The position numbers and the translations under genes were made by a program. A DNA stretch of 57,183 nucleotides from Alphaproteobacteria bacterium (lineage in GTDB: Bacteria > Pseudomonadota > Alphaproteobacteria > SMXP01), in the NCBI GenBank assembly GCA_028285305.1, contig JANQPV010000071.1, positions 1-57,183 of the forward strand. Reading direction: 5' to 3'. The notes under the pieces were generated by a model, which did not search any database, was not told the origin of the DNA, and saw only the letters and a program-made list of their open reading frames with translations. This document shows positions 1-57,183 of the stretch, piece after piece. How positions within the stretch are numbered: position 1 is the stretch's first letter; each line of letters starts with the position of its first letter.

Positions 1-87
1 CGTCAACGTCGTCTTGCCATGGTCAACATGACCAATCGTGCCAATGTTACAATGCGGCTTCGAGCGCTCAAACTTCTCCTTCGACAT
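1..87 (-). CDS. tuf: Elongation factor Tu, N-terminal 29 codons (cut by window edge)
   Basis: The reverse strand from 87 reads [20 protein letters not shown] followed by VDHGKTTLT, the N-terminus of EF-Tu including the start of the G1/P-loop (GHVDHGKT). EF-Tu is the GTPase that delivers aminoacyl-tRNA to the ribosome. Only 29 codons are inside the window and the gene runs off the left edge. It lies downstream of tRNA-Tyr and tRNA-Gly on the same strand, the familiar bacterial tRNA-tuf linkage. The ribosome-binding site is weak (GAGAG about 9 bases before the ATG). Identity is clear despite the short length. Confidence 0.95.
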
Positions 88-210
88 CTTTCAACTCTCT
101 TTATGCAGTGTTATCGTTCTACTCTGTATACATATAAACGGTGCGTCTCTGTTCTCGCAACGAGTGATCCTGATTCACACGCGGCAATTGCACCTCGGAT
201 TATGGAATGG

Positions 211-281
211 AGCGGGTGAAGGGAATCGAACCCTCGTCTTGAGCTTGGAAGGCTCCTGCTCTACCGTTGAGCTACACCCGC
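211..281 (-). tRNA. tRNA-Gly (anticodon TCC)
   Basis: The reverse strand folds as a 71-nt cloverleaf. The acceptor stem starts GCGGGTG and pairs with CACCCGC before a T discriminator at 211. The D-arm is TAGCTC...GAGC, the anticodon loop CTTCCAA gives TCC, and the T-arm contains GGTTCGATTCC. The 3' CCA is not encoded. It sits 23 bases downstream of tRNA-Tyr and 123 bases before tuf, so the three are probably co-transcribed. Confidence 0.96.
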
Positions 282-304
282 TGCGCAGTACTAACTCCGC
301 GTCC

Positions 305-389
305 TGGTGGAGGGAGTTGGATTCGAACCAACGTAGGCATAGCCAACGGGTTTACAGCCCGTCCCTTTTAACCACTCAGGCACCCCTCC
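305..389 (-). tRNA. tRNA-Tyr (anticodon GTA)
   Basis: This is an 85-nt class II tRNA on the reverse strand with an encoded CCA (complement of 305-307). The acceptor stem is GGAGGGG pairing with CTCCCTCC around the end. The anticodon loop CTGTAAA gives GTA, a long variable arm precedes the T-arm, and the T-loop is GGTTCGAATCC. The long variable arm plus GTA identifies tyrosine. It is the first gene of the tRNA-Tyr/tRNA-Gly/tuf run. Confidence 0.96.
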
Positions 390-416
390 GAGAACGCGAT
401 TTTCATTGAAGCGCAG

Positions 417-445
417 GGACTAGGACAATCACCTGACACTGTCAA
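417..445 (-). promoter_or_regulatory. Candidate promoter for tRNA-Tyr/tRNA-Gly/tuf
   Basis: On the reverse strand TTGACA (440-445) is followed by a 17-base spacer and TAGTCC (417-422), ending 27 bases before the tRNA-Tyr 5' end. The -35 is a perfect consensus and the -10 is weak. Spacing and position fit a sigma-70 promoter for the tRNA-tuf transcript. This is a prediction from sequence only. Confidence 0.5.
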
Positions 446-570
446 TCGAAATCAATGGCGCCAAGACGGACCTTACCATAGATAAAAGCCCTTTCTACGC
501 GGCGCAAGACACGAGGACAAATAAACCAGGCATCAAAGGCGCAATCGGCGGCACATACCAACTAAAACAA

Positions 571-600
571 ACCCGCTGCCTGAAGCACCAGGCAGCGGGT
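571..600 (-). terminator. Intrinsic terminator after the Ala-rich lipoprotein gene
   Basis: A 12-bp perfect inverted repeat (ACCCGCTGCCTG / CAGGCAGCGGGT) has a 6-base loop. Reading on the reverse strand the stem is followed by a T-rich tract (TTTGTTTT). It lies 48 bases beyond the stop of the gene ending at 648. Confidence 0.8.
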
Positions 601-647
601 CAAAATCAGTTCAAAGATCGCGGTCGCCCGCGACCGAACGCCAAATA

Positions 648-1127
648 CTATTGAGGCAACACGTCTCCGACGGCGTCTGCTGCGTCATCTGCAGCGCCTT
701 CAACGGCGTCTGCAGCGTCGTCGCCAGCAGCTTCCGCTGCTTCTTCCGTGCTCTCAAGCGCATCGTCCACAGCCTCAGCCGCATCGTTTGCCATATCCTC
801 GGCACCTTGCACGGCGTCTTCCGTAGCTTCGCCAACAGCATCCATTGCATCAGTCGCTACATCACCAGCAGCATCCATCGCATCGCCTGCGGCTTCGCCA
901 GCTGAATCCATCGCATCGCCAGCAGCATCCATCGCATCACCTGCGGCTTCCCCGGCTGCATCTCCCAGAGACTCCATTGCATCTCCGGTAGCGTCAGCCG
1001 CATCTTCAATGGCGCTGCCAGCATCATCAGCTGCTTCTTGCGCCTGCTCACACGCCGCTAATCCAAAAGCCCCCGCCAGTACGGTCGCCCCCAACAACAA
1101 TTTTCTCAAGTTCGACAAATCTGCCAT
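648..1127 (-). CDS. Alanine-rich repetitive lipoprotein of unknown function
   Basis: The predicted product is 159 aa. The N-terminus (MADLSNLRKLLLGATVLAG) is a signal peptide ending in a lipobox LAAC, so the mature protein should begin with an acylated Cys near residue 26. The rest is almost only Ala, Asp, Glu, Gly, Met and Val. It has imperfect repeats such as GDAMDAAGDAMDSAGEAAGD, predicted to be strongly acidic amphipathic helix or coiled coil. I chose the ATG at 1127 over the one at 1157 because AAAGGAAC lies 6-9 bases before it and the signal peptide then starts normally. A strong terminator follows. It resembles LEA- or Lpp-like helical envelope proteins only in composition, and no family is claimed. 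Confidence 0.75.
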   Translation of the reverse strand: MADLSNLRKLLLGATVLAGAFGLAACEQAQEAADDAGSAIEDAADATGDAMESLGDAAGEAAGDAMDAAGDAMDSAGEAAGDAMDAAGDVATDAMDAVGEATEDAVQGAEDMANDAAEAVDDALESTEEAAEAAGDDAADAVEGAADDAADAVGDVLPQ

Positions 1128-1322
1128 TTCAATGTTCCTTTCCCGCTCAATGCCCAAGTGAACCGCCGCGCGTTAACCTAAACACCATATTTGACAAAAG
1201 ATCAAACATCTCCCGCGCTAAACGGTCAGAGAGATACCGGCATATGGTTAACAAAACGAAGCAGTACCAGGGACCAATTTTGTCACAACCCGGCGAAGGC
1301 CTCGCCTATTTGCCCGCGTTTC

Positions 1323-3053
1323 CTAAGTCGCTTCGCCTCCAAATCGCTCTGACCACAGTTCAATATCTTCATCTGTAAGCTTGCGAAACAAAGGTTCTGG
1401 CACGTCGAGCGCGGTCCCGGGTTTGATAAATGTCAAAAATTCGCGCATCTCTGCCTTCGGCCACGGCAGAGTTCCGTCCGGCCGACCCTGACCAACCGAA
1501 GAATGCAAGGTCTCGGCGGTTGCAGGAATGATCGGCCAGCTCATGTGAGCATAAAGATGAATGAGGTTTATCCCAATCCCCACACCCAAGGCGGCCGCTT
1601 TGGGATCTTCCTTAAACTTTGTCCACGGCGCAGCAACGGTGAGGTACTCGTTTCCTCGCGCCCATATGGCACGCAGTTGAGTGACCGCCTTGCGAAACTC
1701 CATTTCTTCTAAGCAGCGAACATATTCAGTAATCCTCTGATCCAGGTCCGACGCCAAGGCAACTTCCAAGTCGGTCCACTCGCCACCTTCTGGAACTGCG
1801 CCATCAAATCGGCTTGCTGTAAATTTCAGCACCCGATTAACGAAATTGCCCAGCACATCCGCCAAATCCGAATTGACCACCGAAGCGAAGTGATCCCAAG
1901 TAAAGGAAGAATCACTGCTCTCGGGCGCATTGGCCATCAAATAGTAACGCCAATAGTCCGCCGGCAGCAGTTCAAGCGCCTGATCCATGAAGACCCCTCG
2001 CTTCTGACTGGTCGAGAACTGACCGCCATAATAGTTCAGATAGTTGAAGCCCTTTATATAGTCGACCAACTTCCAAGGCTCTCCCGACCCTAGAATGGTT
2101 GCCGGGAACCCGATGGTGTGGAACGGAACATTGTCTTTGCCCATGAATTGGACGTACTTAACCGAATCGGCAGCTTCCCCATACCACCAGCTTTTCCAAT
2201 CCCTGTTGTCCGGATCCAGGTCAGCCCACTCCTTTGTCGCGGAGATGTAGCCGATCGGCGCGTCGAACCACACGTAGAACACTTTGCCTTCAAATTCCGG
2301 CCACTTGGTTCCTTTGTCCGTTTCGTGAGTAACGCTGATGCCCCACTTGATGTCACGCGTGATGCCGCGATCAAGCAGACCCTCATCCAGCCATTTATTC
2401 GCGATGCCGGAAACCACGGGCGGCCAGTCTGCATGCTGATTAACCCAATCGCGAAGTCGTTCGGCAAGGGCGGATTGCCTGAGGTAAAGGTGATCGCTTT
2501 TGCGCACCTCTAAGTTGGTCGATCCCGAAATCGCAGAACGGGGCTCTAAGAGGTCGGTCGGATCGAGGACCCGCGTGCAATTCTCACATTGATCGCCGCG
2601 GGCATTTTCGTAGCCGCAATGCGGGCACGTGCCGACAATGTATCGATCCGGCAGGAAACGATCATCATCGATGGAGTAGATCTGCTCGATCGAGCGGGCT
2701 TCGATATAACCGTTCTCGTCCAATTGGTCGGCGAGATGCTGCGTCAGTTCATGGTTTTGAACCGCCGAGGTCCGCCCGAAATGATCCCAAGACAGGCCAA
2801 AGCGCTCGCCGATTTCCGCCTGTGCGGCATGCATTTCCGCACAGAATGTCTCGACATCTTTCCCCGCTTCGGCGGCGGCAAGCTCGGTGGGAGTACCATG
2901 CTCATCCGTTGCACAAATACAGAGCACTTCATTCCTACGGGACCGTTGGAAGCGCGCATAAACATCGGCCGGGAGCATGTGACCGACCAGGTTTCCAAGA
3001 TGCTTAATGCCGTTGACGTAGGGCAGTGCCGCAGTGATCAGAATTCGAGCCAT
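1323..3053 (-). CDS. metG: Methionyl-tRNA synthetase
   Basis: The product is 576 aa, a class I aminoacyl-tRNA synthetase that charges tRNA-Met. The HIGH-type motif is HLGN (18-21). A single zinc knuckle is visible as CPHC (143-146) and CENC (156-159). The Met-binding and Rossmann region contains [16 protein letters not shown] (258-273), followed by the anticodon-binding helical domain. The KMSKS loop is replaced by QFSTSQKRG (345-353). The first Lys is Gln, Met is Phe and the second Lys is Thr, with a Lys two positions after the last Ser. There is no C-terminal EMAP/Trbp111-like domain. The start has TAAGGCAAAGTC before ATG. The gene stands alone on its strand. The family assignment is very secure. 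Confidence 0.96.
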
Positions 3054-3303
3054 GACTTTGCCTTATGCGAGTTTTCGCTCCCTGTGAAGTTCGAATGAAT
3101 GTCAAAGATGAACATTGGACCTGCAATGAGACTGATGGTGTTCGACCGTTGTGTCTGCGGCGCTATCACACGCACCTTGCCGCAATGTGAATGAGGGTTG
3201 AAGCCCGCGCCATTGTAGACGCGGTCGAACGCAGCCAAATCCTTAGAAGAGCAAACGCATTCGTCCGCTTAAACGACGAACTGTCGAAAGGAAAGGTATT
3301 GAT

Positions 3304-3621
3304 ATGAAGTTCATCTCAGTTCTCGCCGGAACGGTTTTTCTGGCACTCGCATCAACGGCCGCAACAGCAGGACACAGCACCCCGCTGTCCAATTCCAGTT
3401 TCGTAGAGGTGGGGTTCAAAAAGCACTTTGGCAAGCATCATTACAAGAAAGGGTTTTACGGCAAAAACCGCTTTGGGCACCACCGCTACCACGGCAAGCG
3501 CTTCGGCCATAACTCGTTCAAACACGGATATTATCGATCAAAGCCATTCGGTTTCTATAGCTCTCCTCACAGGTTCAAGGGCTCATTTGGATACAATGGA
3601 TATGGGCGCTTCAGACACTAA
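3304..3621 (+). CDS. Small secreted His/Lys/Gly/Tyr-rich protein
   Basis: The 105-aa product begins with a clear signal peptide (MKFISVLAGTVFLALASTAA, cleavage near ATAG at residue 22-24). The mature part is highly basic and rich in His, Lys, Gly, Phe, Tyr and Arg, with short units such as KKHFGKHHYKKGFYGKNRFG. The ATG has AAAGGAAAGG upstream. Such composition is seen in small periplasmic or secreted metal-binding or structural proteins. I do not recognise a family, and metal binding by the His clusters is inference. Confidence 0.7.
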   Translation: MKFISVLAGTVFLALASTAATAGHSTPLSNSSFVEVGFKKHFGKHHYKKGFYGKNRFGHHRYHGKRFGHNSFKHGYYRSKPFGFYSSPHRFKGSFGYNGYGRFRH

Positions 3622-3697
3622 AGAAGCACGCGCCTCTTAACCGGAGCCTCATGCTTAGACGCTATCCTACTCGGGCGCTGCAAATCATGAGGCTCAA

Positions 3698-3991
3698 ATG
3701 GACATGCCTGAAGCCGCTCCCTACATCATCTTGTTCCTTGTCAGCCTAGTCTTGGCGTACGGCGCCGGATGGCGCGCCGCCCTCCAACACGTTGATGCAG
3801 ACAAGCTTGAAGATGTCGCCGTAGATGAAACGCTTGCCGCTCTGACACCAGATACGTTGGCCGGTATAGATACGCACTTGCAAACCGGCAAAAAAATCGC
3901 AGCGATCAAGCATCTTCGCAGCGAGAAGGCGATGGGACTGAGAAAGGCAAAGTTAGTGGTCGAACGCCGCGCCAGAAACCTGGGACTCTAA
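3698..3991 (+). CDS. Single-pass membrane protein with ribosomal L7/L12 C-terminal-like domain
   Basis: The product is 97 aa. Residues 8-26 are one transmembrane helix (YIILFLVSLVLAYGAGW). A linker follows, then residues 61-97 (TGKKIAAIKHLRSEKAMG, then LRKAKLVVE) match the helix-turn-helix core of the L7/L12 C-terminal domain, where ribosomal proteins have KIxVIKxVRxxTGLGLKEAKxLVE. GAGG lies 5 bases before the ATG. Proteins of this design are common small unknowns in Proteobacteria. It is not ribosomal L7/L12, because the N-terminal dimerisation domain is absent and there is a membrane anchor. Its role is unknown. Confidence 0.75.
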   Translation: MDMPEAAPYIILFLVSLVLAYGAGWRAALQHVDADKLEDVAVDETLAALTPDTLAGIDTHLQTGKKIAAIKHLRSEKAMGLRKAKLVVERRARNLGL

Positions 3992-4024
3992 AGGCTTTCG
4001 TCTGCACCCGTTCCATTGGATGAC

Positions 4025-4053
4025 CAAAAAAAAGGGCGGCTTCACAGCCGCCC
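4025..4053 (-). terminator. Intrinsic terminator of the inverse autotransporter gene
   Basis: GGGCGGC (4034-4040) and GCCGCCC (4047-4053) pair around a six-base loop. The adjoining A-run at 4026-4033 becomes a U-tract when read on the reverse strand. It lies 26 bases past the stop at 4079. Confidence 0.85.
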
Positions 4054-4078
4054 CCATCAAAGTGTTCTTAAACTCTCC

Positions 4079-5926
4079 TTACGGACAGTTTGCCGATGTG
4101 TAAGTCGTCCCGCTGATCTCTACATCACCGGTGAACGTCTCGCCGTTGGCGTCGCACACGACGCCCGTGACAGCGGCGCCCGCCTCAATCGTGTTGCCAG
4201 ATCCAGCCAACGTGGTGCCCGTAGACCCGGCTTGAATGTCGATTACGTTCTCATCCAACGTCCCGCCAAATGTCGTGTTGTTCAGCGTTACCGAATTGTT
4301 CGGGCCAACAATCTGGATGACGTGGGCCGGCACGGTATTGAGAATGTTTGAGAACGAACTATTCGTAATCGTGATCGTAGATCCGCCGGTCGTTTCGCCG
4401 AAGACAATGCCGGCGCGTCGGGCGTTGTTCACAGAGAGATTGTCAACGATTACAACGGCTCCGTCATCTACATCCAAGCCGTCGCGCACATTCGCAATAG
4501 ACGTATTGCGGATGGTCGTGGTGGTGTTGTCCCGAAGCAAGATACCGTCCGATCCCGTATCCCGGATGGCGACATCTTCGATCACAACACCTGTCGTGCC
4601 GATCTCGGAAGTAATGCCACGATTGTTCAAATCGCCTGGATTGTTGTTCCCGACCAGCGTCACCCCTTGAACGCGGCCATTGGTCCCCGTCGTGATGACG
4701 GCATTTGAACCGGCGCCCAATGTGGTGTTGACGATCGTGGGTCGCGAACCGGGAGCGGTAAAGGAACTCGACGCACCTGATGTTGCGCCGGTGATTGGCA
4801 GCGAAGCCCCGCCCCCAAGAACAGTCTGGTTTGCAACCATCGTCACGCCGTTGCCGGTGTCCACGTTGCCACCTGAACCGTCCACGACAACAACCGAGTT
4901 CGAACCAGCATTCGTGAGTGCTGTCTGGAGGTTGCCCGAGCTGTCAACAACCAATACGGTATTGATGAGTTGACCGTTGGGGTCCAAGGCACCCTCGGTA
5001 AAGGTTTCAGAGAACGAGCTAGACGTCGAGATAATGTCGATATCGCGTTCAATGCGTTCGACCATCCGGTGCTCAAGGGCACTATAGCGATGGTAACGGC
5101 TTTTGTTTGCATTCGGACCAAAGGGCAAACGCAAACGGATGACCCCTTCGAATTGACCATCGCGGACATCGTCGTGCTTGAATTCCGCGCGAATGCTAAG
5201 GCGCGAACCTTCGACCTGCGGGATAATATTGTTGATGCGGTAGGTGGCGCGGGCCATCGGACCGGTGAGCCCCTGGACAGGGCCGTCATCGAAATGGAAC
5301 CCGCCCGCATGAACCCAGGCTTCATGCTTGTCGGTGGCCCATCCCATGCGATCTAGGGGGATCCGGGCCCCCACTTCGGCATCAAAACCGTAAAGGGCGC
5401 GTTCGATAACTGTCGTAGTGGTCGTATCGAGCACAATAGTTCCGCCGCTAATCCGGCCAGCCGATGTCGTCGACGTTCCAGAAGTCGCCTTGTTGTCGAC
5501 GGGGACATAGCCGTTGAGCCGGCCATCGAAGTTCTCCGTCAGAGCTTCAAATCCAGCCGCAAACTGAGAGAATCGATTGTTGAACTCGGTTTCCCGCACA
5601 TCGAGACTGGCCCAAGCACCCACATTGACCCGAGCCGGCAGCATGTGGCGTACACCTAGGGCAAAATTCCCTTCAACCGCACCCGCCTCAAAGAGCTTTC
5701 CTCGCGCATCAGCGAACAACAGCGTCGTTCGGTTTTGCGCCAGGGGTGCAAAGATCGTGATTTCGCCGCGATGACGTTCAGTCGAAGCTGCACCGCCCAG
5801 TTCGATCCAAGGCGCCCACTTGTCCCCTTCGGCTTGCGCTTGGGCACACAGTGCCGCCATTGAAACTCCAGCTAAAAGTGCGCCGAGCTTTCCAGCTTTG
5901 GTTCGCTGCTTACGCCCCGTTGTCAT
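4079..5926 (-). CDS. Inverse autotransporter (intimin/invasin-type barrel) with beta-helix passenger
   Basis: The product is 615 aa. A signal peptide (residues 1-32, ending AQAQA) is followed by an inverse-autotransporter beta-barrel (about 35-290). The barrel has the family patterns ITIFAPLAQN, LLFADARG, LPARVNVGAWASLDVRET, FAAGFEALTENFDGRLNGY and IRLRLPFG. A conserved linker (LEHRMVERIERDIDII) follows. The C-terminal 300 residues are Thr/Asn/Gly/Val-rich with repeated strands such as GVVIEDVAIRDTGSDGILLR, typical of a right-handed parallel beta-helix. In this secretion class the N-terminal barrel anchors in the outer membrane and the C-terminus is displayed outside. No Ig-like or C-type lectin domains are seen. 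ATG at 5926 is chosen because AAAAAGGGGT lies 6 bases upstream. The alternative at 5992 would add 22 residues before the signal. Confidence 0.85.
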   Translation of the reverse strand: MTTGRKQRTKAGKLGALLAGVSMAALCAQAQAEGDKWAPWIELGGAASTERHRGEITIFAPLAQNRTTLLFADARGKLFEAGAVEGNFALGVRHMLPARVNVGAWASLDVRETEFNNRFSQFAAGFEALTENFDGRLNGYVPVDNKATSGTSTTSAGRISGGTIVLDTTTTTVIERALYGFDAEVGARIPLDRMGWATDKHEAWVHAGGFHFDDGPVQGLTGPMARATYRINNIIPQVEGSRLSIRAEFKHDDVRDGQFEGVIRLRLPFGPNANKSRYHRYSALEHRMVERIERDIDIISTSSSFSETFTEGALDPNGQLINTVLVVDSSGNLQTALTNAGSNSVVVVDGSGGNVDTGNGVTMVANQTVLGGGASLPITGATSGASSSFTAPGSRPTIVNTTLGAGSNAVITTGTNGRVQGVTLVGNNNPGDLNNRGITSEIGTTGVVIEDVAIRDTGSDGILLRDNTTTTIRNTSIANVRDGLDVDDGAVVIVDNLSVNNARRAGIVFGETTGGSTITITNSSFSNILNTVPAHVIQIVGPNNSVTLNNTTFGGTLDENVIDIQAGSTGTTLAGSGNTIEAGAAVTGVVCDANGETFTGDVEISGTTYTSANCP

Positions 5927-6230
5927 CTTCGTACCCCTTTTTGACCCGTTTTGGGACAATTCTCCTGTTAGACCTGTGCCAAGTTGAAACACTGGCCACA
6001 GCTATCTCAGGACTTGCAAAAATCATTCACGCAGGGGCAAATCGAACCGAATTCCGGGAAAATAAATCCGCTTCTGGAATAAGCGAATCGCCCCCGAGCA
6101 AAACCGTTTGTTTCGTTTCGGACCAAGTGCAAAAGCACCGATCCATTTTGATTTCTTCCTTGCAAATTGAACGCCAGCAAGGGACCCTGAACGGGTTCGT
6201 TGGAGAACACACAGCAAGTCGGGGGTTAAC
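5927..6230. other. Intergenic region between divergent genes
   Basis: This is 304 bases between the start of the inverse autotransporter (leftward) and the start of a small membrane protein (rightward). It must hold both promoters. I see no convincing -35/-10 pair, operator or RNA gene. No conserved ORF is present. Confidence 0.6.
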
Positions 6231-6560
6231 ATGGAAGCTGTACAGCCTTACTTCGAGCAAGCTCTCGCCTGGGCGAGAGAAGGCTTCAATCAGGTCAATG
6301 CCGTTCAAGGTCTGATCATCGGCGTGGTGGCTGCATTCATCATGACGCAGTACGGCCGCATATTCGTCATTGCTCTGGGCGCCACCATCATTCACATCGT
6401 CGCCGACCTTGTGGTTCCGGTCATTGCCAACGGCGCCGATTTCGCTCTGCCGCCCTTACTGGAGACCTCGTTCTGGCGCTATGTGGCCGTGCTCTATCTC
6501 GGCTACTTTATCGTCATCACGGTCTTTTACATCATTAAGCGAACGCTACTTCGCGGATAG
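6231..6560 (+). CDS. Small three-helix membrane protein, unknown function
   Basis: The product is 109 aa. It has a short amphipathic N-terminus and hydrophobic segments at about 25-40, 45-67 and 83-103 (VAVLYLGYFIVITVFYII). I do not recognise a family. The gene is a single transcription unit: it starts 304 bases after the divergent autotransporter gene and ends before a strong terminator shared with katG. Coding bias and a good terminator support a real gene. Confidence 0.65.
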   Translation: MEAVQPYFEQALAWAREGFNQVNAVQGLIIGVVAAFIMTQYGRIFVIALGATIIHIVADLVVPVIANGADFALPPLLETSFWRYVAVLYLGYFIVITVFYIIKRTLLRG

Positions 6561-6588
6561 GGCCTTTCCAATCCGTCCTGATACAAAC

Positions 6589-6617
6589 AAGCCGCCCTGT
6601 TGATCACAGGGCGGCTT
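6589..6617. terminator. Bidirectional terminator between convergent genes
   Basis: A 12-bp stem (AAGCCGCCCTGT / ACAGGGCGGCTT) encloses a 5-base loop. T-rich sequence flanks it on both sides (TTCTTCG forward, TTGTTTG reverse). It separates the gene ending at 6560 from katG, which ends at 6653 on the other strand. Confidence 0.85.
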
Positions 6618-6652
6618 CTTCGTACGTTCGCGTTATGCGACGCAGGAATTGA

Positions 6653-8950
<2,298 letters not shown>

Positions 8951-8957
8951 TTAGTAG

Positions 8958-8974
8958 TTTAGAATAGTTCTAAG
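8958..8974 (-). promoter_or_regulatory. Probable Irr box (iron control element) upstream of katG
   Basis: The perfect palindrome TTAGAA-TAG-TTCTAA occupies 8959-8973, and T8958 extends it to TTTAGAA on one side. Alphaproteobacterial Irr sites (ICE boxes) have the form TTTAGAA-N3-TTCTAAA, so this matches all but the last base. It lies 38-54 bases upstream of the katG GTG, inside the likely promoter. Iron or heme-status control of this heme enzyme is the natural reading. A generic palindrome cannot be excluded. Confidence 0.65.
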
Positions 8975-9128
8975 CTAGGGCAGTTCGAGTCACTTGTCAC
9001 GCGAAAAAGTGTGTGCCCCCTCGCCGACCATATGGCCAAGGCGCGAAAGCCGCTGGACCCCAGCCCAAAGCCGGATTCCATCCCCCCCGATGGTGTGATA
9101 AAGGGGGACCAGATCTGGCAACGTTTGG

Positions 9129-9830
9129 ATGGACAAATTGCAGCTGCAGCGTTTTATCATCACTGGGTTTCTGACCGCGATCCCGCTCATCGTTACCTAT
9201 GTGATCATCGCCTTCATTTTCCGATTGCTAGCGGCCGTTGGTACACCAATCATCACCTTTTTGACGGATATGCTCAATCGTGTGTCTCCGGGTATGGCCG
9301 AATTCTATGTTCATCCGGTCGTTCAATCCGTACTCGGCATAGTGGTGGTTGTTTTTGCGCTTTATGTGCTCGGTTTTATCGCTTCGCTCGTGATTGGCCG
9401 CCGCCTCATTCGCAGCTTCGATCGCCAAGTCAGCCGTATTCCGTTCGTGCAGACCATTTACAGCGCAACCAAGAAGCTTATCGATACCTTCAAATCGAGC
9501 GAAGACGGTCACGACCAACGGGTGGTTCTTATCGAGTTTCCCTCTCCGGATATGAAAGCCGTCGGCTTTCTTACGCGAACGCTGATGGATTCGGACTCCG
9601 GCGAAGAGATTGCGGCCGTTTATGTTCCCACGACGCCGAACCCCACGTCCGGATATCTCGAACTGGTTCCGATGGATGAACTGGTTCTCACCGATTGGGA
9701 CTTTGACGACGCCATGAGCTTCATTATGTCGGGCGGCGCCGTCGCGCCGGAACACATCCACTATTCGAAAAGCGCTGCTCCCAAGGACTTCACACAGAAA
9801 TTGGCGGAACGATCTCGCCCCTCCATGTAG
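9129..9830 (+). CDS. DUF502 family membrane protein
   Basis: The product is 233 aa. Two hydrophobic segments (about 9-35 and 63-90, with ITGFLTAIPLIVTYVIIAF and LGIVVVVFALYVLGF) are followed by a soluble domain. That domain has the DUF502 hallmarks: IPFVQTIYSATKKLIDTF, VVLIEFPSPDMKAVGFLTR and VPTTPNPTSGYLELVP. The function of the family is unknown; it is widespread in bacteria and plants. The ribosome-binding site is poor. The gene is monocistronic and precedes tRNA-Thr by 143 bases. Confidence 0.88.
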   Translation: MDKLQLQRFIITGFLTAIPLIVTYVIIAFIFRLLAAVGTPIITFLTDMLNRVSPGMAEFYVHPVVQSVLGIVVVVFALYVLGFIASLVIGRRLIRSFDRQVSRIPFVQTIYSATKKLIDTFKSSEDGHDQRVVLIEFPSPDMKAVGFLTRTLMDSDSGEEIAAVYVPTTPNPTSGYLELVPMDELVLTDWDFDDAMSFIMSGGAVAPEHIHYSKSAAPKDFTQKLAERSRPSM

Positions 9831-9973
9831 GTCGGCGCTATGCACGTCGGATTTCTCCTTCGATTTCAGCAGACCGCGCAGTCACACACACTTTGCTTTG
9901 CCAGGCGTGCAATTTTCGACTATGTCTAGCGCCCCACCCTTCAGGTTGTCTTCTGACGAGGTGTCCTCCCAAA

Positions 9974-10049
9974 GCCGGCTTAGCTCAGATGGTAGAGCGG
10001 CTGATTTGTAATCAGTAGGTCGGGGGTTCGAGTCCCTCAGCCGGCACCA
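9974..10049 (+). tRNA. tRNA-Thr (anticodon TGT)
   Basis: A 76-nt cloverleaf including encoded CCA. The acceptor stem is GCCGGCT pairing with AGCCGGC, with discriminator A at 10046. The anticodon loop is TTTGTAA, giving TGT. The T-arm is GGGTTCGAGTCCC. No integrase or duplicated tRNA 3' end is visible nearby, so there is no sign that it serves as an integration site here. Confidence 0.96.
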
Positions 10050-10344
10050 GATCATTGATTGAATTCGAACTGCAAATTGAACCACATCGGGACGGAAGCT
10101 ACGCCAGGAAGTGTGCCATGACATCGCTCACGGCGCTAAGAGAGTCCTGAACACTAGAATTCACACTTCGGCCCAAAAGTGACAAAACAACTATCTCTAC
10201 TGATTGTCTCACGTGATCACATTTCCGACTTAAGCTTCCATCGTTAGTAAGCCCGCATGTCGGTCGGCAAACCGTCTCTAGCTTCACGTCCTCTAGCAAA
10301 GCAGATAGGCTCCTCAAGCAAGAATAATAGCGAGGCGGACGACT
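10050..10344. other. Intergenic region after tRNA-Thr
   Basis: About 295 bases with no recognisable gene, terminator or repeat. It separates tRNA-Thr from the next small membrane protein gene. Confidence 0.5.
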
Positions 10345-10908
10345 ATGTTAGAAGCGACCCAGATCATGGCCAACATTGCGGGCGTTGTTGCCGCCATTGG
10401 AGTCATGGTTTCTTTGATCTATCTGGCCATCCAAGTACGAGACAATTCCCGCTTGGTCAGCGAGAACACCAAAGCCCAATTGATGGCCGGAGATCTTTCA
10501 TCCAACGATGGCAATCGTGAGCTGTTCATGGAGGCACTCGTCAAAGACCCGGATTTAGCCGCCCTAATTCTGCGCGGATACTCGGGAGAAGAACTGAGCG
10601 AAATTGATCGATTTCGCTTTGAAACCTGGGCTCGAATGACCGTTGAATCGCACATGACCTTTTTCGTGCTACTCGAGCGCGGCACCGTAACCGGCGAAAT
10701 TTTCGAGTACTGGAGCCATTCGTTTGACCGTCTATTGAGGCTCCCCACTTTTGTTGATGTCTACAAAAAAATGCGCAAGGATCTAAAGCCTTCCTTTCGG
10801 GAATATATGGACAAGAAAACGCCGCCCGAATTCGGTCTTCATGTACATTCAAATGAACGGACGGACTCAACAAAACTCGAAACTGTCTCTCCTGGAGCGC
10901 CGGCCTAA
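10345..10908 (+). CDS. Hypothetical protein with N-terminal membrane anchor
   Basis: The product is 187 aa. Residues 7-30 are one transmembrane helix (MANIAGVVAAIGVMVSLIYL). The remainder is soluble, largely helical and charged, with ELFMEALVKDPDLAALILRG and FRFETWARMTVESHMTFFVL. Proteins with this plan (one anchor followed by an NREL..ALVKDPDLA.I..RG pattern) are familiar as unannotated proteins of marine Proteobacteria, but I know no function. It is 53 bases upstream of a SnoaL-like gene in the same direction and may share its transcript. Confidence 0.65.
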   Translation: MLEATQIMANIAGVVAAIGVMVSLIYLAIQVRDNSRLVSENTKAQLMAGDLSSNDGNRELFMEALVKDPDLAALILRGYSGEELSEIDRFRFETWARMTVESHMTFFVLLERGTVTGEIFEYWSHSFDRLLRLPTFVDVYKKMRKDLKPSFREYMDKKTPPEFGLHVHSNERTDSTKLETVSPGAPA

Positions 10909-10961
10909 CAAAGTGTTCTCCGAAACAAGCCAACTCGTTACTCACAAAAAGAGAAGAGAAG

Positions 10962-11378
10962 ATGACATCCATCAGTGATACTGCAAAAGAATTTTTCGAA
11001 GCCTGCGAAACCGGAAAAGGCTGGGACGCATGCAAACGTTTTTGTACGGATGATGCGACGTTTGCGGCTCAAAGCGAACCCTTGTTGGAGATCAATACGC
11101 TTGCCGGTTATGTTAATTGGATGCGCGATCTTTTGGGCCCCATTCCCGATGGACACTATGAGCTGAAATCATTCGCGGTTGACGAAGAACGCAGAAATGT
11201 TTGCGCCTTTGCCATATTTAAAGGCACCCAAACTGGTGAAGGTGGGCCTGTGCCCCCGACCGGAAAGAGCGTGGCGAGTGATTATGTTTACGTGATGGAT
11301 TTCGAAGGCGACAAAATCAGACACATGACCAAGATCTGGCATTCAGGCCTTGCGCTTCAAGAATTGGGTTGGGCTTGA
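10962..11378 (+). CDS. SnoaL-like / NTF2-fold protein
   Basis: The product is 138 aa with the cone-shaped alpha+beta barrel pattern of the NTF2/SnoaL superfamily. An N-terminal helix (DTAKEFFEACETGKGWDACK) is followed by FCTDDATF, a YVNWMRDLLGPIPDGHYEL segment, and strands ending YVYVMDFEGDKIRHMTKIWH. Members include polyketide cyclases, isomerases and many unknowns. AGAGAAGAGAAG lies just upstream of the ATG. No substrate can be assigned. Confidence 0.75.
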   Translation: MTSISDTAKEFFEACETGKGWDACKRFCTDDATFAAQSEPLLEINTLAGYVNWMRDLLGPIPDGHYELKSFAVDEERRNVCAFAIFKGTQTGEGGPVPPTGKSVASDYVYVMDFEGDKIRHMTKIWHSGLALQELGWA

Positions 11379-11712
11379 ACAATTCTGACTTCGCTAAATC
11401 TCGTTGTGTTTTGCAATCTCCTGAAGGACCGCCATTTGGAAATGACATTCAATCTAAGTCTGACAAAAGTCTGCAACTGGCCATGAGCTGAATTAGTGTG
11501 CTTAAACTTCGTCAGTGACAGGCATCGGCAACCATCGGCCGAATGAGACCTTGCTAACTTGATCTGTCGGTGACTCTATTCGGTGACAAAACCGGCAGAG
11601 GTCTTTGTTGTCCAAACCCTCGACCCGAAAGCCTGTCTAGAGCAAAATCAATTTGGTTGCATTTGACTGCATTCAATTGTATAGTCTCCGTATAACGTCG
11701 GAGGACAGACGA
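11379..11712. other. Intergenic region before the cupin/TetR operon
   Basis: 334 bases without a gene. The last 60 bases carry a good promoter and possible operator (see 11652-11685). The heptamer CTAGAGC at 11637-11643 matches the end of the repeat at 12878-12983. The rest is featureless to the eye. Confidence 0.55.
11652..11685 (+). promoter_or_regulatory. Promoter and possible TetR operator for the cupin/TetR operon
   Basis: TTGCAT (11657-11662) and TATAGT (11680-11685) are separated by exactly 17 bases and end 27 bases before the cupin ATG. The same stretch has two TGCATT direct repeats ten bases apart (11658-11663 and 11668-11673). It also has an imperfect inverted repeat flanked by AATT on both sides, lying between the -35 and the -10. 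Autoregulation by the TetR-like product of the second gene is inferred from this overlap. Confidence 0.55.
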
Positions 11713-12144
11713 ATGCCCGGAACAATTTCAACGCTTGATAACAGCGATAGTCTTTATGTGCTCGGTGAAACACTGCGGCCCTTACTGACCAATGCAATGG
11801 GGTCTCCCATTGAGATTTTTGATACACGGGGGCCCGCAGACGCCGGCCCTCCGCCGCACACGCATGCCTGGGATGAGTTTTATGTTGTTCTTGAAGGAGA
11901 GCTTGAAGTTTGTCTGGATGGGGAAGAGCCCCAAACACTGCTAAAGGGCTCTGCCGTTCACATCCCTGCGGGAACGGTTCACAGCTATCGGAACGCTACG
12001 GACGATACGCACTTTCTCACGATTGTAACAAAAGGAAATGCAGATAAGTTCTTTCACGATGTTGCCCAGAACGTCGAGATGAGTCCGCCTGACATTCCAG
12101 AAGTGGTTCGTGTAGGCGCAAATCATGGGATTGATTTCATTTGA
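11713..12144 (+). CDS. Small cupin-domain protein
   Basis: The product is 143 aa with a single cupin barrel. Motif 1 is HTHAWDEFYVVLEGELEV (HxH...E...G) and motif 2 is PAGTVHSYRN, so the usual three-His/one-Glu metal site is complete. The ATG at 11713 has GGAGG 8 bases upstream. An earlier in-frame start at 11653 would lie inside the promoter and is rejected. The stop TGA overlaps the TTG start of the TetR gene, so the two are translationally coupled. Members bind small ligands or act as metal-dependent enzymes, and the substrate is unknown. Confidence 0.85.
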   Translation: MPGTISTLDNSDSLYVLGETLRPLLTNAMGSPIEIFDTRGPADAGPPPHTHAWDEFYVVLEGELEVCLDGEEPQTLLKGSAVHIPAGTVHSYRNATDDTHFLTIVTKGNADKFFHDVAQNVEMSPPDIPEVVRVGANHGIDFI

Positions 12145-12743
12145 AGCAAAAACGCGCTTACAAAAGCGAAAAGCGGGAAGCGCGGGCCGCCGCGACGCGT
12201 AATGCGATTCTTGAGGCATTCGCAGACCAGCTGTTGGAGCCAGGTCGCACGACACTTTCGCCGAGTGAAGCGGCTAAAAGCGCCGGCGTTTCGGTAAGAA
12301 CGGTGCATACGCACTTTCCAAACTACGAGAGCCAAATTACAGGCCTAGCTGAGTACTATGACGCAGAGCTCTATCCAGGAGGCGTTGTGTTAGCCACCGG
12401 TCCAGATGATCTGCCTCGCTACTACCGCGATATTCATGCAATGGCCCTGCAGAACCGGCTCTCTTGGGTTTTGGCAACGAATCCAGTCTTTGCAGGGGAG
12501 ATCCGTCTTAAGCGACGAAGCGAGAGATTAGACGCCATCCGCAATGCCGTTCGAGAAATTGAAGCGCCTCGCAAAAAGAGCGAAGAAGCACTCGCGATGT
12601 TGCTAAGCCTCTCCGGAGCAGATGCCTCATGGCCGATGCACGACCTCTATGGATTATCGCTTGATCGCATCCCGGATGTTATCGCAAATACAGTTTGGCT
12701 GATTGTTGAAGACCTTCGTGCTGCCTCCACAGCAAGGTCCTAA
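12141..12743 (+). CDS. TetR-family-like transcriptional regulator
   Basis: The product is 200 aa. The N-terminal DNA-binding region (about 15-62) has AAATRNAILEAFADQLLE and a helix-turn-helix LSPSEAAKSAGVSVRTVHTH FPN (residues about 39-61). This matches the TetR pattern of helix 3 ending in a tyrosine/histidine-hinge. The C-terminal ligand domain is divergent. The start codon is TTG at 12141, overlapping the preceding TGA stop as TTGA. It probably regulates its own operon through the operator-like repeats before the cupin gene. Confidence 0.8.
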   Translation: MKQKRAYKSEKREARAAATRNAILEAFADQLLEPGRTTLSPSEAAKSAGVSVRTVHTHFPNYESQITGLAEYYDAELYPGGVVLATGPDDLPRYYRDIHAMALQNRLSWVLATNPVFAGEIRLKRRSERLDAIRNAVREIEAPRKKSEEALAMLLSLSGADASWPMHDLYGLSLDRIPDVIANTVWLIVEDLRAASTARS

Positions 12744-12877
12744 TCAACTTCGGCAAGGGACGTTAAGCCAATCTTATGCGAACGTCAGTACCTGGACAAA
12801 ACCAGACACTCTGCACGGCAACTGACCTACAACGTGGTTTGGCTGAAAAAGCTTTAGAACGCCTTGACCCTAACTCT

Positions 12878-12983
12878 CTAGAGCGTTTCCAGATGAAGTG
12901 GAATCCGGTTCACCGTCAGGAAACGCGCAAAACAAGGAATCTGGAACCGTTTTGTGTTTCCGTCAAAACCAAAACGGCTCTAG
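12878..12983. repeat. Palindromic intergenic repeat element (about 106 bp)
   Basis: The ends are inverted repeats: CTAGAGC at 12878 and GCTCTAG ending at 12983. Inside are two stem-loops: GCGTTTCC (12883-12890) with GGAAACGC (12919-12926), and CCGTTTTG (12947-12954) with CAAAACGG (12970-12977). The sequence lies between a gene end and the stop of the convergent iorB gene and is non-coding. From memory it resembles a highly repeated intergenic element of Rhizobiales genomes. Copy number must be checked genome-wide. Confidence 0.6.
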
Positions 12984-12998
12984 TCGTCTATTCGGCCC

Positions 12999-15194
12999 TC
13001 AACTCCCCAGCGCCGCCATCACCCTGTCCGGCGTGAACGGCAGGTGCCGCAGACGCCGGCCCTTCAACGCATAAAAGGCATTTGAGATGGCGGCCGAGAC
13101 CATCGGCGTTCCCACCTCGCCCACACCCGTCGGCGGCGCGTCCACGTCCGCCATATAGATCTCTATCGGCGGTACTTGATTGGCGCGAGTGATCAGATAG
13201 TCGTAGTAATTGTTCTGCATCACCTCCCCGTTTTCAATCTCGATCCGCTCACTGAGGGAACTGGAAATCCCGAAGATAATCCCGCCCTCGATCTGGTTGT
13301 GGGAATTGTCCGGAGAGACAATCAGTCCCGCATCAACCGCCGCCCAGAAATGAACGACGCGGATCTCTCCTGCCTCGTCCACCTCAACTTCCGCGACGCC
13401 CGCCGCCTGAGAGGAGCTGTAGCCGGCAAAGGACAAGCCCAGAGCCCGCTCGCCGCGCTGCCGCCAGCCGGACATCTCGGCCACCTTTTCCAAGAGGTGG
13501 CGCCCGCGGGGGTTGTCCTCCACCAGATCAAGACGGAAGTCGAGAGGGTCGCGTCCCGCTTGCTCGGCCAATTCATCCATAAACGCTTCGGCGGCAAAGC
13601 TTGTGTAGGTGGCGCCGATCCCCCGGTACGGAGCCAGCCGCGCCTGGCGTTCGGTGATAATATGATCCGCCCGGAAGTCTTTAATGCCATAGAATTTGCT
13701 TTCGGCGCCGCGCATCGAGATCACATCTTTCGGCCGCACGGCGTCCCAGCGGCGCGGGTTAAAATAGCCAATCACTGTGGGGGTCGCGACCCGGTGGTAC
13801 CAGCCGTCCAAGCGCCCGTCTGCGGTCAGGCCTGCCTCTATCTTTTGCGCGGCGAGCGGCCGGAACGTGCCGTTCTTGACATCGTCTTCCCGCGTCCAAA
13901 TCACTTTGACGGGACGGCCCACGGCTTTCGAACTGAGGAGGGCATCACGCACATAATTCTGTATGAGCGCCGTCCGGCGACCAAAGCCGCCGCCCATGGT
14001 CATCATGTTAAGACGCACATTCTCCGCAGGGATACCAAGAGTCTCGGCAACCGTATGGGTGGTCCAGGACTGGGTCTGGGTCCCCGCCCAGACCTCCGCC
14101 CCCTGACCGTCCGCATCGACGTTGGCCACGGCCGCCATAGGTTCGATCTGCCCATGATAGGCATAATCGGAAATGTAGAGCTGGCTATAGGTCTTGTCTG
14201 CCTTGGAGATGGCCTCAAGGGCATCTCCCTTTTCCGTCCAAACGGTGGCCTCCGCATCCTTGTCTTCGGCCGCCGCCTGATACGCCACCAGCGTTTCCGC
14301 ACTGTTGAACTTGCGAGCCGGAGAGGTCTTAGACCACTCTACCTCCAAGAGGTCGCGGGCGCCGAGGGCGGTCCAGAGGCTCTCGGCAATAACGGCGACA
14401 CCATCCGGGAGCGGAACCACATCAATCACGCCTTCGACAGCGCGCACCTCGGCATCGTTGATCTTGAGGGGGCGCTCATCCTCGACCGGCGCGCGCAACA
14501 CGGCCCCATAGGCCAGGTTCGGCAGATCCACATCAATCGCAAAACGCGCGCGGCCGGTGCTTTTGTCGAAGACATCCCGGCGAGGTACGTCTTTTCCGAT
14601 ATAGCGAAACTCTGACCGGTCTTTGAGCGGAACAGTTTCGGCATCGGGAACCGTGACACCCCCAATGCCAAGCGCCACAAGCTCGCCGTAGGAAATACGT
14701 GTGCCATCGGGCGCAACGACCATACTCGGCTCCGTCTGCAGCCTCGATTTGTGAACGCCCAGGTGCCGCGCCGCAATCTGCAATAGGACATCACGCGCCT
14801 GGGCCCCGGCCCGCCGCATCGGCTCAAAATAGAACTGCACGCCGGTACTACCGGCCGTGTAAAGCACGCCGCCGAAGATCTTGTTCCCGAACCGGCGATC
14901 GTCTTCATTGAGCTGTTGAATGACAACGTCTTCCCACGCCGCATCCAACTCGTCGGCCAAGATCTGCGGGAGGGTTGAATAGCTGCTCTGACCCATTTCC
15001 GTAGAGGGAAACACGACGGAGATGACGCCGTCCGATCCAATGGACAACCAATGATTGACATTGAGCGGCACAGTAGCGTCCGTGGCGGCGTGAACCGCAG
15101 AAATGCCGCCAGCTCCGAGAACGAACGTTAATCCGGCGGCACCCTTTAAGACACCGCGACGAGAGAATTGCGGAGATTTCAGTGTACGTGTCAT
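12999..15194 (-). CDS. iorB: Molybdopterin-binding large subunit of an IorB-type hydroxylase
   Basis: The product is 731 aa, xanthine oxidase family, closest in plan to isoquinoline 1-oxidoreductase beta and periplasmic aldehyde dehydrogenases. A Tat signal (SRRGVLKG at about residue 11-18) precedes a hydrophobic stretch. Molybdenum cofactor contacts include MGGGFGRR. The catalytic Glu is E693 in GEVGTP. GGAGGGG lies 7 bases before ATG 15194. The ATG at 15215 would sit upstream of the stop of the preceding gene and lacks such a site. The gene starts one base after the iorA stop. It is expected to hydroxylate an N-heterocycle or oxidise an aldehyde in the periplasm, with no FAD subunit. The symbol reflects family, not proven substrate. 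Confidence 0.88.
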   Translation of the reverse strand: MTRTLKSPQFSRRGVLKGAAGLTFVLGAGGISAVHAATDATVPLNVNHWLSIGSDGVISVVFPSTEMGQSSYSTLPQILADELDAAWEDVVIQQLNEDDRRFGNKIFGGVLYTAGSTGVQFYFEPMRRAGAQARDVLLQIAARHLGVHKSRLQTEPSMVVAPDGTRISYGELVALGIGGVTVPDAETVPLKDRSEFRYIGKDVPRRDVFDKSTGRARFAIDVDLPNLAYGAVLRAPVEDERPLKINDAEVRAVEGVIDVVPLPDGVAVIAESLWTALGARDLLEVEWSKTSPARKFNSAETLVAYQAAAEDKDAEATVWTEKGDALEAISKADKTYSQLYISDYAYHGQIEPMAAVANVDADGQGAEVWAGTQTQSWTTHTVAETLGIPAENVRLNMMTMGGGFGRRTALIQNYVRDALLSSKAVGRPVKVIWTREDDVKNGTFRPLAAQKIEAGLTADGRLDGWYHRVATPTVIGYFNPRRWDAVRPKDVISMRGAESKFYGIKDFRADHIITERQARLAPYRGIGATYTSFAAEAFMDELAEQAGRDPLDFRLDLVEDNPRGRHLLEKVAEMSGWRQRGERALGLSFAGYSSSQAAGVAEVEVDEAGEIRVVHFWAAVDAGLIVSPDNSHNQIEGGIIFGISSSLSERIEIENGEVMQNNYYDYLITRANQVPPIEIYMADVDAPPTGVGEVGTPMVSAAISNAFYALKGRRLRHLPFTPDRVMAALGS

Positions 15195-15195
15195 C

Positions 15196-15648
15196 TTAAG
15201 TCCCCTCCGCCGCACGTTCGATCGCCTTAAAGATCCGATTGTAGGTCCCGCAGCGGCAGAGATTCGGGCTCATATACGCGGCGATGTCCTCTCGGCTGGG
15301 ATTGGGCGTTTCGGAAAGAAGCGCAGCGGCACGCATAATCTGACCGGACTGGCAATAACCGCATTGAGGAACCTGCTCCTCGATCCAAACCTTTTGCAGG
15401 GGGTGTGTGCCATCCTCTGAGAGGCCCTCAATGGTGGTGACTTCAGCGCCCTCAACATCGCTCAGCCTCATCTGGCAGGAAAAGACCGCGCCCCCGTTTA
15501 CATGCACCGTACAAGCACCGCACATCGCCGCCCCACAGCCATACTTCGTGCCCTTCAAGTTCATCGTATCCCGGATGACAAGGAGCAGCATCTCGTCTGG
15601 GGAGTTGTCAGCTTTGACCGGCTGTCCGTTCAAAACAAATTTCGTCAT
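15196..15648 (-). CDS. iorA: Two-[2Fe-2S] small subunit of an IorA-type hydroxylase
   Basis: The product is 150 aa. The plant-type ferredoxin cluster ligands are C38, C43, C46 and C58 (GCGAAMCGACTVHV). The second cluster is held by C96, C99, C131 and C133 (QCGYCQSGQ and NLCRCGTYNRI). It shuttles electrons from the Mo centre of IorB to an acceptor, probably cytochrome. ATG 15648 is preceded by GAGGAG. The 45 upstream codons in frame have no family similarity. The stop is one base before iorB, so the pair is one operon, iorA first. Confidence 0.9.
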   Translation of the reverse strand: MTKFVLNGQPVKADNSPDEMLLLVIRDTMNLKGTKYGCGAAMCGACTVHVNGGAVFSCQMRLSDVEGAEVTTIEGLSEDGTHPLQKVWIEEQVPQCGYCQSGQIMRAAALLSETPNPSREDIAAYMSPNLCRCGTYNRIFKAIERAAEGT

Positions 15649-15868
15649 TGACAACTCCTCAGGTGCGTTGGGCGATGAGCATAGGGCGGTTTTTGGCCTT
15701 GAGTACTCATTCAGATATATGTCCCTCCCGATGCCGAATAAAAGAGAGCACTCGTCCACTAATTGGCAACTCAGAAGATCCAATTATGCCGCCATCGAAA
15801 TGCGCAAAAAATAGGCAACTTCGCCCTACCAGATTAAGATGAGCGAAAACGTTGACGGACGATCACGC

Positions 15869-16807
15869 CTACCGCTCCGGCAGCGGAATAAACTCGTCCG
15901 TGTCGCCAGGCGGAAGTTTGAACCGCCCGTTTTCCCAATCCGCGGCGGTCCAATCCGCTTTGGCTTGTTCGATCCGCTCTTGGGAAGTCGCCACATAGTT
16001 CCACCAAATGTAGCGCGGGCCGGAGAGCGTTTCACCGCCCAGCAGCATGAGCCGGGCACCCTGCTCACCCGCTTTGGCGGTGATGGGGTTTCCGGGGCGA
16101 AAGACCATCATCTGACCGGCCTCATAGACTTCACCGGCCACTTCGATGGCGCCCGTAACAACATAAAGACCGCGATCTTCGTGGTCATCCGGCAAAGGCA
16201 ACAGCGTTCCAGCTTGAAGCACACAATCCGCATAGAACATGTCCGAGAACGTCTTTGTCGGTGCCGTTTCACCGTACGCACGGCCAATGATAAGGCGGAC
16301 TTCTTTCCCTTCACTTTCAAGGAACGGCAGAACTTCTTTGCCATGATGTTCAAAGCCCGGCTCAGTGTCTTCATGGGCCTCAGGTAAAGCCACCCAAGTC
16401 TGAATGCCAAAGAGATCGTGGGGACCTTTGCGGGTTGCTTCACTTGTCCGCTCTGAGTGCGTGATGCCTCGCCCAGCAATCATCCAGTTCACTTCGCCGG
16501 GATAAATCACCTGGTGTGTTCCCAGAGAATCTCTGTGTTCGAACTCTCCCTTGTACAAATATGTGACTGTCGCCAAGCCGATATGAGGATGAGGCCGCAC
16601 ATCAATGCCTTTGCCTGTGACAAACTCCACCGGCCCCACCTGATCGAAAAAGATGAAAGGACCGACCATTTGTCGGCGCGCCGAGGGCAACGCCCGGCGT
16701 ACCTCAAAGCCGCCTATATCCCTTGCTCTCGGAACAATGATGGTTTCGATCGCGTCGAGGCTGCCGCAATCCGGGCAGTCGGGCTCAAGGGCGGGATTCC
16801 ACGTCAT
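15869..16807 (-). CDS. Pirin family protein
   Basis: The product is 312 aa with two cupin barrels. Metal ligands of pirins are present: H73 and H75 (RPHPHIG), H117 and E119 (GITHSER). The C-terminal domain carries FRPGNPITA and LMLLGGE. Pirins bind Fe and some have quercetinase activity. Biological roles are diverse. The ATG at 16807 follows AGGACAAAGAT. It is divergent from the amidase-type operon to the right, with 470 bases between. Confidence 0.88.
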   Translation of the reverse strand: MTWNPALEPDCPDCGSLDAIETIIVPRARDIGGFEVRRALPSARRQMVGPFIFFDQVGPVEFVTGKGIDVRPHPHIGLATVTYLYKGEFEHRDSLGTHQVIYPGEVNWMIAGRGITHSERTSEATRKGPHDLFGIQTWVALPEAHEDTEPGFEHHGKEVLPFLESEGKEVRLIIGRAYGETAPTKTFSDMFYADCVLQAGTLLPLPDDHEDRGLYVVTGAIEVAGEVYEAGQMMVFRPGNPITAKAGEQGARLMLLGGETLSGPRYIWWNYVATSQERIEQAKADWTAADWENGRFKLPPGDTDEFIPLPER

Positions 16808-17277
16808 ATCTTTGTCCTGTCTTAATCTGCTCACAAACGAGCCGGTTACTAAACGAGGCAGATGCTGACCATCTCACACATTCCAACTCAACATAGCGAG
16901 CCACCGGCGATCTTCCAACTTTGGAAATTTCTATGGAGCCCAAGGCCTATTCCTATCGAAAGCGGTGATCCCGATGTTGTCGCCACCGTTCCACTAATAG
17001 AGTTGAATAGATTTAAGCCGATTTTGTCCTCAAACCAATCTAACAAATGCAGAGATTAAGGGCCCTTCTACTCAGTACACATCATTTTGGACAAGTCGAT
17101 CTGCTTGGCCGCCCGAATAGAACGGCCCACTGCGTCATTTTCCGAAACAGTATGTCAAAGTATTTGAACATTCTCCTACAAAAAGTCGACAATATATACG
17201 ATGCGCAAGCGAAACACAGATACAGTTAGAGCAATCAAGACAGTCCCACCATTGTGACCACCAAGGAGTCCCCGGCC
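16808..17277. other. Long intergenic region between divergent pirin and isochorismatase-like genes
   Basis: 470 bases with no supported gene. A perfect 10-bp palindrome AAGGGCCCTT is at 17058-17067, and the last 100 bases before the isochorismatase-like gene are AT-rich (around 17160-17230), as expected of a promoter region. I cannot assign a reliable -35/-10 pair or a regulator site. Confidence 0.5.
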
Positions 17278-17961
17278 ATGTCCACCCAAAAGCTTGAAGT
17301 TCTTACACCCGAAAACAGCCAACTGATCTTTATCGATCACCAGCCTCAAATGGCGTTCGGCGTGACCTCAATAGATCGCCAAACGCTCAAAAACAATGTC
17401 GTAGCACTAGCAAAATCCGCAAAAGTATTTGGTGTACCAACCACGATCACGACAGTTGAAACAGAGGCCTTTTCCGGGCACACCTATCCAGAACTCTTGG
17501 GCGTATTTCCTGACAATGACATTCTAGAGCGAACCTCCATGAACTCGTGGGACGACCAAAAAGTCCGCGATGCCCTCGCCGAGAACGGGAGAAAGAAGGT
17601 TCTTGTTTCTGGTCTGTGGACGGAGGTCTGCAACATTACATTCGCCTTCAGTGCCATGCTCGAAGGCGGCTACGAAATCTACATGGTCGCCGATGCATCC
17701 GGCGGCACCTCCCCTGAAGCTCATGAGTATGCCATGCAGCGAATGATCCAAGCTGGTGTCGTACCTGTGACTTGGCAACAAGTTCTCTTGGAGTGGCAAC
17801 GCGATTGGGCACGCCGAGACACCTACGATGCCGTGATGGATATCGTTCGCGAGCATTCGGGTGCCTACGGTATGGGCGTCGACTATGCCTACACGATGGT
17901 TCACAAAGCCGACGAACGCGTCAAGCACGGGCCCCGGCTGGACCCGGTCCCAGCATCTTAG
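17278..17961 (+). CDS. Isochorismatase-like cysteine hydrolase (YcaC-type)
   Basis: The product is 227 aa. The fold's Asp lies in LIFIDHQPQMAFGV (residues about 19-32) and the catalytic Cys in SGLWTEVCNITFAF. ERTSMNSWDD matches the family's substrate-loop region. YcaC-type members hydrolyse amides or remain unassigned. AAGGAG lies 9 bases before ATG 17278; an in-frame GTG at 17254 is less likely. It is the first gene of a seven-gene run ending at 23627 and is followed at once by a YtcJ-like amidohydrolase. The pair suggests amide or N-acyl substrate breakdown. Confidence 0.85.
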   Translation: MSTQKLEVLTPENSQLIFIDHQPQMAFGVTSIDRQTLKNNVVALAKSAKVFGVPTTITTVETEAFSGHTYPELLGVFPDNDILERTSMNSWDDQKVRDALAENGRKKVLVSGLWTEVCNITFAFSAMLEGGYEIYMVADASGGTSPEAHEYAMQRMIQAGVVPVTWQQVLLEWQRDWARRDTYDAVMDIVREHSGAYGMGVDYAYTMVHKADERVKHGPRLDPVPAS

Positions 17962-18041
17962 AGACGGTGGCCGGTCCACCAAGACCGGCAAGCCCCACCG
18001 GCCTCATCGCCTTTATGGAAAGCAAGTATTCTTAAGAATGG

Positions 18042-19919
18042 ATGTCACTCATGGCAGACCTAATTCTCTTTAACGGCAAACTGTCAACGCTCGATCCCAG
18101 CAACCCCCTCGCCACAGCAATTGCTGTCAAAGATGGAGTGATTGTTAAGGTTGCGGATGATAAATCCGTACTCGAATTGGCAGATAAGAACTCCACGCAG
18201 GTGGATCTAAACGGCCGCCGCGTTATCCCAGGTTTGAACGACAGTCACACGCACCTCATCCGAGGCGGTTTGAACTTTAACATGGAACTGCGTTGGGAAG
18301 GAGTGCCTTCTCTGGCCGACGGCCTGCGCATGTTAAAGCAGCAGGCCGAGCGTACGCCGCCCCCCCAGTGGGTACGCGTTGTCGGCGGCTGGTCCGAGTT
18401 TCAGTTCGCAGAGCGCCGCATGCCGACCTTAACCGAAATCAACGAGGCCGCACCTCACACCCCCGTCTTCATTCTCCATCTCTATGGTCGCGCTCTTCTG
18501 AACAAAGCCGCAGTGGAAGCCCTAGGGATGAACAAAGACACGCCCAATCCGCCGGGAGGTCTCATTGAGAAAAATGAGAAGGGCGAACCAACGGGTCTTT
18601 TGGTCGCCAAGCCGTCCGCTCTTATTCTTTATTCGACTTTGGCCCAGGGCCCCAAGCTCCCACTCGAAGATCAGATCAACTCAACGCGTCACTATATGCG
18701 CGAGATGAACCGTCTAGGCATTACCAGCGTGATTGATGCCGGCGGTGGTGGTCAGAATTTTCCTGAGGACTATGACGTCATTCAACGGCTCCATGATGAA
18801 GATCAGCTGACTGTGCGCGTGGCCTACAACCTGTTCGCTCAAAATGCCGGCTCGGAATTATCAGACTACGAAAAATGGGTGACAATATCCAAGCCCGGTG
18901 CGGGTGACGACATGTTGCGGATGAATGGCGCCGGCGAAAACCTCGCTTGGTCTGCAGCCGACTTTGAAAACTTTCTCGAGCCGAGGCCCGATCCGGCACC
19001 TGTCATGGAAAGCGAGCTGGAACCCATCGTCGAGCTCTTGGCCGCCAACAAGTGGCCGTTCAGAATCCATGCCACCTATGACGAAACAATCGATCGCTTC
19101 TTGACTGTCTTTGAAAGAGTGAATGGTCGCACGCCGTTTGAGACCCGCTTCATCATCGACCATGCTGAAACCATCAGTGAGCGAAACATCGAGCGCGTCA
19201 AAGTCCTTGGTGGCGGCATTGCGGTACAGCATCGTATGGCCTTCCAAGGCGAATACTTCGTCAACAGATACGGCGCAAAAGCCGCTGAAGCCACCCCGCC
19301 CATATCGAAAATGCTGGACATGGATGTGCCCGTGGGCGCAGGCACAGATGCCACCAGGGTTGCCTCGTATAACCCCTGGGTCGCCCTTTATTGGCTGGTC
19401 AGCGGTAAAACCCTTGGCGGTCTGCGGTTGGCACCTGAACGAAACACGCTCGACCGAGAGACAGCCCTTCGCATCTGGACGAAAGGTTCGGCCTGGTTCT
19501 CCGGCGAAGCCGACGTGAAGGGCGCGCTTATTGCCGGTGAACATGCAGACCTGGCCGTCTTGTCTGGCGACTTCATGTCGGTCCCGATCGAAGAAATCAA
19601 ATCCCTGGAGGCAGTTTTGACGGTGACGGCTGGCAAGATTGTTTATGGCGCAGGCGACTATTCAGACTTGGCGCCAGATCTACCGCCGGCAAGCCCCGCT
19701 TGGTCGCCGGTGGAAATCTATGGCGGGGCTTGGAACGAAACGCGACCTTCCGTCCAACCATCAAAAAGTCGGCAACGCACCATTGCCTGTCATGACGGCT
19801 GCTCAAATGCATGCGGGATCCACGGTCATGCCCATGGAATTGCCTGGGAAACCCCTGTTCCCGTTCGAGATCAGAAGTCTTTCTGGGGCGCGCTCGGTTG
19901 CTCTTGTTTTGCTGCATAA
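18042..19919 (+). CDS. YtcJ-like metal-dependent amidohydrolase with Cys-rich tail
   Basis: The product is 625 aa, amidohydrolase superfamily. Metal-site motifs are DSHTHL (early), IHATYDET, IIDHAETIS and GTDATR in the expected order around a TIM barrel. The N-terminal beta-sandwich starts ADLILFNGKLSTLD. The last 45 residues are an unusual Cys/His tail (ACHDGCSNACGIHGHAHG and ending GCSCFAA). Two starts are possible: ATG 18042 or ATG 18051. GGATG lies 9 bases before the second. It probably cleaves a C-N bond of an acylated amine or cyclic amide. Members of this clade are rarely characterised. Confidence 0.85.
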   Translation: MSLMADLILFNGKLSTLDPSNPLATAIAVKDGVIVKVADDKSVLELADKNSTQVDLNGRRVIPGLNDSHTHLIRGGLNFNMELRWEGVPSLADGLRMLKQQAERTPPPQWVRVVGGWSEFQFAERRMPTLTEINEAAPHTPVFILHLYGRALLNKAAVEALGMNKDTPNPPGGLIEKNEKGEPTGLLVAKPSALILYSTLAQGPKLPLEDQINSTRHYMREMNRLGITSVIDAGGGGQNFPEDYDVIQRLHDEDQLTVRVAYNLFAQNAGSELSDYEKWVTISKPGAGDDMLRMNGAGENLAWSAADFENFLEPRPDPAPVMESELEPIVELLAANKWPFRIHATYDETIDRFLTVFERVNGRTPFETRFIIDHAETISERNIERVKVLGGGIAVQHRMAFQGEYFVNRYGAKAAEATPPISKMLDMDVPVGAGTDATRVASYNPWVALYWLVSGKTLGGLRLAPERNTLDRETALRIWTKGSAWFSGEADVKGALIAGEHADLAVLSGDFMSVPIEEIKSLEAVLTVTAGKIVYGAGDYSDLAPDLPPASPAWSPVEIYGGAWNETRPSVQPSKSRQRTIACHDGCSNACGIHGHAHGIAWETPVPVRDQKSFWGALGCSCFAA

Positions 19920-19929
19920 GGAGAGTTTC

Positions 19930-20226
19930 ATGAAAGACGTTGAGATCAAAAGAGAAGACAGCGACTCTAAGGGGCGATTTGTTGCCACCATAGAAGGTAT
20001 AGGTGGAGAGGGAGAACTCACATTCTCAAAAGTCAATCCTGGGCTGATCATCGCCGATCACACGGGTGTGCCTGACACCATGAAGGGCATGGGTGTTGCA
20101 AAGAAACTTGTCGAACATCTCATCGAGACCGCCCGTTCGGAAGGCTTCCGCATCGTGCCTCTGTGTCCCTATGTCAAAGCCCAGTCGGAAAAGCATCCCG
20201 AATGGAATGACGTGATCCAAAACTAA
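19930..20226 (+). CDS. Small YjdJ/YidJ-like GNAT N-acetyltransferase
   Basis: The product is 98 aa, the short GNAT type. The acetyl-CoA loop region reads TGVPDTMKGMGVAKKLVEHL, and the C-terminus CPYVKAQSEKHPEW is characteristic of this subgroup. AAGGAG is 7 bases before ATG 19930. A longer in-frame reading to 19639 overlaps the amidohydrolase and lacks similarity. It starts 11 bases after the amidohydrolase stop, so it belongs to the same operon. Substrate unknown. Confidence 0.85.
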   Translation: MKDVEIKREDSDSKGRFVATIEGIGGEGELTFSKVNPGLIIADHTGVPDTMKGMGVAKKLVEHLIETARSEGFRIVPLCPYVKAQSEKHPEWNDVIQN

Positions 20227-20239
20227 AGGCGGAACACTA

Positions 20240-21874
20240 GTGACTGATACCTCATCGCCTGGCACAGACAAGGCGAAAGCTTCTCCATGGGCGCCTTTTG
20301 GTTACCCCGCCTTCGCTCTCTTGTGGAGCGCCACGCTTATTTCTAACACCGGCACATGGATGCATGATGTGGGCGCGGGCTGGCTGATGACAAGCCTCTC
20401 TCCGTCTCCTGCGATTGTAGCATTGGTTCAAGCGGCCACAACCGCCCCGGTCTTTCTGTTTGCGCTGTTCGCCGGCGCCCTTGCCGACCGCCTCAACAAG
20501 AAACGCCTGCTGATTATTGTCAATGGGATCATGTTCGCCATCGCGGCCTGCCTCGCGATCCTTGTCTATGCGGAGCAAATGACGCCGGGCCTGCTCGTTC
20601 TCTTCACGTTCTTATTAGGCACAGGGGCCGCCTTTATCGCGCCCGCCTGGCAGGCGATCGTCCCGACCTTAGTCCCGCGCGATGCGCTGCAATCGGCGAT
20701 CTCGCTCAATTCCATGGGCATCAACATCTCCAGAGCGATTGGACCAGCTGTCGCCGGCTTCTTGATCGCCGCGATTGGCGTAGCCGCTCCGTTTGCACTC
20801 AACGCCGTCAGCTTCGTCATGATCATCATCGCGCTTTTCATATGGAAACCCCAACCAAAACCGGAAAGCGCGCTTCCCCCTGAGCCTCTGTTCAGTTCCA
20901 TGCTGACGGGTTTGCGACATGCAGCCAACAACGACTCTTTAAAAGCAACGCTGCTCAGAGCGTTTGGGTTCTTTACTTTCGCCAGCGCCTATTGGGCCCT
21001 TTTGCCGCTGATCGCCAAAAACACACCTGGTGGAGGCGCTGAACTCTACGGTCTTCTGCTCGCATCCATCGGAGCGGCTGCGGTAGCCGGTGCTTTTGCG
21101 CTGCCTTTCCTCAAGAAGCGATTTGACGCGAACGCGTTGGTCGCCGGAGGAAGCATTGGCACCGCCCTGGCTATGGGGTTGCTTGCCGTCAGCTCAACTC
21201 CAAACATCGCCATTGGCGCAGCAATCTTGGGCGGACTGAGTTGGATCATTGTACTGACATGTCTAAATGTTTCCGCACAAACGTCTCTCCCCAATTGGGT
21301 GCGCGCCAGAGGACTTGCGATTCTGTTGATGGTGTTCTTTGGTTCCATGGCGGCGGGCTCCACCGTCTGGGGACAAGTGGCCACCATCGCATCGACACCC
21401 ACAGCTCTCATGATTGCCGCAGCCGGACTTCTCCTCGCTATTCCGCTCACATGGCGGGCCAAATTGGGCCAAGGCGAGGATCAAGACCTGTCTCCATCCA
21501 TGCATTGGCAAGCCGCGCCCATAATCGTGTCCAACCGCGATGCGCTCGACCGGGGCCCCGTGCTGATCACCATTGAATATGAGATCGACCCTACCCAGGA
21601 GACGCCATTTCTCTCAGCCCTTCGTTCGTTCAGCCGCGAACGATTCCGCGATGGAGCGCACGAATGGAGGGTATATCAAGACACTGAAAACGATGCCATC
21701 TGGATCGAATGGTTTCGTGCGCCCAGCTGGGCGGAACACTTACGTCAGCACGAACGCGTCACAAAGCACGACCAGGACCTGCAAGCCGAAGTCATAAAAT
21801 ACCATGTCGGGGCTAATTTTCCTCGTGTTCGGCACTTCCTTGCACCCGACAACACGACTAACGGAGACCCATAA
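20240..21874 (+). CDS. MFS_3 family (EntS-like) exporter
   Basis: The product is 544 aa. Residues about 15-410 form the major facilitator fold, with FALLWSATLISNTGTWMHDV at TM1 and the loop GALADRLNKKRLLI. A C-terminal cytoplasmic region (about 450-544) has a ferredoxin-like, ABM-type pattern (VLITIEYEIDPTQETPFL ... WRVYQDTENDAIWIEWF), a known layout for this family. The start is GTG at 20240 with GGCGGAAC upstream, and the stop overlaps the next start by one base. It probably exports a product or toxic intermediate of the operon. Confidence 0.85.
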   Translation: MTDTSSPGTDKAKASPWAPFGYPAFALLWSATLISNTGTWMHDVGAGWLMTSLSPSPAIVALVQAATTAPVFLFALFAGALADRLNKKRLLIIVNGIMFAIAACLAILVYAEQMTPGLLVLFTFLLGTGAAFIAPAWQAIVPTLVPRDALQSAISLNSMGINISRAIGPAVAGFLIAAIGVAAPFALNAVSFVMIIIALFIWKPQPKPESALPPEPLFSSMLTGLRHAANNDSLKATLLRAFGFFTFASAYWALLPLIAKNTPGGGAELYGLLLASIGAAAVAGAFALPFLKKRFDANALVAGGSIGTALAMGLLAVSSTPNIAIGAAILGGLSWIIVLTCLNVSAQTSLPNWVRARGLAILLMVFFGSMAAGSTVWGQVATIASTPTALMIAAAGLLLAIPLTWRAKLGQGEDQDLSPSMHWQAAPIIVSNRDALDRGPVLITIEYEIDPTQETPFLSALRSFSRERFRDGAHEWRVYQDTENDAIWIEWFRAPSWAEHLRQHERVTKHDQDLQAEVIKYHVGANFPRVRHFLAPDNTTNGDP

Positions 21875-22107
21875 TGAATTCCAAAGTCATTCTCGGACTC
21901 ACTCTCGCCTTTTCAATCGGTGTATTCTGCCGACTGGTGGGCGTACCCCTTCCCGCGCCGCCGGTACTGATCGGTGCACTGCTCGTCCTCGCCATGACGA
22001 CAGGCTATCTCCTCACGGATCGCTACTGCACGCAACGCGCATACACTCAGGCGAAGAATTGCGGCGGGCCCAGCGGCGAAACACACAACGCGAGGGAACA
22101 TTCATGA
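21874..22107 (+). CDS. XapX-domain (DUF1427) small membrane protein, copy 1
   Basis: The product is 77 aa. Two hydrophobic helices flank the XapX signature, seen as GVFCRLVGVPLPAPPVLIGALLV. A polar tail follows (about 50-77). ATG 21874 shares its A with the upstream TAA. Its stop TGA overlaps the next start as ATGA. XapX proteins are tiny inner-membrane proteins of unknown function, often beside transporters or hydrolases. The tandem copy downstream is a close paralogue. Confidence 0.85.
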   Translation: MNSKVILGLTLAFSIGVFCRLVGVPLPAPPVLIGALLVLAMTTGYLLTDRYCTQRAYTQAKNCGGPSGETHNAREHS

Positions 22108-22265
22108 CTGCTTTTTTTGGACTTTTGCTCGGCCTGCTGATCGGTGCCAGTTGCCGGTGGTTTGATTTGCCGCTTCCGGCGCCTCCGAAACTGGTAGGTG
22201 CATTGCTCGTTGTCTTTATGACAATCGGTTTCTTAAGCACCGACTTTCTCCTCGGGCAATTGTAA
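22104..22265 (+). CDS. XapX-domain (DUF1427) small membrane protein, copy 2
   Basis: The product is only 53 aa. It repeats the same core as its neighbour (GASCRWFDLPLPAPPKLVGA) between two membrane helices, without the polar tail. ATG 22104 overlaps the preceding TGA by four bases, and GAGGGAA lies 7 bases upstream. The stop TAA is followed directly by the ATG of the next gene. The two copies probably arose by tandem duplication and may form a heteromer, which is inference. Confidence 0.85.
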   Translation: MTAFFGLLLGLLIGASCRWFDLPLPAPPKLVGALLVVFMTIGFLSTDFLLGQL

Positions 22266-23627
22266 ATGCCTGCCAAGAGCGCCATTGCTCTGCTAATCCT
22301 GTTTTCGGTGGTTCGCACCGAGACTGCCCTCGCGGCCGACTACTCGACCATAAGGTATGAGGACGAACCCGCCGAAGCGTGTACGCCAAAAAGCGAGGCC
22401 ACAACTTGCCTGGTTTCGAGAGAAGACCTCGGTCTAGCCGTTGGCGGACAAATTAGGCAGCGCTTCGAGTATCAACGCAATCCGGATTTCGCCGCAGCAA
22501 CATCTGAAGACTCCGTCTGGCTGCATCGCTATGGCGCTTTTGGCGAATTGCGTCTCGGCATGAGAGGACGCGTCTTTGTTGAGCTGCACAGTGCGCTGGA
22601 ACAAGGCAGAACCGGAGGACCAAGCCCAGTCGATGAGAATCGCTTGTCGCTACAAAACGCATTCGTTGAACTGCGATCAAGACCTCAGAGGAAACACCGG
22701 ATTCTGTTTCGCCTTGGCAGACAAGAACTCCAATTTGGTTCCGGCCGCCTGGTTTCCGTCCGGGAAGGCCCGAACGTCCGGCGAACCTTTGACGGCGGCC
22801 TCCTGGAAACCGGTTGGATAGGACGCAAAGTCCGCGGCTTTTTTGTACGACCCCGGGACGATGCGCCCGGTATCCTCGACGATGATAGCGACACGAACAA
22901 AAAACTATGGGGCGTCTACGCAGCCGCGCTCCGCGCACCGCCATCCTCTGGAAAATTGGACCTCTACTATTTGGGCTACACCAACCGGACCGCAGTGTTC
23001 GATCAGGGCAGCGGATGGGAACGTCGTCATTCGCTTGGCGCTCGCTGGTTCGGTTCCGGGAATGCATGGGACTGGAGCATCGAGCCTATTGTCCAGGTTG
23101 GCTCTTTCGGCGGTGCAAGACTCCTTGCTTGGACCATCGCGTCTCAAACCGGATGGACTTGGAGCAAAGTGCGATCTCAGCCCCGACTCGGCCTCAGTAC
23201 AAACTATGCAAGCGGCGACCGCGATGCGGCTGACAATCGCCTGCAAACCTTCAACCCCCTCTTTCCGCGTGGGAATTACTTTTCTCAGGCGGCCATATTG
23301 GGTCCTTACAATTTCTTCAATGTAAACCCTCAAGCTAGCATCAAACCGCACCCAGACGTTTTCGTTTCGGCCGATGTCAATTTTTTCTGGCGCGCTTCCC
23401 TTGCTGATGGGGCCTATTCCCCCTCCGGCCGCTTGCTGGCCTCAGCCACATCGAGCCGGGCGCGAGCGGTTACCGAAGCCGTCTCCCTACAGATCGAATG
23501 GGCCGCAGCGGCCAACCTTGACTTGTCAGCAGTTTACACGCGGTTTGACCCGGGTCCGTTCCTCTATGAGGGTGGCCTGGACCGGGACATCGACTTTGTA
23601 GAGCTCACGGCGAAGGTGCAGTTTTAA
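22266..23627 (+). CDS. Alginate-export-type outer membrane beta-barrel protein
   Basis: The product is 453 aa. A signal peptide (1-23, ending ALAA) is followed by a barrel of the alginate_exp family. It has aromatic girdle strands such as KLDLYYLGYTNRTAVFDQ, HSLGARWFGSGNAWDWSIEP and KPHPDVFVSADVNFFWRASL, and ends VELTAKVQF with a terminal Phe. The start codon abuts the stop of the second XapX gene. In this operon it may be a porin for the amide substrate or an export duct for the MFS_3 cargo. There are no other alginate genes, so alginate export itself is unlikely. Confidence 0.85.
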   Translation: MPAKSAIALLILFSVVRTETALAADYSTIRYEDEPAEACTPKSEATTCLVSREDLGLAVGGQIRQRFEYQRNPDFAAATSEDSVWLHRYGAFGELRLGMRGRVFVELHSALEQGRTGGPSPVDENRLSLQNAFVELRSRPQRKHRILFRLGRQELQFGSGRLVSVREGPNVRRTFDGGLLETGWIGRKVRGFFVRPRDDAPGILDDDSDTNKKLWGVYAAALRAPPSSGKLDLYYLGYTNRTAVFDQGSGWERRHSLGARWFGSGNAWDWSIEPIVQVGSFGGARLLAWTIASQTGWTWSKVRSQPRLGLSTNYASGDRDAADNRLQTFNPLFPRGNYFSQAAILGPYNFFNVNPQASIKPHPDVFVSADVNFFWRASLADGAYSPSGRLLASATSSRARAVTEAVSLQIEWAAAANLDLSAVYTRFDPGPFLYEGGLDRDIDFVELTAKVQF

Positions 23628-23640
23628 GCTGGTATGTACC

Positions 23641-24411
23641 CTATCGGCAGTCTTTGATGTCAAAGTCGTAGCTCTGACGCGGCCCGTCAATCTGCGAGTA
23701 GCTATAGTGCCACCATTCCTTCTCGAAATTCTCAAACCCATGGCGCTCCATGACTGTCTGCAGCAGCATTCGGTTCATCTTCGCCTGCTCCGAGATCGTG
23801 GGATCTGCTGTCCAACTCTGTTCATCGAAACAGTCAAAATTGGTACCCATGTCCACGCTGCCATCACTGGACCGTTCGCCAGACCCAGCATCGCACGTTC
23901 CGGTTCCCGAGAACACTTCGCCATCCCCATCCGTTCGAATGAGTGTGAGGTCAACAGTGGTGCCGGTCGAATGGGACGACTCAAGCGCGATATAACCCTG
24001 TTCGAAGAGCTCTTGCTTGGGCACATCGGGATAGTAGCCGGACTTGGTCGAGTGATTCTCCAGGTCTTCAGCCCAGCGCACAAAATGGGCAACAGCTTTC
24101 TGAGGCCGGTAGCAATCGTAGATCCGAAGACCGAGTCCTTGTGGCTTGAGATCCGCTTGAACATCTTTCAGCGCCTCCGCCACCGGTGCACGCAAGAGAC
24201 ATTTGCCAGCCTGGTACCCGTCGATCCGCTCGCCGACGAAATTTCCAGGAGTCGCATAGACAATCTTCTGGTCGATCGTCGGATCGATGTCTCTCAGATA
24301 GGCGAAATCATCCGGGAGCGAGCGACAACTGACTGGATCGGAGGATTGCAGCACGGGGGTGCACGAGGACATACCGATTAAGACCGCGAGACACGGTACC
24401 AACAATCTCAT
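23641..24411 (-). CDS. VanX-like D-Ala-D-Ala dipeptidase family lipoprotein
   Basis: The product is 256 aa. VanX-family zinc ligands are H147 and D154 (SSHSTGTTVDLTL) and H235 (EWWHY), the catalytic base is E232, and R102 stands in CYRP. The N-terminus is hydrophobic with a weak lipobox (MSSC at 14-17), so it is probably exported and perhaps lipid-anchored. Three extra Cys (C173, C194 and C30) may form disulfides. Its ATG overlaps the stop of the CoA-transferase gene by four bases. Without VanH/VanA partners it is a peptidoglycan dipeptidase, not a vancomycin resistance gene. Confidence 0.88.
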   Translation of the reverse strand: MRLLVPCLAVLIGMSSCTPVLQSSDPVSCRSLPDDFAYLRDIDPTIDQKIVYATPGNFVGERIDGYQAGKCLLRAPVAEALKDVQADLKPQGLGLRIYDCYRPQKAVAHFVRWAEDLENHSTKSGYYPDVPKQELFEQGYIALESSHSTGTTVDLTLIRTDGDGEVFSGTGTCDAGSGERSSDGSVDMGTNFDCFDEQSWTADPTISEQAKMNRMLLQTVMERHGFENFEKEWWHYSYSQIDGPRQSYDFDIKDCR

Positions 24412-26270
24412 TTCCCATCACCAGCGCTTACCTGCAAACGCACAAAGCGCTCCGTGTGTTCCCCAATTTCCGGCGAATTCAAACGTATGGTCATAGGGTT
24501 CTTCACAAACTGAAAGGCAAATCCCTTCACGAGGTCCCCAGCCGGGCTCCTTGCAAAAATACCCGCCTGTTTAACAACAGGCTGAACAAACATTTCGGAC
24601 CCCTTGAGCCATGAAGCTTCAGGCGGGAGCTCTTCTTCATCATGGCGCACACTCCCGCCCGCGGCGACGACATCTCCGATCTGATAGATCGCGCAGTCCC
24701 TTTGGGAAATATCGATGTGGCGGGCCACCCCGTCCTCGCGGCAGGACTGAACCGCGGCCGTGACCACCGCCGCGCCATAAAGACAAACGATTTGGTCCGG
24801 ATAGTTTAAATTCCGGCCACTGATGACGGGAATGCCGTCCTCATAGGACGTAAGCGCCGCGAAGCCGGAACTGGCCTCAAGCGTTGACCCGAACGTCGTA
24901 TGATCCGACAAGGGGCCATCTGCTCCCTGCCCCGAAATAGATGCAAGAAGAAGACGCGGATTGGCCTGGCGCAGGGTCTCAAAATCAAGGCCGAGGCGGT
25001 CCATCACGCCGCGCCGGAAGTTTTCCAGAACGACATCGGCACCTTTGACAAGCACCAAAAACTGCGCACGGCCCTCATCGGTCTTTAGGTCCAAGCCGAC
25101 GCCGTACTTATTCCTATTGTTGAACTTGAAGAGCGGCGAAACATCTTCGCCGGCCCATTGGCGGAACGGATCAGGATACCTGGAGGACTCCACTTTTAGG
25201 ACCTCAGCGCCCAAATCGGCCAAAACCGCCGAAACGCCGGCGCCGGCCGTGATGATGCCGAGATCTAGCACCCGAATTCCGTCTAGGGGCAACGCGCCGC
25301 CTGTCTCGTCCGAAGCCGCCGTTGCGCCGGGGGCCTCGCTCAAAACGCGATAGGCCGGTCTGGGAACGCTCGACCCACCGCTGGTTATTTCGAACGTCCC
25401 ACGGTGAGCAAGAAGCGGATCGCGGACCATCTCTTCGGGCGTGGTCACCGCAGCGCCGGGAACGGCATGTTCATACATGGCTTCGGCAATCTCCGCCTTC
25501 GATCGCTCGGCCGCCCAGTCTCTAATGATCGCCATGTAGGCGTCTCTGTTTTTGTTCCGTAGAGCAAACGTCCGAAAGCGTTCGTCATCGAGCGCGGGAT
25601 CACCGATCATCTGAGTCAGAGCCTTCCAATCCCGCTCTGTATAGACGAACGCGGCAAAACCATCTTTGCACGAAATAACCGGCCACTCAGCATCCTTGCC
25701 TTGGCGCGAAATATCTTGGCCCATCGCTCCCGCAGCACCCGCCTTCCAGTTGACCCAGCTGAGAACCCCCTGACCGTTTACAACGGCCTGATCGCTCGCC
25801 CCAAACCGGCGATGTTTCACAAACAAGGACGTCAGAGCTGCATAGGCGGCGTACCCAATTGAGTGGGCGGCGTAATGGGCCTGCGGGACGAGCGGTTCCT
25901 GTTCAGGGTCGCCAAGCAGGTCAGAAAGTGCGGACAAAGCAAAAAGCGAGCATTCGTTTTGCCAGGCTTCTAACTCAATAAAGACCGCGGAAAGATGATC
26001 GGGCAGTTCGACTTCTTTGCTGAATCCCGGCTCCCCAACCATCAAAACGGCACATGCGCCCGTGCAGCTCTTGCCCCACTCGGCGGGATCTTCGTCGTTG
26101 GGATGAACCTCGCCGGAATAGAAAGGACTGTCGTCATAGAATTGAGGGTGACTGGAAAAGACCCGCGCCCCCATCTTCTGCGCCAAAAGGGCAGCGAACC
26201 TCTGCGCTCTTAGAGCTGCAGGGGAGACCTCGCCAAAACGCAGCTCCAGGATTTCAAGGCCAGCGAGCAT
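24408..26270 (-). CDS. Composite CaiB/BaiF (class III) CoA-transferase family protein
   Basis: The product is 620 aa, longer than the usual ~400. Residues about 90-315 resemble the C-terminal part of a CaiB domain (LTQMIGDPALDDERFRTFALR, EEMVRDPLLAHRGTFEI) with a degenerate head. Residues about 330-620 are the N-terminal part of a second CaiB domain (GIRVLDLGIITAGAGVSAVL ADLGAEVLKVESS, FNNRNKYGVGLDLK, VLENFRRGVMDRLGLDFE). The motif RNLNYPDQIV contains the probable active-site Asp. It starts two bases after the enoyl-CoA hydratase stop, so acyl-CoA chemistry is shared. Whether it is an active transferase is unclear. Confidence 0.8.
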   Translation of the reverse strand: MLAGLEILELRFGEVSPAALRAQRFAALLAQKMGARVFSSHPQFYDDSPFYSGEVHPNDEDPAEWGKSCTGACAVLMVGEPGFSKEVELPDHLSAVFIELEAWQNECSLFALSALSDLLGDPEQEPLVPQAHYAAHSIGYAAYAALTSLFVKHRRFGASDQAVVNGQGVLSWVNWKAGAAGAMGQDISRQGKDAEWPVISCKDGFAAFVYTERDWKALTQMIGDPALDDERFRTFALRNKNRDAYMAIIRDWAAERSKAEIAEAMYEHAVPGAAVTTPEEMVRDPLLAHRGTFEITSGGSSVPRPAYRVLSEAPGATAASDETGGALPLDGIRVLDLGIITAGAGVSAVLADLGAEVLKVESSRYPDPFRQWAGEDVSPLFKFNNRNKYGVGLDLKTDEGRAQFLVLVKGADVVLENFRRGVMDRLGLDFETLRQANPRLLLASISGQGADGPLSDHTTFGSTLEASSGFAALTSYEDGIPVISGRNLNYPDQIVCLYGAAVVTAAVQSCREDGVARHIDISQRDCAIYQIGDVVAAGGSVRHDEEELPPEASWLKGSEMFVQPVVKQAGIFARSPAGDLVKGFAFQFVKNPMTIRLNSPEIGEHTERFVRLQVSAGDGK

Positions 26271-26272
26271 AG

Positions 26273-27040
26273 CTACTTCCCCTTCCAGTTCGGTTGCCGC
26301 TTCTCTGCGAAAGCAGTGCGTCCTTCAAGCAAGTCTTCACTTTGGCGCCAAGCGGCGAACGCAGGGTAACTTTCTTGGTTCTTCATGGCGTCTGCAAGGC
26401 TGGGCTCTTCCAAACCTCGCAGGGCCGCTTCTTTGGTTGCCATGAGAGACAGGGGCGCACACTTCAAAATGTCTTCACACCAACGAGAGACGGCTTCATC
26501 TAACTGCCCCGGTGCTACAATTTCGTTCACCAAGCCGAGTTCATAGGCTTCAGCAGCGCCGATCCTTTTGGCACTGAGCATCATCCCCATTGCTCGTTTG
26601 AGTCCGATTTGACGGGCCAGCCGATGCACGCCTCCGCCCAGCGCGACGGCGCCGACAAGCGGCTCCGGCAATCCAAAACTGGCCGTCTCGGACGCGATGA
26701 TAATGTCTGCCGCCAAGGCAATTTCAAATCCGCCCCCGAGCGCAAAGCCGTTCACCGCAGCAATAACGGGTTTATAAAGATCAAACCGCTCAATGAGACC
26801 CGCATACCCGTTTGTGGGATAGGACTTGCCAATTCCCGCCTTCAGATCGCTTCCTGCACAGAAGGCTTTGTCCCCGGCCCCCGTGATCACACAGATCCTC
26901 TGAGAGGCATCGTCTGCAAATTCATCAAAGGCAGCTTGCAGGTCTTCATGCATTTGCGGTGTGATTGCGTTGCGCGCTTCTGGACGATTGAGGGTGATGG
27001 TGGTTATGGATGTTGAAGAAGAGACTTCGATATCGGCCAT
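26273..27040 (-). CDS. Enoyl-CoA hydratase/isomerase family protein
   Basis: The product is 255 aa, crotonase fold. The oxyanion hole is in AFCAGSDLKAG and GFALGGGFEIALAADI. Both catalytic Glu positions of hydratases are kept (Glu in GGGFEI and Glu in LPEPLVG). ATG 27040 gives the normal N-terminus (MADIEVSSSTSITTITLNRP); the longer reading to 27103 has no family support. It is first in a three-gene operon with the CaiB-like and VanX-like genes. The hydratase plus CaiB pairing recalls carnitine-type CoA chemistry, but no carnitine gene set is present. Confidence 0.88.
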   Translation of the reverse strand: MADIEVSSSTSITTITLNRPEARNAITPQMHEDLQAAFDEFADDASQRICVITGAGDKAFCAGSDLKAGIGKSYPTNGYAGLIERFDLYKPVIAAVNGFALGGGFEIALAADIIIASETASFGLPEPLVGAVALGGGVHRLARQIGLKRAMGMMLSAKRIGAAEAYELGLVNEIVAPGQLDEAVSRWCEDILKCAPLSLMATKEAALRGLEEPSLADAMKNQESYPAFAAWRQSEDLLEGRTAFAEKRQPNWKGK

Positions 27041-27171
27041 GGTTTCATCACTTGAATAAGTCTGAAAGGCATGAACCTTAAGGCAAGAACGAAGACGTGC
27101 CAACGCGCCGTGCGCACCTGGAACCGGAAGTAGAGAGAATCATCCTGTCCGTGATGGCGCCGTTGGGACCA

Positions 27172-27585
27172 TTACCTCTCGGGGCGGGTCGCCACAAAGG
27201 CCGCCCCTGATATGAGAAGCGCCCAGATGACGGACTTCAGGATCAGATGAATGTCCGCGAACCCGACAATAAGTGCGGACAGCGTCATCATTGAAATCGC
27301 AATCGCCTTTGCCTTTTTTGAAATGGCTCCTCGTTTGCGCCAATTCTCAATTCCTGGGCCTAAGAGGGGATGGGTGACGAGCCACCGTTCAAAACGCGGC
27401 GACGACCGGGCAAAACACGCTGCGGCAAGGATCAGCAGTGGCACCCCAGGCAAAACCGGCAAAAAAATACCAAGCGCTCCAATGGGAACCAAAACAAAAC
27501 CGATACCTAGCAGCAACATCCGGAGCCAGCGCGGCAGAGGCCTAGAGGGCTGAGGAGACTGATGTTCTACATTCTCATCCGTCAT
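27172..27585 (-). CDS. YbaN/DUF454 family inner membrane protein
   Basis: The product is 137 aa. The family motif is intact: GALGIFLPVLPGVPLLILAA, followed by ACFARSSPRFERWLVTHPLL GP and a GAISKKAKAIAI segment. Three hydrophobic segments are predicted. ATG 27585 is taken; the in-frame TTG at 27594 has no better ribosome site. Function unknown. It lies 131 bases upstream of the enoyl-CoA hydratase gene on the same strand and could be co-transcribed. Confidence 0.85.
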   Translation of the reverse strand: MTDENVEHQSPQPSRPLPRWLRMLLLGIGFVLVPIGALGIFLPVLPGVPLLILAAACFARSSPRFERWLVTHPLLGPGIENWRKRGAISKKAKAIAISMMTLSALIVGFADIHLILKSVIWALLISGAAFVATRPER

Positions 27586-27752
27586 GGCGCACAACTTGTT
27601 CGACTCTCACCAACTGAGCAAGGAAAACGTTGATCGACCTCGCCAAACCAACTTCCACTTAATCGCTGGTTGTCGCTTTCCAAGCCCATCGCACTCGCGC
27701 TAAACCGAGAACCACGGCCAAACCATACCCAACTCTAAATCGGAGATACCTC

Positions 27753-28424
27753 ATGGAATTGATCGATGTCATCCGAACGACGTTCGCGGCCCGCGAGTTC
27801 ACCGATGAGCCCATCCCTGACGAGACACTCTACGAGATCCTCGATACCGCCCGATTTGCACCCAGTGGCGGCAACCGGCAGGGGTGGAAGATTGTCGTTG
27901 TCAAAGACACGGGAAAACGCCAACAAATCCTCGAGGCCATCCGGCCCACACTGAAAAGATACTTGGCCCAGAGCGCTCTTAGCGAAAACCCTTGGAACTC
28001 TATTGAACCAACGAAAGTGACCGCTCGAGAGATCGATGAGGCGCCCGACCCCACAGCCTTTTTTGGGTCCATGTTCAATGCCCCGGTCATGTTGATGGTT
28101 TTCGTTGATCTGCGCGTTGTCGCCTCTTTTGATCAAAATCTGGACCGCGTTGGCGTCACATCCGGCGCCTCTATTTATCCGCTGGTGTGGAACATATTGC
28201 TCTCTGCACGGAATCTTGGGTACGGCGGCACCGTGACAACGTTCACCTCCGGCGATGCGGAGCCGGAAATTCAGAAGCTCTTTGGAGCACCCTCCTACAT
28301 GGCAGCCTCAGCCCTTATCCCGCTAGGGCGTCCCGTGAAACAGCTCACGAAGCTCAAGCGAAAGGCAGTCGAGGAGTTCACAACCATCGACGCGTTGGAC
28401 GGAGCACCTCTCACAAAATCCTAG
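27753..28424 (+). CDS. Nitroreductase family FMN oxidoreductase
   Basis: The product is 223 aa. FMN-binding residues are in REFTDEPIPDETLYEILDTA and FAPSGGNRQGWKIVVV. The C-terminal part has the GYGGTVTTFTSG loop and LIPLGRPVK. CGGAGA lies 6 bases before the ATG. It is convergent with the Baeyer-Villiger monooxygenase gene, with only 24 bases between. It may reduce enones, nitro groups or an FMN-linked substrate. Substrate unknown. Confidence 0.85.
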   Translation: MELIDVIRTTFAAREFTDEPIPDETLYEILDTARFAPSGGNRQGWKIVVVKDTGKRQQILEAIRPTLKRYLAQSALSENPWNSIEPTKVTAREIDEAPDPTAFFGSMFNAPVMLMVFVDLRVVASFDQNLDRVGVTSGASIYPLVWNILLSARNLGYGGTVTTFTSGDAEPEIQKLFGAPSYMAASALIPLGRPVKQLTKLKRKAVEEFTTIDALDGAPLTKS

Positions 28425-28448
28425 CGCCGGATTGCCAGTCTTCAGTCT

Positions 28449-30287
28449 CTAACGCAGTTCGAACCCCTCAAGAGTCCCCGCCTCCCGCCATTTCGCGAGC
28501 AACGCGTTAAATGCGTTGATCCCCGGCGTGTAGACTTCAATACCAAGAGGACCGCCGGTCGAAGGCTTGCCCTCATTGTTGTAATAGCCGGGTGTACATT
28601 CCTGGGCAAACGTCAGCCCCAAGACTTGCAGATTTTTGATCTCCGTGACCCAAGCATCCTCGGCCTCTTTGGTGACTTCCGCCACTTCTTTTCCGCGTTT
28701 ACCAACTTCCTGGATGATGTAAGCAATATGGGCAGCCTGATCATCGAACATAGACGTCATATTGGGTGACAAGCCATTTTGATTGATCCCGATGGTGAAC
28801 CAGTTGGGAAAACCGTGACTATAGAGACCGTGCAAAGTCCGGTTACCCTCCGCCCAATGGTCGAACAATGATTCGCCGTCTCGGCCGATGATATCAAAGT
28901 CGACCCGCTTGCGCGGAAGCGAAGTGATTTCGAAGCCGGTCGCATAGATGATGCAGTCGACTTCATACTCCACTCCATTCGCGACAACCGCATTCTCGGT
29001 TATGCGTTCAACGCCTTTTGCGTCACTCACGTCAATGAGCTCAACATTAGGACGATTGAAGGTCGGCAAATACTCATCATTGAATGTCGGCCGCTTACAG
29101 AACATTCTGTACCACGGCTTCAATACTTCGGCCGTCTCCGAATCCTCAACCGTTTCGTCCACACGCGCACGGACACTGTTCATTTTTTGAAAGTCAGCGA
29201 TTTCCGCCCGCAAAGCCATTTCCGCAAAGTCGATTTCATGACCGCCTGTCTGGGCATTTCGGGCCAGATTTGTCGCAATCAGACGAGAGACCTCCGTCCA
29301 ACCGTCCGCAACGAGATCTTCTTCCACCGGCGTTCCCATCAACACCGCGGCGAAATTCTCTCGCCGTTCCCGCTGCCAACCTGGCTGCAGATTGTCAAAC
29401 CACTCCTCATCAGTAGGTTTGTTTCCCCGATCACTGACAGAGGACGGCGTTCGCTGAAAGACATAGAGCTTCTCAGCGTACTCTCCCACATAGGGGACCG
29501 CTTGGATGGCCGTCGCACCCGTTCCGATAACCGCCACTCTCTTGTCACTCAGCTTCGTCAGGCCGCCAGTGTGATCGCCTCCCGTATAGTCGTAATCCCA
29601 ACGGCATGTGTGGAACGAATGACCTTTGAAGTCTTTGATACCGGGGATGCCTGGCAGCTTCGGCCTATTCGCGACACCCGCAGCCTGAATGACAAACCGC
29701 GCACGGATTGCATCGTCTCGGCTTGTCGAAACGAGCCAGCGGTTGGCGTCCTCGAGCCAACGCAATTCGGTGACCCGCGTTTGGAAGTAGGTCCGCTCAT
29801 AGAGATCGAATTCCCGGCCGATACGTTTGGAATGCTCAAAAATTTCAGGCGCGTACGAATATTTCTCCTTTGGCATCACGTTCAGTTCTTCCAAAAGTGG
29901 AAGATAGCAATAAGATTCGATGTCGCATTGCGCCCCTGGATAGCGGTTCCAGTACCACGTTCCTCCAAAATCACCGCCCGCCTCAATCATTCGAAAATCC
30001 GTAATGCTGCGCTCCTTCAAACGCGCCGCCGCCATCATACCGCTGAAGCCGCCCCCGACGATGACAACGTCTACCTCTTCGTTGACCGGATCGCGGACGA
30101 AGCCTGGTTCTACGTAGGGATCTTCCTCCGCATAATGAGCAAACTCTTCGGCCATTTCCACGTATTGATCGTCGCCGTCGTCCCGCAGGCGTTTATCCCG
30201 CTCCGCCCGATATTTTGCGCGCAGCGCTTCGGGATCGAAATCCAGATCAGGAAACAAATTGTGGAGTTTGTTCGTCTTCTTATCCAT
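28449..30287 (-). CDS. Flavin-containing Baeyer-Villiger monooxygenase
   Basis: The product is 612 aa. FAD site GGGFSG (78-83) is followed by GGTWYWNRYPGAQCDIES (about 108-125). The Baeyer-Villiger fingerprint FKGHSFHTCRWD occupies residues 220-231, and a second dinucleotide site VIGTGATAI follows. Length and order match cyclohexanone/steroid monooxygenases with the extended N-terminus (residues 1-70). ATG 30287 has GGAACGAAG upstream; the earlier in-frame start at 30353 is not favoured. It inserts oxygen into ketones giving esters or lactones. It is divergent from an acyl-CoA dehydrogenase gene. Confidence 0.92.
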   Translation of the reverse strand: MDKKTNKLHNLFPDLDFDPEALRAKYRAERDKRLRDDGDDQYVEMAEEFAHYAEEDPYVEPGFVRDPVNEEVDVVIVGGGFSGMMAAARLKERSITDFRMIEAGGDFGGTWYWNRYPGAQCDIESYCYLPLLEELNVMPKEKYSYAPEIFEHSKRIGREFDLYERTYFQTRVTELRWLEDANRWLVSTSRDDAIRARFVIQAAGVANRPKLPGIPGIKDFKGHSFHTCRWDYDYTGGDHTGGLTKLSDKRVAVIGTGATAIQAVPYVGEYAEKLYVFQRTPSSVSDRGNKPTDEEWFDNLQPGWQRERRENFAAVLMGTPVEEDLVADGWTEVSRLIATNLARNAQTGGHEIDFAEMALRAEIADFQKMNSVRARVDETVEDSETAEVLKPWYRMFCKRPTFNDEYLPTFNRPNVELIDVSDAKGVERITENAVVANGVEYEVDCIIYATGFEITSLPRKRVDFDIIGRDGESLFDHWAEGNRTLHGLYSHGFPNWFTIGINQNGLSPNMTSMFDDQAAHIAYIIQEVGKRGKEVAEVTKEAEDAWVTEIKNLQVLGLTFAQECTPGYYNNEGKPSTGGPLGIEVYTPGINAFNALLAKWREAGTLEGFELR

Positions 30288-30529
30288 AGGGCTTCGTTCC
30301 AAATCATTGCAGTAGCTCGGCGACTTTAGGCCATGTTGCCGGGGGGATGCCACGACAAATTGAGACTTCTCTCTCAGGGCTCACGAGACCTCTGATCAGT
30401 GCATAAGCGCCACCAAGACACACAGATCACAATATCCAGATCTATTGACAACGTACCCGAGGGAGCGCTCACTTAACGCGGCCTTGCGTCGATAGAGGCG
30501 CAAAAAGAAACGATGATCGGAGGAAACCA

Positions 30530-31750
30530 ATGAACTTTGAGCCCAGCGAAAAAGTCACCGAACTACGTGATCGTGTCAAAGCCTTCATGGATCAGCATGT
30601 GTTCCCACGAGAGTTGGACCACGGACACTGGGTGGAAGACGAGGCCAACATCTGGAAATACCCGCCCTGGTTCGAAGACCTCAAAGACAAAGCCAAAGAG
30701 GCAGGCATCTGGAATTGGTTCCTCCCGAAAGACTACGAACAGTTCAGCCCGGGCCTGTCGAACTTGGAATTCGCCCCGATCATGGAGGTGATGGCCCAAG
30801 TGCCCTGGGCGCAAGAGGTCTTCAACTGCTCCGCGCCTGATCGCGGCAACATGGAGGTGTTGGCGCGCTTCGGTACACCGCAGCAACAAGAAGAGTGGCT
30901 GAAGCCTCTCATGGACGGCAAGATCCGTTCCGCCTTTTCCATGACCGAACCGGCCGTCGCCTCGTCCGACGCCTCCAACCTCGAAACGACAATCGTTCGA
31001 GACGGGGATGAGTATGTCATCAACGGCCGCAAATGGTTCACGTCCAACGCGTACAATCCCCTTTGCAAAGTCTTTGTCGTCATGGGAAAAACGGATCCCG
31101 CCGCAGAGCGTCACCGACAATTCTCTATGATCCTTGTGCCGAAGGACACACCAGGTGTAATTTTGGAGCGTCCCGTGCGGGTCTTCGGCAGCGTTCATTC
31201 ACCGGGAGGTCATGCCCAGGTTCTCTATGACAATGTCCGTGTACCCGCCGAAAATCTTATCCTCGGCGAAGGCCGCGGTTTTGAGATTGCCCAAGGCAGA
31301 TTGGGCCCGGGCCGCTTTCAATACGCGATGATGCTGGTGGGAATGGCGCAACGGTGCTTGGACCTGATGTGCGAGCGCGTTGAGCAACGGGTTGCCTTCG
31401 GTGAAAAGCTTTCCTCAAAAACAAGCATCCAGCATGACATCGCCCGCTCACGCTGCGAGATCGAACAATGCCGCCTCCTCGTCTTAGCTGCAGCGGACAA
31501 AATGGATAAGTTTGGGCCCAAGGAAGCGCGGGACTACATCTCTATGGTCAAAGTGGTCGCACCCAACATGTCGCAGAATGTGACCGACAGGGCCATGCAG
31601 GCGTTCGGCGGCATGGGAGTGACCGAGGACACGCCGATCGCCCGTGTCTTCCTGTCTTCCCGGATCTGCCGTATCGCCGACGGCCCCGACGAAGTTCACA
31701 TGTCGCAACTCGGACGGCGCACCATCAGAGATACACTGGCCACGATGTAA
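30530..31750 (+). CDS. Acyl-CoA dehydrogenase (ACAD10/11-like subgroup)
   Basis: The product is 406 aa with the three-part ACAD fold. FAD and substrate motifs are AFSMTEPAVASSDASNLETT and RQFSMILVPKDTPGV, plus RVAFGEKLSSKTSIQHDIA. In place of the usual catalytic EGT segment it has IADGPDEVH (about 382-390), with D384 at the Glu position of MCAD. This is a known feature of the ACAD10/11-like group. GGAGG lies 8 bases before the ATG. It oxidises an acyl-CoA, perhaps branched or hydroxylated. It is divergent from the Baeyer-Villiger gene. Confidence 0.9.
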   Translation: MNFEPSEKVTELRDRVKAFMDQHVFPRELDHGHWVEDEANIWKYPPWFEDLKDKAKEAGIWNWFLPKDYEQFSPGLSNLEFAPIMEVMAQVPWAQEVFNCSAPDRGNMEVLARFGTPQQQEEWLKPLMDGKIRSAFSMTEPAVASSDASNLETTIVRDGDEYVINGRKWFTSNAYNPLCKVFVVMGKTDPAAERHRQFSMILVPKDTPGVILERPVRVFGSVHSPGGHAQVLYDNVRVPAENLILGEGRGFEIAQGRLGPGRFQYAMMLVGMAQRCLDLMCERVEQRVAFGEKLSSKTSIQHDIARSRCEIEQCRLLVLAAADKMDKFGPKEARDYISMVKVVAPNMSQNVTDRAMQAFGGMGVTEDTPIARVFLSSRICRIADGPDEVHMSQLGRRTIRDTLATM

Positions 31751-31871
31751 GCGCCGTCAAACAACAGCAACGAGGACGAAGACTCGAACTATTTCAAGAA
31801 GCGCTGAAAAACCTTCCTATGTCCTAACGGTCCGGCGAGCTCCTGCGGCGTCACGCGCCTCGACATTGTGG

Positions 31872-31913
31872 TTTATCCCCATTAACCCAATGATGAGGTT
31901 GTGGGGGGATAAA
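31872..31913. repeat. Inverted repeat upstream of the GH3 gene
   Basis: TTTATCCCC (31872-31880) and GGGGATAAA (31905-31913) form a perfect 9-bp inverted repeat with a 24-base spacer. It ends 31 bases before the GTG start of the glycoside hydrolase gene. It may be an operator, a 5'-UTR hairpin or chance. There is no T-run directly after it. Confidence 0.4.
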
Positions 31914-31944
31914 AGAGCTTTGCCCTAGAACGAAGGGAAACCGG

Positions 31945-33885
31945 GTGCGCCCGAATTCGCCGCTTCTGTTTCGCAATCCTGCGCTTATGACTCTGCTGAT
32001 TGTCGTCAGCATCGGCGGCTATCTAGGCGCCAGTTTCTTTACAGCCGCACCAAGCGAGCCCAAAAATATAACCGGTGATCCCCGCGCCTGGCCCCAACGT
32101 GCTCAACAATCCCTCTTGTCGCCCAATGAGGAAGTGCGAGTTTCCGCCATCCTGGAGCAGCTTACAATCGAACAAAAAGTGGGGCAGCTCATCGTTGGCG
32201 ATATCTCCACGATTGAGCCGAAAGACCTGGTCGATTACCCGCTGGGCGCCATTCTCGCCGGCGGCAACTCGGCGCCAGGCGAGAAGGCCTATGCCGAGAT
32301 GGAGCCCTGGCTCAACACGGCCGATGCGTACTACACCGCGGCTCTATCGAACCAAAACGTTGAGCAGCCTATACCGCCTCTCTTTGGAACCGATGCGGTG
32401 CACGGACATAATAACGTCCTGGGCGCGGTTATCTTTCCGCACAATATCGGATTGGGCGCGGCCAACGATACAGCGATCGTTGAGCGCATTGGCGCGATGA
32501 CCGCGAGAGCCCTCGCCGCGACGGGCCATGACTGGACCTTTGCCCCAACGGTCGCGGTCGCGGAAGATCCAAGATGGGGGCGCGCCTACGAGAGCTATTC
32601 TCAAGACCCTGAACGCGTTCGCGTTTTGAGCCGGGCGTTCGTGAAGGGCTTGCAGTCCGAACCGATTGGCAACGGCATGATCCTGGGAACCGCAAAACAT
32701 TTCATTGCGGACGGGGGGACCAAGGGCGGACGCGATCGCGGCGATGCCCGCATTCCGGAGCCCTATTTAGCAAACGTTCACGGTGCGGGATATTACGGCG
32801 CCCTTGAATCGGACGTTGGGACAATCATGGGCTCTTTCTCCAGTTGGAACGGCACCAAGATACATGCGCACAAATATCTGCTTACTGATATCTTGCGCGG
32901 CCGTATGGCGTTCAACGGTTTTGTCGTGAGCGACTGGAACGCCCATGCCCAGATACCTGGTTGCAGCGTCGACGACTGCCCCCTTGCCATCAATGCTGGG
33001 ATCGACATGCTCATGTCGCCGTGGGATGCAAAAGATCTCTACCAGTCCGTCCTTCGTGCCGCGCAATCGGGTAAGATCTCCGAACAAAGATTAAACGAAG
33101 CCGTCAAACGCATCTTGTCCGTAAAATTAAAGATCGGATTGCTCGACGGCACAATGCCTTCGGCCAGACCCGGAGCGCGCGACAAGGAGGCCTTGTCGGG
33201 ATCGGCTGCACAGGCCCTCGGCCGTGAAGCGGTTAGAAGTTCCCTTGTCCTTCTCAAAAACGAGGACGGCCTGTTGCCGTTGCCTAGCGCCCCGTCAAAG
33301 ATAACCGTCATTGGGCAGGCGGCCGATTCCTTCTCCAATCAAAGCGGCGGCTGGACACTGACATGGCAGGCCCGAGAGATCGCGAAGGAACATTTTCCAT
33401 TTGGCGCAACACTCATCGACGGACTGCAAAATCATCCGGCCTCACGTGACCAAGACATCCTTTTCGATCCAGACGATTCTCAGCGAACGCTCCCCGATAT
33501 CGCGATCGTCGTTCTTGCCGAACCGTCTTATGCAGAATATCAGGGCGATACCAAGTCTTTACGAGTGCCAAGACAAAACAGAGCCGCACTGAACGCTCTC
33601 GATCGCCTTTCGAAAGCAGACATTCCCACGGTCTGCGTCATTCTCTCAGGCCGGCCCCTGTGGATCGAAAAACTGATTCCCAAAACCCAAGCCCTCGTGG
33701 CTGCTTGGCTCCCCGGCAGCCAAGCAGGAGGGATCGCGGACGTACTACTTGGCGAAACCGAACAGGGAATGCCTGTGGACTTTAGCGGGACCATGCCGAT
33801 CCGGTGGCCGAAGGATCGCCTCTTCGCCGTGAAAGACGACGAAGAGATCCTGTTTCCGATCGGGTACGGACTGAGCTACAATTAG
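31945..33885 (+). CDS. Glycoside hydrolase family 3 beta-glucosidase
   Basis: The product is 646 aa. An N-terminal hydrophobic segment (about 14-33) acts as a signal or anchor. The GH3 barrel has LFGTDAVHGHNNVLGAVIFP, TAKHFIADGG and the nucleophile D330 in GFVVSDWNAH. The C-terminal alpha/beta sandwich contains LAEPSYAEYQGD with the likely acid/base Glu (E526 or E531), followed by an ISNQSGGW-like ligand loop (SNQSGGW). The start is GTG with AAGGGA upstream. It hydrolyses terminal beta-glucosides at the cell surface or in the periplasm. It could free an aglycone for the nearby oxidative genes, which is inference. Confidence 0.9.
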   Translation: MRPNSPLLFRNPALMTLLIVVSIGGYLGASFFTAAPSEPKNITGDPRAWPQRAQQSLLSPNEEVRVSAILEQLTIEQKVGQLIVGDISTIEPKDLVDYPLGAILAGGNSAPGEKAYAEMEPWLNTADAYYTAALSNQNVEQPIPPLFGTDAVHGHNNVLGAVIFPHNIGLGAANDTAIVERIGAMTARALAATGHDWTFAPTVAVAEDPRWGRAYESYSQDPERVRVLSRAFVKGLQSEPIGNGMILGTAKHFIADGGTKGGRDRGDARIPEPYLANVHGAGYYGALESDVGTIMGSFSSWNGTKIHAHKYLLTDILRGRMAFNGFVVSDWNAHAQIPGCSVDDCPLAINAGIDMLMSPWDAKDLYQSVLRAAQSGKISEQRLNEAVKRILSVKLKIGLLDGTMPSARPGARDKEALSGSAAQALGREAVRSSLVLLKNEDGLLPLPSAPSKITVIGQAADSFSNQSGGWTLTWQAREIAKEHFPFGATLIDGLQNHPASRDQDILFDPDDSQRTLPDIAIVVLAEPSYAEYQGDTKSLRVPRQNRAALNALDRLSKADIPTVCVILSGRPLWIEKLIPKTQALVAAWLPGSQAGGIADVLLGETEQGMPVDFSGTMPIRWPKDRLFAVKDDEEILFPIGYGLSYN

Positions 33886-33913
33886 TTAGGCGGCGCCACC
33901 GCGGTCCCCAATT

Positions 33914-35482
33914 CTATTCGTCGCCGACCCACTCCCCATAAAGCTGGTGCCAGTGGCGCAATTTGAGCTCGTTGTAATCGGCAAACCGCAGATGCTCCCG
34001 TGCCGTCGCTTTCATCCCGTCGTAAACGTACGGAAGATTGCGCATATCTTGGTTGAAGATCATCGCGAGCATGCCGAGCTCCGGCGCCTCGGTCCAATCG
34101 TCATCTGCGCCTAGCCAGTGAATTTCGCGCACCGGCTCATAATTGCCGTCTTCCGGAATCGGTGTGAGGTACATGCATTCCATGATGCACTCTTCGTGAT
34201 TGTCTCCATTCGGACGGAAGCGATAGTTGATGGGATTGAACGATCCCCACGGATGCCAATTGGGGAACAACGTAAAGAAGATCGACGAGAACAACTCAAC
34301 ATCGGGGATGCTTTCCGCCATTTCGGGCAAGATCGCTTTCAGGGCTTGACGCTGCATTTCCGCATTGATGGCCATGGCCGACGCCCCCTCGCCGAGCTTT
34401 TCCGCCGCCTTGACCATGAGATCCGCATTTTCAGCCGGATTGACGCGGCGCACTTCTTTTAACTGTTCTCCGCTCACCCAAAGGCAGAGATGGGGATTAG
34501 CATCTTTTAGATCACCCTCGATCCACTCGGCGAAGGCCGTGAAAAGGCCGCTATCGCCGCGCGGTGTCGTCACCTTCACTTTGCCGTCGCCCTGATCTTC
34601 GTAAATCCACCCGGTCAGCGGATGGCGAAGCCGTGAAATTCCATCTTGAGGCAGATCGTCCCAATCGGGCATCGGATCGGCTTCCAGGGCACCGCACCGG
34701 ATCGCCCGAGAGTAGTTTTGAAACGCATCGTATTTTGTACACAGATCGTTCGCCCCACCCGTCAAAATCTGAGGGTGCGTCATGAGCACATGGTATGATT
34801 CCATGAAAGCCTCTTGCACCACCTTCCAATTGGCGCGAATAACCTTTGCCACGTGGGCCGACTTGTACCGCCGTTCAAAGGGCAAGAACTCAAAATTACT
34901 CGCTAGATCGCCCACATGATCTTCTAAAGGCGCAGCTTCGGGATCCGGATTGATGAAGATAAAGCGGCCCCAGCGGCCCACTTGCACTTCAGGCAATGCC
35001 TCGTCTTCTTTGTTGAGGCCATTGTAGTCATGGGCACACGGAACGACTTTTAAGCTTCCGTCCAGATTCCAAGTCCAGCCATGAAACGGGCAGCGAAGCT
35101 CGGTCAGAGACTTACCGCGGGACTCGCGCAATTTGCGGCCCCGGTGCAGGCACGCATTGTAATAGGCCTTGTACTCATCGTCCGCCACCCGCACGATAAC
35201 AAAGGACTTATCCACGATGTCATAGGGCACCACATCGCCCACATTGGGAAAATCATCTTCGTGGGCCGCCATCTGCCATACCCGGCTCCACAATCGCTCC
35301 TTCTCGCGCTCATGATAGGCACGCGATGTGTAACGCTTCACGGGGACCAAGGCCGGACCGGGCTGTAGCGGCGCATTCCGCCGAAAGGCAGGTATGATAT
35401 TGTCCGCATTCGTATCAGCCTTCAGTATGGCCTCGAAGGCATCATCCATAGTTTTTACAGCGGCGCGGGCTGCTGGTGACAT
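33914..35482 (-). CDS. Rieske non-heme iron oxygenase, alpha subunit
   Basis: The product is 522 aa. The Rieske cluster is held by C111/H113 and C131/H134 (CLHRGRKL ... CPFHGW). The mononuclear iron site has H231 and H236 in MESYHVLMTHPQ. The residue bridging the two centres in dioxygenases, usually Asp, is E228 here. GGGAGAAACGAA precedes the ATG. No ferredoxin, reductase or beta subunit is nearby, so electrons must come from elsewhere. It is the second gene of a pair with a SnoaL-like protein. The substrate is unknown. Confidence 0.9.
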   Translation of the reverse strand: MSPAARAAVKTMDDAFEAILKADTNADNIIPAFRRNAPLQPGPALVPVKRYTSRAYHEREKERLWSRVWQMAAHEDDFPNVGDVVPYDIVDKSFVIVRVADDEYKAYYNACLHRGRKLRESRGKSLTELRCPFHGWTWNLDGSLKVVPCAHDYNGLNKEDEALPEVQVGRWGRFIFINPDPEAAPLEDHVGDLASNFEFLPFERRYKSAHVAKVIRANWKVVQEAFMESYHVLMTHPQILTGGANDLCTKYDAFQNYSRAIRCGALEADPMPDWDDLPQDGISRLRHPLTGWIYEDQGDGKVKVTTPRGDSGLFTAFAEWIEGDLKDANPHLCLWVSGEQLKEVRRVNPAENADLMVKAAEKLGEGASAMAINAEMQRQALKAILPEMAESIPDVELFSSIFFTLFPNWHPWGSFNPINYRFRPNGDNHEECIMECMYLTPIPEDGNYEPVREIHWLGADDDWTEAPELGMLAMIFNQDMRNLPYVYDGMKATAREHLRFADYNELKLRHWHQLYGEWVGDE

Positions 35483-35516
35483 TTCGTTTCTCCCTCGGGT
35501 GTTTTTTGTCTTGGAT

Positions 35517-35969
35517 TCAGGTTTTCAATGCATACTCAGGATTGGGGGCAGTCGGCTCTTGCTGATAGACCGCCACATCATAGAAGTCCCGGAGTGCGGC
35601 AATCTTGCCGTCTTTGATCTCGATCACACCGGCAATATGCGGCGTCATGAGATCCCGGCCGTCAGCATCCCAATGATGGTCCACGCGTTCCGTGAAGACC
35701 ACGTTGCCATTGCTTGCAATGTGGACCAGATCCGCACTGAAGTGCGTCATCGTTTTGAGTATGGGAATCTCGTTGGCAAAGCCACCGCTTGCAAAGTGGT
35801 CCGCGCAGTGCTTCTTGCCTTTGAGAGTGGTAAGACCGCTGTTTGCCCACTCAAAGTCATCCGTGCACAACTCGTCGATCTTCTCCATAACCTCACCGTC
35901 TTCCATAGCTTTAAAAATAGCCAACGCAAGACGTTCGTTCTCGTTCGAAGCATCGTTCAGATCAATCAT
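35517..35969 (-). CDS. SnoaL-like / limonene-epoxide-hydrolase-fold protein
   Basis: The product is 150 aa with an NTF2-like fold. An N-terminal helix pair (ERLALAIFKAMEDGEVMEKI DELCTDDFEW) is followed by a ring-shaped sheet ending HIAGVIEIKDGKIAALRDFYD. That ending is very common in the limonene-1,2-epoxide hydrolase and SnoaL groups. ATG 35969 has GAGGGAG upstream; the 41 codons before it are not conserved. It is 34 bases upstream of the Rieske oxygenase gene, so it may act on, or shield, the oxygenated product. Confidence 0.82.
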   Translation of the reverse strand: MIDLNDASNENERLALAIFKAMEDGEVMEKIDELCTDDFEWANSGLTTLKGKKHCADHFASGGFANEIPILKTMTHFSADLVHIASNGNVVFTERVDHHWDADGRDLMTPHIAGVIEIKDGKIAALRDFYDVAVYQQEPTAPNPEYALKT

Positions 35970-36121
35970 ATGGCGTTCTCCCTCACCGAAAGGTATCCCA
36001 GCGCTCATCGCCGGTAAACAGGATTTCGTGACTGTTTTATCCAAGGATATAGATTTGCACCACCCTCTCAACCCATGATACCGAAGCCCCACACAATCGA
36101 TTGGGCAAGAGAGGATACGAG

Positions 36122-37006
36122 ATGGGAGTTCTTGACGGGAAAGTCGTGCTGGTCACGGGCGGCGGCCGAGGAATCGGGCGCGATACAGCCCTCCTGTGCG
36201 CCAAGGAGGGCGCTAAAGTCGTCGTGAACGACTTGGGCGGCGGGGAAGCCGGCGGCGACGAAGGCGATGCCGGCCCGGCCGCCGAAGTTGCAAACGAAAT
36301 CAAACAGGCGGGCGGTGAGGCCGTTTCCAATTCTGACTCAGTCACAGACATTGCCTCCGTGAAAGGCATGCTGGAGCAGGCCTTGGACACGTATGGCGGT
36401 CTCCATGCGGTCATCAACCCTGCGGGCATCCTAAGGGACAAGATGTTTCACAAGCTTGACGACGCCGACTGGGATGTTGTTCTCGATGTGCACCTCAAAG
36501 GCAGCTACAATGTCTGTAAGGCGACGATCGAGCACTTCCGCAATCAAGAGGAGGGCCAGTACGTCTTGTTCACTTCGACTTCGGGCCTCATCGGCAATGT
36601 CGGTCAGACCAATTACGCGGCCGCTAAAATGGGGATTGTCGGCCTCAGCCGCGTGCTCGCGCAAGAAGGCGCACGCAAAAATGTTCATTCCAACGTGATC
36701 GCACCGGTCGCTTGGACACGATTAATCGCAACTATTCCGATCAAAGACGAAGAGCAAGCAGCCCGCCTAGAGCAGATCAAGCAGGATTTAGACCCCGCTT
36801 TTGTCGCTCAGCTGGCAGTCGCCCTCGCCGCTCCCAAGTGCGAGGCCACAGGCCAGATCTTCGGTGTCCGCGGCAACGAGATTATGCTGTACAATCAGCC
36901 CCGCGTTATTCAGTCGGCGATCAAAGAAGACGGATGGACGCCGTCCACAGTCTTGGAGCAAGTCCTGCCGTCAATGGCGGAAAAATTCACTTCACTCGAG
37001 CGCTGA
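36122..37006 (+). CDS. Short-chain dehydrogenase, MFE-2-like 3-hydroxyacyl-CoA type
   Basis: The product is 294 aa. The cofactor site is TGGGRGIG (12-19), and NDLGGGEAGGDEGDAGPA matches the acyl-CoA dehydrogenase domain of multifunctional enzyme type 2. The catalytic residues are Y165 and K169 (NYAAAK), with the Ser in TSTSG. The usual NNAG motif is N99-P-A-G102 (VINPAGILRD), a rare change. AGGA lies 6 bases before ATG 36122. It probably oxidises a 3-hydroxyacyl-CoA or an alcohol. It is divergent from the SnoaL/Rieske pair. Confidence 0.88.
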   Translation: MGVLDGKVVLVTGGGRGIGRDTALLCAKEGAKVVVNDLGGGEAGGDEGDAGPAAEVANEIKQAGGEAVSNSDSVTDIASVKGMLEQALDTYGGLHAVINPAGILRDKMFHKLDDADWDVVLDVHLKGSYNVCKATIEHFRNQEEGQYVLFTSTSGLIGNVGQTNYAAAKMGIVGLSRVLAQEGARKNVHSNVIAPVAWTRLIATIPIKDEEQAARLEQIKQDLDPAFVAQLAVALAAPKCEATGQIFGVRGNEIMLYNQPRVIQSAIKEDGWTPSTVLEQVLPSMAEKFTSLER

Positions 37007-37122
37007 GCTGGGTCTGACATTGCGATCCGCCCACCAAGCGGCGCTGCAAGTCCAGAGGCGTCTGGCACCGAGCTTGCGGATCCCGAAATGTATTCCAGCG
37101 CGCTCCTCGTGATGGCGGATAC

Positions 37123-37947
37123 CTACTGCAATGCCACACCTTCAATCGTGATCCGGTGCATCAACCGCCGGTGACCGTGATAGTCATTGAGCGCCCAATG
37201 CCAGGTTGAACGATTGTCCCACATGGCAATGGAGCCGGGCTCCCATTCAAATCGGTAAGTGAACTCGGGCTTCATTATGTGGGCGTAAAGACTGCTTAAG
37301 AGATCTTGGGCAGCGGTGTCGTCCATTCCTTCAATGCCAGTTGTAAAGCCAGGATTCACATAAATCCCTACCCGGCCCGTTTCGGGGTGCGCGAGCGCGA
37401 TGGGGTGAACTGCGCTCTGTCCCGCAGCGTCCGGATTGCCAATCCGGCCTTTCATATCCCGGTACTCGATCCCTTGACGGCCAAAGACATGTTCATTGCC
37501 GTGAAGAGCCCGCAGCCCAGAAATCTGCGCCCTTATCTCGCCATCCAAGGCGTCATAGGCCGCTTGGACACCGGCAAACATCGTATCGCCGCCATGTGGA
37601 GGCACCTCCAGCGCGTATAAGATCGAGCCCATAGCGGGCACTTGGTCGTAGGAATGATCCGTATGCCACCCACCGCCAATATTGTGCTCTTGATCCGGCT
37701 CTTTTAAAACTTGCGCGACCTGAGGATGCCCTTCAACAGGCGTGAAAAAGCGATTTACGTTTATCTTTCCCCAGCGTTCGGCGAAATCTATATGATCCTG
37801 CGGCTCTAGGCTTTGACCACGAAAAAACAAAACGCCCGTTTCGAACAGAGCCTGACGAATAGTGTTGAACTCTGAGGTAGCGAGGTTTTTCACGTTCACG
37901 TCGTCGACGAAGGCGCCGACCGATTTCGAGGCTGGCCTAATCTTCAC
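37123..37947 (-). CDS. TauD/TfdA family 2-oxoglutarate-dependent dioxygenase
   Basis: The product is 274 aa. Iron ligands are H95 and D97 (GWHTDHSY) with the distal H250 (NRSTWHWALNDY), and an Arg about ten residues later for 2-oxoglutarate. The start is GTG at 37947, two bases after the stop of the MmgE/PrpD gene. The family hydroxylates sulfonates, aryloxy acids and small acids. The second gene of the pair suggests a dicarboxylate or hydroxy acid. The substrate is unknown. Confidence 0.9.
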   Translation of the reverse strand: MKIRPASKSVGAFVDDVNVKNLATSEFNTIRQALFETGVLFFRGQSLEPQDHIDFAERWGKINVNRFFTPVEGHPQVAQVLKEPDQEHNIGGGWHTDHSYDQVPAMGSILYALEVPPHGGDTMFAGVQAAYDALDGEIRAQISGLRALHGNEHVFGRQGIEYRDMKGRIGNPDAAGQSAVHPIALAHPETGRVGIYVNPGFTTGIEGMDDTAAQDLLSSLYAHIMKPEFTYRFEWEPGSIAMWDNRSTWHWALNDYHGHRRLMHRITIEGVALQ

Positions 37948-37949
37948 TG

Positions 37950-39272
37950 TTAGGCTCCAAGAGAAACAAGCTCATTCACGGACCCACTCGTTTCAAAACT
38001 GAGTATGTGGTTCGCCATATCTTCCGCTCGGGAACCGACAACCGGCGACGTAAGGGAGACGAACTTGGACGTCAGCGCTTCCTGTTCTTGATCGCGGGTG
38101 CGCACCACCGCGGCGACGTCTTCTACGCGATTAAGCGTTTCCCCCGATTTCAGTTGAACGGTAATGTCTGTTTGCAATCCGGGAGGCAACGAACCATCCA
38201 CGCTCACCTTCCGGCGAAGGTCGACCAAACCGGCAACGTTGGCGTTTTCATCTGAATACGTAGTAATAGCAGAGGTATCATAGCCCGCAACCGCATAGGC
38301 GGCACAATGACGAAGACTGAATTTCGTTTCCAATCCCGTTTCCGGCTCTTGAATGTTGCAGACGGCTAAGTGCGCTTCTGGAACCTTTAAGGCAATCCCC
38401 TCTATGATATCAGGAACGAGATCGGCTTCTTTCTTGAGAGCGCCGAGACCGTTAATAGCGGAATGAGTTAAATAGCAGGCCGCATGAAACTTGTATTGGT
38501 TTTGCTGAATGAACTTACCGTAGTCGTAGCCGGAAATGTCTTCAGGGGCCGTATCCGTTTGCGTCGAGAAGAACCCCTGTTCCACCTCGAGCACTCTTGG
38601 GTTTGCCGTAAAGCCTTTCGCGGCAAGAACGGCAGCCATAACACCATTGGCCGCAGCCTTCCCAGCATGAAAGGGCTTTGTCATCGTCCCGAACATGGAC
38701 TTCAGGCCTGCCGCTTGGGCACCGGCCAGTCCCAAAGCCATTTCAGTCTCCTCAACACTCAAACCCAACAACTTCGAAACACCAGCCGCCGCGCCAAAGG
38801 CGCCGATCGTACCGGTAGAGTGAAAGCCGCGGGTGTAGTGAGACGGCATCGCTTGGGCGCCGACGAGGCAAGCCGCCTCAAATCCAGAAATATAGGCCAT
38901 CAATACGTCGTGACCGGACTTATTCTCCACCTCCGCAACCGCCAACAAGGCCGGCATCAAGGGCGGCGTCGGATGGCCAACAAAAGGGATCACATCATCA
39001 TAGTCGAGCGCATGAGACGTGGCGCCATTGACCAAGGCCGCGTCGTGAGGAGACGCCTTAAGGCCCGTCCCAATGATCGAGGCCTCACCTCCGGTTCCAT
39101 AAGTGTCGCGCAGGATGCGTGACAAGGGCTCATCGAGCCCGGCAAGCGTGACCGCATACCAATCAAGAAGCCCATGCTTGGCACTTCGCACGCTGTCTTC
39201 CGGCACAGCGCTGTCGGGCGTTGTCACGACAATCTCAGCAATTTGGCGGGTGAGCGGCGCAGACGTTGGCAT
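37950..39272 (-). CDS. MmgE/PrpD family protein
   Basis: The product is 440 aa. It has the family hallmark DWYAVTLAGLDEPLSRIL, followed by ALVNGATSHALDYDDV, PFHAGKAAANG and YKFHAACYLTHSAING. Members dehydrate 2-methylcitrate, isomerise or decarboxylate small acids; this branch is often uncharacterised. ATG 39272 has AGGAGG five bases upstream, so the upstream in-frame start at 39332 is rejected. It is the first gene of a pair with the TauD-like dioxygenase. Confidence 0.88.
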   Translation of the reverse strand: MPTSAPLTRQIAEIVVTTPDSAVPEDSVRSAKHGLLDWYAVTLAGLDEPLSRILRDTYGTGGEASIIGTGLKASPHDAALVNGATSHALDYDDVIPFVGHPTPPLMPALLAVAEVENKSGHDVLMAYISGFEAACLVGAQAMPSHYTRGFHSTGTIGAFGAAAGVSKLLGLSVEETEMALGLAGAQAAGLKSMFGTMTKPFHAGKAAANGVMAAVLAAKGFTANPRVLEVEQGFFSTQTDTAPEDISGYDYGKFIQQNQYKFHAACYLTHSAINGLGALKKEADLVPDIIEGIALKVPEAHLAVCNIQEPETGLETKFSLRHCAAYAVAGYDTSAITTYSDENANVAGLVDLRRKVSVDGSLPPGLQTDITVQLKSGETLNRVEDVAAVVRTRDQEQEALTSKFVSLTSPVVGSRAEDMANHILSFETSGSVNELVSLGA

Positions 39273-39466
39273 GTCTTCCTCCTGAAACGGGTCTTTCGTG
39301 AAGCCTAACATGCTTCTTTGGAGTGAAACCATTACAGATGTGATGGATAGCTGGACGGCGCCACTAGTTCGAGACGTCCTGTGGATGAGTTTAAGTGTTT
39401 GGAATTGTTGCTACGCAGCCTAAAACTGCAGTCCCCTTTTGAGCCTAACCAATGCAAGGACGATGC

Positions 39467-39964
39467 ATGCCGGAATTTCTAAGAATATTCATTGATCTCT
39501 TTATCGTCCTTGCAAGCATCATGGGTATTGTTGTCGCCGTCCAGAGTCAGAAGTTCTTGGAGCGACCGATCCTACGCATTCGATTGATGCTGCTCTTTTT
39601 CGTCGCGTTCGCCATGTGTTTAACGGGGATCGTTCCTTTTGTTCTTGTGGAGTTGTCCCTGGAGCCAACAATGATTTGGCGCATCACTTCGGCTTTGGCG
39701 CTTGTCGTCAACACGGGAGTGCTACTTTTCGTATGGAGATTACGACGAGAAGACAAAGCCGATCCTGATATTGGTTCCCGATTCAACTATGTCGTAAGCT
39801 TAGTCGTTATCTTGTTCTCGATTTGGCTATCGTTGAACGCCTTGGGAACCTTCGGCACGCCAAGCGCAGTACCCCTTGGCTTCTGGTTCCTTGCCATGTT
39901 CATCATAGAGGCCGCCGGCTTCACAAGAGCGGCAATGATACGTCCACGGCCAAGCTTTGATTGA
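39467..39964 (+). CDS. Hypothetical four-helix membrane protein
   Basis: The product is 165 aa. Four hydrophobic segments are seen (about 5-24, 39-58, 71-89 and 108-150), with a short charged loop RREDKADPDIGSRFNY between the third and fourth. AAGGACG lies just before ATG 39467; another in-frame ATG is at 39452. No family recognised. It is a single gene between two leftward units. Confidence 0.6.
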   Translation: MPEFLRIFIDLFIVLASIMGIVVAVQSQKFLERPILRIRLMLLFFVAFAMCLTGIVPFVLVELSLEPTMIWRITSALALVVNTGVLLFVWRLRREDKADPDIGSRFNYVVSLVVILFSIWLSLNALGTFGTPSAVPLGFWFLAMFIIEAAGFTRAAMIRPRPSFD

Positions 39965-40009
39965 ATTCGAACAGAAGAACCAATCGCAGGCTGGGTCCAC
40001 GATTTCCTT

Positions 40010-40741
40010 TCAGGTCACTTCACCCAAAACACGCACAAGCGCATCAGCGAGCAGAGCCGGATCCACAAACATGGGCATATGCCCAGTGGCTAAAACAGCT
40101 GCAGGCGTCAGGTTATACCGGTCGCACATAAACTGTTGATAGTCCAACGAGATGGCCCTGTCGTTTTGGCATTGGATGTAATGTTTGGGTGTATCCGCGA
40201 ATTGCTCGGACAGAGACACTTTCGAAATACCTGGGCGCAGAGGTTCCGGACCATGCTTTGTCATGAGATCGTCGAGGTCGCTTCCGGGATAGTCGTGATA
40301 CAGAATGTCTCGGGAAATCTCGGGCGCCAGCCTGAGGACGCCTGAAATCAAATCAAACTTGACGGCCTTGCTCATCTCAGATCCTTTGTCATTCATCGCA
40401 AACGCGGCGAGCCGTTCTCCGGACACAGGCAAATGTGCAGCAAGATAGACGAGAGCAGAATACTTCTCTGGGGCCACTGACGCCGCCTGCGAAACGGGAA
40501 AGCCGCCAGCCGAGTGCCCAACCAGCGCGACCGGACCGTCGACATTTTCCGCAAGTGCATTTATGGCGTGGATGTAGTCATTCATCGATACGCGCCAGGG
40601 CATTTTCTTGTTAGCACCAGAGCCGGGAAGGTCGAGTGTATGATGCGGTATTTGCCTTTCTATCAGGTGCGGCGCGAGTTTCTCCCAGACCCATTCTCCC
40701 GACCACCCGCCATGCACAAAGATCAATGTTGGGAACGCCAT
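40010..40741 (-). CDS. Alpha/beta hydrolase (esterase, MES/pyrethroid-hydrolase-like)
   Basis: The product is 243 aa. The oxyanion region is FVHGGWSGEWVWEKL, the nucleophile S77 is in VGHSAGG, an Asp near 195 is in QNDRAIS and the catalytic His is H221 (TGHMPMF). The compact fold with this N-terminus matches plant methylesterase and bacterial pyrethroid hydrolase relatives. It should cleave a carboxylic ester, plausibly one made by the Baeyer-Villiger enzyme nearby, but that link is inference. Confidence 0.87.
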   Translation of the reverse strand: MAFPTLIFVHGGWSGEWVWEKLAPHLIERQIPHHTLDLPGSGANKKMPWRVSMNDYIHAINALAENVDGPVALVGHSAGGFPVSQAASVAPEKYSALVYLAAHLPVSGERLAAFAMNDKGSEMSKAVKFDLISGVLRLAPEISRDILYHDYPGSDLDDLMTKHGPEPLRPGISKVSLSEQFADTPKHYIQCQNDRAISLDYQQFMCDRYNLTPAAVLATGHMPMFVDPALLADALVRVLGEVT

Positions 40742-40937
40742 AACCCGCTCAACCTCCGTTCAACCGATATTGTTTAGGACTAGACCACAACAGGCATTCC
40801 GCACAATAGGTTCAGACTATGGATTTCGCTCCAAAAACCAATCGAAGCGCTTTCGAACCGACAGAATCATTTTCGCCGGACAATGAACCATCGCCCGGCG
40901 AAGCTGCTAGTTCGAATTTGCGCTGAACGTTCTGGGG

Positions 40938-41738
40938 TTATTGCGCATCGAGGAAAACCAAGCTGCGAATGCCGCCCGATCCGCTTTCCGATTGGATGTT
41001 GTTGCGGATACTGCCCACGACCTTGGGAACTGCCGGATTAAGCTGGACAACCACAGGCCCGCCATCCATGGAAATCTTGCCTGCATGGACCGCTGCTCGG
41101 CAGACGATGCTGTGAAAGGCATACTCATCTGTGCCGTATACGGATCGCGGAGTCATATCCGCAGGCGCCTTCGGGCACATGAACGAAAATTGCTGCCCGG
41201 TCATGTCTTTGTTTGCGAGGCCAGTCGCGGTGAATTTTGTGTCCCATGTCAGACGCGGCATGTACTGGTCCCGCACCGCGTCTGCAGACGAAGAGTCGCC
41301 TGAAACAAAAACAATGCTGCGTTCCGTGGCCGGTAGATCACCCGATGTCACGCCATTGCGGCTAGAGCCCTGATAGCCGTCCGCTCCCGGATTAAGTTGC
41401 GCTATGGCCGTGCCACCGGAAGACGTCATAACGCCCGCGTGCATAGCAGCAACACACAGGGGCGTGTCACTTGGGTACACATCCGTCCCGTATATCGCCG
41501 CATCGGACTGGCCGACCGGGCGCTCAGGACAGTGAAACGTCAGACGCTGACCAATGAATTTGTCTTTGTCCATTTGATATCGATGGATCGTGGTATCCCA
41601 TGTGAATTCCGGAACGACGCGCTCAGACGCCTGTGCGGTCGCGCCGGCAGGTCCACTGAGTCCCATAGCTATTGCGGTCGAAAAGACGGCTGCAGGCAGC
41701 CATGTTCTGTACAGTTTTGCAAAGGAAGAGGTCTTCAT
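40938..41738 (-). CDS. Secreted protein with two tandem LCCL domains
   Basis: The product is 266 aa. A signal peptide (1-38, ending AQAS) is followed by two repeats of about 100 residues, at about 46-146 and 163-264. Both carry the LCCL signature: IYGTDVYPSDTPLCVAAMHA and VYGTDEYAFHSIVCRAAVHA, then a conserved GS.RN motif (QGSSRNGV and VGSIRNNI). Each has a matching Cys pair (C70/C95 and C188/C213). LCCL domains are best known from eukaryotic secreted proteins, and also occur in bacterial exported proteins. ATG 41738 is taken over 41753. It is presumably an adhesin- or ligand-binding periplasmic or extracellular protein. Function unknown. Confidence 0.85.
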   Translation of the reverse strand: MKTSSFAKLYRTWLPAAVFSTAIAMGLSGPAGATAQASERVVPEFTWDTTIHRYQMDKDKFIGQRLTFHCPERPVGQSDAAIYGTDVYPSDTPLCVAAMHAGVMTSSGGTAIAQLNPGADGYQGSSRNGVTSGDLPATERSIVFVSGDSSSADAVRDQYMPRLTWDTKFTATGLANKDMTGQQFSFMCPKAPADMTPRSVYGTDEYAFHSIVCRAAVHAGKISMDGGPVVVQLNPAVPKVVGSIRNNIQSESGSGGIRSLVFLDAQ

Positions 41739-42111
41739 ATCGATTAATCTCACTCACGATTGGATGGAAAATCCCGGAACGAGGCCAAAACGTGGGGAGC
41801 TGGCCCTAAGTCTGGGAGTGCGCGTTCCCGCGGCACGCAAATCAGTTGGGCGCTGTTTGTTTCAGAAGTGGATCGAAAGCCGCCTAGTTTGTTTCAATTG
41901 AGTCAGCCAAACGCTTCGCACCGACAGCATCATGTCTATGATCTCTTTTGGATAACCCCGTCGTTTGCTTGTCCCAACGCCAAGATCCTGAAACACCTTT
42001 CCCTATAGATCCCAAGGAACGCAAGTGCGCCACCGGCAATGCCAATACACTCGATCTTATGATAGGTGAGAGGGCCGATCGCATGATCCTTTAGAAGCGG
42101 GGGGAACTCCA
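41739..42111. other. Intergenic region between the LCCL gene and the catabolic operon
   Basis: 373 bases between two divergent units with no supported gene. It must contain the promoter for the twelve-gene run that starts at 42112, preceded by GGGGGGAAC. I see no convincing promoter hexamers or operator by eye. Confidence 0.5.
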
Positions 42112-42777
42112 ATGCATGTCACCGAAGCCATTAAAGGTCGCTATTCCGTTCGCGGCTTCAAGCCGGAACCGGTACCGGAAGATACGATCCGTGAGGTGAT
42201 TGAAATCGCTCGGCTCGCCCCGTCCAACAGCAATACACAGCCCTGGCATTTGGCAGTCGTTTCTGGAAAGGCGCGGCGCAAACTGCAAGACGCCATCTTT
42301 GAGGAGATCAATTCGGGAACCAAGCCCTACCCTGCCTTCCCGCCGGGGGGCGCCGGCCTCAAAGGCGTCTACAAAGAACGCCAGTATGCCTGTGCTTACA
42401 GTTACTACGGAACTATGGGGATTGAGCGGGACGACAAAAAAGCCCGTGCGGAATTGCTCATGAAGAATTGGGAGTTTTTCGGCGCACCCCATGCAGGATT
42501 TCTCTCCATGCCGGAGACTATGAACCGCGCGAACGCCATCGACCTTGGTATCTTTTTGCAGTCGATCATGCTCCTCTTCGCGGAGCGGGGCGTTTCGTGC
42601 TGTCCCCAAGGGGCACTCGCAAGCTATCCGGGGCCCGTGCGCAAGATCGCAAGCGTGCCCGAAGGCAACGCCATCTTATGCGGCCTGTCTTTCGGGTACG
42701 AAGATGTCGGTGCACAAATCAATGATGTGCGCATGGTCAGAGAACCTCTTGAGACCGTCGCCAGCTTTACGTCTTAG
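42112..42777 (+). CDS. Nitroreductase family FMN oxidoreductase, first gene of the catabolic run
   Basis: The product is 221 aa. RYSVRGFKPEPVPEDTIREV and LAPSNSNTQPWHLAVVSG are the FMN-binding N-terminal motifs, and the C-terminus has SCCPQGALASYPGPVRKIA. It is a different subgroup from the nitroreductase at 27753. GGGGGGAAC lies upstream of the ATG. The MFS gene starts 7 bases after its stop. It may reduce a conjugated enone or enoate of the pathway. Confidence 0.86.
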   Translation: MHVTEAIKGRYSVRGFKPEPVPEDTIREVIEIARLAPSNSNTQPWHLAVVSGKARRKLQDAIFEEINSGTKPYPAFPPGGAGLKGVYKERQYACAYSYYGTMGIERDDKKARAELLMKNWEFFGAPHAGFLSMPETMNRANAIDLGIFLQSIMLLFAERGVSCCPQGALASYPGPVRKIASVPEGNAILCGLSFGYEDVGAQINDVRMVREPLETVASFTS

Positions 42778-42784
42778 GCCTCCC

Positions 42785-44065
42785 ATGACCGACAGCAAAA
42801 ACTATCGCTACTACGTCCTTGGCATTTTGACGCTGACCTACGTGTTCAGCATCATGGATCGGCAGATCATGTCGATCCTCCTCCAAGACATTAAAGAAGA
42901 CTTCGATCTGTCCGACTCTCAGCTCGGCTTTTTGGTCGGCCTGGCCTTCGCGATGTTCTATGCCACGCTCGGCATTCCAATCGCGCGCTTGGCAGACCGA
43001 TGGAACAGGCGCAACATCATCGCCATCGCGGTTGCCATCTGGTCGGCCGCCACAGCCTTATGTGGATTGGCCGCCGGTTTCTGGACTTTGTTTCTCGCCC
43101 GCGTGGGCGTAGGGATCGGCGAGGCTGGCGGCTCCCCGCCCTCCCATTCCATCATCTCGGACTATTTCGAAAAGACGGAACTTTCGCGAGCACTCGCTGT
43201 GTACTCTTTGGGAACAACCCTTGGCGGAGTTGCCGGGTTGCTCATTGGCGGCGCCATTGCCGATGCCTTTGGATGGAGGGCCGCCTTTTTTGCTTTGGGC
43301 ATTCCAGGCGTGCTCTTGGCTCTGATTGTTTACACCACAATCAAAGAACCCGTTCGCGGTCGACTCAATCCGGATTTTGACGCAACCCGGCCGGCGCCAG
43401 ACGTGTTCGCGACGCTTCGTTCGCTCTTACGGAACAAAGCTTACGTGGGAACGAACATAGGCCACACCCTCGCGGTCACAGTTGGCTACGGCTTCTTCTC
43501 ATGGTTTGCAGTGATCCTGATCCGCAATTTTGGGATCAGCAAGACTGAGGCCGCCCAATTGATCAGTACAGCCCTCTTGTTCGGAGGCTTTCCGGGTATC
43601 TTGGCGGGAGGTTTTTTGGCGGACCACCTTGCCAAGCGGTCTCTGGATTGGATGGCGTGGGTCCCCGCGATTGCTCTTGCCATCGCACTGCCAGCCTATC
43701 TGGGCGCCCTGCTCGGTGGCACTCAATTCTTGATGATCGTTTTCTTCACCTTAGGTGCATTCTTCTTCAGCGTTCATCACGCTCCCGCGCTGGCGATTGT
43801 TCAAGCGGTTGTAAATCCGGATCAACGCGCCCTCGCCGCCGCCTTCGTCTTTTTCTTTTCCAACATGTTCGGGCTAGGCCTCGGCCCAGTCATTGTCGGG
43901 GCGCTCAGCGATGCCTTTGCTCTTCAGTCCCCCGATCTTTCTCTAAACTATGCGCTCGCCGTAATCGTGCTCCTGATGATTCCAGCTTCTCTCACCTATG
44001 TTTGGACTGCGAGAGTCTTGAACAGAGACGCGTCAAAAGTTGCCGAGAAGCCATCACATGCATGA
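42785..44065 (+). CDS. MFS transporter, spinster-like
   Basis: The product is 426 aa with twelve predicted helices. TM1 reads YYVLGILTLTYVFSIMDRQI and the conserved loop is GIPIARLADRWNRRNII, followed by GVGIGEAGGSPPSHSIISDY typical of spinster-related carriers. ATG 42785 is used; the earlier in-frame start at 42545 lies inside the nitroreductase gene. It is likely the uptake carrier of the pathway's substrate or an acid intermediate. Confidence 0.88.
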   Translation: MTDSKNYRYYVLGILTLTYVFSIMDRQIMSILLQDIKEDFDLSDSQLGFLVGLAFAMFYATLGIPIARLADRWNRRNIIAIAVAIWSAATALCGLAAGFWTLFLARVGVGIGEAGGSPPSHSIISDYFEKTELSRALAVYSLGTTLGGVAGLLIGGAIADAFGWRAAFFALGIPGVLLALIVYTTIKEPVRGRLNPDFDATRPAPDVFATLRSLLRNKAYVGTNIGHTLAVTVGYGFFSWFAVILIRNFGISKTEAAQLISTALLFGGFPGILAGGFLADHLAKRSLDWMAWVPAIALAIALPAYLGALLGGTQFLMIVFFTLGAFFFSVHHAPALAIVQAVVNPDQRALAAAFVFFFSNMFGLGLGPVIVGALSDAFALQSPDLSLNYALAVIVLLMIPASLTYVWTARVLNRDASKVAEKPSHA

Positions 44066-44134
44066 TGGAGCGCTTGCACATCTTTACGGCGCCCGCCCCA
44101 TGCCGCCATATAGAGTCAAGGACGGAGACTTAAC

Positions 44135-45571
44135 ATGACTGTTCAATGGAACCACTTCATCGCAGGAAAGGAAGCCAAGCCCCTATCAGGCGACTATGTC
44201 CATTCCTTCACACCGAAAGATGGGGAGACCTACGCCCAAGTCGCCAAAGGATCGGCACCTGACGTGGACAGTGCCGTTGATGCCGCCGCATCAGCCCTGA
44301 AAGAGTGGAAGAGCCGCAAACCGATCGAGCGCGGCCGCATCCTCCTCGCAATCGCCCAAAAGATCAGGGAACAGTCGAGTGAACTCTCTCAAATTGAATG
44401 CGCGGAGACGGGCAAACCCGGCTGGCAAGCCCCGGCTGAGATCGAAATCGCGGCGCAGTACTTCGAATTCTATGGCGGACTGTGCAATCTCTTCCAGGGC
44501 GAAAAGATCGATCTGGGAGCCGGCTATCATTCTTACACTGTACGCGAACCATTCGGTGTGGTCGGCGTGATCACGCCGTGGAACGCCCCCCTCAACCAGG
44601 CCGCCCGCGGGATCGCCCCGGCTCTGGCCGTCGGCAATACAGTGGTGTCGAAACCCTCTGAATTCACATCGGGCACCACGCTGGCCGTCGCCAAACTGGC
44701 CGTCGAGGAATGCGGACTACCCCCAGGCGTGTGGAATGTGGTCTTAGGCGAAGGACCCGAATGTGGAGCAGCTATCGTCTCACATCCACAAGTTCGAAAG
44801 GTGGCGTTTACGGGCAGCGTCCGCGCTGGGAAAGAGATCAGCCATATCGCCGCTGACCGGCTTATTCCGCTTACGCTGGAATTGGGTGGCAAATCCCCCA
44901 ACATCATCTTTGAAGATGCCGATTTGGCCCAGGCCATTCCCGGCGCCATTCGCGGATTTATCGTCAATGCCGGCCAGATCTGTTCGGCGGGCACCCGACT
45001 TCTGGTGCATTCTTCAATTCACGATCAGGTGGTGAGCGGACTTGTGGAAGGCCTTAAGCAAATCAAAGTCGGCCCAGGTGACGACGCCATGGTTGGCGCG
45101 ATCACGACCCAAGCTCAGTATGAACGGGTGAAAAGCTATTTCGATCTCGCCAAACAAGAAGGCGCCGTCGCGCAACTGGGCGGCCAAGTCGAAAACAAAG
45201 ATGAATACGGAGGAGGCTGGTATCTTCCGCTCACTGTTTTTACAGGCGTCACTAACGATATGCGAATCGCGCAAGAAGAGATCTTTGGACCCGCCATTGT
45301 CGTGATCCCATTCGAGTCTGAAGATCAAGCTATTGCCATTGCAAATGACACCGACTACGGCCTCGCCGCCGGGCTGTGGACCCAAAACCTCTCACGGGCT
45401 CACCGGGTGGCTGCCGAACTACAGGCCGGCCAAGTCTTTGTGAATGAATATCAAGCAGGCGGCGTAGAGACGCCGTTTGGTGGCTACAAGCAGTCCGGAT
45501 ACGGACGAGAGAAAGGCATTGAAGCCCTCCATCATTATGCGCAGCTTAAGTGTGTAACCATCAAACTTTAG
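44135..45571 (+). CDS. NAD(P)-dependent aldehyde dehydrogenase
   Basis: The product is 478 aa. The catalytic residues are C283 (NAGQICSAGTRL) and E249 (LELGGKSPN), with N150 in the oxyanion site (PWNAPLNQAARG) and K173 at the cofactor site. Length is normal. GGAGACTTAAC precedes the ATG. The SDR gene starts ten bases after its stop. It should oxidise the aldehyde made from a P450 or SDR product to the acid ready for CoA activation. Confidence 0.93.
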   Translation: MTVQWNHFIAGKEAKPLSGDYVHSFTPKDGETYAQVAKGSAPDVDSAVDAAASALKEWKSRKPIERGRILLAIAQKIREQSSELSQIECAETGKPGWQAPAEIEIAAQYFEFYGGLCNLFQGEKIDLGAGYHSYTVREPFGVVGVITPWNAPLNQAARGIAPALAVGNTVVSKPSEFTSGTTLAVAKLAVEECGLPPGVWNVVLGEGPECGAAIVSHPQVRKVAFTGSVRAGKEISHIAADRLIPLTLELGGKSPNIIFEDADLAQAIPGAIRGFIVNAGQICSAGTRLLVHSSIHDQVVSGLVEGLKQIKVGPGDDAMVGAITTQAQYERVKSYFDLAKQEGAVAQLGGQVENKDEYGGGWYLPLTVFTGVTNDMRIAQEEIFGPAIVVIPFESEDQAIAIANDTDYGLAAGLWTQNLSRAHRVAAELQAGQVFVNEYQAGGVETPFGGYKQSGYGREKGIEALHHYAQLKCVTIKL

Positions 45572-45580
45572 GAACCGATA

Positions 45581-46450
45581 ATGAAAGTTGAAGGCAAGAC
45601 TGCTGTTGTGACCGGCGGCGCATCCGGCATCGGCGCAGCCATCGTGCGCGCTTTGATCTCGCGGAACTGTACCGTGATCATCGCAGACTACGAAAAAGAG
45701 AAGGCCGAAGCGCTGGCGAGCGAACTCGGAGGCAAGGCCTCCGCGCTCCAGTTCGATGCCGCAGATGTCAAATCAGTGGCAGCATTGGCTGAACAGACTT
45801 GGTCTCAGACCGGCGGTGTTGATCTTGTGTTTGCAAATGCGGGCATCAACCTCACAGGTCCCCTGCTTCAAGCCACGCCCGAACAATTCGATTGGATCTT
45901 CGCTGTCAACACGCGAGGAGCATGGGCCACGTGCAAGGAATTTGGGAGCAGGATGATCGAAAACGGCCGTGAAGGCCATCTAGTTATCACAGGATCCGAA
46001 CATAGCCTTGGCATGCAGCATTCAGGCGCAGGCTTCTACACGGCAACCAAGACCGCGCTCCTCGGCATCGCCGATGTCATGCGGGACGAGCTACCAGGCA
46101 CCGTGGGCATTAGTCTCCTCTGCCCCGGCCTCACGTCCACAGAACTCTATGATGCGGATCGGTTCGGCGTCCTGCCCGAAGGCCCCGCAGGTGCAAAGGA
46201 CCTGGGCGCCAAGATCATGGGCAAAGGCATGAGCGCAGCCGACGTGGCGGAGGCTGCAATCGCCGGTGTTGAGCGCGGCGATTTCTACATCGTCACCCAT
46301 GCTATTTCTTATCCGCCCGCGGAAAAACGATATGAAGAAATTAAAGCAGCGTTCGCAGCCCAGGCTCCCCTGAAGAAAGACTCTGAAAAATACTCCGTAC
46401 CACGAGTGGTTTCTGAAACACTCACCGAGTTGCAGGGGTCCAAATCTTGA
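45581..46450 (+). CDS. Short-chain dehydrogenase/reductase
   Basis: The product is 289 aa. The cofactor motif is TGGASGIG (11-18), NAG is in ANAGINL, and the active site S139, Y153, K157 is in TGSEHS and GFYTATK. The substrate loop and an extended C-terminus (about 215-289) suggest a substrate larger than ethanol-sized alcohols. Its stop TGA overlaps the TTG start of the GST gene. With the aldehyde dehydrogenase upstream it can carry an alcohol to an acid. Confidence 0.92.
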   Translation: MKVEGKTAVVTGGASGIGAAIVRALISRNCTVIIADYEKEKAEALASELGGKASALQFDAADVKSVAALAEQTWSQTGGVDLVFANAGINLTGPLLQATPEQFDWIFAVNTRGAWATCKEFGSRMIENGREGHLVITGSEHSLGMQHSGAGFYTATKTALLGIADVMRDELPGTVGISLLCPGLTSTELYDADRFGVLPEGPAGAKDLGAKIMGKGMSAADVAEAAIAGVERGDFYIVTHAISYPPAEKRYEEIKAAFAAQAPLKKDSEKYSVPRVVSETLTELQGSKS

Positions 46451-47148
46451 TTACGCTCTATCAATTCGCAACCTCTCCTTTCACGGAGAAAGTCCGCCGG
46501 GCAATGAACTATAAGGGCATTGCATTCGACGTGCACGAAGTTGCCCGCGCCGAAGTTCCCCGGGGCAAGTACAAAGACGTAAGCCCGACGGGGAAATTCC
46601 CCGCGGTCAAGGACGGCGACCAGGCAATTTGGGATTCAACCGACATCATCTATCACTTGGAAGCCAAACATCAAGGTCCTTCCCTCGTGCCGGGTCCCCC
46701 CCGCGATGCGGCTCTTGCCCATGCGATCGAAGAATGGGCGGACGAAAGCCTCTACTTCTACGAAATGACGATGCGGCTGTCGTGGGAGCACAATTTGGAA
46801 GAAGCCCTGGACGAATTCGCCGCCACGATGCCGGGCGTACCCCAAGATCAGCTCAAAGAGCTTATACTCCAAGGCGTTGGACAGCTCACCCAAACCCAAG
46901 GTGTGGGCCGCAAACCTCGCGATCAGGTCGTGGCCGATACGCAGCGCCATTTCCAGCATCTGGATGCACTCTTGGACGGCCGAAACTGGTTGGTCGGTGA
47001 GGCCCTTTCTTTTGCTGACTTGGCGGTCATCGCCCAAGTGAACGCTCTCCTTTACGCCAGAGAAGCCCGAGAGGCTTTTGGCAAAACAAAGAACATCAAA
47101 GACTGGATGGCTCGCGTTGATCGCGTGGCCCCGAAGGGAGACAACTAG
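46447..47148 (+). CDS. Glutathione S-transferase family protein
   Basis: The product is 233 aa. The thioredoxin-like domain begins MITLYQFATSPFTEKVRRAM with S10 at the catalytic Ser position. KFPAVKDGDQAIWDSTDIIY holds the gamma-glutamyl-binding Asp-Ser pair. The helical C-terminal domain has the ADLAVIAQ motif (FADLAVIAQVNALLY). The start is TTG overlapping the upstream TGA. In this operon it could open an epoxide made by the P450, as GST proteins do in isoprene degradation. That is inference. Confidence 0.88.
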   Translation: MITLYQFATSPFTEKVRRAMNYKGIAFDVHEVARAEVPRGKYKDVSPTGKFPAVKDGDQAIWDSTDIIYHLEAKHQGPSLVPGPPRDAALAHAIEEWADESLYFYEMTMRLSWEHNLEEALDEFAATMPGVPQDQLKELILQGVGQLTQTQGVGRKPRDQVVADTQRHFQHLDALLDGRNWLVGEALSFADLAVIAQVNALLYAREAREAFGKTKNIKDWMARVDRVAPKGDN

Positions 47149-47149
47149 G

Positions 47150-48403
47150 ATGACGGCGTTACCCATAGATACCAATCTCGCCAATGCGGATCTGATCCCC
47201 AACCTTGGCGGCCCGCCTCATGAACTCTTTGCCAAATGGCGTGCGCAAGATCCGGTCCACTGGAATCCGCCTTCGCCGGACTACGGAACTGATATGATCG
47301 GCGCATCCCTTTCGAAGGGATTTTGGGTGCTGACCCGCTATCAGGACGTCTACGACGTATCGCGCAATCAAGAGCTCTTCACATCTCACGACGGCAGCCC
47401 GGTCATTTGGGATTTCGAACCGGAACAGCTCGCCATCCAACAAGCGGGCATGATGGGCATGCAAGCCGAACAGCATGCCAAGGTAAAACGACTGGTCATG
47501 CCGCCTTTTTCACCGAAGGAACTTAAGGCTTTCGAACCGGACATTGAGCGCGTAGCCGCCGAGATCATCGATGATGTTGCACACAAAGGATCGTGCGAGT
47601 TCGTTTTCGATGTGGCCTCAAAACTCCCGGTCTACACGTTCTGTAAGATTTTGGGCGTTCCCGATGAACGCCGGGACGAGGTTTACAAACTAGGGAATGC
47701 CACAGCCGACGTTGAAAACCGCCGCGGCGCCTCTGACGAGGCTCCCGTCTTCCAACTTTTTGCCATCGCGCAAGAACTCTCCGAAGAGAAACGTAGAAAT
47801 CCTGACAACTCGATGTTGAGCCGGTTTGTGAACGGAGAGGTCGACGGGGAGAAGCTGGATGAAATGAACATCAATATGTTCTTTGTCACGTTATCCATCG
47901 CCGGTCATGAGACGACCAGAGGGACAGCCGGTCATTTCATCCGCTTAATGAATGAATATCCTGATCAGTACGAGGTACTCCTAAGCGATCTCGACACGTA
48001 TCTCCCTCGCGCCATAGATGAAGTTTTAAGGTATTCTCCGCCGGTCATCAAATTCCGGCGCACCGCGACGGCTGACACCAAGATCGGCGATCAAGAGATC
48101 AAGGCGGGTGACAAGATCTATTTGTCCTATCCCGCAGCCAACCGGGATCCCGAAGTCTTTGAGGATCCGGACCGGTTCGATATCACCCGCGAAAATGCAG
48201 GCAAACACCTATCGTTCGGGACGGGCCCTCACGTGTGTCTGGGTGCCCGCTTAGCGCAGATCCAGCTGCGCGCCCTTCTGAAGCAAGTCTACACGCGCAT
48301 CCCGGACATCCGCATTTCCGGCGAGATGGAGATGATGCGCTCGATCTGGTTCAATGCCATCCTGAAAATGCCCGTTACGTTTACACCGGAGAAGCGCCCA
48401 TGA
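47150..48403 (+). CDS. Cytochrome P450
   Basis: The product is 417 aa, a soluble bacterial class. The I-helix oxygen site is AGHETT (251-256), the ExxR motif is E291-VL-R294, and the heme ligand is C363 in SFGTGPHVCLGARLA. The region after the Cys, PDIRISGEMEMMRSIWFNAI, resembles the C-terminus of the CYP124/125/142 and related branch, which often acts on methyl-branched isoprenoid or steroid chains. GGGAG precedes ATG 47150. The stop overlaps the MaoC start as ATGA. Redox partners are not seen nearby. Confidence 0.93.
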   Translation: MTALPIDTNLANADLIPNLGGPPHELFAKWRAQDPVHWNPPSPDYGTDMIGASLSKGFWVLTRYQDVYDVSRNQELFTSHDGSPVIWDFEPEQLAIQQAGMMGMQAEQHAKVKRLVMPPFSPKELKAFEPDIERVAAEIIDDVAHKGSCEFVFDVASKLPVYTFCKILGVPDERRDEVYKLGNATADVENRRGASDEAPVFQLFAIAQELSEEKRRNPDNSMLSRFVNGEVDGEKLDEMNINMFFVTLSIAGHETTRGTAGHFIRLMNEYPDQYEVLLSDLDTYLPRAIDEVLRYSPPVIKFRRTATADTKIGDQEIKAGDKIYLSYPAANRDPEVFEDPDRFDITRENAGKHLSFGTGPHVCLGARLAQIQLRALLKQVYTRIPDIRISGEMEMMRSIWFNAILKMPVTFTPEKRP

Positions 48404-48912
48404 CTGACGTCGAGGAAATCAAGAGCTCTGCCGTCTTTCGGCCCAAAGGCCAAATGTATGAGGAATTCGAAGTCGGTAGTGTGATGAACCATCATTGGGG
48501 CCGGACCATTACCGAGGCAGACACAATTCAATTCTCGCATCTGACCCTCAGCTACAATCCGCTCTATTTTAATCGCGAGTACGCCAAGTCCCTTGGCCAC
48601 CCGGATATCGTGGTCAATCCACAACTCGTCTTTAACGTTATATTGGGGCTCACGGTCGAGGACTGTTCGGAGGGATTGGGTGGACCATTCTTGGGGGTGT
48701 TTGAACTGAACTATCACGAACCTGTCTATCCCGGCGACACGCTAACAGCGCGTTCAACAACCACGGACAAACGTCTGTCGGAGAGCAGCGAAGGCCGCGG
48801 GATCGTCAGTTGGCACTCGGAAGGCTTTAATCAGCATGGCAACCGTGTGATTGACTTCAAAAGAAGCAATTTGTCATTCTTTAAAGCCGCCGAACGCACG
48901 AGGGAGGGATAG
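48400..48912 (+). CDS. MaoC-like hot-dog protein 1 (altered active site)
   Basis: The product is 170 aa, a hot-dog fold MaoC-like dehydratase/hydratase (FEVGSVMNHHWGRTITEADT, later LNYHEPVYPGDTLTARS). The catalytic Asp/His of (R)-hydratases would fall at residues 51 and 56, but here they are S51 and Y56 (HLTLSYNPLYFN). The ATG overlaps the P450 stop by four bases. The next gene starts one base after the stop and encodes a paralogue. A heteromer with that partner, or a changed reaction, is likely but unproven. Confidence 0.85.
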   Translation: MTDVEEIKSSAVFRPKGQMYEEFEVGSVMNHHWGRTITEADTIQFSHLTLSYNPLYFNREYAKSLGHPDIVVNPQLVFNVILGLTVEDCSEGLGGPFLGVFELNYHEPVYPGDTLTARSTTTDKRLSESSEGRGIVSWHSEGFNQHGNRVIDFKRSNLSFFKAAERTREG

Positions 48913-48913
48913 A

Positions 48914-49426
48914 ATGGGTAAACTCGCAGATCTCACCAGTTCCGATACCTATTTCGAAGACTTTGATGTCGGACAGACCATCCGGCATGCGCGTGGAAAG
49001 ACTGTCACCAATCTGGAAAACGTCAACTTCACAAACATGGTGATGAACACCGCCCAGGGGCACTTTAACGAAGACCTGATGGCCAAAGCAGGCGGCTTCG
49101 CGAAGGACGCCTCCCAAGACCGGGCGAGCAAAGTGATTTCCTACGGCGGCGTGAACTTTTCATTGGTCCTTGGACTAGCGTCTCAAGACACAATCGAAAA
49201 CGCCCTTGCCGAGATCGGCCTTGATAACATTCGTCTAAAGCACCCCGTGTTTCATGGAGATACGATCTACGCCTATTCTCGTGTCCTGGAGAAACGCGAT
49301 AGCGATAGAGAAGACGCAGGCATTGTCGTCTTTCAGCACTGGGGCCTCAACCAAGACGACAAGCTCGTCGCCGAGGTGCAGCGAACCGCTCTCATCAAGC
49401 GCAAAAGTCACTGGGCAGACAAATGA
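48914..49426 (+). CDS. MaoC-like hot-dog protein 2
   Basis: The product is 170 aa with the same hot-dog layout as its neighbour (FEDFDVGQTIRHARGKTVTN, later LKHPVFHGDTIYAYS). The catalytic positions are N45 and H50 (MVMNTAQGHFNED), so His is kept but Asp is Asn. This subgroup is related to proteins found beside CitE-type lyases. GAGGG lies shortly before ATG 48914. The stop overlaps the CaiB gene start as ATGA. Probable role: hydration of an enoyl-CoA, alone or with MaoC-like protein 1. Confidence 0.86.
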   Translation: MGKLADLTSSDTYFEDFDVGQTIRHARGKTVTNLENVNFTNMVMNTAQGHFNEDLMAKAGGFAKDASQDRASKVISYGGVNFSLVLGLASQDTIENALAEIGLDNIRLKHPVFHGDTIYAYSRVLEKRDSDREDAGIVVFQHWGLNQDDKLVAEVQRTALIKRKSHWADK

Positions 49427-50637
49427 CCCTCGGCGCACTCAGCGATATTCGTATCATCGACCTCACACAAATGCTGGCAGGTCCATACGGCACGATGATG
49501 CTCGCCGATCACGGGGCAGAGGTGATCAAAGTTGAACCTCCCAAAACCGGCGACATGACGCGGCCGGGAGGCCCTTTCCATGAAGGCGACGAACAGCGAA
49601 CCCATGGCGGCTACTTTCAAAGCGTTAACCGCAACAAGAAAAGCGTCGTCCTTGACCTCAAGACCGAAGAAGGCAAAGCCGCACTGAAGGCCCTCGTCAA
49701 AGATGCCGACGCGGTGACAGAGAACTTTCGTGTTGGTGTGATGGACAAATTGGGCCTCAACTATGAGGTTCTCAAGGAGATCAATCCCAAGCTTGTATAC
49801 GGAACGCTGCGCGGCTTCGGCGATCCGCGCACGGGCAAGTCACCCTATGCGGAATGGCCGGCTTTTGATGTGGTCGCCCAGGCTATGGGCGGCATTATGG
49901 GGATAACGGGTCCCGATCCCGAAACCCCCACCAAAATCGGTCCCGGCGTTGGCGATATCGTGCCCGGCATGATGCTGGCCTTCGGCGTCTTGATGGGCAT
50001 CCATCACGCCAGGCGGACCGGCGAAGGACAGTTTGTAGACGTATCCATGGTGGACAGCATCTTGGCCGTCTGTGAGCGCATGGTTTATCAGCACTCCATT
50101 CAGGACAAAGTAGCCCGCCCCGAAGGCAATGGCCACCCGTTCATTTGCCCCTTTGGTATGTTCCCCGCAAAAGATGGATTTGTCACGATCGCGGCCCCCT
50201 CCCAAGACTTCTTCGACATTTTGTGCGATCTGCTCGGTGCCCCACACCTTAAAGCGGACGAGCGATTCTCCAACCCTGCCGATCGGGGAAGGCTCAAACA
50301 GGACCTCATTGTAGAACTCAGCGCCGTCACATCCAGCTTCACTAAGAAAGAGCTGCAAGACCGCTTGGGCGGCAAAATTCCCTTTGGCCCTGTTATGCAA
50401 ATGGATGAAGTGGCGGCGGATCCGCACTTTGCCATTCGGGAAATGGTCGTCCCGGTCGAACAGCCTGGGTGCGAGCGGGAAACGCGTATTGCCGGCGTGC
50501 CGATCAAACTCACGGCCACACCCGGCGGCGTGCGTACGCGAGGTCCTTTCTTAGGAGAGCATACAGAAGACATTCTGCGGGACGTCGGCGTGAGTGAGGA
50601 ACAGATAGAATTGATACGAATGAAGTTGGAAATCTAA
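49423..50637 (+). CDS. CaiB/BaiF (class III) CoA-transferase
   Basis: The product is 404 aa, normal length. N-terminal motif IIDLTQMLAGPYGTMMLADH is followed by NRNKKSVVLDLKTEEGKA, and the catalytic Asp is D178 in GPGVGDIVPG. The second domain has GQFVDVSMVDSILAV and GNGHPFICPFG. It moves CoA between acids through an aspartyl-acyl intermediate. In this operon it should activate the acid made by the aldehyde dehydrogenase, or recycle CoA between pathway acids. A 91-bp repeat lies between it and the lyase gene. Confidence 0.92.
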   Translation: MTLGALSDIRIIDLTQMLAGPYGTMMLADHGAEVIKVEPPKTGDMTRPGGPFHEGDEQRTHGGYFQSVNRNKKSVVLDLKTEEGKAALKALVKDADAVTENFRVGVMDKLGLNYEVLKEINPKLVYGTLRGFGDPRTGKSPYAEWPAFDVVAQAMGGIMGITGPDPETPTKIGPGVGDIVPGMMLAFGVLMGIHHARRTGEGQFVDVSMVDSILAVCERMVYQHSIQDKVARPEGNGHPFICPFGMFPAKDGFVTIAAPSQDFFDILCDLLGAPHLKADERFSNPADRGRLKQDLIVELSAVTSSFTKKELQDRLGGKIPFGPVMQMDEVAADPHFAIREMVVPVEQPGCERETRIAGVPIKLTATPGGVRTRGPFLGEHTEDILRDVGVSEEQIELIRMKLEI

Positions 50638-50638
50638 T

Positions 50639-50729
50639 TGTCATTGCGAGCGGAGCGAAGCAATTCAAGGCCAAGGATGCGTGATGTCCACTGGATTGCC
50701 GCAGTTGGTAACACGGCCTCGAAATAACA
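50639..50729. repeat. MITE-like or REP-type palindromic repeat inside the operon
   Basis: The ends are imperfect inverted repeats, TGTCATTGCGAG (50639-50650) and the reverse complement of CTCGAAATAACA (50718-50729), 10 of 12 bases matching. The internal parts CAATTCAAGG and CTGGATTGCC are also partly inverted. TCATTGCGAGCG...AGCGAAGCAAT repeats of this kind are, from memory, widespread in bacterial genomes. It fills the only sizeable gap in the CaiB-to-acyl-CoA-dehydrogenase stretch. It may fold as a hairpin in the transcript. Confidence 0.65.
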
Positions 50730-50755
50730 GCTAAAGCGCAAGGAAAGGAAACACA

Positions 50756-51667
50756 ATGAGCAAGAAACCGATGAGACTAAGACGTTCGCAACTGGCCGTA
50801 CCCGGCGTAAGCGAAAAGATGCTCACCAAGGCGGCCGCCTCGGATGCCGACCACGTATTCTGCGACCTGGAAGATGCCGTGGCTCCCTCAGCCAAGCCGG
50901 GCGCCCGCAAAACCATCGTTGAGGCGCTGAATGGCCTTGATTGGGGCAAGACGGTCAGATGCGTGCGCGTCAATGATGTGACCACGGAATGGTGTTTCGA
51001 GGACATCATCGAAGTGGTGGAAGGCGCCGGTGAAAATCTGGACACGATCATGCTCACGAAGCCGATGGACGCAGGCGATGTTTTATTCGTGGACAAATTA
51101 CTGACTCAGCTCGAAAAGAAACTGGGCCTCAAGAAGAGAATTGGCCTGGAATGCCTCATCGAAGAAGTTGAGGCCATGCGGAATGTTTGGGACATCGCTC
51201 ATTGTTGTGAACGCTTGGAATGCCTCATCTTCGGCATGGGGGACTACGCCGCCTCCCAAGGGATCGTGGTCAAGAATATTGGCGGTGAACATGCCTATCC
51301 AGGCGATATCTTTCACTATCCCAGATACCAGCTGACCATTGCGTGTCGCGCGGCGGGGATTGACCCGGTTGATGGCCCCTTCGGTAATTTCAAGAATGAA
51401 GAGGCCTACAGGGAGGAATGCCGACGTGCTCTGACATTGGGCATGGTGGGCAAGTGGGCGATTCATCCTTCGCAGATCGCGCCGGCTCTGGACGTGTTCT
51501 CGCCCGACCAAAAGGAAGTAGACTTCGCCCGAGAGATCATCGAAGTTTACCGCAAAGCGGAAGCCGAAGGCATCGGCTCCGTCGGACACAAGGGGACCAT
51601 GGTAGATGCTGCCTCGGCCCGGCTTTTTCAGAACACAGTAGACCGCGCCGATCTCATTGGCATGTAG
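50756..51667 (+). CDS. CitE/HpcH-family lyase (Mcl/methylmalyl-CoA or beta-hydroxyacyl-CoA lyase-like)
   Basis: The product is 303 aa, TIM barrel. R71 is in RVN, the Mg ligands are E132 (GLECLIE) and D163 (FGMGDYAAS), and DGPFGNFKN and GKWAIHPSQI are typical of malyl/methylmalyl-CoA lyases and relatives. AAGGAAAGGAAACACA precedes the ATG. It should cleave a beta-hydroxyacyl-CoA by retro-aldol/Claisen chemistry into two shorter products. The preceding MaoC pair and CaiB gene supply the steps before it. Exact substrate unknown. Confidence 0.9.
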   Translation: MSKKPMRLRRSQLAVPGVSEKMLTKAAASDADHVFCDLEDAVAPSAKPGARKTIVEALNGLDWGKTVRCVRVNDVTTEWCFEDIIEVVEGAGENLDTIMLTKPMDAGDVLFVDKLLTQLEKKLGLKKRIGLECLIEEVEAMRNVWDIAHCCERLECLIFGMGDYAASQGIVVKNIGGEHAYPGDIFHYPRYQLTIACRAAGIDPVDGPFGNFKNEEAYREECRRALTLGMVGKWAIHPSQIAPALDVFSPDQKEVDFAREIIEVYRKAEAEGIGSVGHKGTMVDAASARLFQNTVDRADLIGM

Positions 51668-51682
51668 GAGGAATGTAAGCAG

Positions 51683-52939
51683 ATGACCGTCGCCTTTTCG
51701 CGCGTCGAAGACGCCCTCACAATCGATCCGACGATCGCCTGGCGCATGCAGTTTGATCAGTTGAACATAGGTCTCGAAATCGAGGACGGAGCGGATCAAA
51801 CCGTCCTGATCGGGCCGGAGCGCATCGAGCTCAAAGAGGGGGTCTCGGCCGACAGCCACGTGGTTCTGACGGCAAAAGCAAGCGCTTGGGACGAGTTTGC
51901 AAAAGACGAACCTGCTGTTGGATACCAAACCATCGCGTCGCTGATCGAAGAGCAGCATATGCGCGTGCGGGCCGGAGATATTATGGACTATGCCCGTAAT
52001 GCCATGATGCTGGAAAAGCTCTTCGCAACCTTGCGGCAACCCAAGACGCTGGACGCAGCACCTCATGCGGAAATCGAGATCGAAGACATAACCGGTCGCT
52101 ATATCCGCATGAATTTGGAAGGCCGTCCGCACAGGATCTATTTTGAAGAGGCGGGCCAGGGCACGCCGCTTCTGTGTTTGCACACGGCAGGCGCCGATGG
52201 CAGACAATATCGCGCTTTGCTGAATGACCCAGAAATCACAAAGGACTTTCGGGTCATTGTGTTTGACTTGCCGTGGCATGGCAAATCCTCCCCGCCTCCC
52301 GGCTTCCACTTGGAACACTACAGGCTGACCACGGACAAATATGTCGACACCGTCATGGCGTTCAAGAACGCTCTTAACTTGGATCAGCCGGTGGTGATGG
52401 GCTGCTCAATTGGTGGACGTGCAGTCCTGCATTTGGGATTGCGCCACGGTTCCGCCTTCAAAGCAGCGATTGGATTGCAGTCGGCCATGCATGCCGAAAG
52501 CCGTTCACAAACTCAGATGGGGCTTCTGGACAAACATGTGCTCTACCGGCCGGATGTTCATGGCGGCGAGGTTTCTGCCGCTTCTGTGATGGGCATCATG
52601 TCTCCCAATTCGCCGGCGAAAGATGAATGGGAAACGCTGTGGCATTATATGCAGGGCGGCCCCGGCATCTTTGCAGGGGATCTCTACTACTACTTCGTCG
52701 ACGGAGACCTCAGAAACGGTCTTGTCGATGGGTACGACACGGATGAATGCCCGCTTTACTTGCTCACCGGTGAGTACGATCTCTCCGCCTCGCCGGAAAT
52801 GACAGCGGAGTTGGCGACCGCAGTAGGCGCCACCCACTTCGAAGTGATGAAAGGACTGGGTCACTTCCCCATGTCGGAGAACCCGGAGCAATTCCGCAAG
52901 TATCTCCTTCCGGTCCTTGAAAAGATAAAGGCGCAATAA
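51683..52939 (+). CDS. Fusion: N-terminal SCP2-like domain plus alpha/beta hydrolase
   Basis: The product is 418 aa. Residues 1-120 resemble a small lipid-binding SCP2-type domain (VVLTAKASAWDEFAKDEP, then RVRAGDIMDYARNAMMLEKL). Residues 140-418 are an alpha/beta hydrolase with LLCLHTAGADGRQYRALL, nucleophile S242 in GCSIGG, an Asp in GEYDLSAS and a His in LGHFPMS. GGAGGA lies upstream of the ATG. The stop is immediately followed by the acyl-CoA dehydrogenase start. It may be a lipid-acyl thioesterase or esterase. Confidence 0.82.
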   Translation: MTVAFSRVEDALTIDPTIAWRMQFDQLNIGLEIEDGADQTVLIGPERIELKEGVSADSHVVLTAKASAWDEFAKDEPAVGYQTIASLIEEQHMRVRAGDIMDYARNAMMLEKLFATLRQPKTLDAAPHAEIEIEDITGRYIRMNLEGRPHRIYFEEAGQGTPLLCLHTAGADGRQYRALLNDPEITKDFRVIVFDLPWHGKSSPPPGFHLEHYRLTTDKYVDTVMAFKNALNLDQPVVMGCSIGGRAVLHLGLRHGSAFKAAIGLQSAMHAESRSQTQMGLLDKHVLYRPDVHGGEVSAASVMGIMSPNSPAKDEWETLWHYMQGGPGIFAGDLYYYFVDGDLRNGLVDGYDTDECPLYLLTGEYDLSASPEMTAELATAVGATHFEVMKGLGHFPMSENPEQFRKYLLPVLEKIKAQ

Positions 52940-54154
52940 ATGGTACAGCTTGTCCAACTCAACACTACGCCTCGCGGCACGCCGGGCAGCGGCTATATGA
53001 CCGAAGAACGGCTCATGTTCCAACAAATGGCCCGGGACTTCACGAACAACGAAGTCACGCCCATCGCCAATATGCTTGACCCTGAACAAGGGGACATCCC
53101 CCGAGAGCTCATCGACAAGATGGGTGAGCTGGGCTTTTTTGGCATTCTTATTCCCGAAGAGTTGGGGGGACTTGGCCTGGGCGGCTTTGAGTACTGCCTC
53201 GTGGCGGAGGAATTAGCCCGCGGCTGGATGAGTGTCGCAAGCATCATCGCCCGCGGCAACAGCTTCTACCGAAGCATTCAGGGAACAGAAGAAGAAAAAC
53301 GCCGTAAGACCGAACTCATGGCTCAAGGTCAGTACTTGGGAGCCGCAGCCCTCTCCGAGCCACAGACTGGCTCCGACTTGTCCAGCGTCGCCTGCCGGGC
53401 GCGACGGGACGGTGATGACTGGGTGGTCACCGGCAACAAGTATTGGTGCACTTTTGCGGACGGCGCAGACTTCATCAGTGTCCTCTGCCGTATTGATGAT
53501 CCGGACGCGGATCCGGATGCCCACCCCAAGACCACCAGCGTGACAATCGAAAAACCTCGCGGCGAGCTTCCCCAAGGCTGTAGCGGCTCTCCTATCCCGA
53601 AGATTGGCTACTTTGGCTGGAAGACCTGGGAGCTTAGCTTCGACGAGACCCGTGTTCCCGCACCGCCCATTGAAAAATCGAGCGGGCGTGGCTGGCAGGC
53701 TGCGGCAGCGGGCCTCGAATTGGCACGCGCTCACACGGCCGCCCGCTCCATTGGGCTTGCCCAAGCTGCCCTTGATCACGCGGCGGAGTACGCCAAGGAA
53801 CGGGTTCAGTTCGGCCAACCCATTTCTGATTTCCAGGCCATCCGCTTTAAGATCGCGACGATGGCGACCGAGATCGAGGCGGCCCGCCAGCTGATGTATC
53901 ACACCTGTGCCAAAATTGATGCAGGTGAACCTGCCAAAACTGAAACATCCATGTGCAAATATTTTGCTTCGGAAATGTCGGAACGCGTCACTTCGGAGGC
54001 GCTCCAAATTCTCGGCGGCGCCGGCTATACAACGCTCCATCCGATTGAACGCTATTGGCGGGACGCGCGCCTAACAAAGATCTTCGAGGGCACCTCGGAA
54101 ATCCAACAGCGCATCATTTCCGATCAACTCCTGGGCAAACCCACCCGGCGGTGA
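52940..54154 (+). CDS. Acyl-CoA dehydrogenase, last gene of the catabolic run
   Basis: The product is 404 aa, classical ACAD. LGAAALSEPQTGSDLSSVAC is the FAD/substrate motif, and RVQFGQPISDFQAIRFKIA is conserved. The catalytic Glu is E383 in KIFEGTSEIQQR. The ATG directly follows the TAA of the hydrolase gene, so translation is coupled. It introduces the alpha-beta double bond needed by the MaoC-like hydratases upstream. Branched or cyclic acyl-CoA is a fair guess. Confidence 0.93.
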   Translation: MVQLVQLNTTPRGTPGSGYMTEERLMFQQMARDFTNNEVTPIANMLDPEQGDIPRELIDKMGELGFFGILIPEELGGLGLGGFEYCLVAEELARGWMSVASIIARGNSFYRSIQGTEEEKRRKTELMAQGQYLGAAALSEPQTGSDLSSVACRARRDGDDWVVTGNKYWCTFADGADFISVLCRIDDPDADPDAHPKTTSVTIEKPRGELPQGCSGSPIPKIGYFGWKTWELSFDETRVPAPPIEKSSGRGWQAAAAGLELARAHTAARSIGLAQAALDHAAEYAKERVQFGQPISDFQAIRFKIATMATEIEAARQLMYHTCAKIDAGEPAKTETSMCKYFASEMSERVTSEALQILGGAGYTTLHPIERYWRDARLTKIFEGTSEIQQRIISDQLLGKPTRR

Positions 54155-54454
54155 GCAAACCCGCCGATTAAACGGAAGTCAAAGGGTGAAAGTATAGCGA
54201 ATAAACGGGTCCTCGCGACGGAGCGATAGGATGACTCCAGCTGCTAAGTAGTCGAACCTTCATCGACTTATTCAATTGTCGTCCTAGAGCGCGTCGTTTC
54301 CGCGGGGGTGAATTCGTTCAGAGGACCCATAATCAGCACACCAAGAACTCAGGTTTAGGCGCCAAACTTGGAACGGAACGTGATCACAGCCACTGCGACG
54401 GAGACTCGCTCAATCCCGCGAACCACAGGTATCCAGAACAGAATTTCTCCCCGC
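54155..54454. other. Intergenic region between convergent acyl-CoA dehydrogenase and IclR genes
   Basis: 300 bases without a supported gene. It holds the heptamer CTAGAGC (54284-54290), followed by GCGTCGTTTCC, which recalls the start of the repeat at 12878. The second half of that repeat is not evident, so this could be a fragment. No clear terminator. Confidence 0.5.
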
Positions 54455-55219
54455 CTACGCCACCGCTGCAGCAACCCGCTCCGCCGGTGTCTGTTCGGTC
54501 AGGGCGCGCAGAGATGTCAGGATCATATTCTTCTTCGCTTTAATCCGCTCATTGGGACCACCGATCGCAACTGCAAATTTGGATTTGCCCGATGCCGCCG
54601 GGAGCAACATGGCAAGCGCCCCCGCCCCCCGCGTCGTTTCCCCCACCGAATAGGCAAACCCGTTTCGTCTGACAAAGGCGACATGTTGCTCCGCTTGCGA
54701 GGCGGTTTCCCGCCAATACGGATTGCTGCTTTCAGCTTGGGTGCGGCGAATAATCTTTCCGATCTCCTTATCGGCCTCTTGGGCAAGCAAGGTCCATCCT
54801 GTGGAACAACAGCACAGAGGGCGCAGGAGCCCCGAGGCGACATGCAGGCGCAGCGGATCCGCACTGACATGCACCATCAGGTACTGGGCAAAAATTCCAT
54901 TGCGCATGGCAAGTATGGCTGACTCGCCAGTCTGCTCTGCAATCTTCTGAAGGAGTTCGGGAACCACCCCAACCTGTTGCTCCTGATTGAGGAGCCAGGT
55001 GCCGAGGAACGTGATCCGCGGTGTCGGAAAGTAGGTCCGCGCCGTCTCGTCTTGCTCAAGATACCCGAGATGGACGAGAGACTTTGTCAACATAGAGGTG
55101 CTGGACTGTGGGATCGACAGACCTTCCATGAGCTCAGTGATGGTCAAGGGCCTTTGTTGTTCGGCAAAGAGCTCAAAGACGCGCAGCGCGCGGGCTGCAG
55201 ACTTGATGGGGTCGGACAT
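54455..55219 (-). CDS. IclR-family transcriptional regulator
   Basis: The product is 254 aa. The N-terminal winged helix (about 5-65) starts SAARALRVFELFAEQQRPLT and has the recognition helix IPQSSTSMLTKSLVHLGYLE. The C-terminal effector domain (about 80-254) includes the LRLHVASGLLRPLCCCSTGW segment, Cys-rich where many relatives have GLPLHATATGKA. It faces the catabolic run from its far end and is the best candidate regulator. IclR proteins often repress or activate degradation genes in response to a pathway acid. Confidence 0.9.
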   Translation of the reverse strand: MSDPIKSAARALRVFELFAEQQRPLTITELMEGLSIPQSSTSMLTKSLVHLGYLEQDETARTYFPTPRITFLGTWLLNQEQQVGVVPELLQKIAEQTGESAILAMRNGIFAQYLMVHVSADPLRLHVASGLLRPLCCCSTGWTLLAQEADKEIGKIIRRTQAESSNPYWRETASQAEQHVAFVRRNGFAYSVGETTRGAGALAMLLPAASGKSKFAVAIGGPNERIKAKKNMILTSLRALTEQTPAERVAAAVA

Positions 55220-55335
55220 GGGCTACGCTCCGGAAGACAAAGTCTGGGCATCACTCATGTGATAACTGACCAGTGGACGCCAATCAAGATATGGCCGAAG
55301 CGATTGTCGCTCTGAAAGACGTCAACACCAAGCGC

Positions 55336-55368
55336 AAAAAAACAGCGCGCGGAGTGATCCGCGCGCTG
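55336..55368 (-). terminator. Intrinsic terminator of the TonB receptor gene
   Basis: An 11-bp stem (CAGCGCGCGGA / TCCGCGCGCTG) encloses a GTGA loop at 55343-55368. The A-run at 55336-55342 is a U-tract on the reverse strand. It is 26 bases beyond the receptor stop. Confidence 0.88.
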
Positions 55369-55394
55369 CCCGTAAGTATTTGTTGAAGATCGAA

Positions 55395-57183
55395 CTAGAA
55401 GTTAATCTTACCTTCCAGAGTGATCTGACGACCCCGTGATACGTTCACCACTTGGTCCTCAAGCTGATCCGGATTGGTCGCAGCCTGCTCGTCAATTACC
55501 GAGAACGGACGACCACCAGAGGTAATGACAGTTACTTTGTCAGCCAAGTTCTGTCCGATCACACCGAGAGACCAGCGGCCATCGATATCCCCGACGGATA
55601 GGTACGAATTGAACTTGACATGAGCGTCTTGCTCAAGCCCCGTCAGTGCGTCTTCCGTATAGTACGAGCTGGTAAAGGCCATGATGCCACCAAAGTTGAA
55701 GCCGAGCCAGTTGTTGAGCGGTCTTGAAAGGTCAAAGCCTGCCGTACCGGTATACAGAGCGTTGCCCACGATCTGACGGCCCTTCAGGTTTTCGTCAAGC
55801 GTGAACGGATTGCCCGCTGTACAACGGCTCGGGTCCGTCCCGACCACAGGAACGGCGCTGGTCGGTGCGTTACCACAAACCGGTAGGCTGTAGCCTTGAG
55901 AGGTACCCTCAGCATCGTTCAGGAAGTCCTCCGTGTACTTCGCAGAGGTGTAAGCCCAAGTCGTGTTGAAGGATAGTCCTTCAATCGGTGTTTGCCAGAT
56001 GCCTTCAAACTCCGCACCGAATTGCGTCACTTCATCCGCATTCGTTGTGATGAAAGTCAAGGCTGGAGCATCAAACAACTGAACTTGCAGGTTCTCATAA
56101 ACATACCGGAAACCGGTCACATTGACCCGGAAATCGCTGGATCCGAGACCGAAGTCGGTCTTGAAGCCAGCTTCAAAGCCCTTTGCCAATTCCGAACCGA
56201 ACACCAACGGATCAAACTGACCTGTCGTCGCCGCCAAGCTGAGAGAAGAACTCGGAAGCGCAGAGTTGTCGATGCCGCCTGACTTAAATCCAGTTTTATA
56301 TGCTGCGTAGAAGTTCACCTGGTCGTTGATATCCCAAGACACGCTCACCTCTGGAGAAATGTTGTCGTCTTGGAATTCAATTCCAGGAACAACACCTCCG
56401 TCACTAAACGCCGAAACCGGAATACAAGTCGTGAGTGGCGGAGCTGCTGGAATACAGCCCGGCGTTCCAATTGCAGTTGTCTCCAATCGATCATGGACAT
56501 ACGGGAACTGGATCGTATTGAAGTGGCGCTCCTTGCTGTAACGGGCGCCGGCCACAATCTCGACGCTTTCGAAAGGCCGAACAAACACGTTGCCAAAAAC
56601 GTTAAACGCATCCGTATCCGTTTGGTGCTTCTTCAACCAGTCAGCCGTGAACCCAGTGGTCGGATCCGGACCAAACAACAACGCACCGTTTACAGCATAC
56701 TGATGCGAATTAAATTGTATCCGGCGATGCTGGTAATAGGTACCCGCTACAAAATCAATGAATCCGCCGAAATCACTGGCCAAACGAAATTCCGTCGACA
56801 AATTATCTCTGGCGTTACGCGCAATATTACAACCCATACCGTTTTGGTCATAGGCATAACAATCGTTCGAGTCATCTTTCAGATTGAACCAACCACTCAC
56901 ATTCGTAAGCGTCAGAGCATCAGTCAGGTCCCAATCAGATCTCAACGTCGCTGTTTGAACGATCTGATCGTAGAACGGCACACCGCCACGGTTACCAGGA
57001 ACGTTGGAACCGCCAATGTCATTTTGGTCCCCAAACTGAACAACCCGATCATCATCGTTACAGTCGTATCCGGAAGTAACACGAACCGCCAAAGCTTGAG
57101 TTCGCTGTGGATCCCCAGCAACACGGCACTGAATATCCGTGCTATAAATTTGACCGTCATGCTCCCAATCGCTTCGGAAATAC
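55395..57183 (-). CDS. TonB-dependent receptor, C-terminal barrel part (cut by window edge)
   Basis: The reading frame is open to the right edge, 596 codons, so the gene starts outside the window. No plug domain is seen. The barrel has repeated amphipathic strands (VETTAIGTPG-type loops, EVSVSWDINDQVNFYAAYKT, GFKSGGIDNSALPSSSLSLA) and ends in GRQITLEGKINF with the usual terminal Phe. Reverse-strand reading upstream of 57092 continues with YFRSDWEHDGQIYS before the edge, so the in-frame TTG there is not the start. TonB receptors import scarce, large or hydrophobic substrates. Its position next to IclR and the operon suggests it serves the pathway. Its terminator is intrinsic. Confidence 0.92.
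   Translation of the reverse strand, partial: YFRSDWEHDGQIYSTDIQCRVAGDPQRTQALAVRVTSGYDCNDDDRVVQFGDQNDIGGSNVPGNRGGVPFYDQIVQTATLRSDWDLTDALTLTNVSGWFNLKDDSNDCYAYDQNGMGCNIARNARDNLSTEFRLASDFGGFIDFVAGTYYQHRRIQFNSHQYAVNGALLFGPDPTTGFTADWLKKHQTDTDAFNVFGNVFVRPFESVEIVAGARYSKERHFNTIQFPYVHDRLETTAIGTPGCIPAAPPLTTCIPVSAFSDGGVVPGIEFQDDNISPEVSVSWDINDQVNFYAAYKTGFKSGGIDNSALPSSSLSLAATTGQFDPLVFGSELAKGFEAGFKTDFGLGSSDFRVNVTGFRYVYENLQVQLFDAPALTFITTNADEVTQFGAEFEGIWQTPIEGLSFNTTWAYTSAKYTEDFLNDAEGTSQGYSLPVCGNAPTSAVPVVGTDPSRCTAGNPFTLDENLKGRQIVGNALYTGTAGFDLSRPLNNWLGFNFGGIMAFTSSYYTEDALTGLEQDAHVKFNSYLSVGDIDGRWSLGVIGQNLADKVTVITSGGRPFSVIDEQAATNPDQLEDQVVNVSRGRQITLEGKINF

Follow-up and report, generated by a model that had tools for sequence, protein, structure and literature searches.

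Closest Described Systems

The closest described counterpart of the locus is the ich-mcd-mmgE-ict-ccl cluster, used by Cupriavidus necator and Pseudomonas aeruginosa to degrade itaconate and methylsuccinate, the enzymology of which has been published (PMC12290011, PMC9875883). This cluster consists of a CoA-transferase, an acyl-CoA dehydrogenase (ACAD), an MmgE/PrpD protein, a MaoC hydratase, and a CitE-type lyase. The same families occur in the window, i.e., the whole analysed stretch of 57,183 nucleotides (alphaproteobacterial contig JANQPV010000071.1). The original prediction, made from the sequence without database searches, described a catabolic run matching no recognisable pathway; this does not hold for its lower half (MaoC, ACAD, PrpD, CaiB, and CitE), the content of which is that of the published cluster.

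The sequence comparison used a cluster from Cupriavidus oxalaticus (L113) whose gene content equals that of the published one. The window ACAD, CaiB, and PrpD are 63%, 55%, and 42% identical to their L113 counterparts, respectively, while the hydratase and the lyase share only 24–32% (26% for CitE). Among PDB structures, 3qqw and 3r4i are the nearest to the lyase from L113. Unlike in the known cluster, the window hydratase is split over two genes, CitE groups beside malyl-CoA lyases, PrpD is encoded on the opposite strand at a distance of 2.8 kb, a dicarboxylate TRAP transporter is absent from the run, and P450, glutathione S-transferase (GST), short-chain dehydrogenase (SDR), aldehyde dehydrogenase (ALDH), SCP2-hydrolase, and nitroreductase genes are added. 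For every characterised enzyme of mesaconate or itaconate metabolism in NCBIfam, the window proteins stay below the cut-off. RipABC, the Yersinia-type system of itaconate degradation, was considered and rejected, with scores of 92–96 bits versus 340 for RipB/Ich and 158 versus 375 for RipC/Ccl; a search for RipC in 200 proteobacterial genomes gave one weak match below the cut-off, in a different neighbourhood.

Given that the gene content equals that of the published cluster, the lower module could use external itaconate, mesaconate, or methylsuccinate as in Cupriavidus, with the upper genes merely broadening the range of precursors. We consider this somewhat unlikely, as the run carries neither a TRAP nor a TTT transporter, only an MFS and a TonB-type open reading frame (ORF), and the hydratase and lyase come from other subfamilies.

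Individual parts of the locus resemble other known systems. Two window proteins, MaoC1 and MaoC2, match the two domains of mesaconyl-CoA hydratase (Mch), an enzyme of both the ethylmalonyl-CoA pathway and the methylaspartate cycle of haloarchaea, and the best NCBIfam model for CaiB is the succinyl-CoA:mesaconate CoA-transferase; however, the window proteins score below every NCBIfam cut-off. The window CitE forms a sister clade to the (beta-methyl)malyl-CoA lyase, Mcl. In addition to these genes, the genome encodes a distinct Mcl (C16), which scores 390 bits against 5ugr, and, together with another CitE, a hydratase in fused form (C5). The solved sequences closest to the window P450 are of the mycobacterial CYP125 and CYP124 types, omega-hydroxylases of steroids and methyl-branched lipids, but its partners form a diacid module, and no steroid-ring or steroid degradation genes were found in the 12 kb run. 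The isoprene iso cluster (glutathione route) likewise combines GST, SDR, ALDH, and a family III CoA-transferase with an oxygenase, which is a diiron monooxygenase rather than a P450, and the window GST scores 59 bits against IsoI, for which the cut-off is 300. A literature search on P450/MaoC/CitE sets, isoprenoid–methylsuccinate links, and P450 clusters of sponge symbionts did not reveal a description of the combined set.

Organisation of the Locus

As originally described, the run comprises twelve ORFs at positions 42112–54154, all on the plus strand, with ATGA or TTGA overlaps and short gaps; these measure 0–118 bp. The spacing is 8 bp between the nitroreductase and MFS genes, 69 bp between MFS and ALDH, 9 bp between ALDH and SDR, and 1 bp between both GST and P450 and MaoC1 and MaoC2. 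SDR and GST overlap via TTGA, while P450 and MaoC1, as well as MaoC2 and CaiB, overlap via ATGA. Gaps of 118 bp (CaiB to CitE), 15 bp (CitE to hydrolase), and 0 bp (hydrolase to ACAD) complete the run, and the adjoining genes on both sides (40938–41753 and 54455–55219) are located on the minus strand. Scans of the sequence for promoters and terminators yielded fewer sites than in shuffled sequences and are thus uninformative. A run of genes in the same direction is ordinary by itself; what goes beyond chance is that the set is kept in other genomes.

The gene set extends past these twelve genes. It includes the MmgE/PrpD gene at 37950–39332 (minus strand), 2.8 kb upstream of the run, and an IclR-type regulator (54455–55219, minus strand; PF09339 and PF01614), which probably controls the operon and whose relatives adjoin the six-gene module described below in loci L019–L021, L038–L044, L051, and L077. 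Next to it, an ORF cut near the window end (55395–57092, minus strand) resembles TonB-dependent receptors as judged from its protein sequence and possibly functions in substrate uptake. Large receptor-sized ORFs also flank loci L044 and L083.

Genes of the Lower Half

The families of the twelve genes were assigned by Pfam and NCBIfam profile searches, which confirmed the original family calls and added a nitroreductase, not named there, as the first gene. The calls of two separate MaoC hydratases need revision. MaoC1 (48400–48912, plus strand) aligns with positions 15–163 of the PF19315 model (91.8 bits) and MaoC2 (48914–49426, plus strand) with positions 215–353 (77.7 bits), the model length being 353. 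Mch is a double-hotdog protein with the NTAxxHF motif in the second domain. MaoC1 lacks the catalytic histidine, has an invariant NPxYxN according to a residue check, and matches domain 1 of 4e3e, while MaoC2 carries NTAxxHF, with the histidine invariant in 26 of 26 sequences, and matches 4e3e and 8hgn. MaoC1 and MaoC2 are thus predicted to make up a single mesaconyl-CoA-hydratase-type enzyme, MaoC1 as its N-terminal and MaoC2 as its C-terminal half. The single-chain Mch equivalog NF041625 (560 bits) was not reached by these halves, which score 96 and 77 bits.

The CaiB/BaiF family III CoA-transferase (49423–50637, plus strand; PF02515, 404 bits) has the catalytic Asp178, conserved in all 32 sequences compared, and its score against the succinyl-CoA:mesaconate CoA-transferase model is 437 bits versus a cut-off of 700. 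The CitE-type acyl-CoA C–C lyase (50756–51667, plus strand) matches 5ugr and 4l9y with 235 bits each. On the phylogenetic tree its clade, sister to malyl-CoA/beta-methylmalyl-CoA lyase, is set apart from Mcl with support values of 100/98 and 98/89, and residues R71, E132, D163, and D284 are conserved. It is followed by an alpha/beta hydrolase (51683–52939, plus strand; PF00561, 60 bits) with a GCSIGG nucleophile elbow and an SCP2-like N-terminal domain. A profile search of the window hydrolase itself did not detect the SCP2 domain (PF02036) of the original call; it was found in the 57% identical ortholog in L052 (23.9 bits, cut-off 21.3). Relatives of this hydrolase occur in the sponge symbiont AqS3 (58%) and in L051/L052 (56–57%). 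The genes around other relatives of the SCP2-hydrolase did not hint at a substrate. The ACAD (52940–54154, plus strand) matches NCBIfam ACAD subfamilies, none above the cut-off; it is a homologue of the Cupriavidus cluster enzyme, and its catalytic Glu383 is a glutamate in 32 of 32 sequences.

The MmgE/PrpD protein, a probable epimerase of the same pathway, scores 167 bits to 7bra and 165 bits to the IDS epimerase 2hp0, and is 49–51% identical to the ACAD-adjacent PrpD proteins in L051/L052. The catalytic residues of methylsuccinate isomerase and IDS epimerase are conserved (H, D, H, Y, H, K, K), the second being Asp, not Glu. Overall, the lower half appears to be a known kind of diacid route, altered by a split hydratase and a lyase resembling malyl-CoA lyase.

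Genes of the Upper Half

The first gene encodes a nitroreductase-family flavoprotein (42112–42777, plus strand; PF00881, 106 bits) with only partial NCBIfam matches, every one below the cut-off; a 58% identical relative adjoins a CitE ortholog in L080. Relatives of the MFS transporter (42786–44065, plus strand; PF07690, 181 bits) with 47–48% identity are present in clusters L044, L077, and L083. The ALDH (44135–45571, plus strand; PF00171, 552.7 bits) contains GQICSAGTR and ELGGKSP motifs and has relatives in clusters of AqS3 (53%), L128 (60%), and L060 (68%), and the SDR (45581–46450, plus strand; PF00106, 132 bits), with TGGASGIG and YTATK, has relatives in L047 (57%) and AqS3 (55%). The GST (46447–47148, plus strand; PF13417, 65.6 bits) has FzlA and IsoI as top NCBIfam matches, both far under the cut-off. 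Its 69–72% identical relatives occur in L047, L081, and AqS3, and those in L047 and AqS3 are P450-adjacent.

The cytochrome P450 (47150–48403, plus strand; PF00067, 109.5 bits) carries the haem site FGTGPHVCLG and has relatives of 64–67% identity in L047 and AqS3. Its best solved relative is 8vxi, 'CYP125MRCA' (347.8 bits), with 221 bits to Mycobacterium tuberculosis CYP125. CYP125 and CYP124 types act on methyl-branched side chains, and a methyl-branched hydrophobic compound is therefore a plausible target, which makes the methyl-branched or isoprenoid substrate suggested originally a reasonable one. However, with 45 P450-like stretches across this genome, one extra P450 is not rare. In genome G227, a 56% identical P450 has only a distant ALDH beside it.

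The CYP125-like P450, the SCP2-like lipid-binding domain of the hydrolase, and the adjoining TonB-type receptor would also suit a single large substrate, processed in sterol or isoprenoid style by P450 attack, CoA activation, dehydrogenation, hydration, and cleavage of the side chain by the lyase, with no free C5 diacid. Such a scheme is unlikely. The CitE-family lyases characterised to date act on esters of the malyl, citramalyl, or HMG type, requiring a carboxylate beside the hydroxyl. The six-gene module also occurs without the P450, beside TRAP or ABC transporters, which points to small carboxylates, and the substrates of PrpD enzymes have four-carbon dicarboxylate backbones (PMC12290011).

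Conservation and Probable Transfer between Classes

The module of six genes (MaoC1, MaoC2, CaiB, CitE, ACAD, and PrpD) is kept in Alpha-, Beta- and Gammaproteobacteria and was found in 16 of the 20 alphaproteobacterial genomes having the lyase. It adjoins transporters in Sphingomonas, Variovorax, Tistrella, and Pseudosulfitobacter. The extension P450-GST-SDR-ALDH-hydrolase is likewise conserved: the gammaproteobacterial sponge symbiont AqS3 (L095/L131) has all eleven genes of the module and extension inside 19 kb, and the alphaproteobacterium G350 (L047) has seven of them inside 12 kb. The neighbourhood P450-MaoC-MaoC-CaiB-CitE-SCP2/hydrolase-ACAD, proposed earlier as a search target, was thus recovered in AqS3 and in part in G350, and this synteny supports the view of the genes as one functional unit. 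Isolated CitE orthologs also occur in four alphaproteobacterial genomes of small size; of the three checked, two lack ACAD and a close MaoC2. In 274 genomes from the class to which G459 belongs, the clusters recovered were either of the window type or consisted of an ACAD-CaiB pair. Altogether, the run appears to be a real, conserved catabolic unit.

The locus could instead consist of two adjacent operons with separate functions, one for branched diacids that runs from MaoC1 to ACAD and another, unrelated to it, for detoxification that runs from the nitroreductase to P450. Consistent with this, P450 and GST are absent from most lower modules elsewhere, and in Hyphomonas beringensis (L077) the lower module is accompanied by MFS and ALDH with no P450 or GST within 20 kb. 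Nevertheless, P450, GST, SDR, CitE, ACAD, PrpD, and CaiB co-occur, in differing gene orders, in three genomes that represent two classes, the P450 and MaoC1 genes overlap in the window, and the identity between G350 and AqS3 is raised alike in both halves (74–79% upper, 76–89% lower), making two unconnected operons improbable.

The cassette proteins of AqS3 and G350 are 74–89% identical, far above the 51% shared by their GyrB proteins, so that an exchange of the set between classes is probable. The window set is a mosaic, as its MaoC1/MaoC2 (48–59%) and PrpD (37–39%) are more distant from the AqS3 and G350 copies than most of its other genes.

Proposed Pathway

We lean slightly towards the run being a catabolic operon that spreads horizontally and is built of two layers, a branched-diacid lower one and a P450-led upper one. 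This proposal is based on gene families, conserved catalytic residues, and conserved co-occurrence, and the upper substrate is deduced from the P450 and oxidoreductase families only. By homology, the six-gene module would degrade a 2-substituted succinate or fumarate via CoA esters. PrpD would interconvert the enantiomers of the 2-substituted succinate, the CaiB transferase would form its CoA ester, and ACAD would convert the latter to a 2-substituted fumaryl-CoA of the mesaconyl-CoA type. The split hydratase MaoC1–MaoC2 would then produce a malyl-CoA type ester. Its cleavage by CitE would release an acyl-CoA together with a 2-oxo acid, either propionyl-CoA with glyoxylate or acetyl-CoA with pyruvate. 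Since CitE-type lyases cleave malyl-CoA-type esters, the intermediates are most likely substituted succinyl-, fumaryl-, and malyl-CoA, not long fatty acyl-CoA. In the upper layer, a methyl-branched hydrophobic compound could be imported by the receptor and MFS and hydroxylated by the CYP125-like P450, and the alcohol could be oxidised to the acid by SDR and ALDH; GST, the SCP2-hydrolase, and the nitroreductase may perform further steps delivering a branched diacid to the lower layer.

A bolder version can be offered tentatively: a new aerobic pathway in which a P450 and a glutathione-dependent enzyme would act on a branched hydrophobic metabolite, perhaps a terpenoid, to give a succinate or fumarate with an alkyl substituent. 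An alkylfumaryl-CoA hydratase of two different subunits and an alkylmalyl-CoA lyase of a new kind would then cleave this product, the pathway being common to marine and sponge-associated Alpha- and Gammaproteobacteria by horizontal transfer.

The set would join P450 attack on a hydrophobic compound to the CoA-dependent diacid chemistry of itaconate and methylsuccinate users, in a field where the natural origin of methylsuccinate was called unclear until recently (PMC12290011). It also provides a mesaconyl-CoA hydratase that is putatively heterodimeric, as well as a CitE clade in which this analysis found no characterised member. Being common to two classes and present in the sponge symbiont AqS3, for which dual RNA-seq exists (PMC9385839), the set gives a testable entry to the diet of such bacteria.

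Organisation of the Gene Cluster

The window is located on contig C7 in an alphaproteobacterial assembly of 5.4 Mb that is 95% complete. Its sequence bore out the original prediction of twelve plus-strand genes with short gaps and ATGA/TTGA overlaps at 42112–54154, encoding, in order, a nitroreductase, an MFS protein, aldehyde dehydrogenase (ALDH), SDR, glutathione S-transferase (GST), cytochrome P450, MaoC1, MaoC2, CaiB, CitE, an SCP2-hydrolase, and acyl-CoA dehydrogenase (ACAD); the nitroreductase class of the first gene is a correction to that prediction. Intergenic gaps range from 0 to 118 bp, four-base overlaps (ATGA or TTGA) were read directly from the sequence at three junctions, and minus-strand genes bound the run on each side. 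Directly upstream, a minus-strand gene (40938–41753) encodes a protein with two matches to the LCCL domain (PF03815, 127.7 bits), which is known mainly from eukaryotic secreted proteins.

A near-palindromic short element, CATTGCGAGCGGAGCGAAGCAAT, is located at 50642–50664 inside the 118-bp CaiB–CitE gap and looks like intergenic repeats widespread in other bacteria. A search of the 5.4 Mb assembly allowing one mismatch revealed a single further copy of its 22-bp core, at C5:206290, and no copies of the reversed control.

A Predicted Split Hydratase

The two MaoC genes had been taken for two hydratases, a view that the domain alignments do not support. On the 353-position Pfam mesaconyl-CoA hydratase model, MaoC1 spans positions 15–163 and MaoC2 positions 215–353, and in the double-hotdog structures 4e3e and 8hgn the first domain aligns with MaoC1 and the second with MaoC2. 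Judged by these alignments, MaoC1 and MaoC2 are the halves of one enzyme of the mesaconyl-CoA hydratase type, cut in two. The second-domain motif NTAxxHF is invariant in MaoC2 except for a Thr to Ser replacement in 3 of 26 sequences, while MaoC1 lacks the His at the motif position and carries an invariant NPxYxN there. A fused hydratase and another CitE are encoded on contig C5 of the same genome.

Lower Module and Its Distribution

The best model for CaiB was succinyl-CoA:mesaconate CoA-transferase (437 bits, below the cut-off of 700), and the nearest relatives of CitE were malyl-CoA/beta-methylmalyl-CoA lyases (235 bits to structures 5ugr and 4l9y). On the CitE tree the window-type lyase forms a separate, well-supported clade; a different lyase, on contig C16 of the same genome, scores 390 bits to 5ugr and clusters with the solved malyl-CoA/beta-methylmalyl-CoA lyases. 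The catalytic residues of CaiB (Asp), ACAD (Glu), and CitE (Arg/Glu/Asp/Asp) are kept. The predicted SCP2 domain went undetected in the window hydrolase itself, but a 57% identical ortholog scores above the Pfam cut-off.

A MmgE/PrpD gene is located at 37950–39332 on the minus strand. Its product retains the residues described as catalytic in methylsuccinate isomerase and IDS epimerase and is 49–51% identical to PrpD proteins whose genes directly adjoin ACAD at two other loci (L051/L052). In the Cupriavidus metallidurans CH34 megaplasmid (L114), the MmgE/PrpD gene of a diacid cluster is interrupted, with parts at 10174–10548 and 14053–15054, about 3.4 kb apart.

MaoC1, MaoC2, CaiB, CitE, ACAD, and PrpD together match the gene content of the published itaconate/methylsuccinate cluster, whose activities are CoA-transferase, methylsuccinyl-C4-CoA dehydrogenase, methylsuccinate isomerase, hydratase, and citramalyl-CoA lyase (PMC12290011; PMC9875883). 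A Cupriavidus oxalaticus plasmid cluster (L113), tied to the published one by gene content, shares 63% (ACAD), 55% (CaiB), and 42% (PrpD) identity with the window proteins, whereas its hydratase is fused and only 24–32% identical to the window halves, and its lyase 26% identical to CitE. By these identities, the window transferase, dehydrogenase, and epimerase are homologous to those of the plasmid, while the hydratase and lyase belong to other subfamilies.

The arrangement MaoC-(ACAD)-MaoC-CaiB-CitE was also found on plasmids from Sphingomonas panacis, Variovorax, Tistrella, and Pseudosulfitobacter; all but one of these plasmids also carry MmgE/PrpD together with TRAP or ABC transporters. Among 385 alphaproteobacterial genomes, CitE (E < 1e-90) occurs in 20, and module genes adjoin it in 16; in the other four, all small (1.7–1.8 Mb), it is solitary, with ACAD and MaoC2 relatives 22 kb away in one. 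ACAD and a close MaoC2 were absent from two checked genomes with solitary CitE (G330 and G022), and therefore CitE probably has a different use in these small-genome marine Rhodobiaceae. Solitary orthologs from this group (L048, L049, L082, L084–L092, L102) are 76–80% identical to the window CitE.

A second, distant CitE (30–35%) adjoins the window-type gene in several clusters (L083 10911–11810, L093 8547–9431, L019 19016–19879, and L099), so the paired lyases may act in series or on different substrates.

Upper Part and Probable Transfer between Classes

The sponge symbiont AqS3, a gammaproteobacterium associated with Amphimedon queenslandica (PMC9385839), carries eleven genes (GST, P450, SDR, CitE, ACAD, PrpD, CaiB, SCP2-hydrolase, ALDH, MaoC1, and MaoC2) inside a 19-kb stretch of a single contig (L095/L131), in an order different from that of the window. 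Between its P450 and SDR genes (L095 6456–7895) is a FAD protein, glycolate/2-hydroxyacid-oxidase-like on reading its sequence, which may process a 2-oxo or a 2-hydroxy acid formed by the lyase. An alphaproteobacterium of another family (G350) carries GST, two P450s, SDR, CitE, ACAD, PrpD, and CaiB within 12 kb (L047), with MaoC1/MaoC2 on a different contig, and a Rhodobiaceae locus (L081) has GST, CitE, ACAD, and PrpD. GyrB of AqS3 is 51% identical to that of both G350 and the window genome; cassette proteins of AqS3 are 74–89% identical to those of G350 and 39–78% to those of the window. The simplest reading, drawn from identities and not from a reconciled tree for every gene, is that the cassette moved between classes and that the window lineage has different MaoC1/2 and PrpD copies.

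Proposed Pathway

The P450 scores 348 bits to the solved structure 8vxi and 221 bits to Mycobacterium tuberculosis CYP125. The genome contains 45 stretches matching cytochrome P450, or about 40 genes, which appears unusually many for a proteobacterium. The CYP125-like P450 would oxidise a methyl branch, and SDR and ALDH would convert the alcohol to the acid, so that the upper steps would end in a branched diacid; this could then be epimerised, activated, dehydrogenated, hydrated, and cleaved. GST, nitroreductase, and the SCP2-hydrolase might conceivably contribute steps such as cis-trans isomerisation, reduction of an ene or nitro group, and hydrolysis of an ester or lactone. In chemical terms, isoprenoid diacids with a 3-methyl branch would, on beta-oxidation (for instance by way of 3-methyladipate), finish at methylsuccinyl-CoA. 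The resemblance of the hydratase to mesaconyl-CoA hydratase and of the lyase to malyl-CoA/beta-methylmalyl-CoA lyase suggests a C1 route with propionyl-CoA and glyoxylate as products; the shared ACAD and CaiB suggest a C4 route yielding acetyl-CoA and pyruvate.
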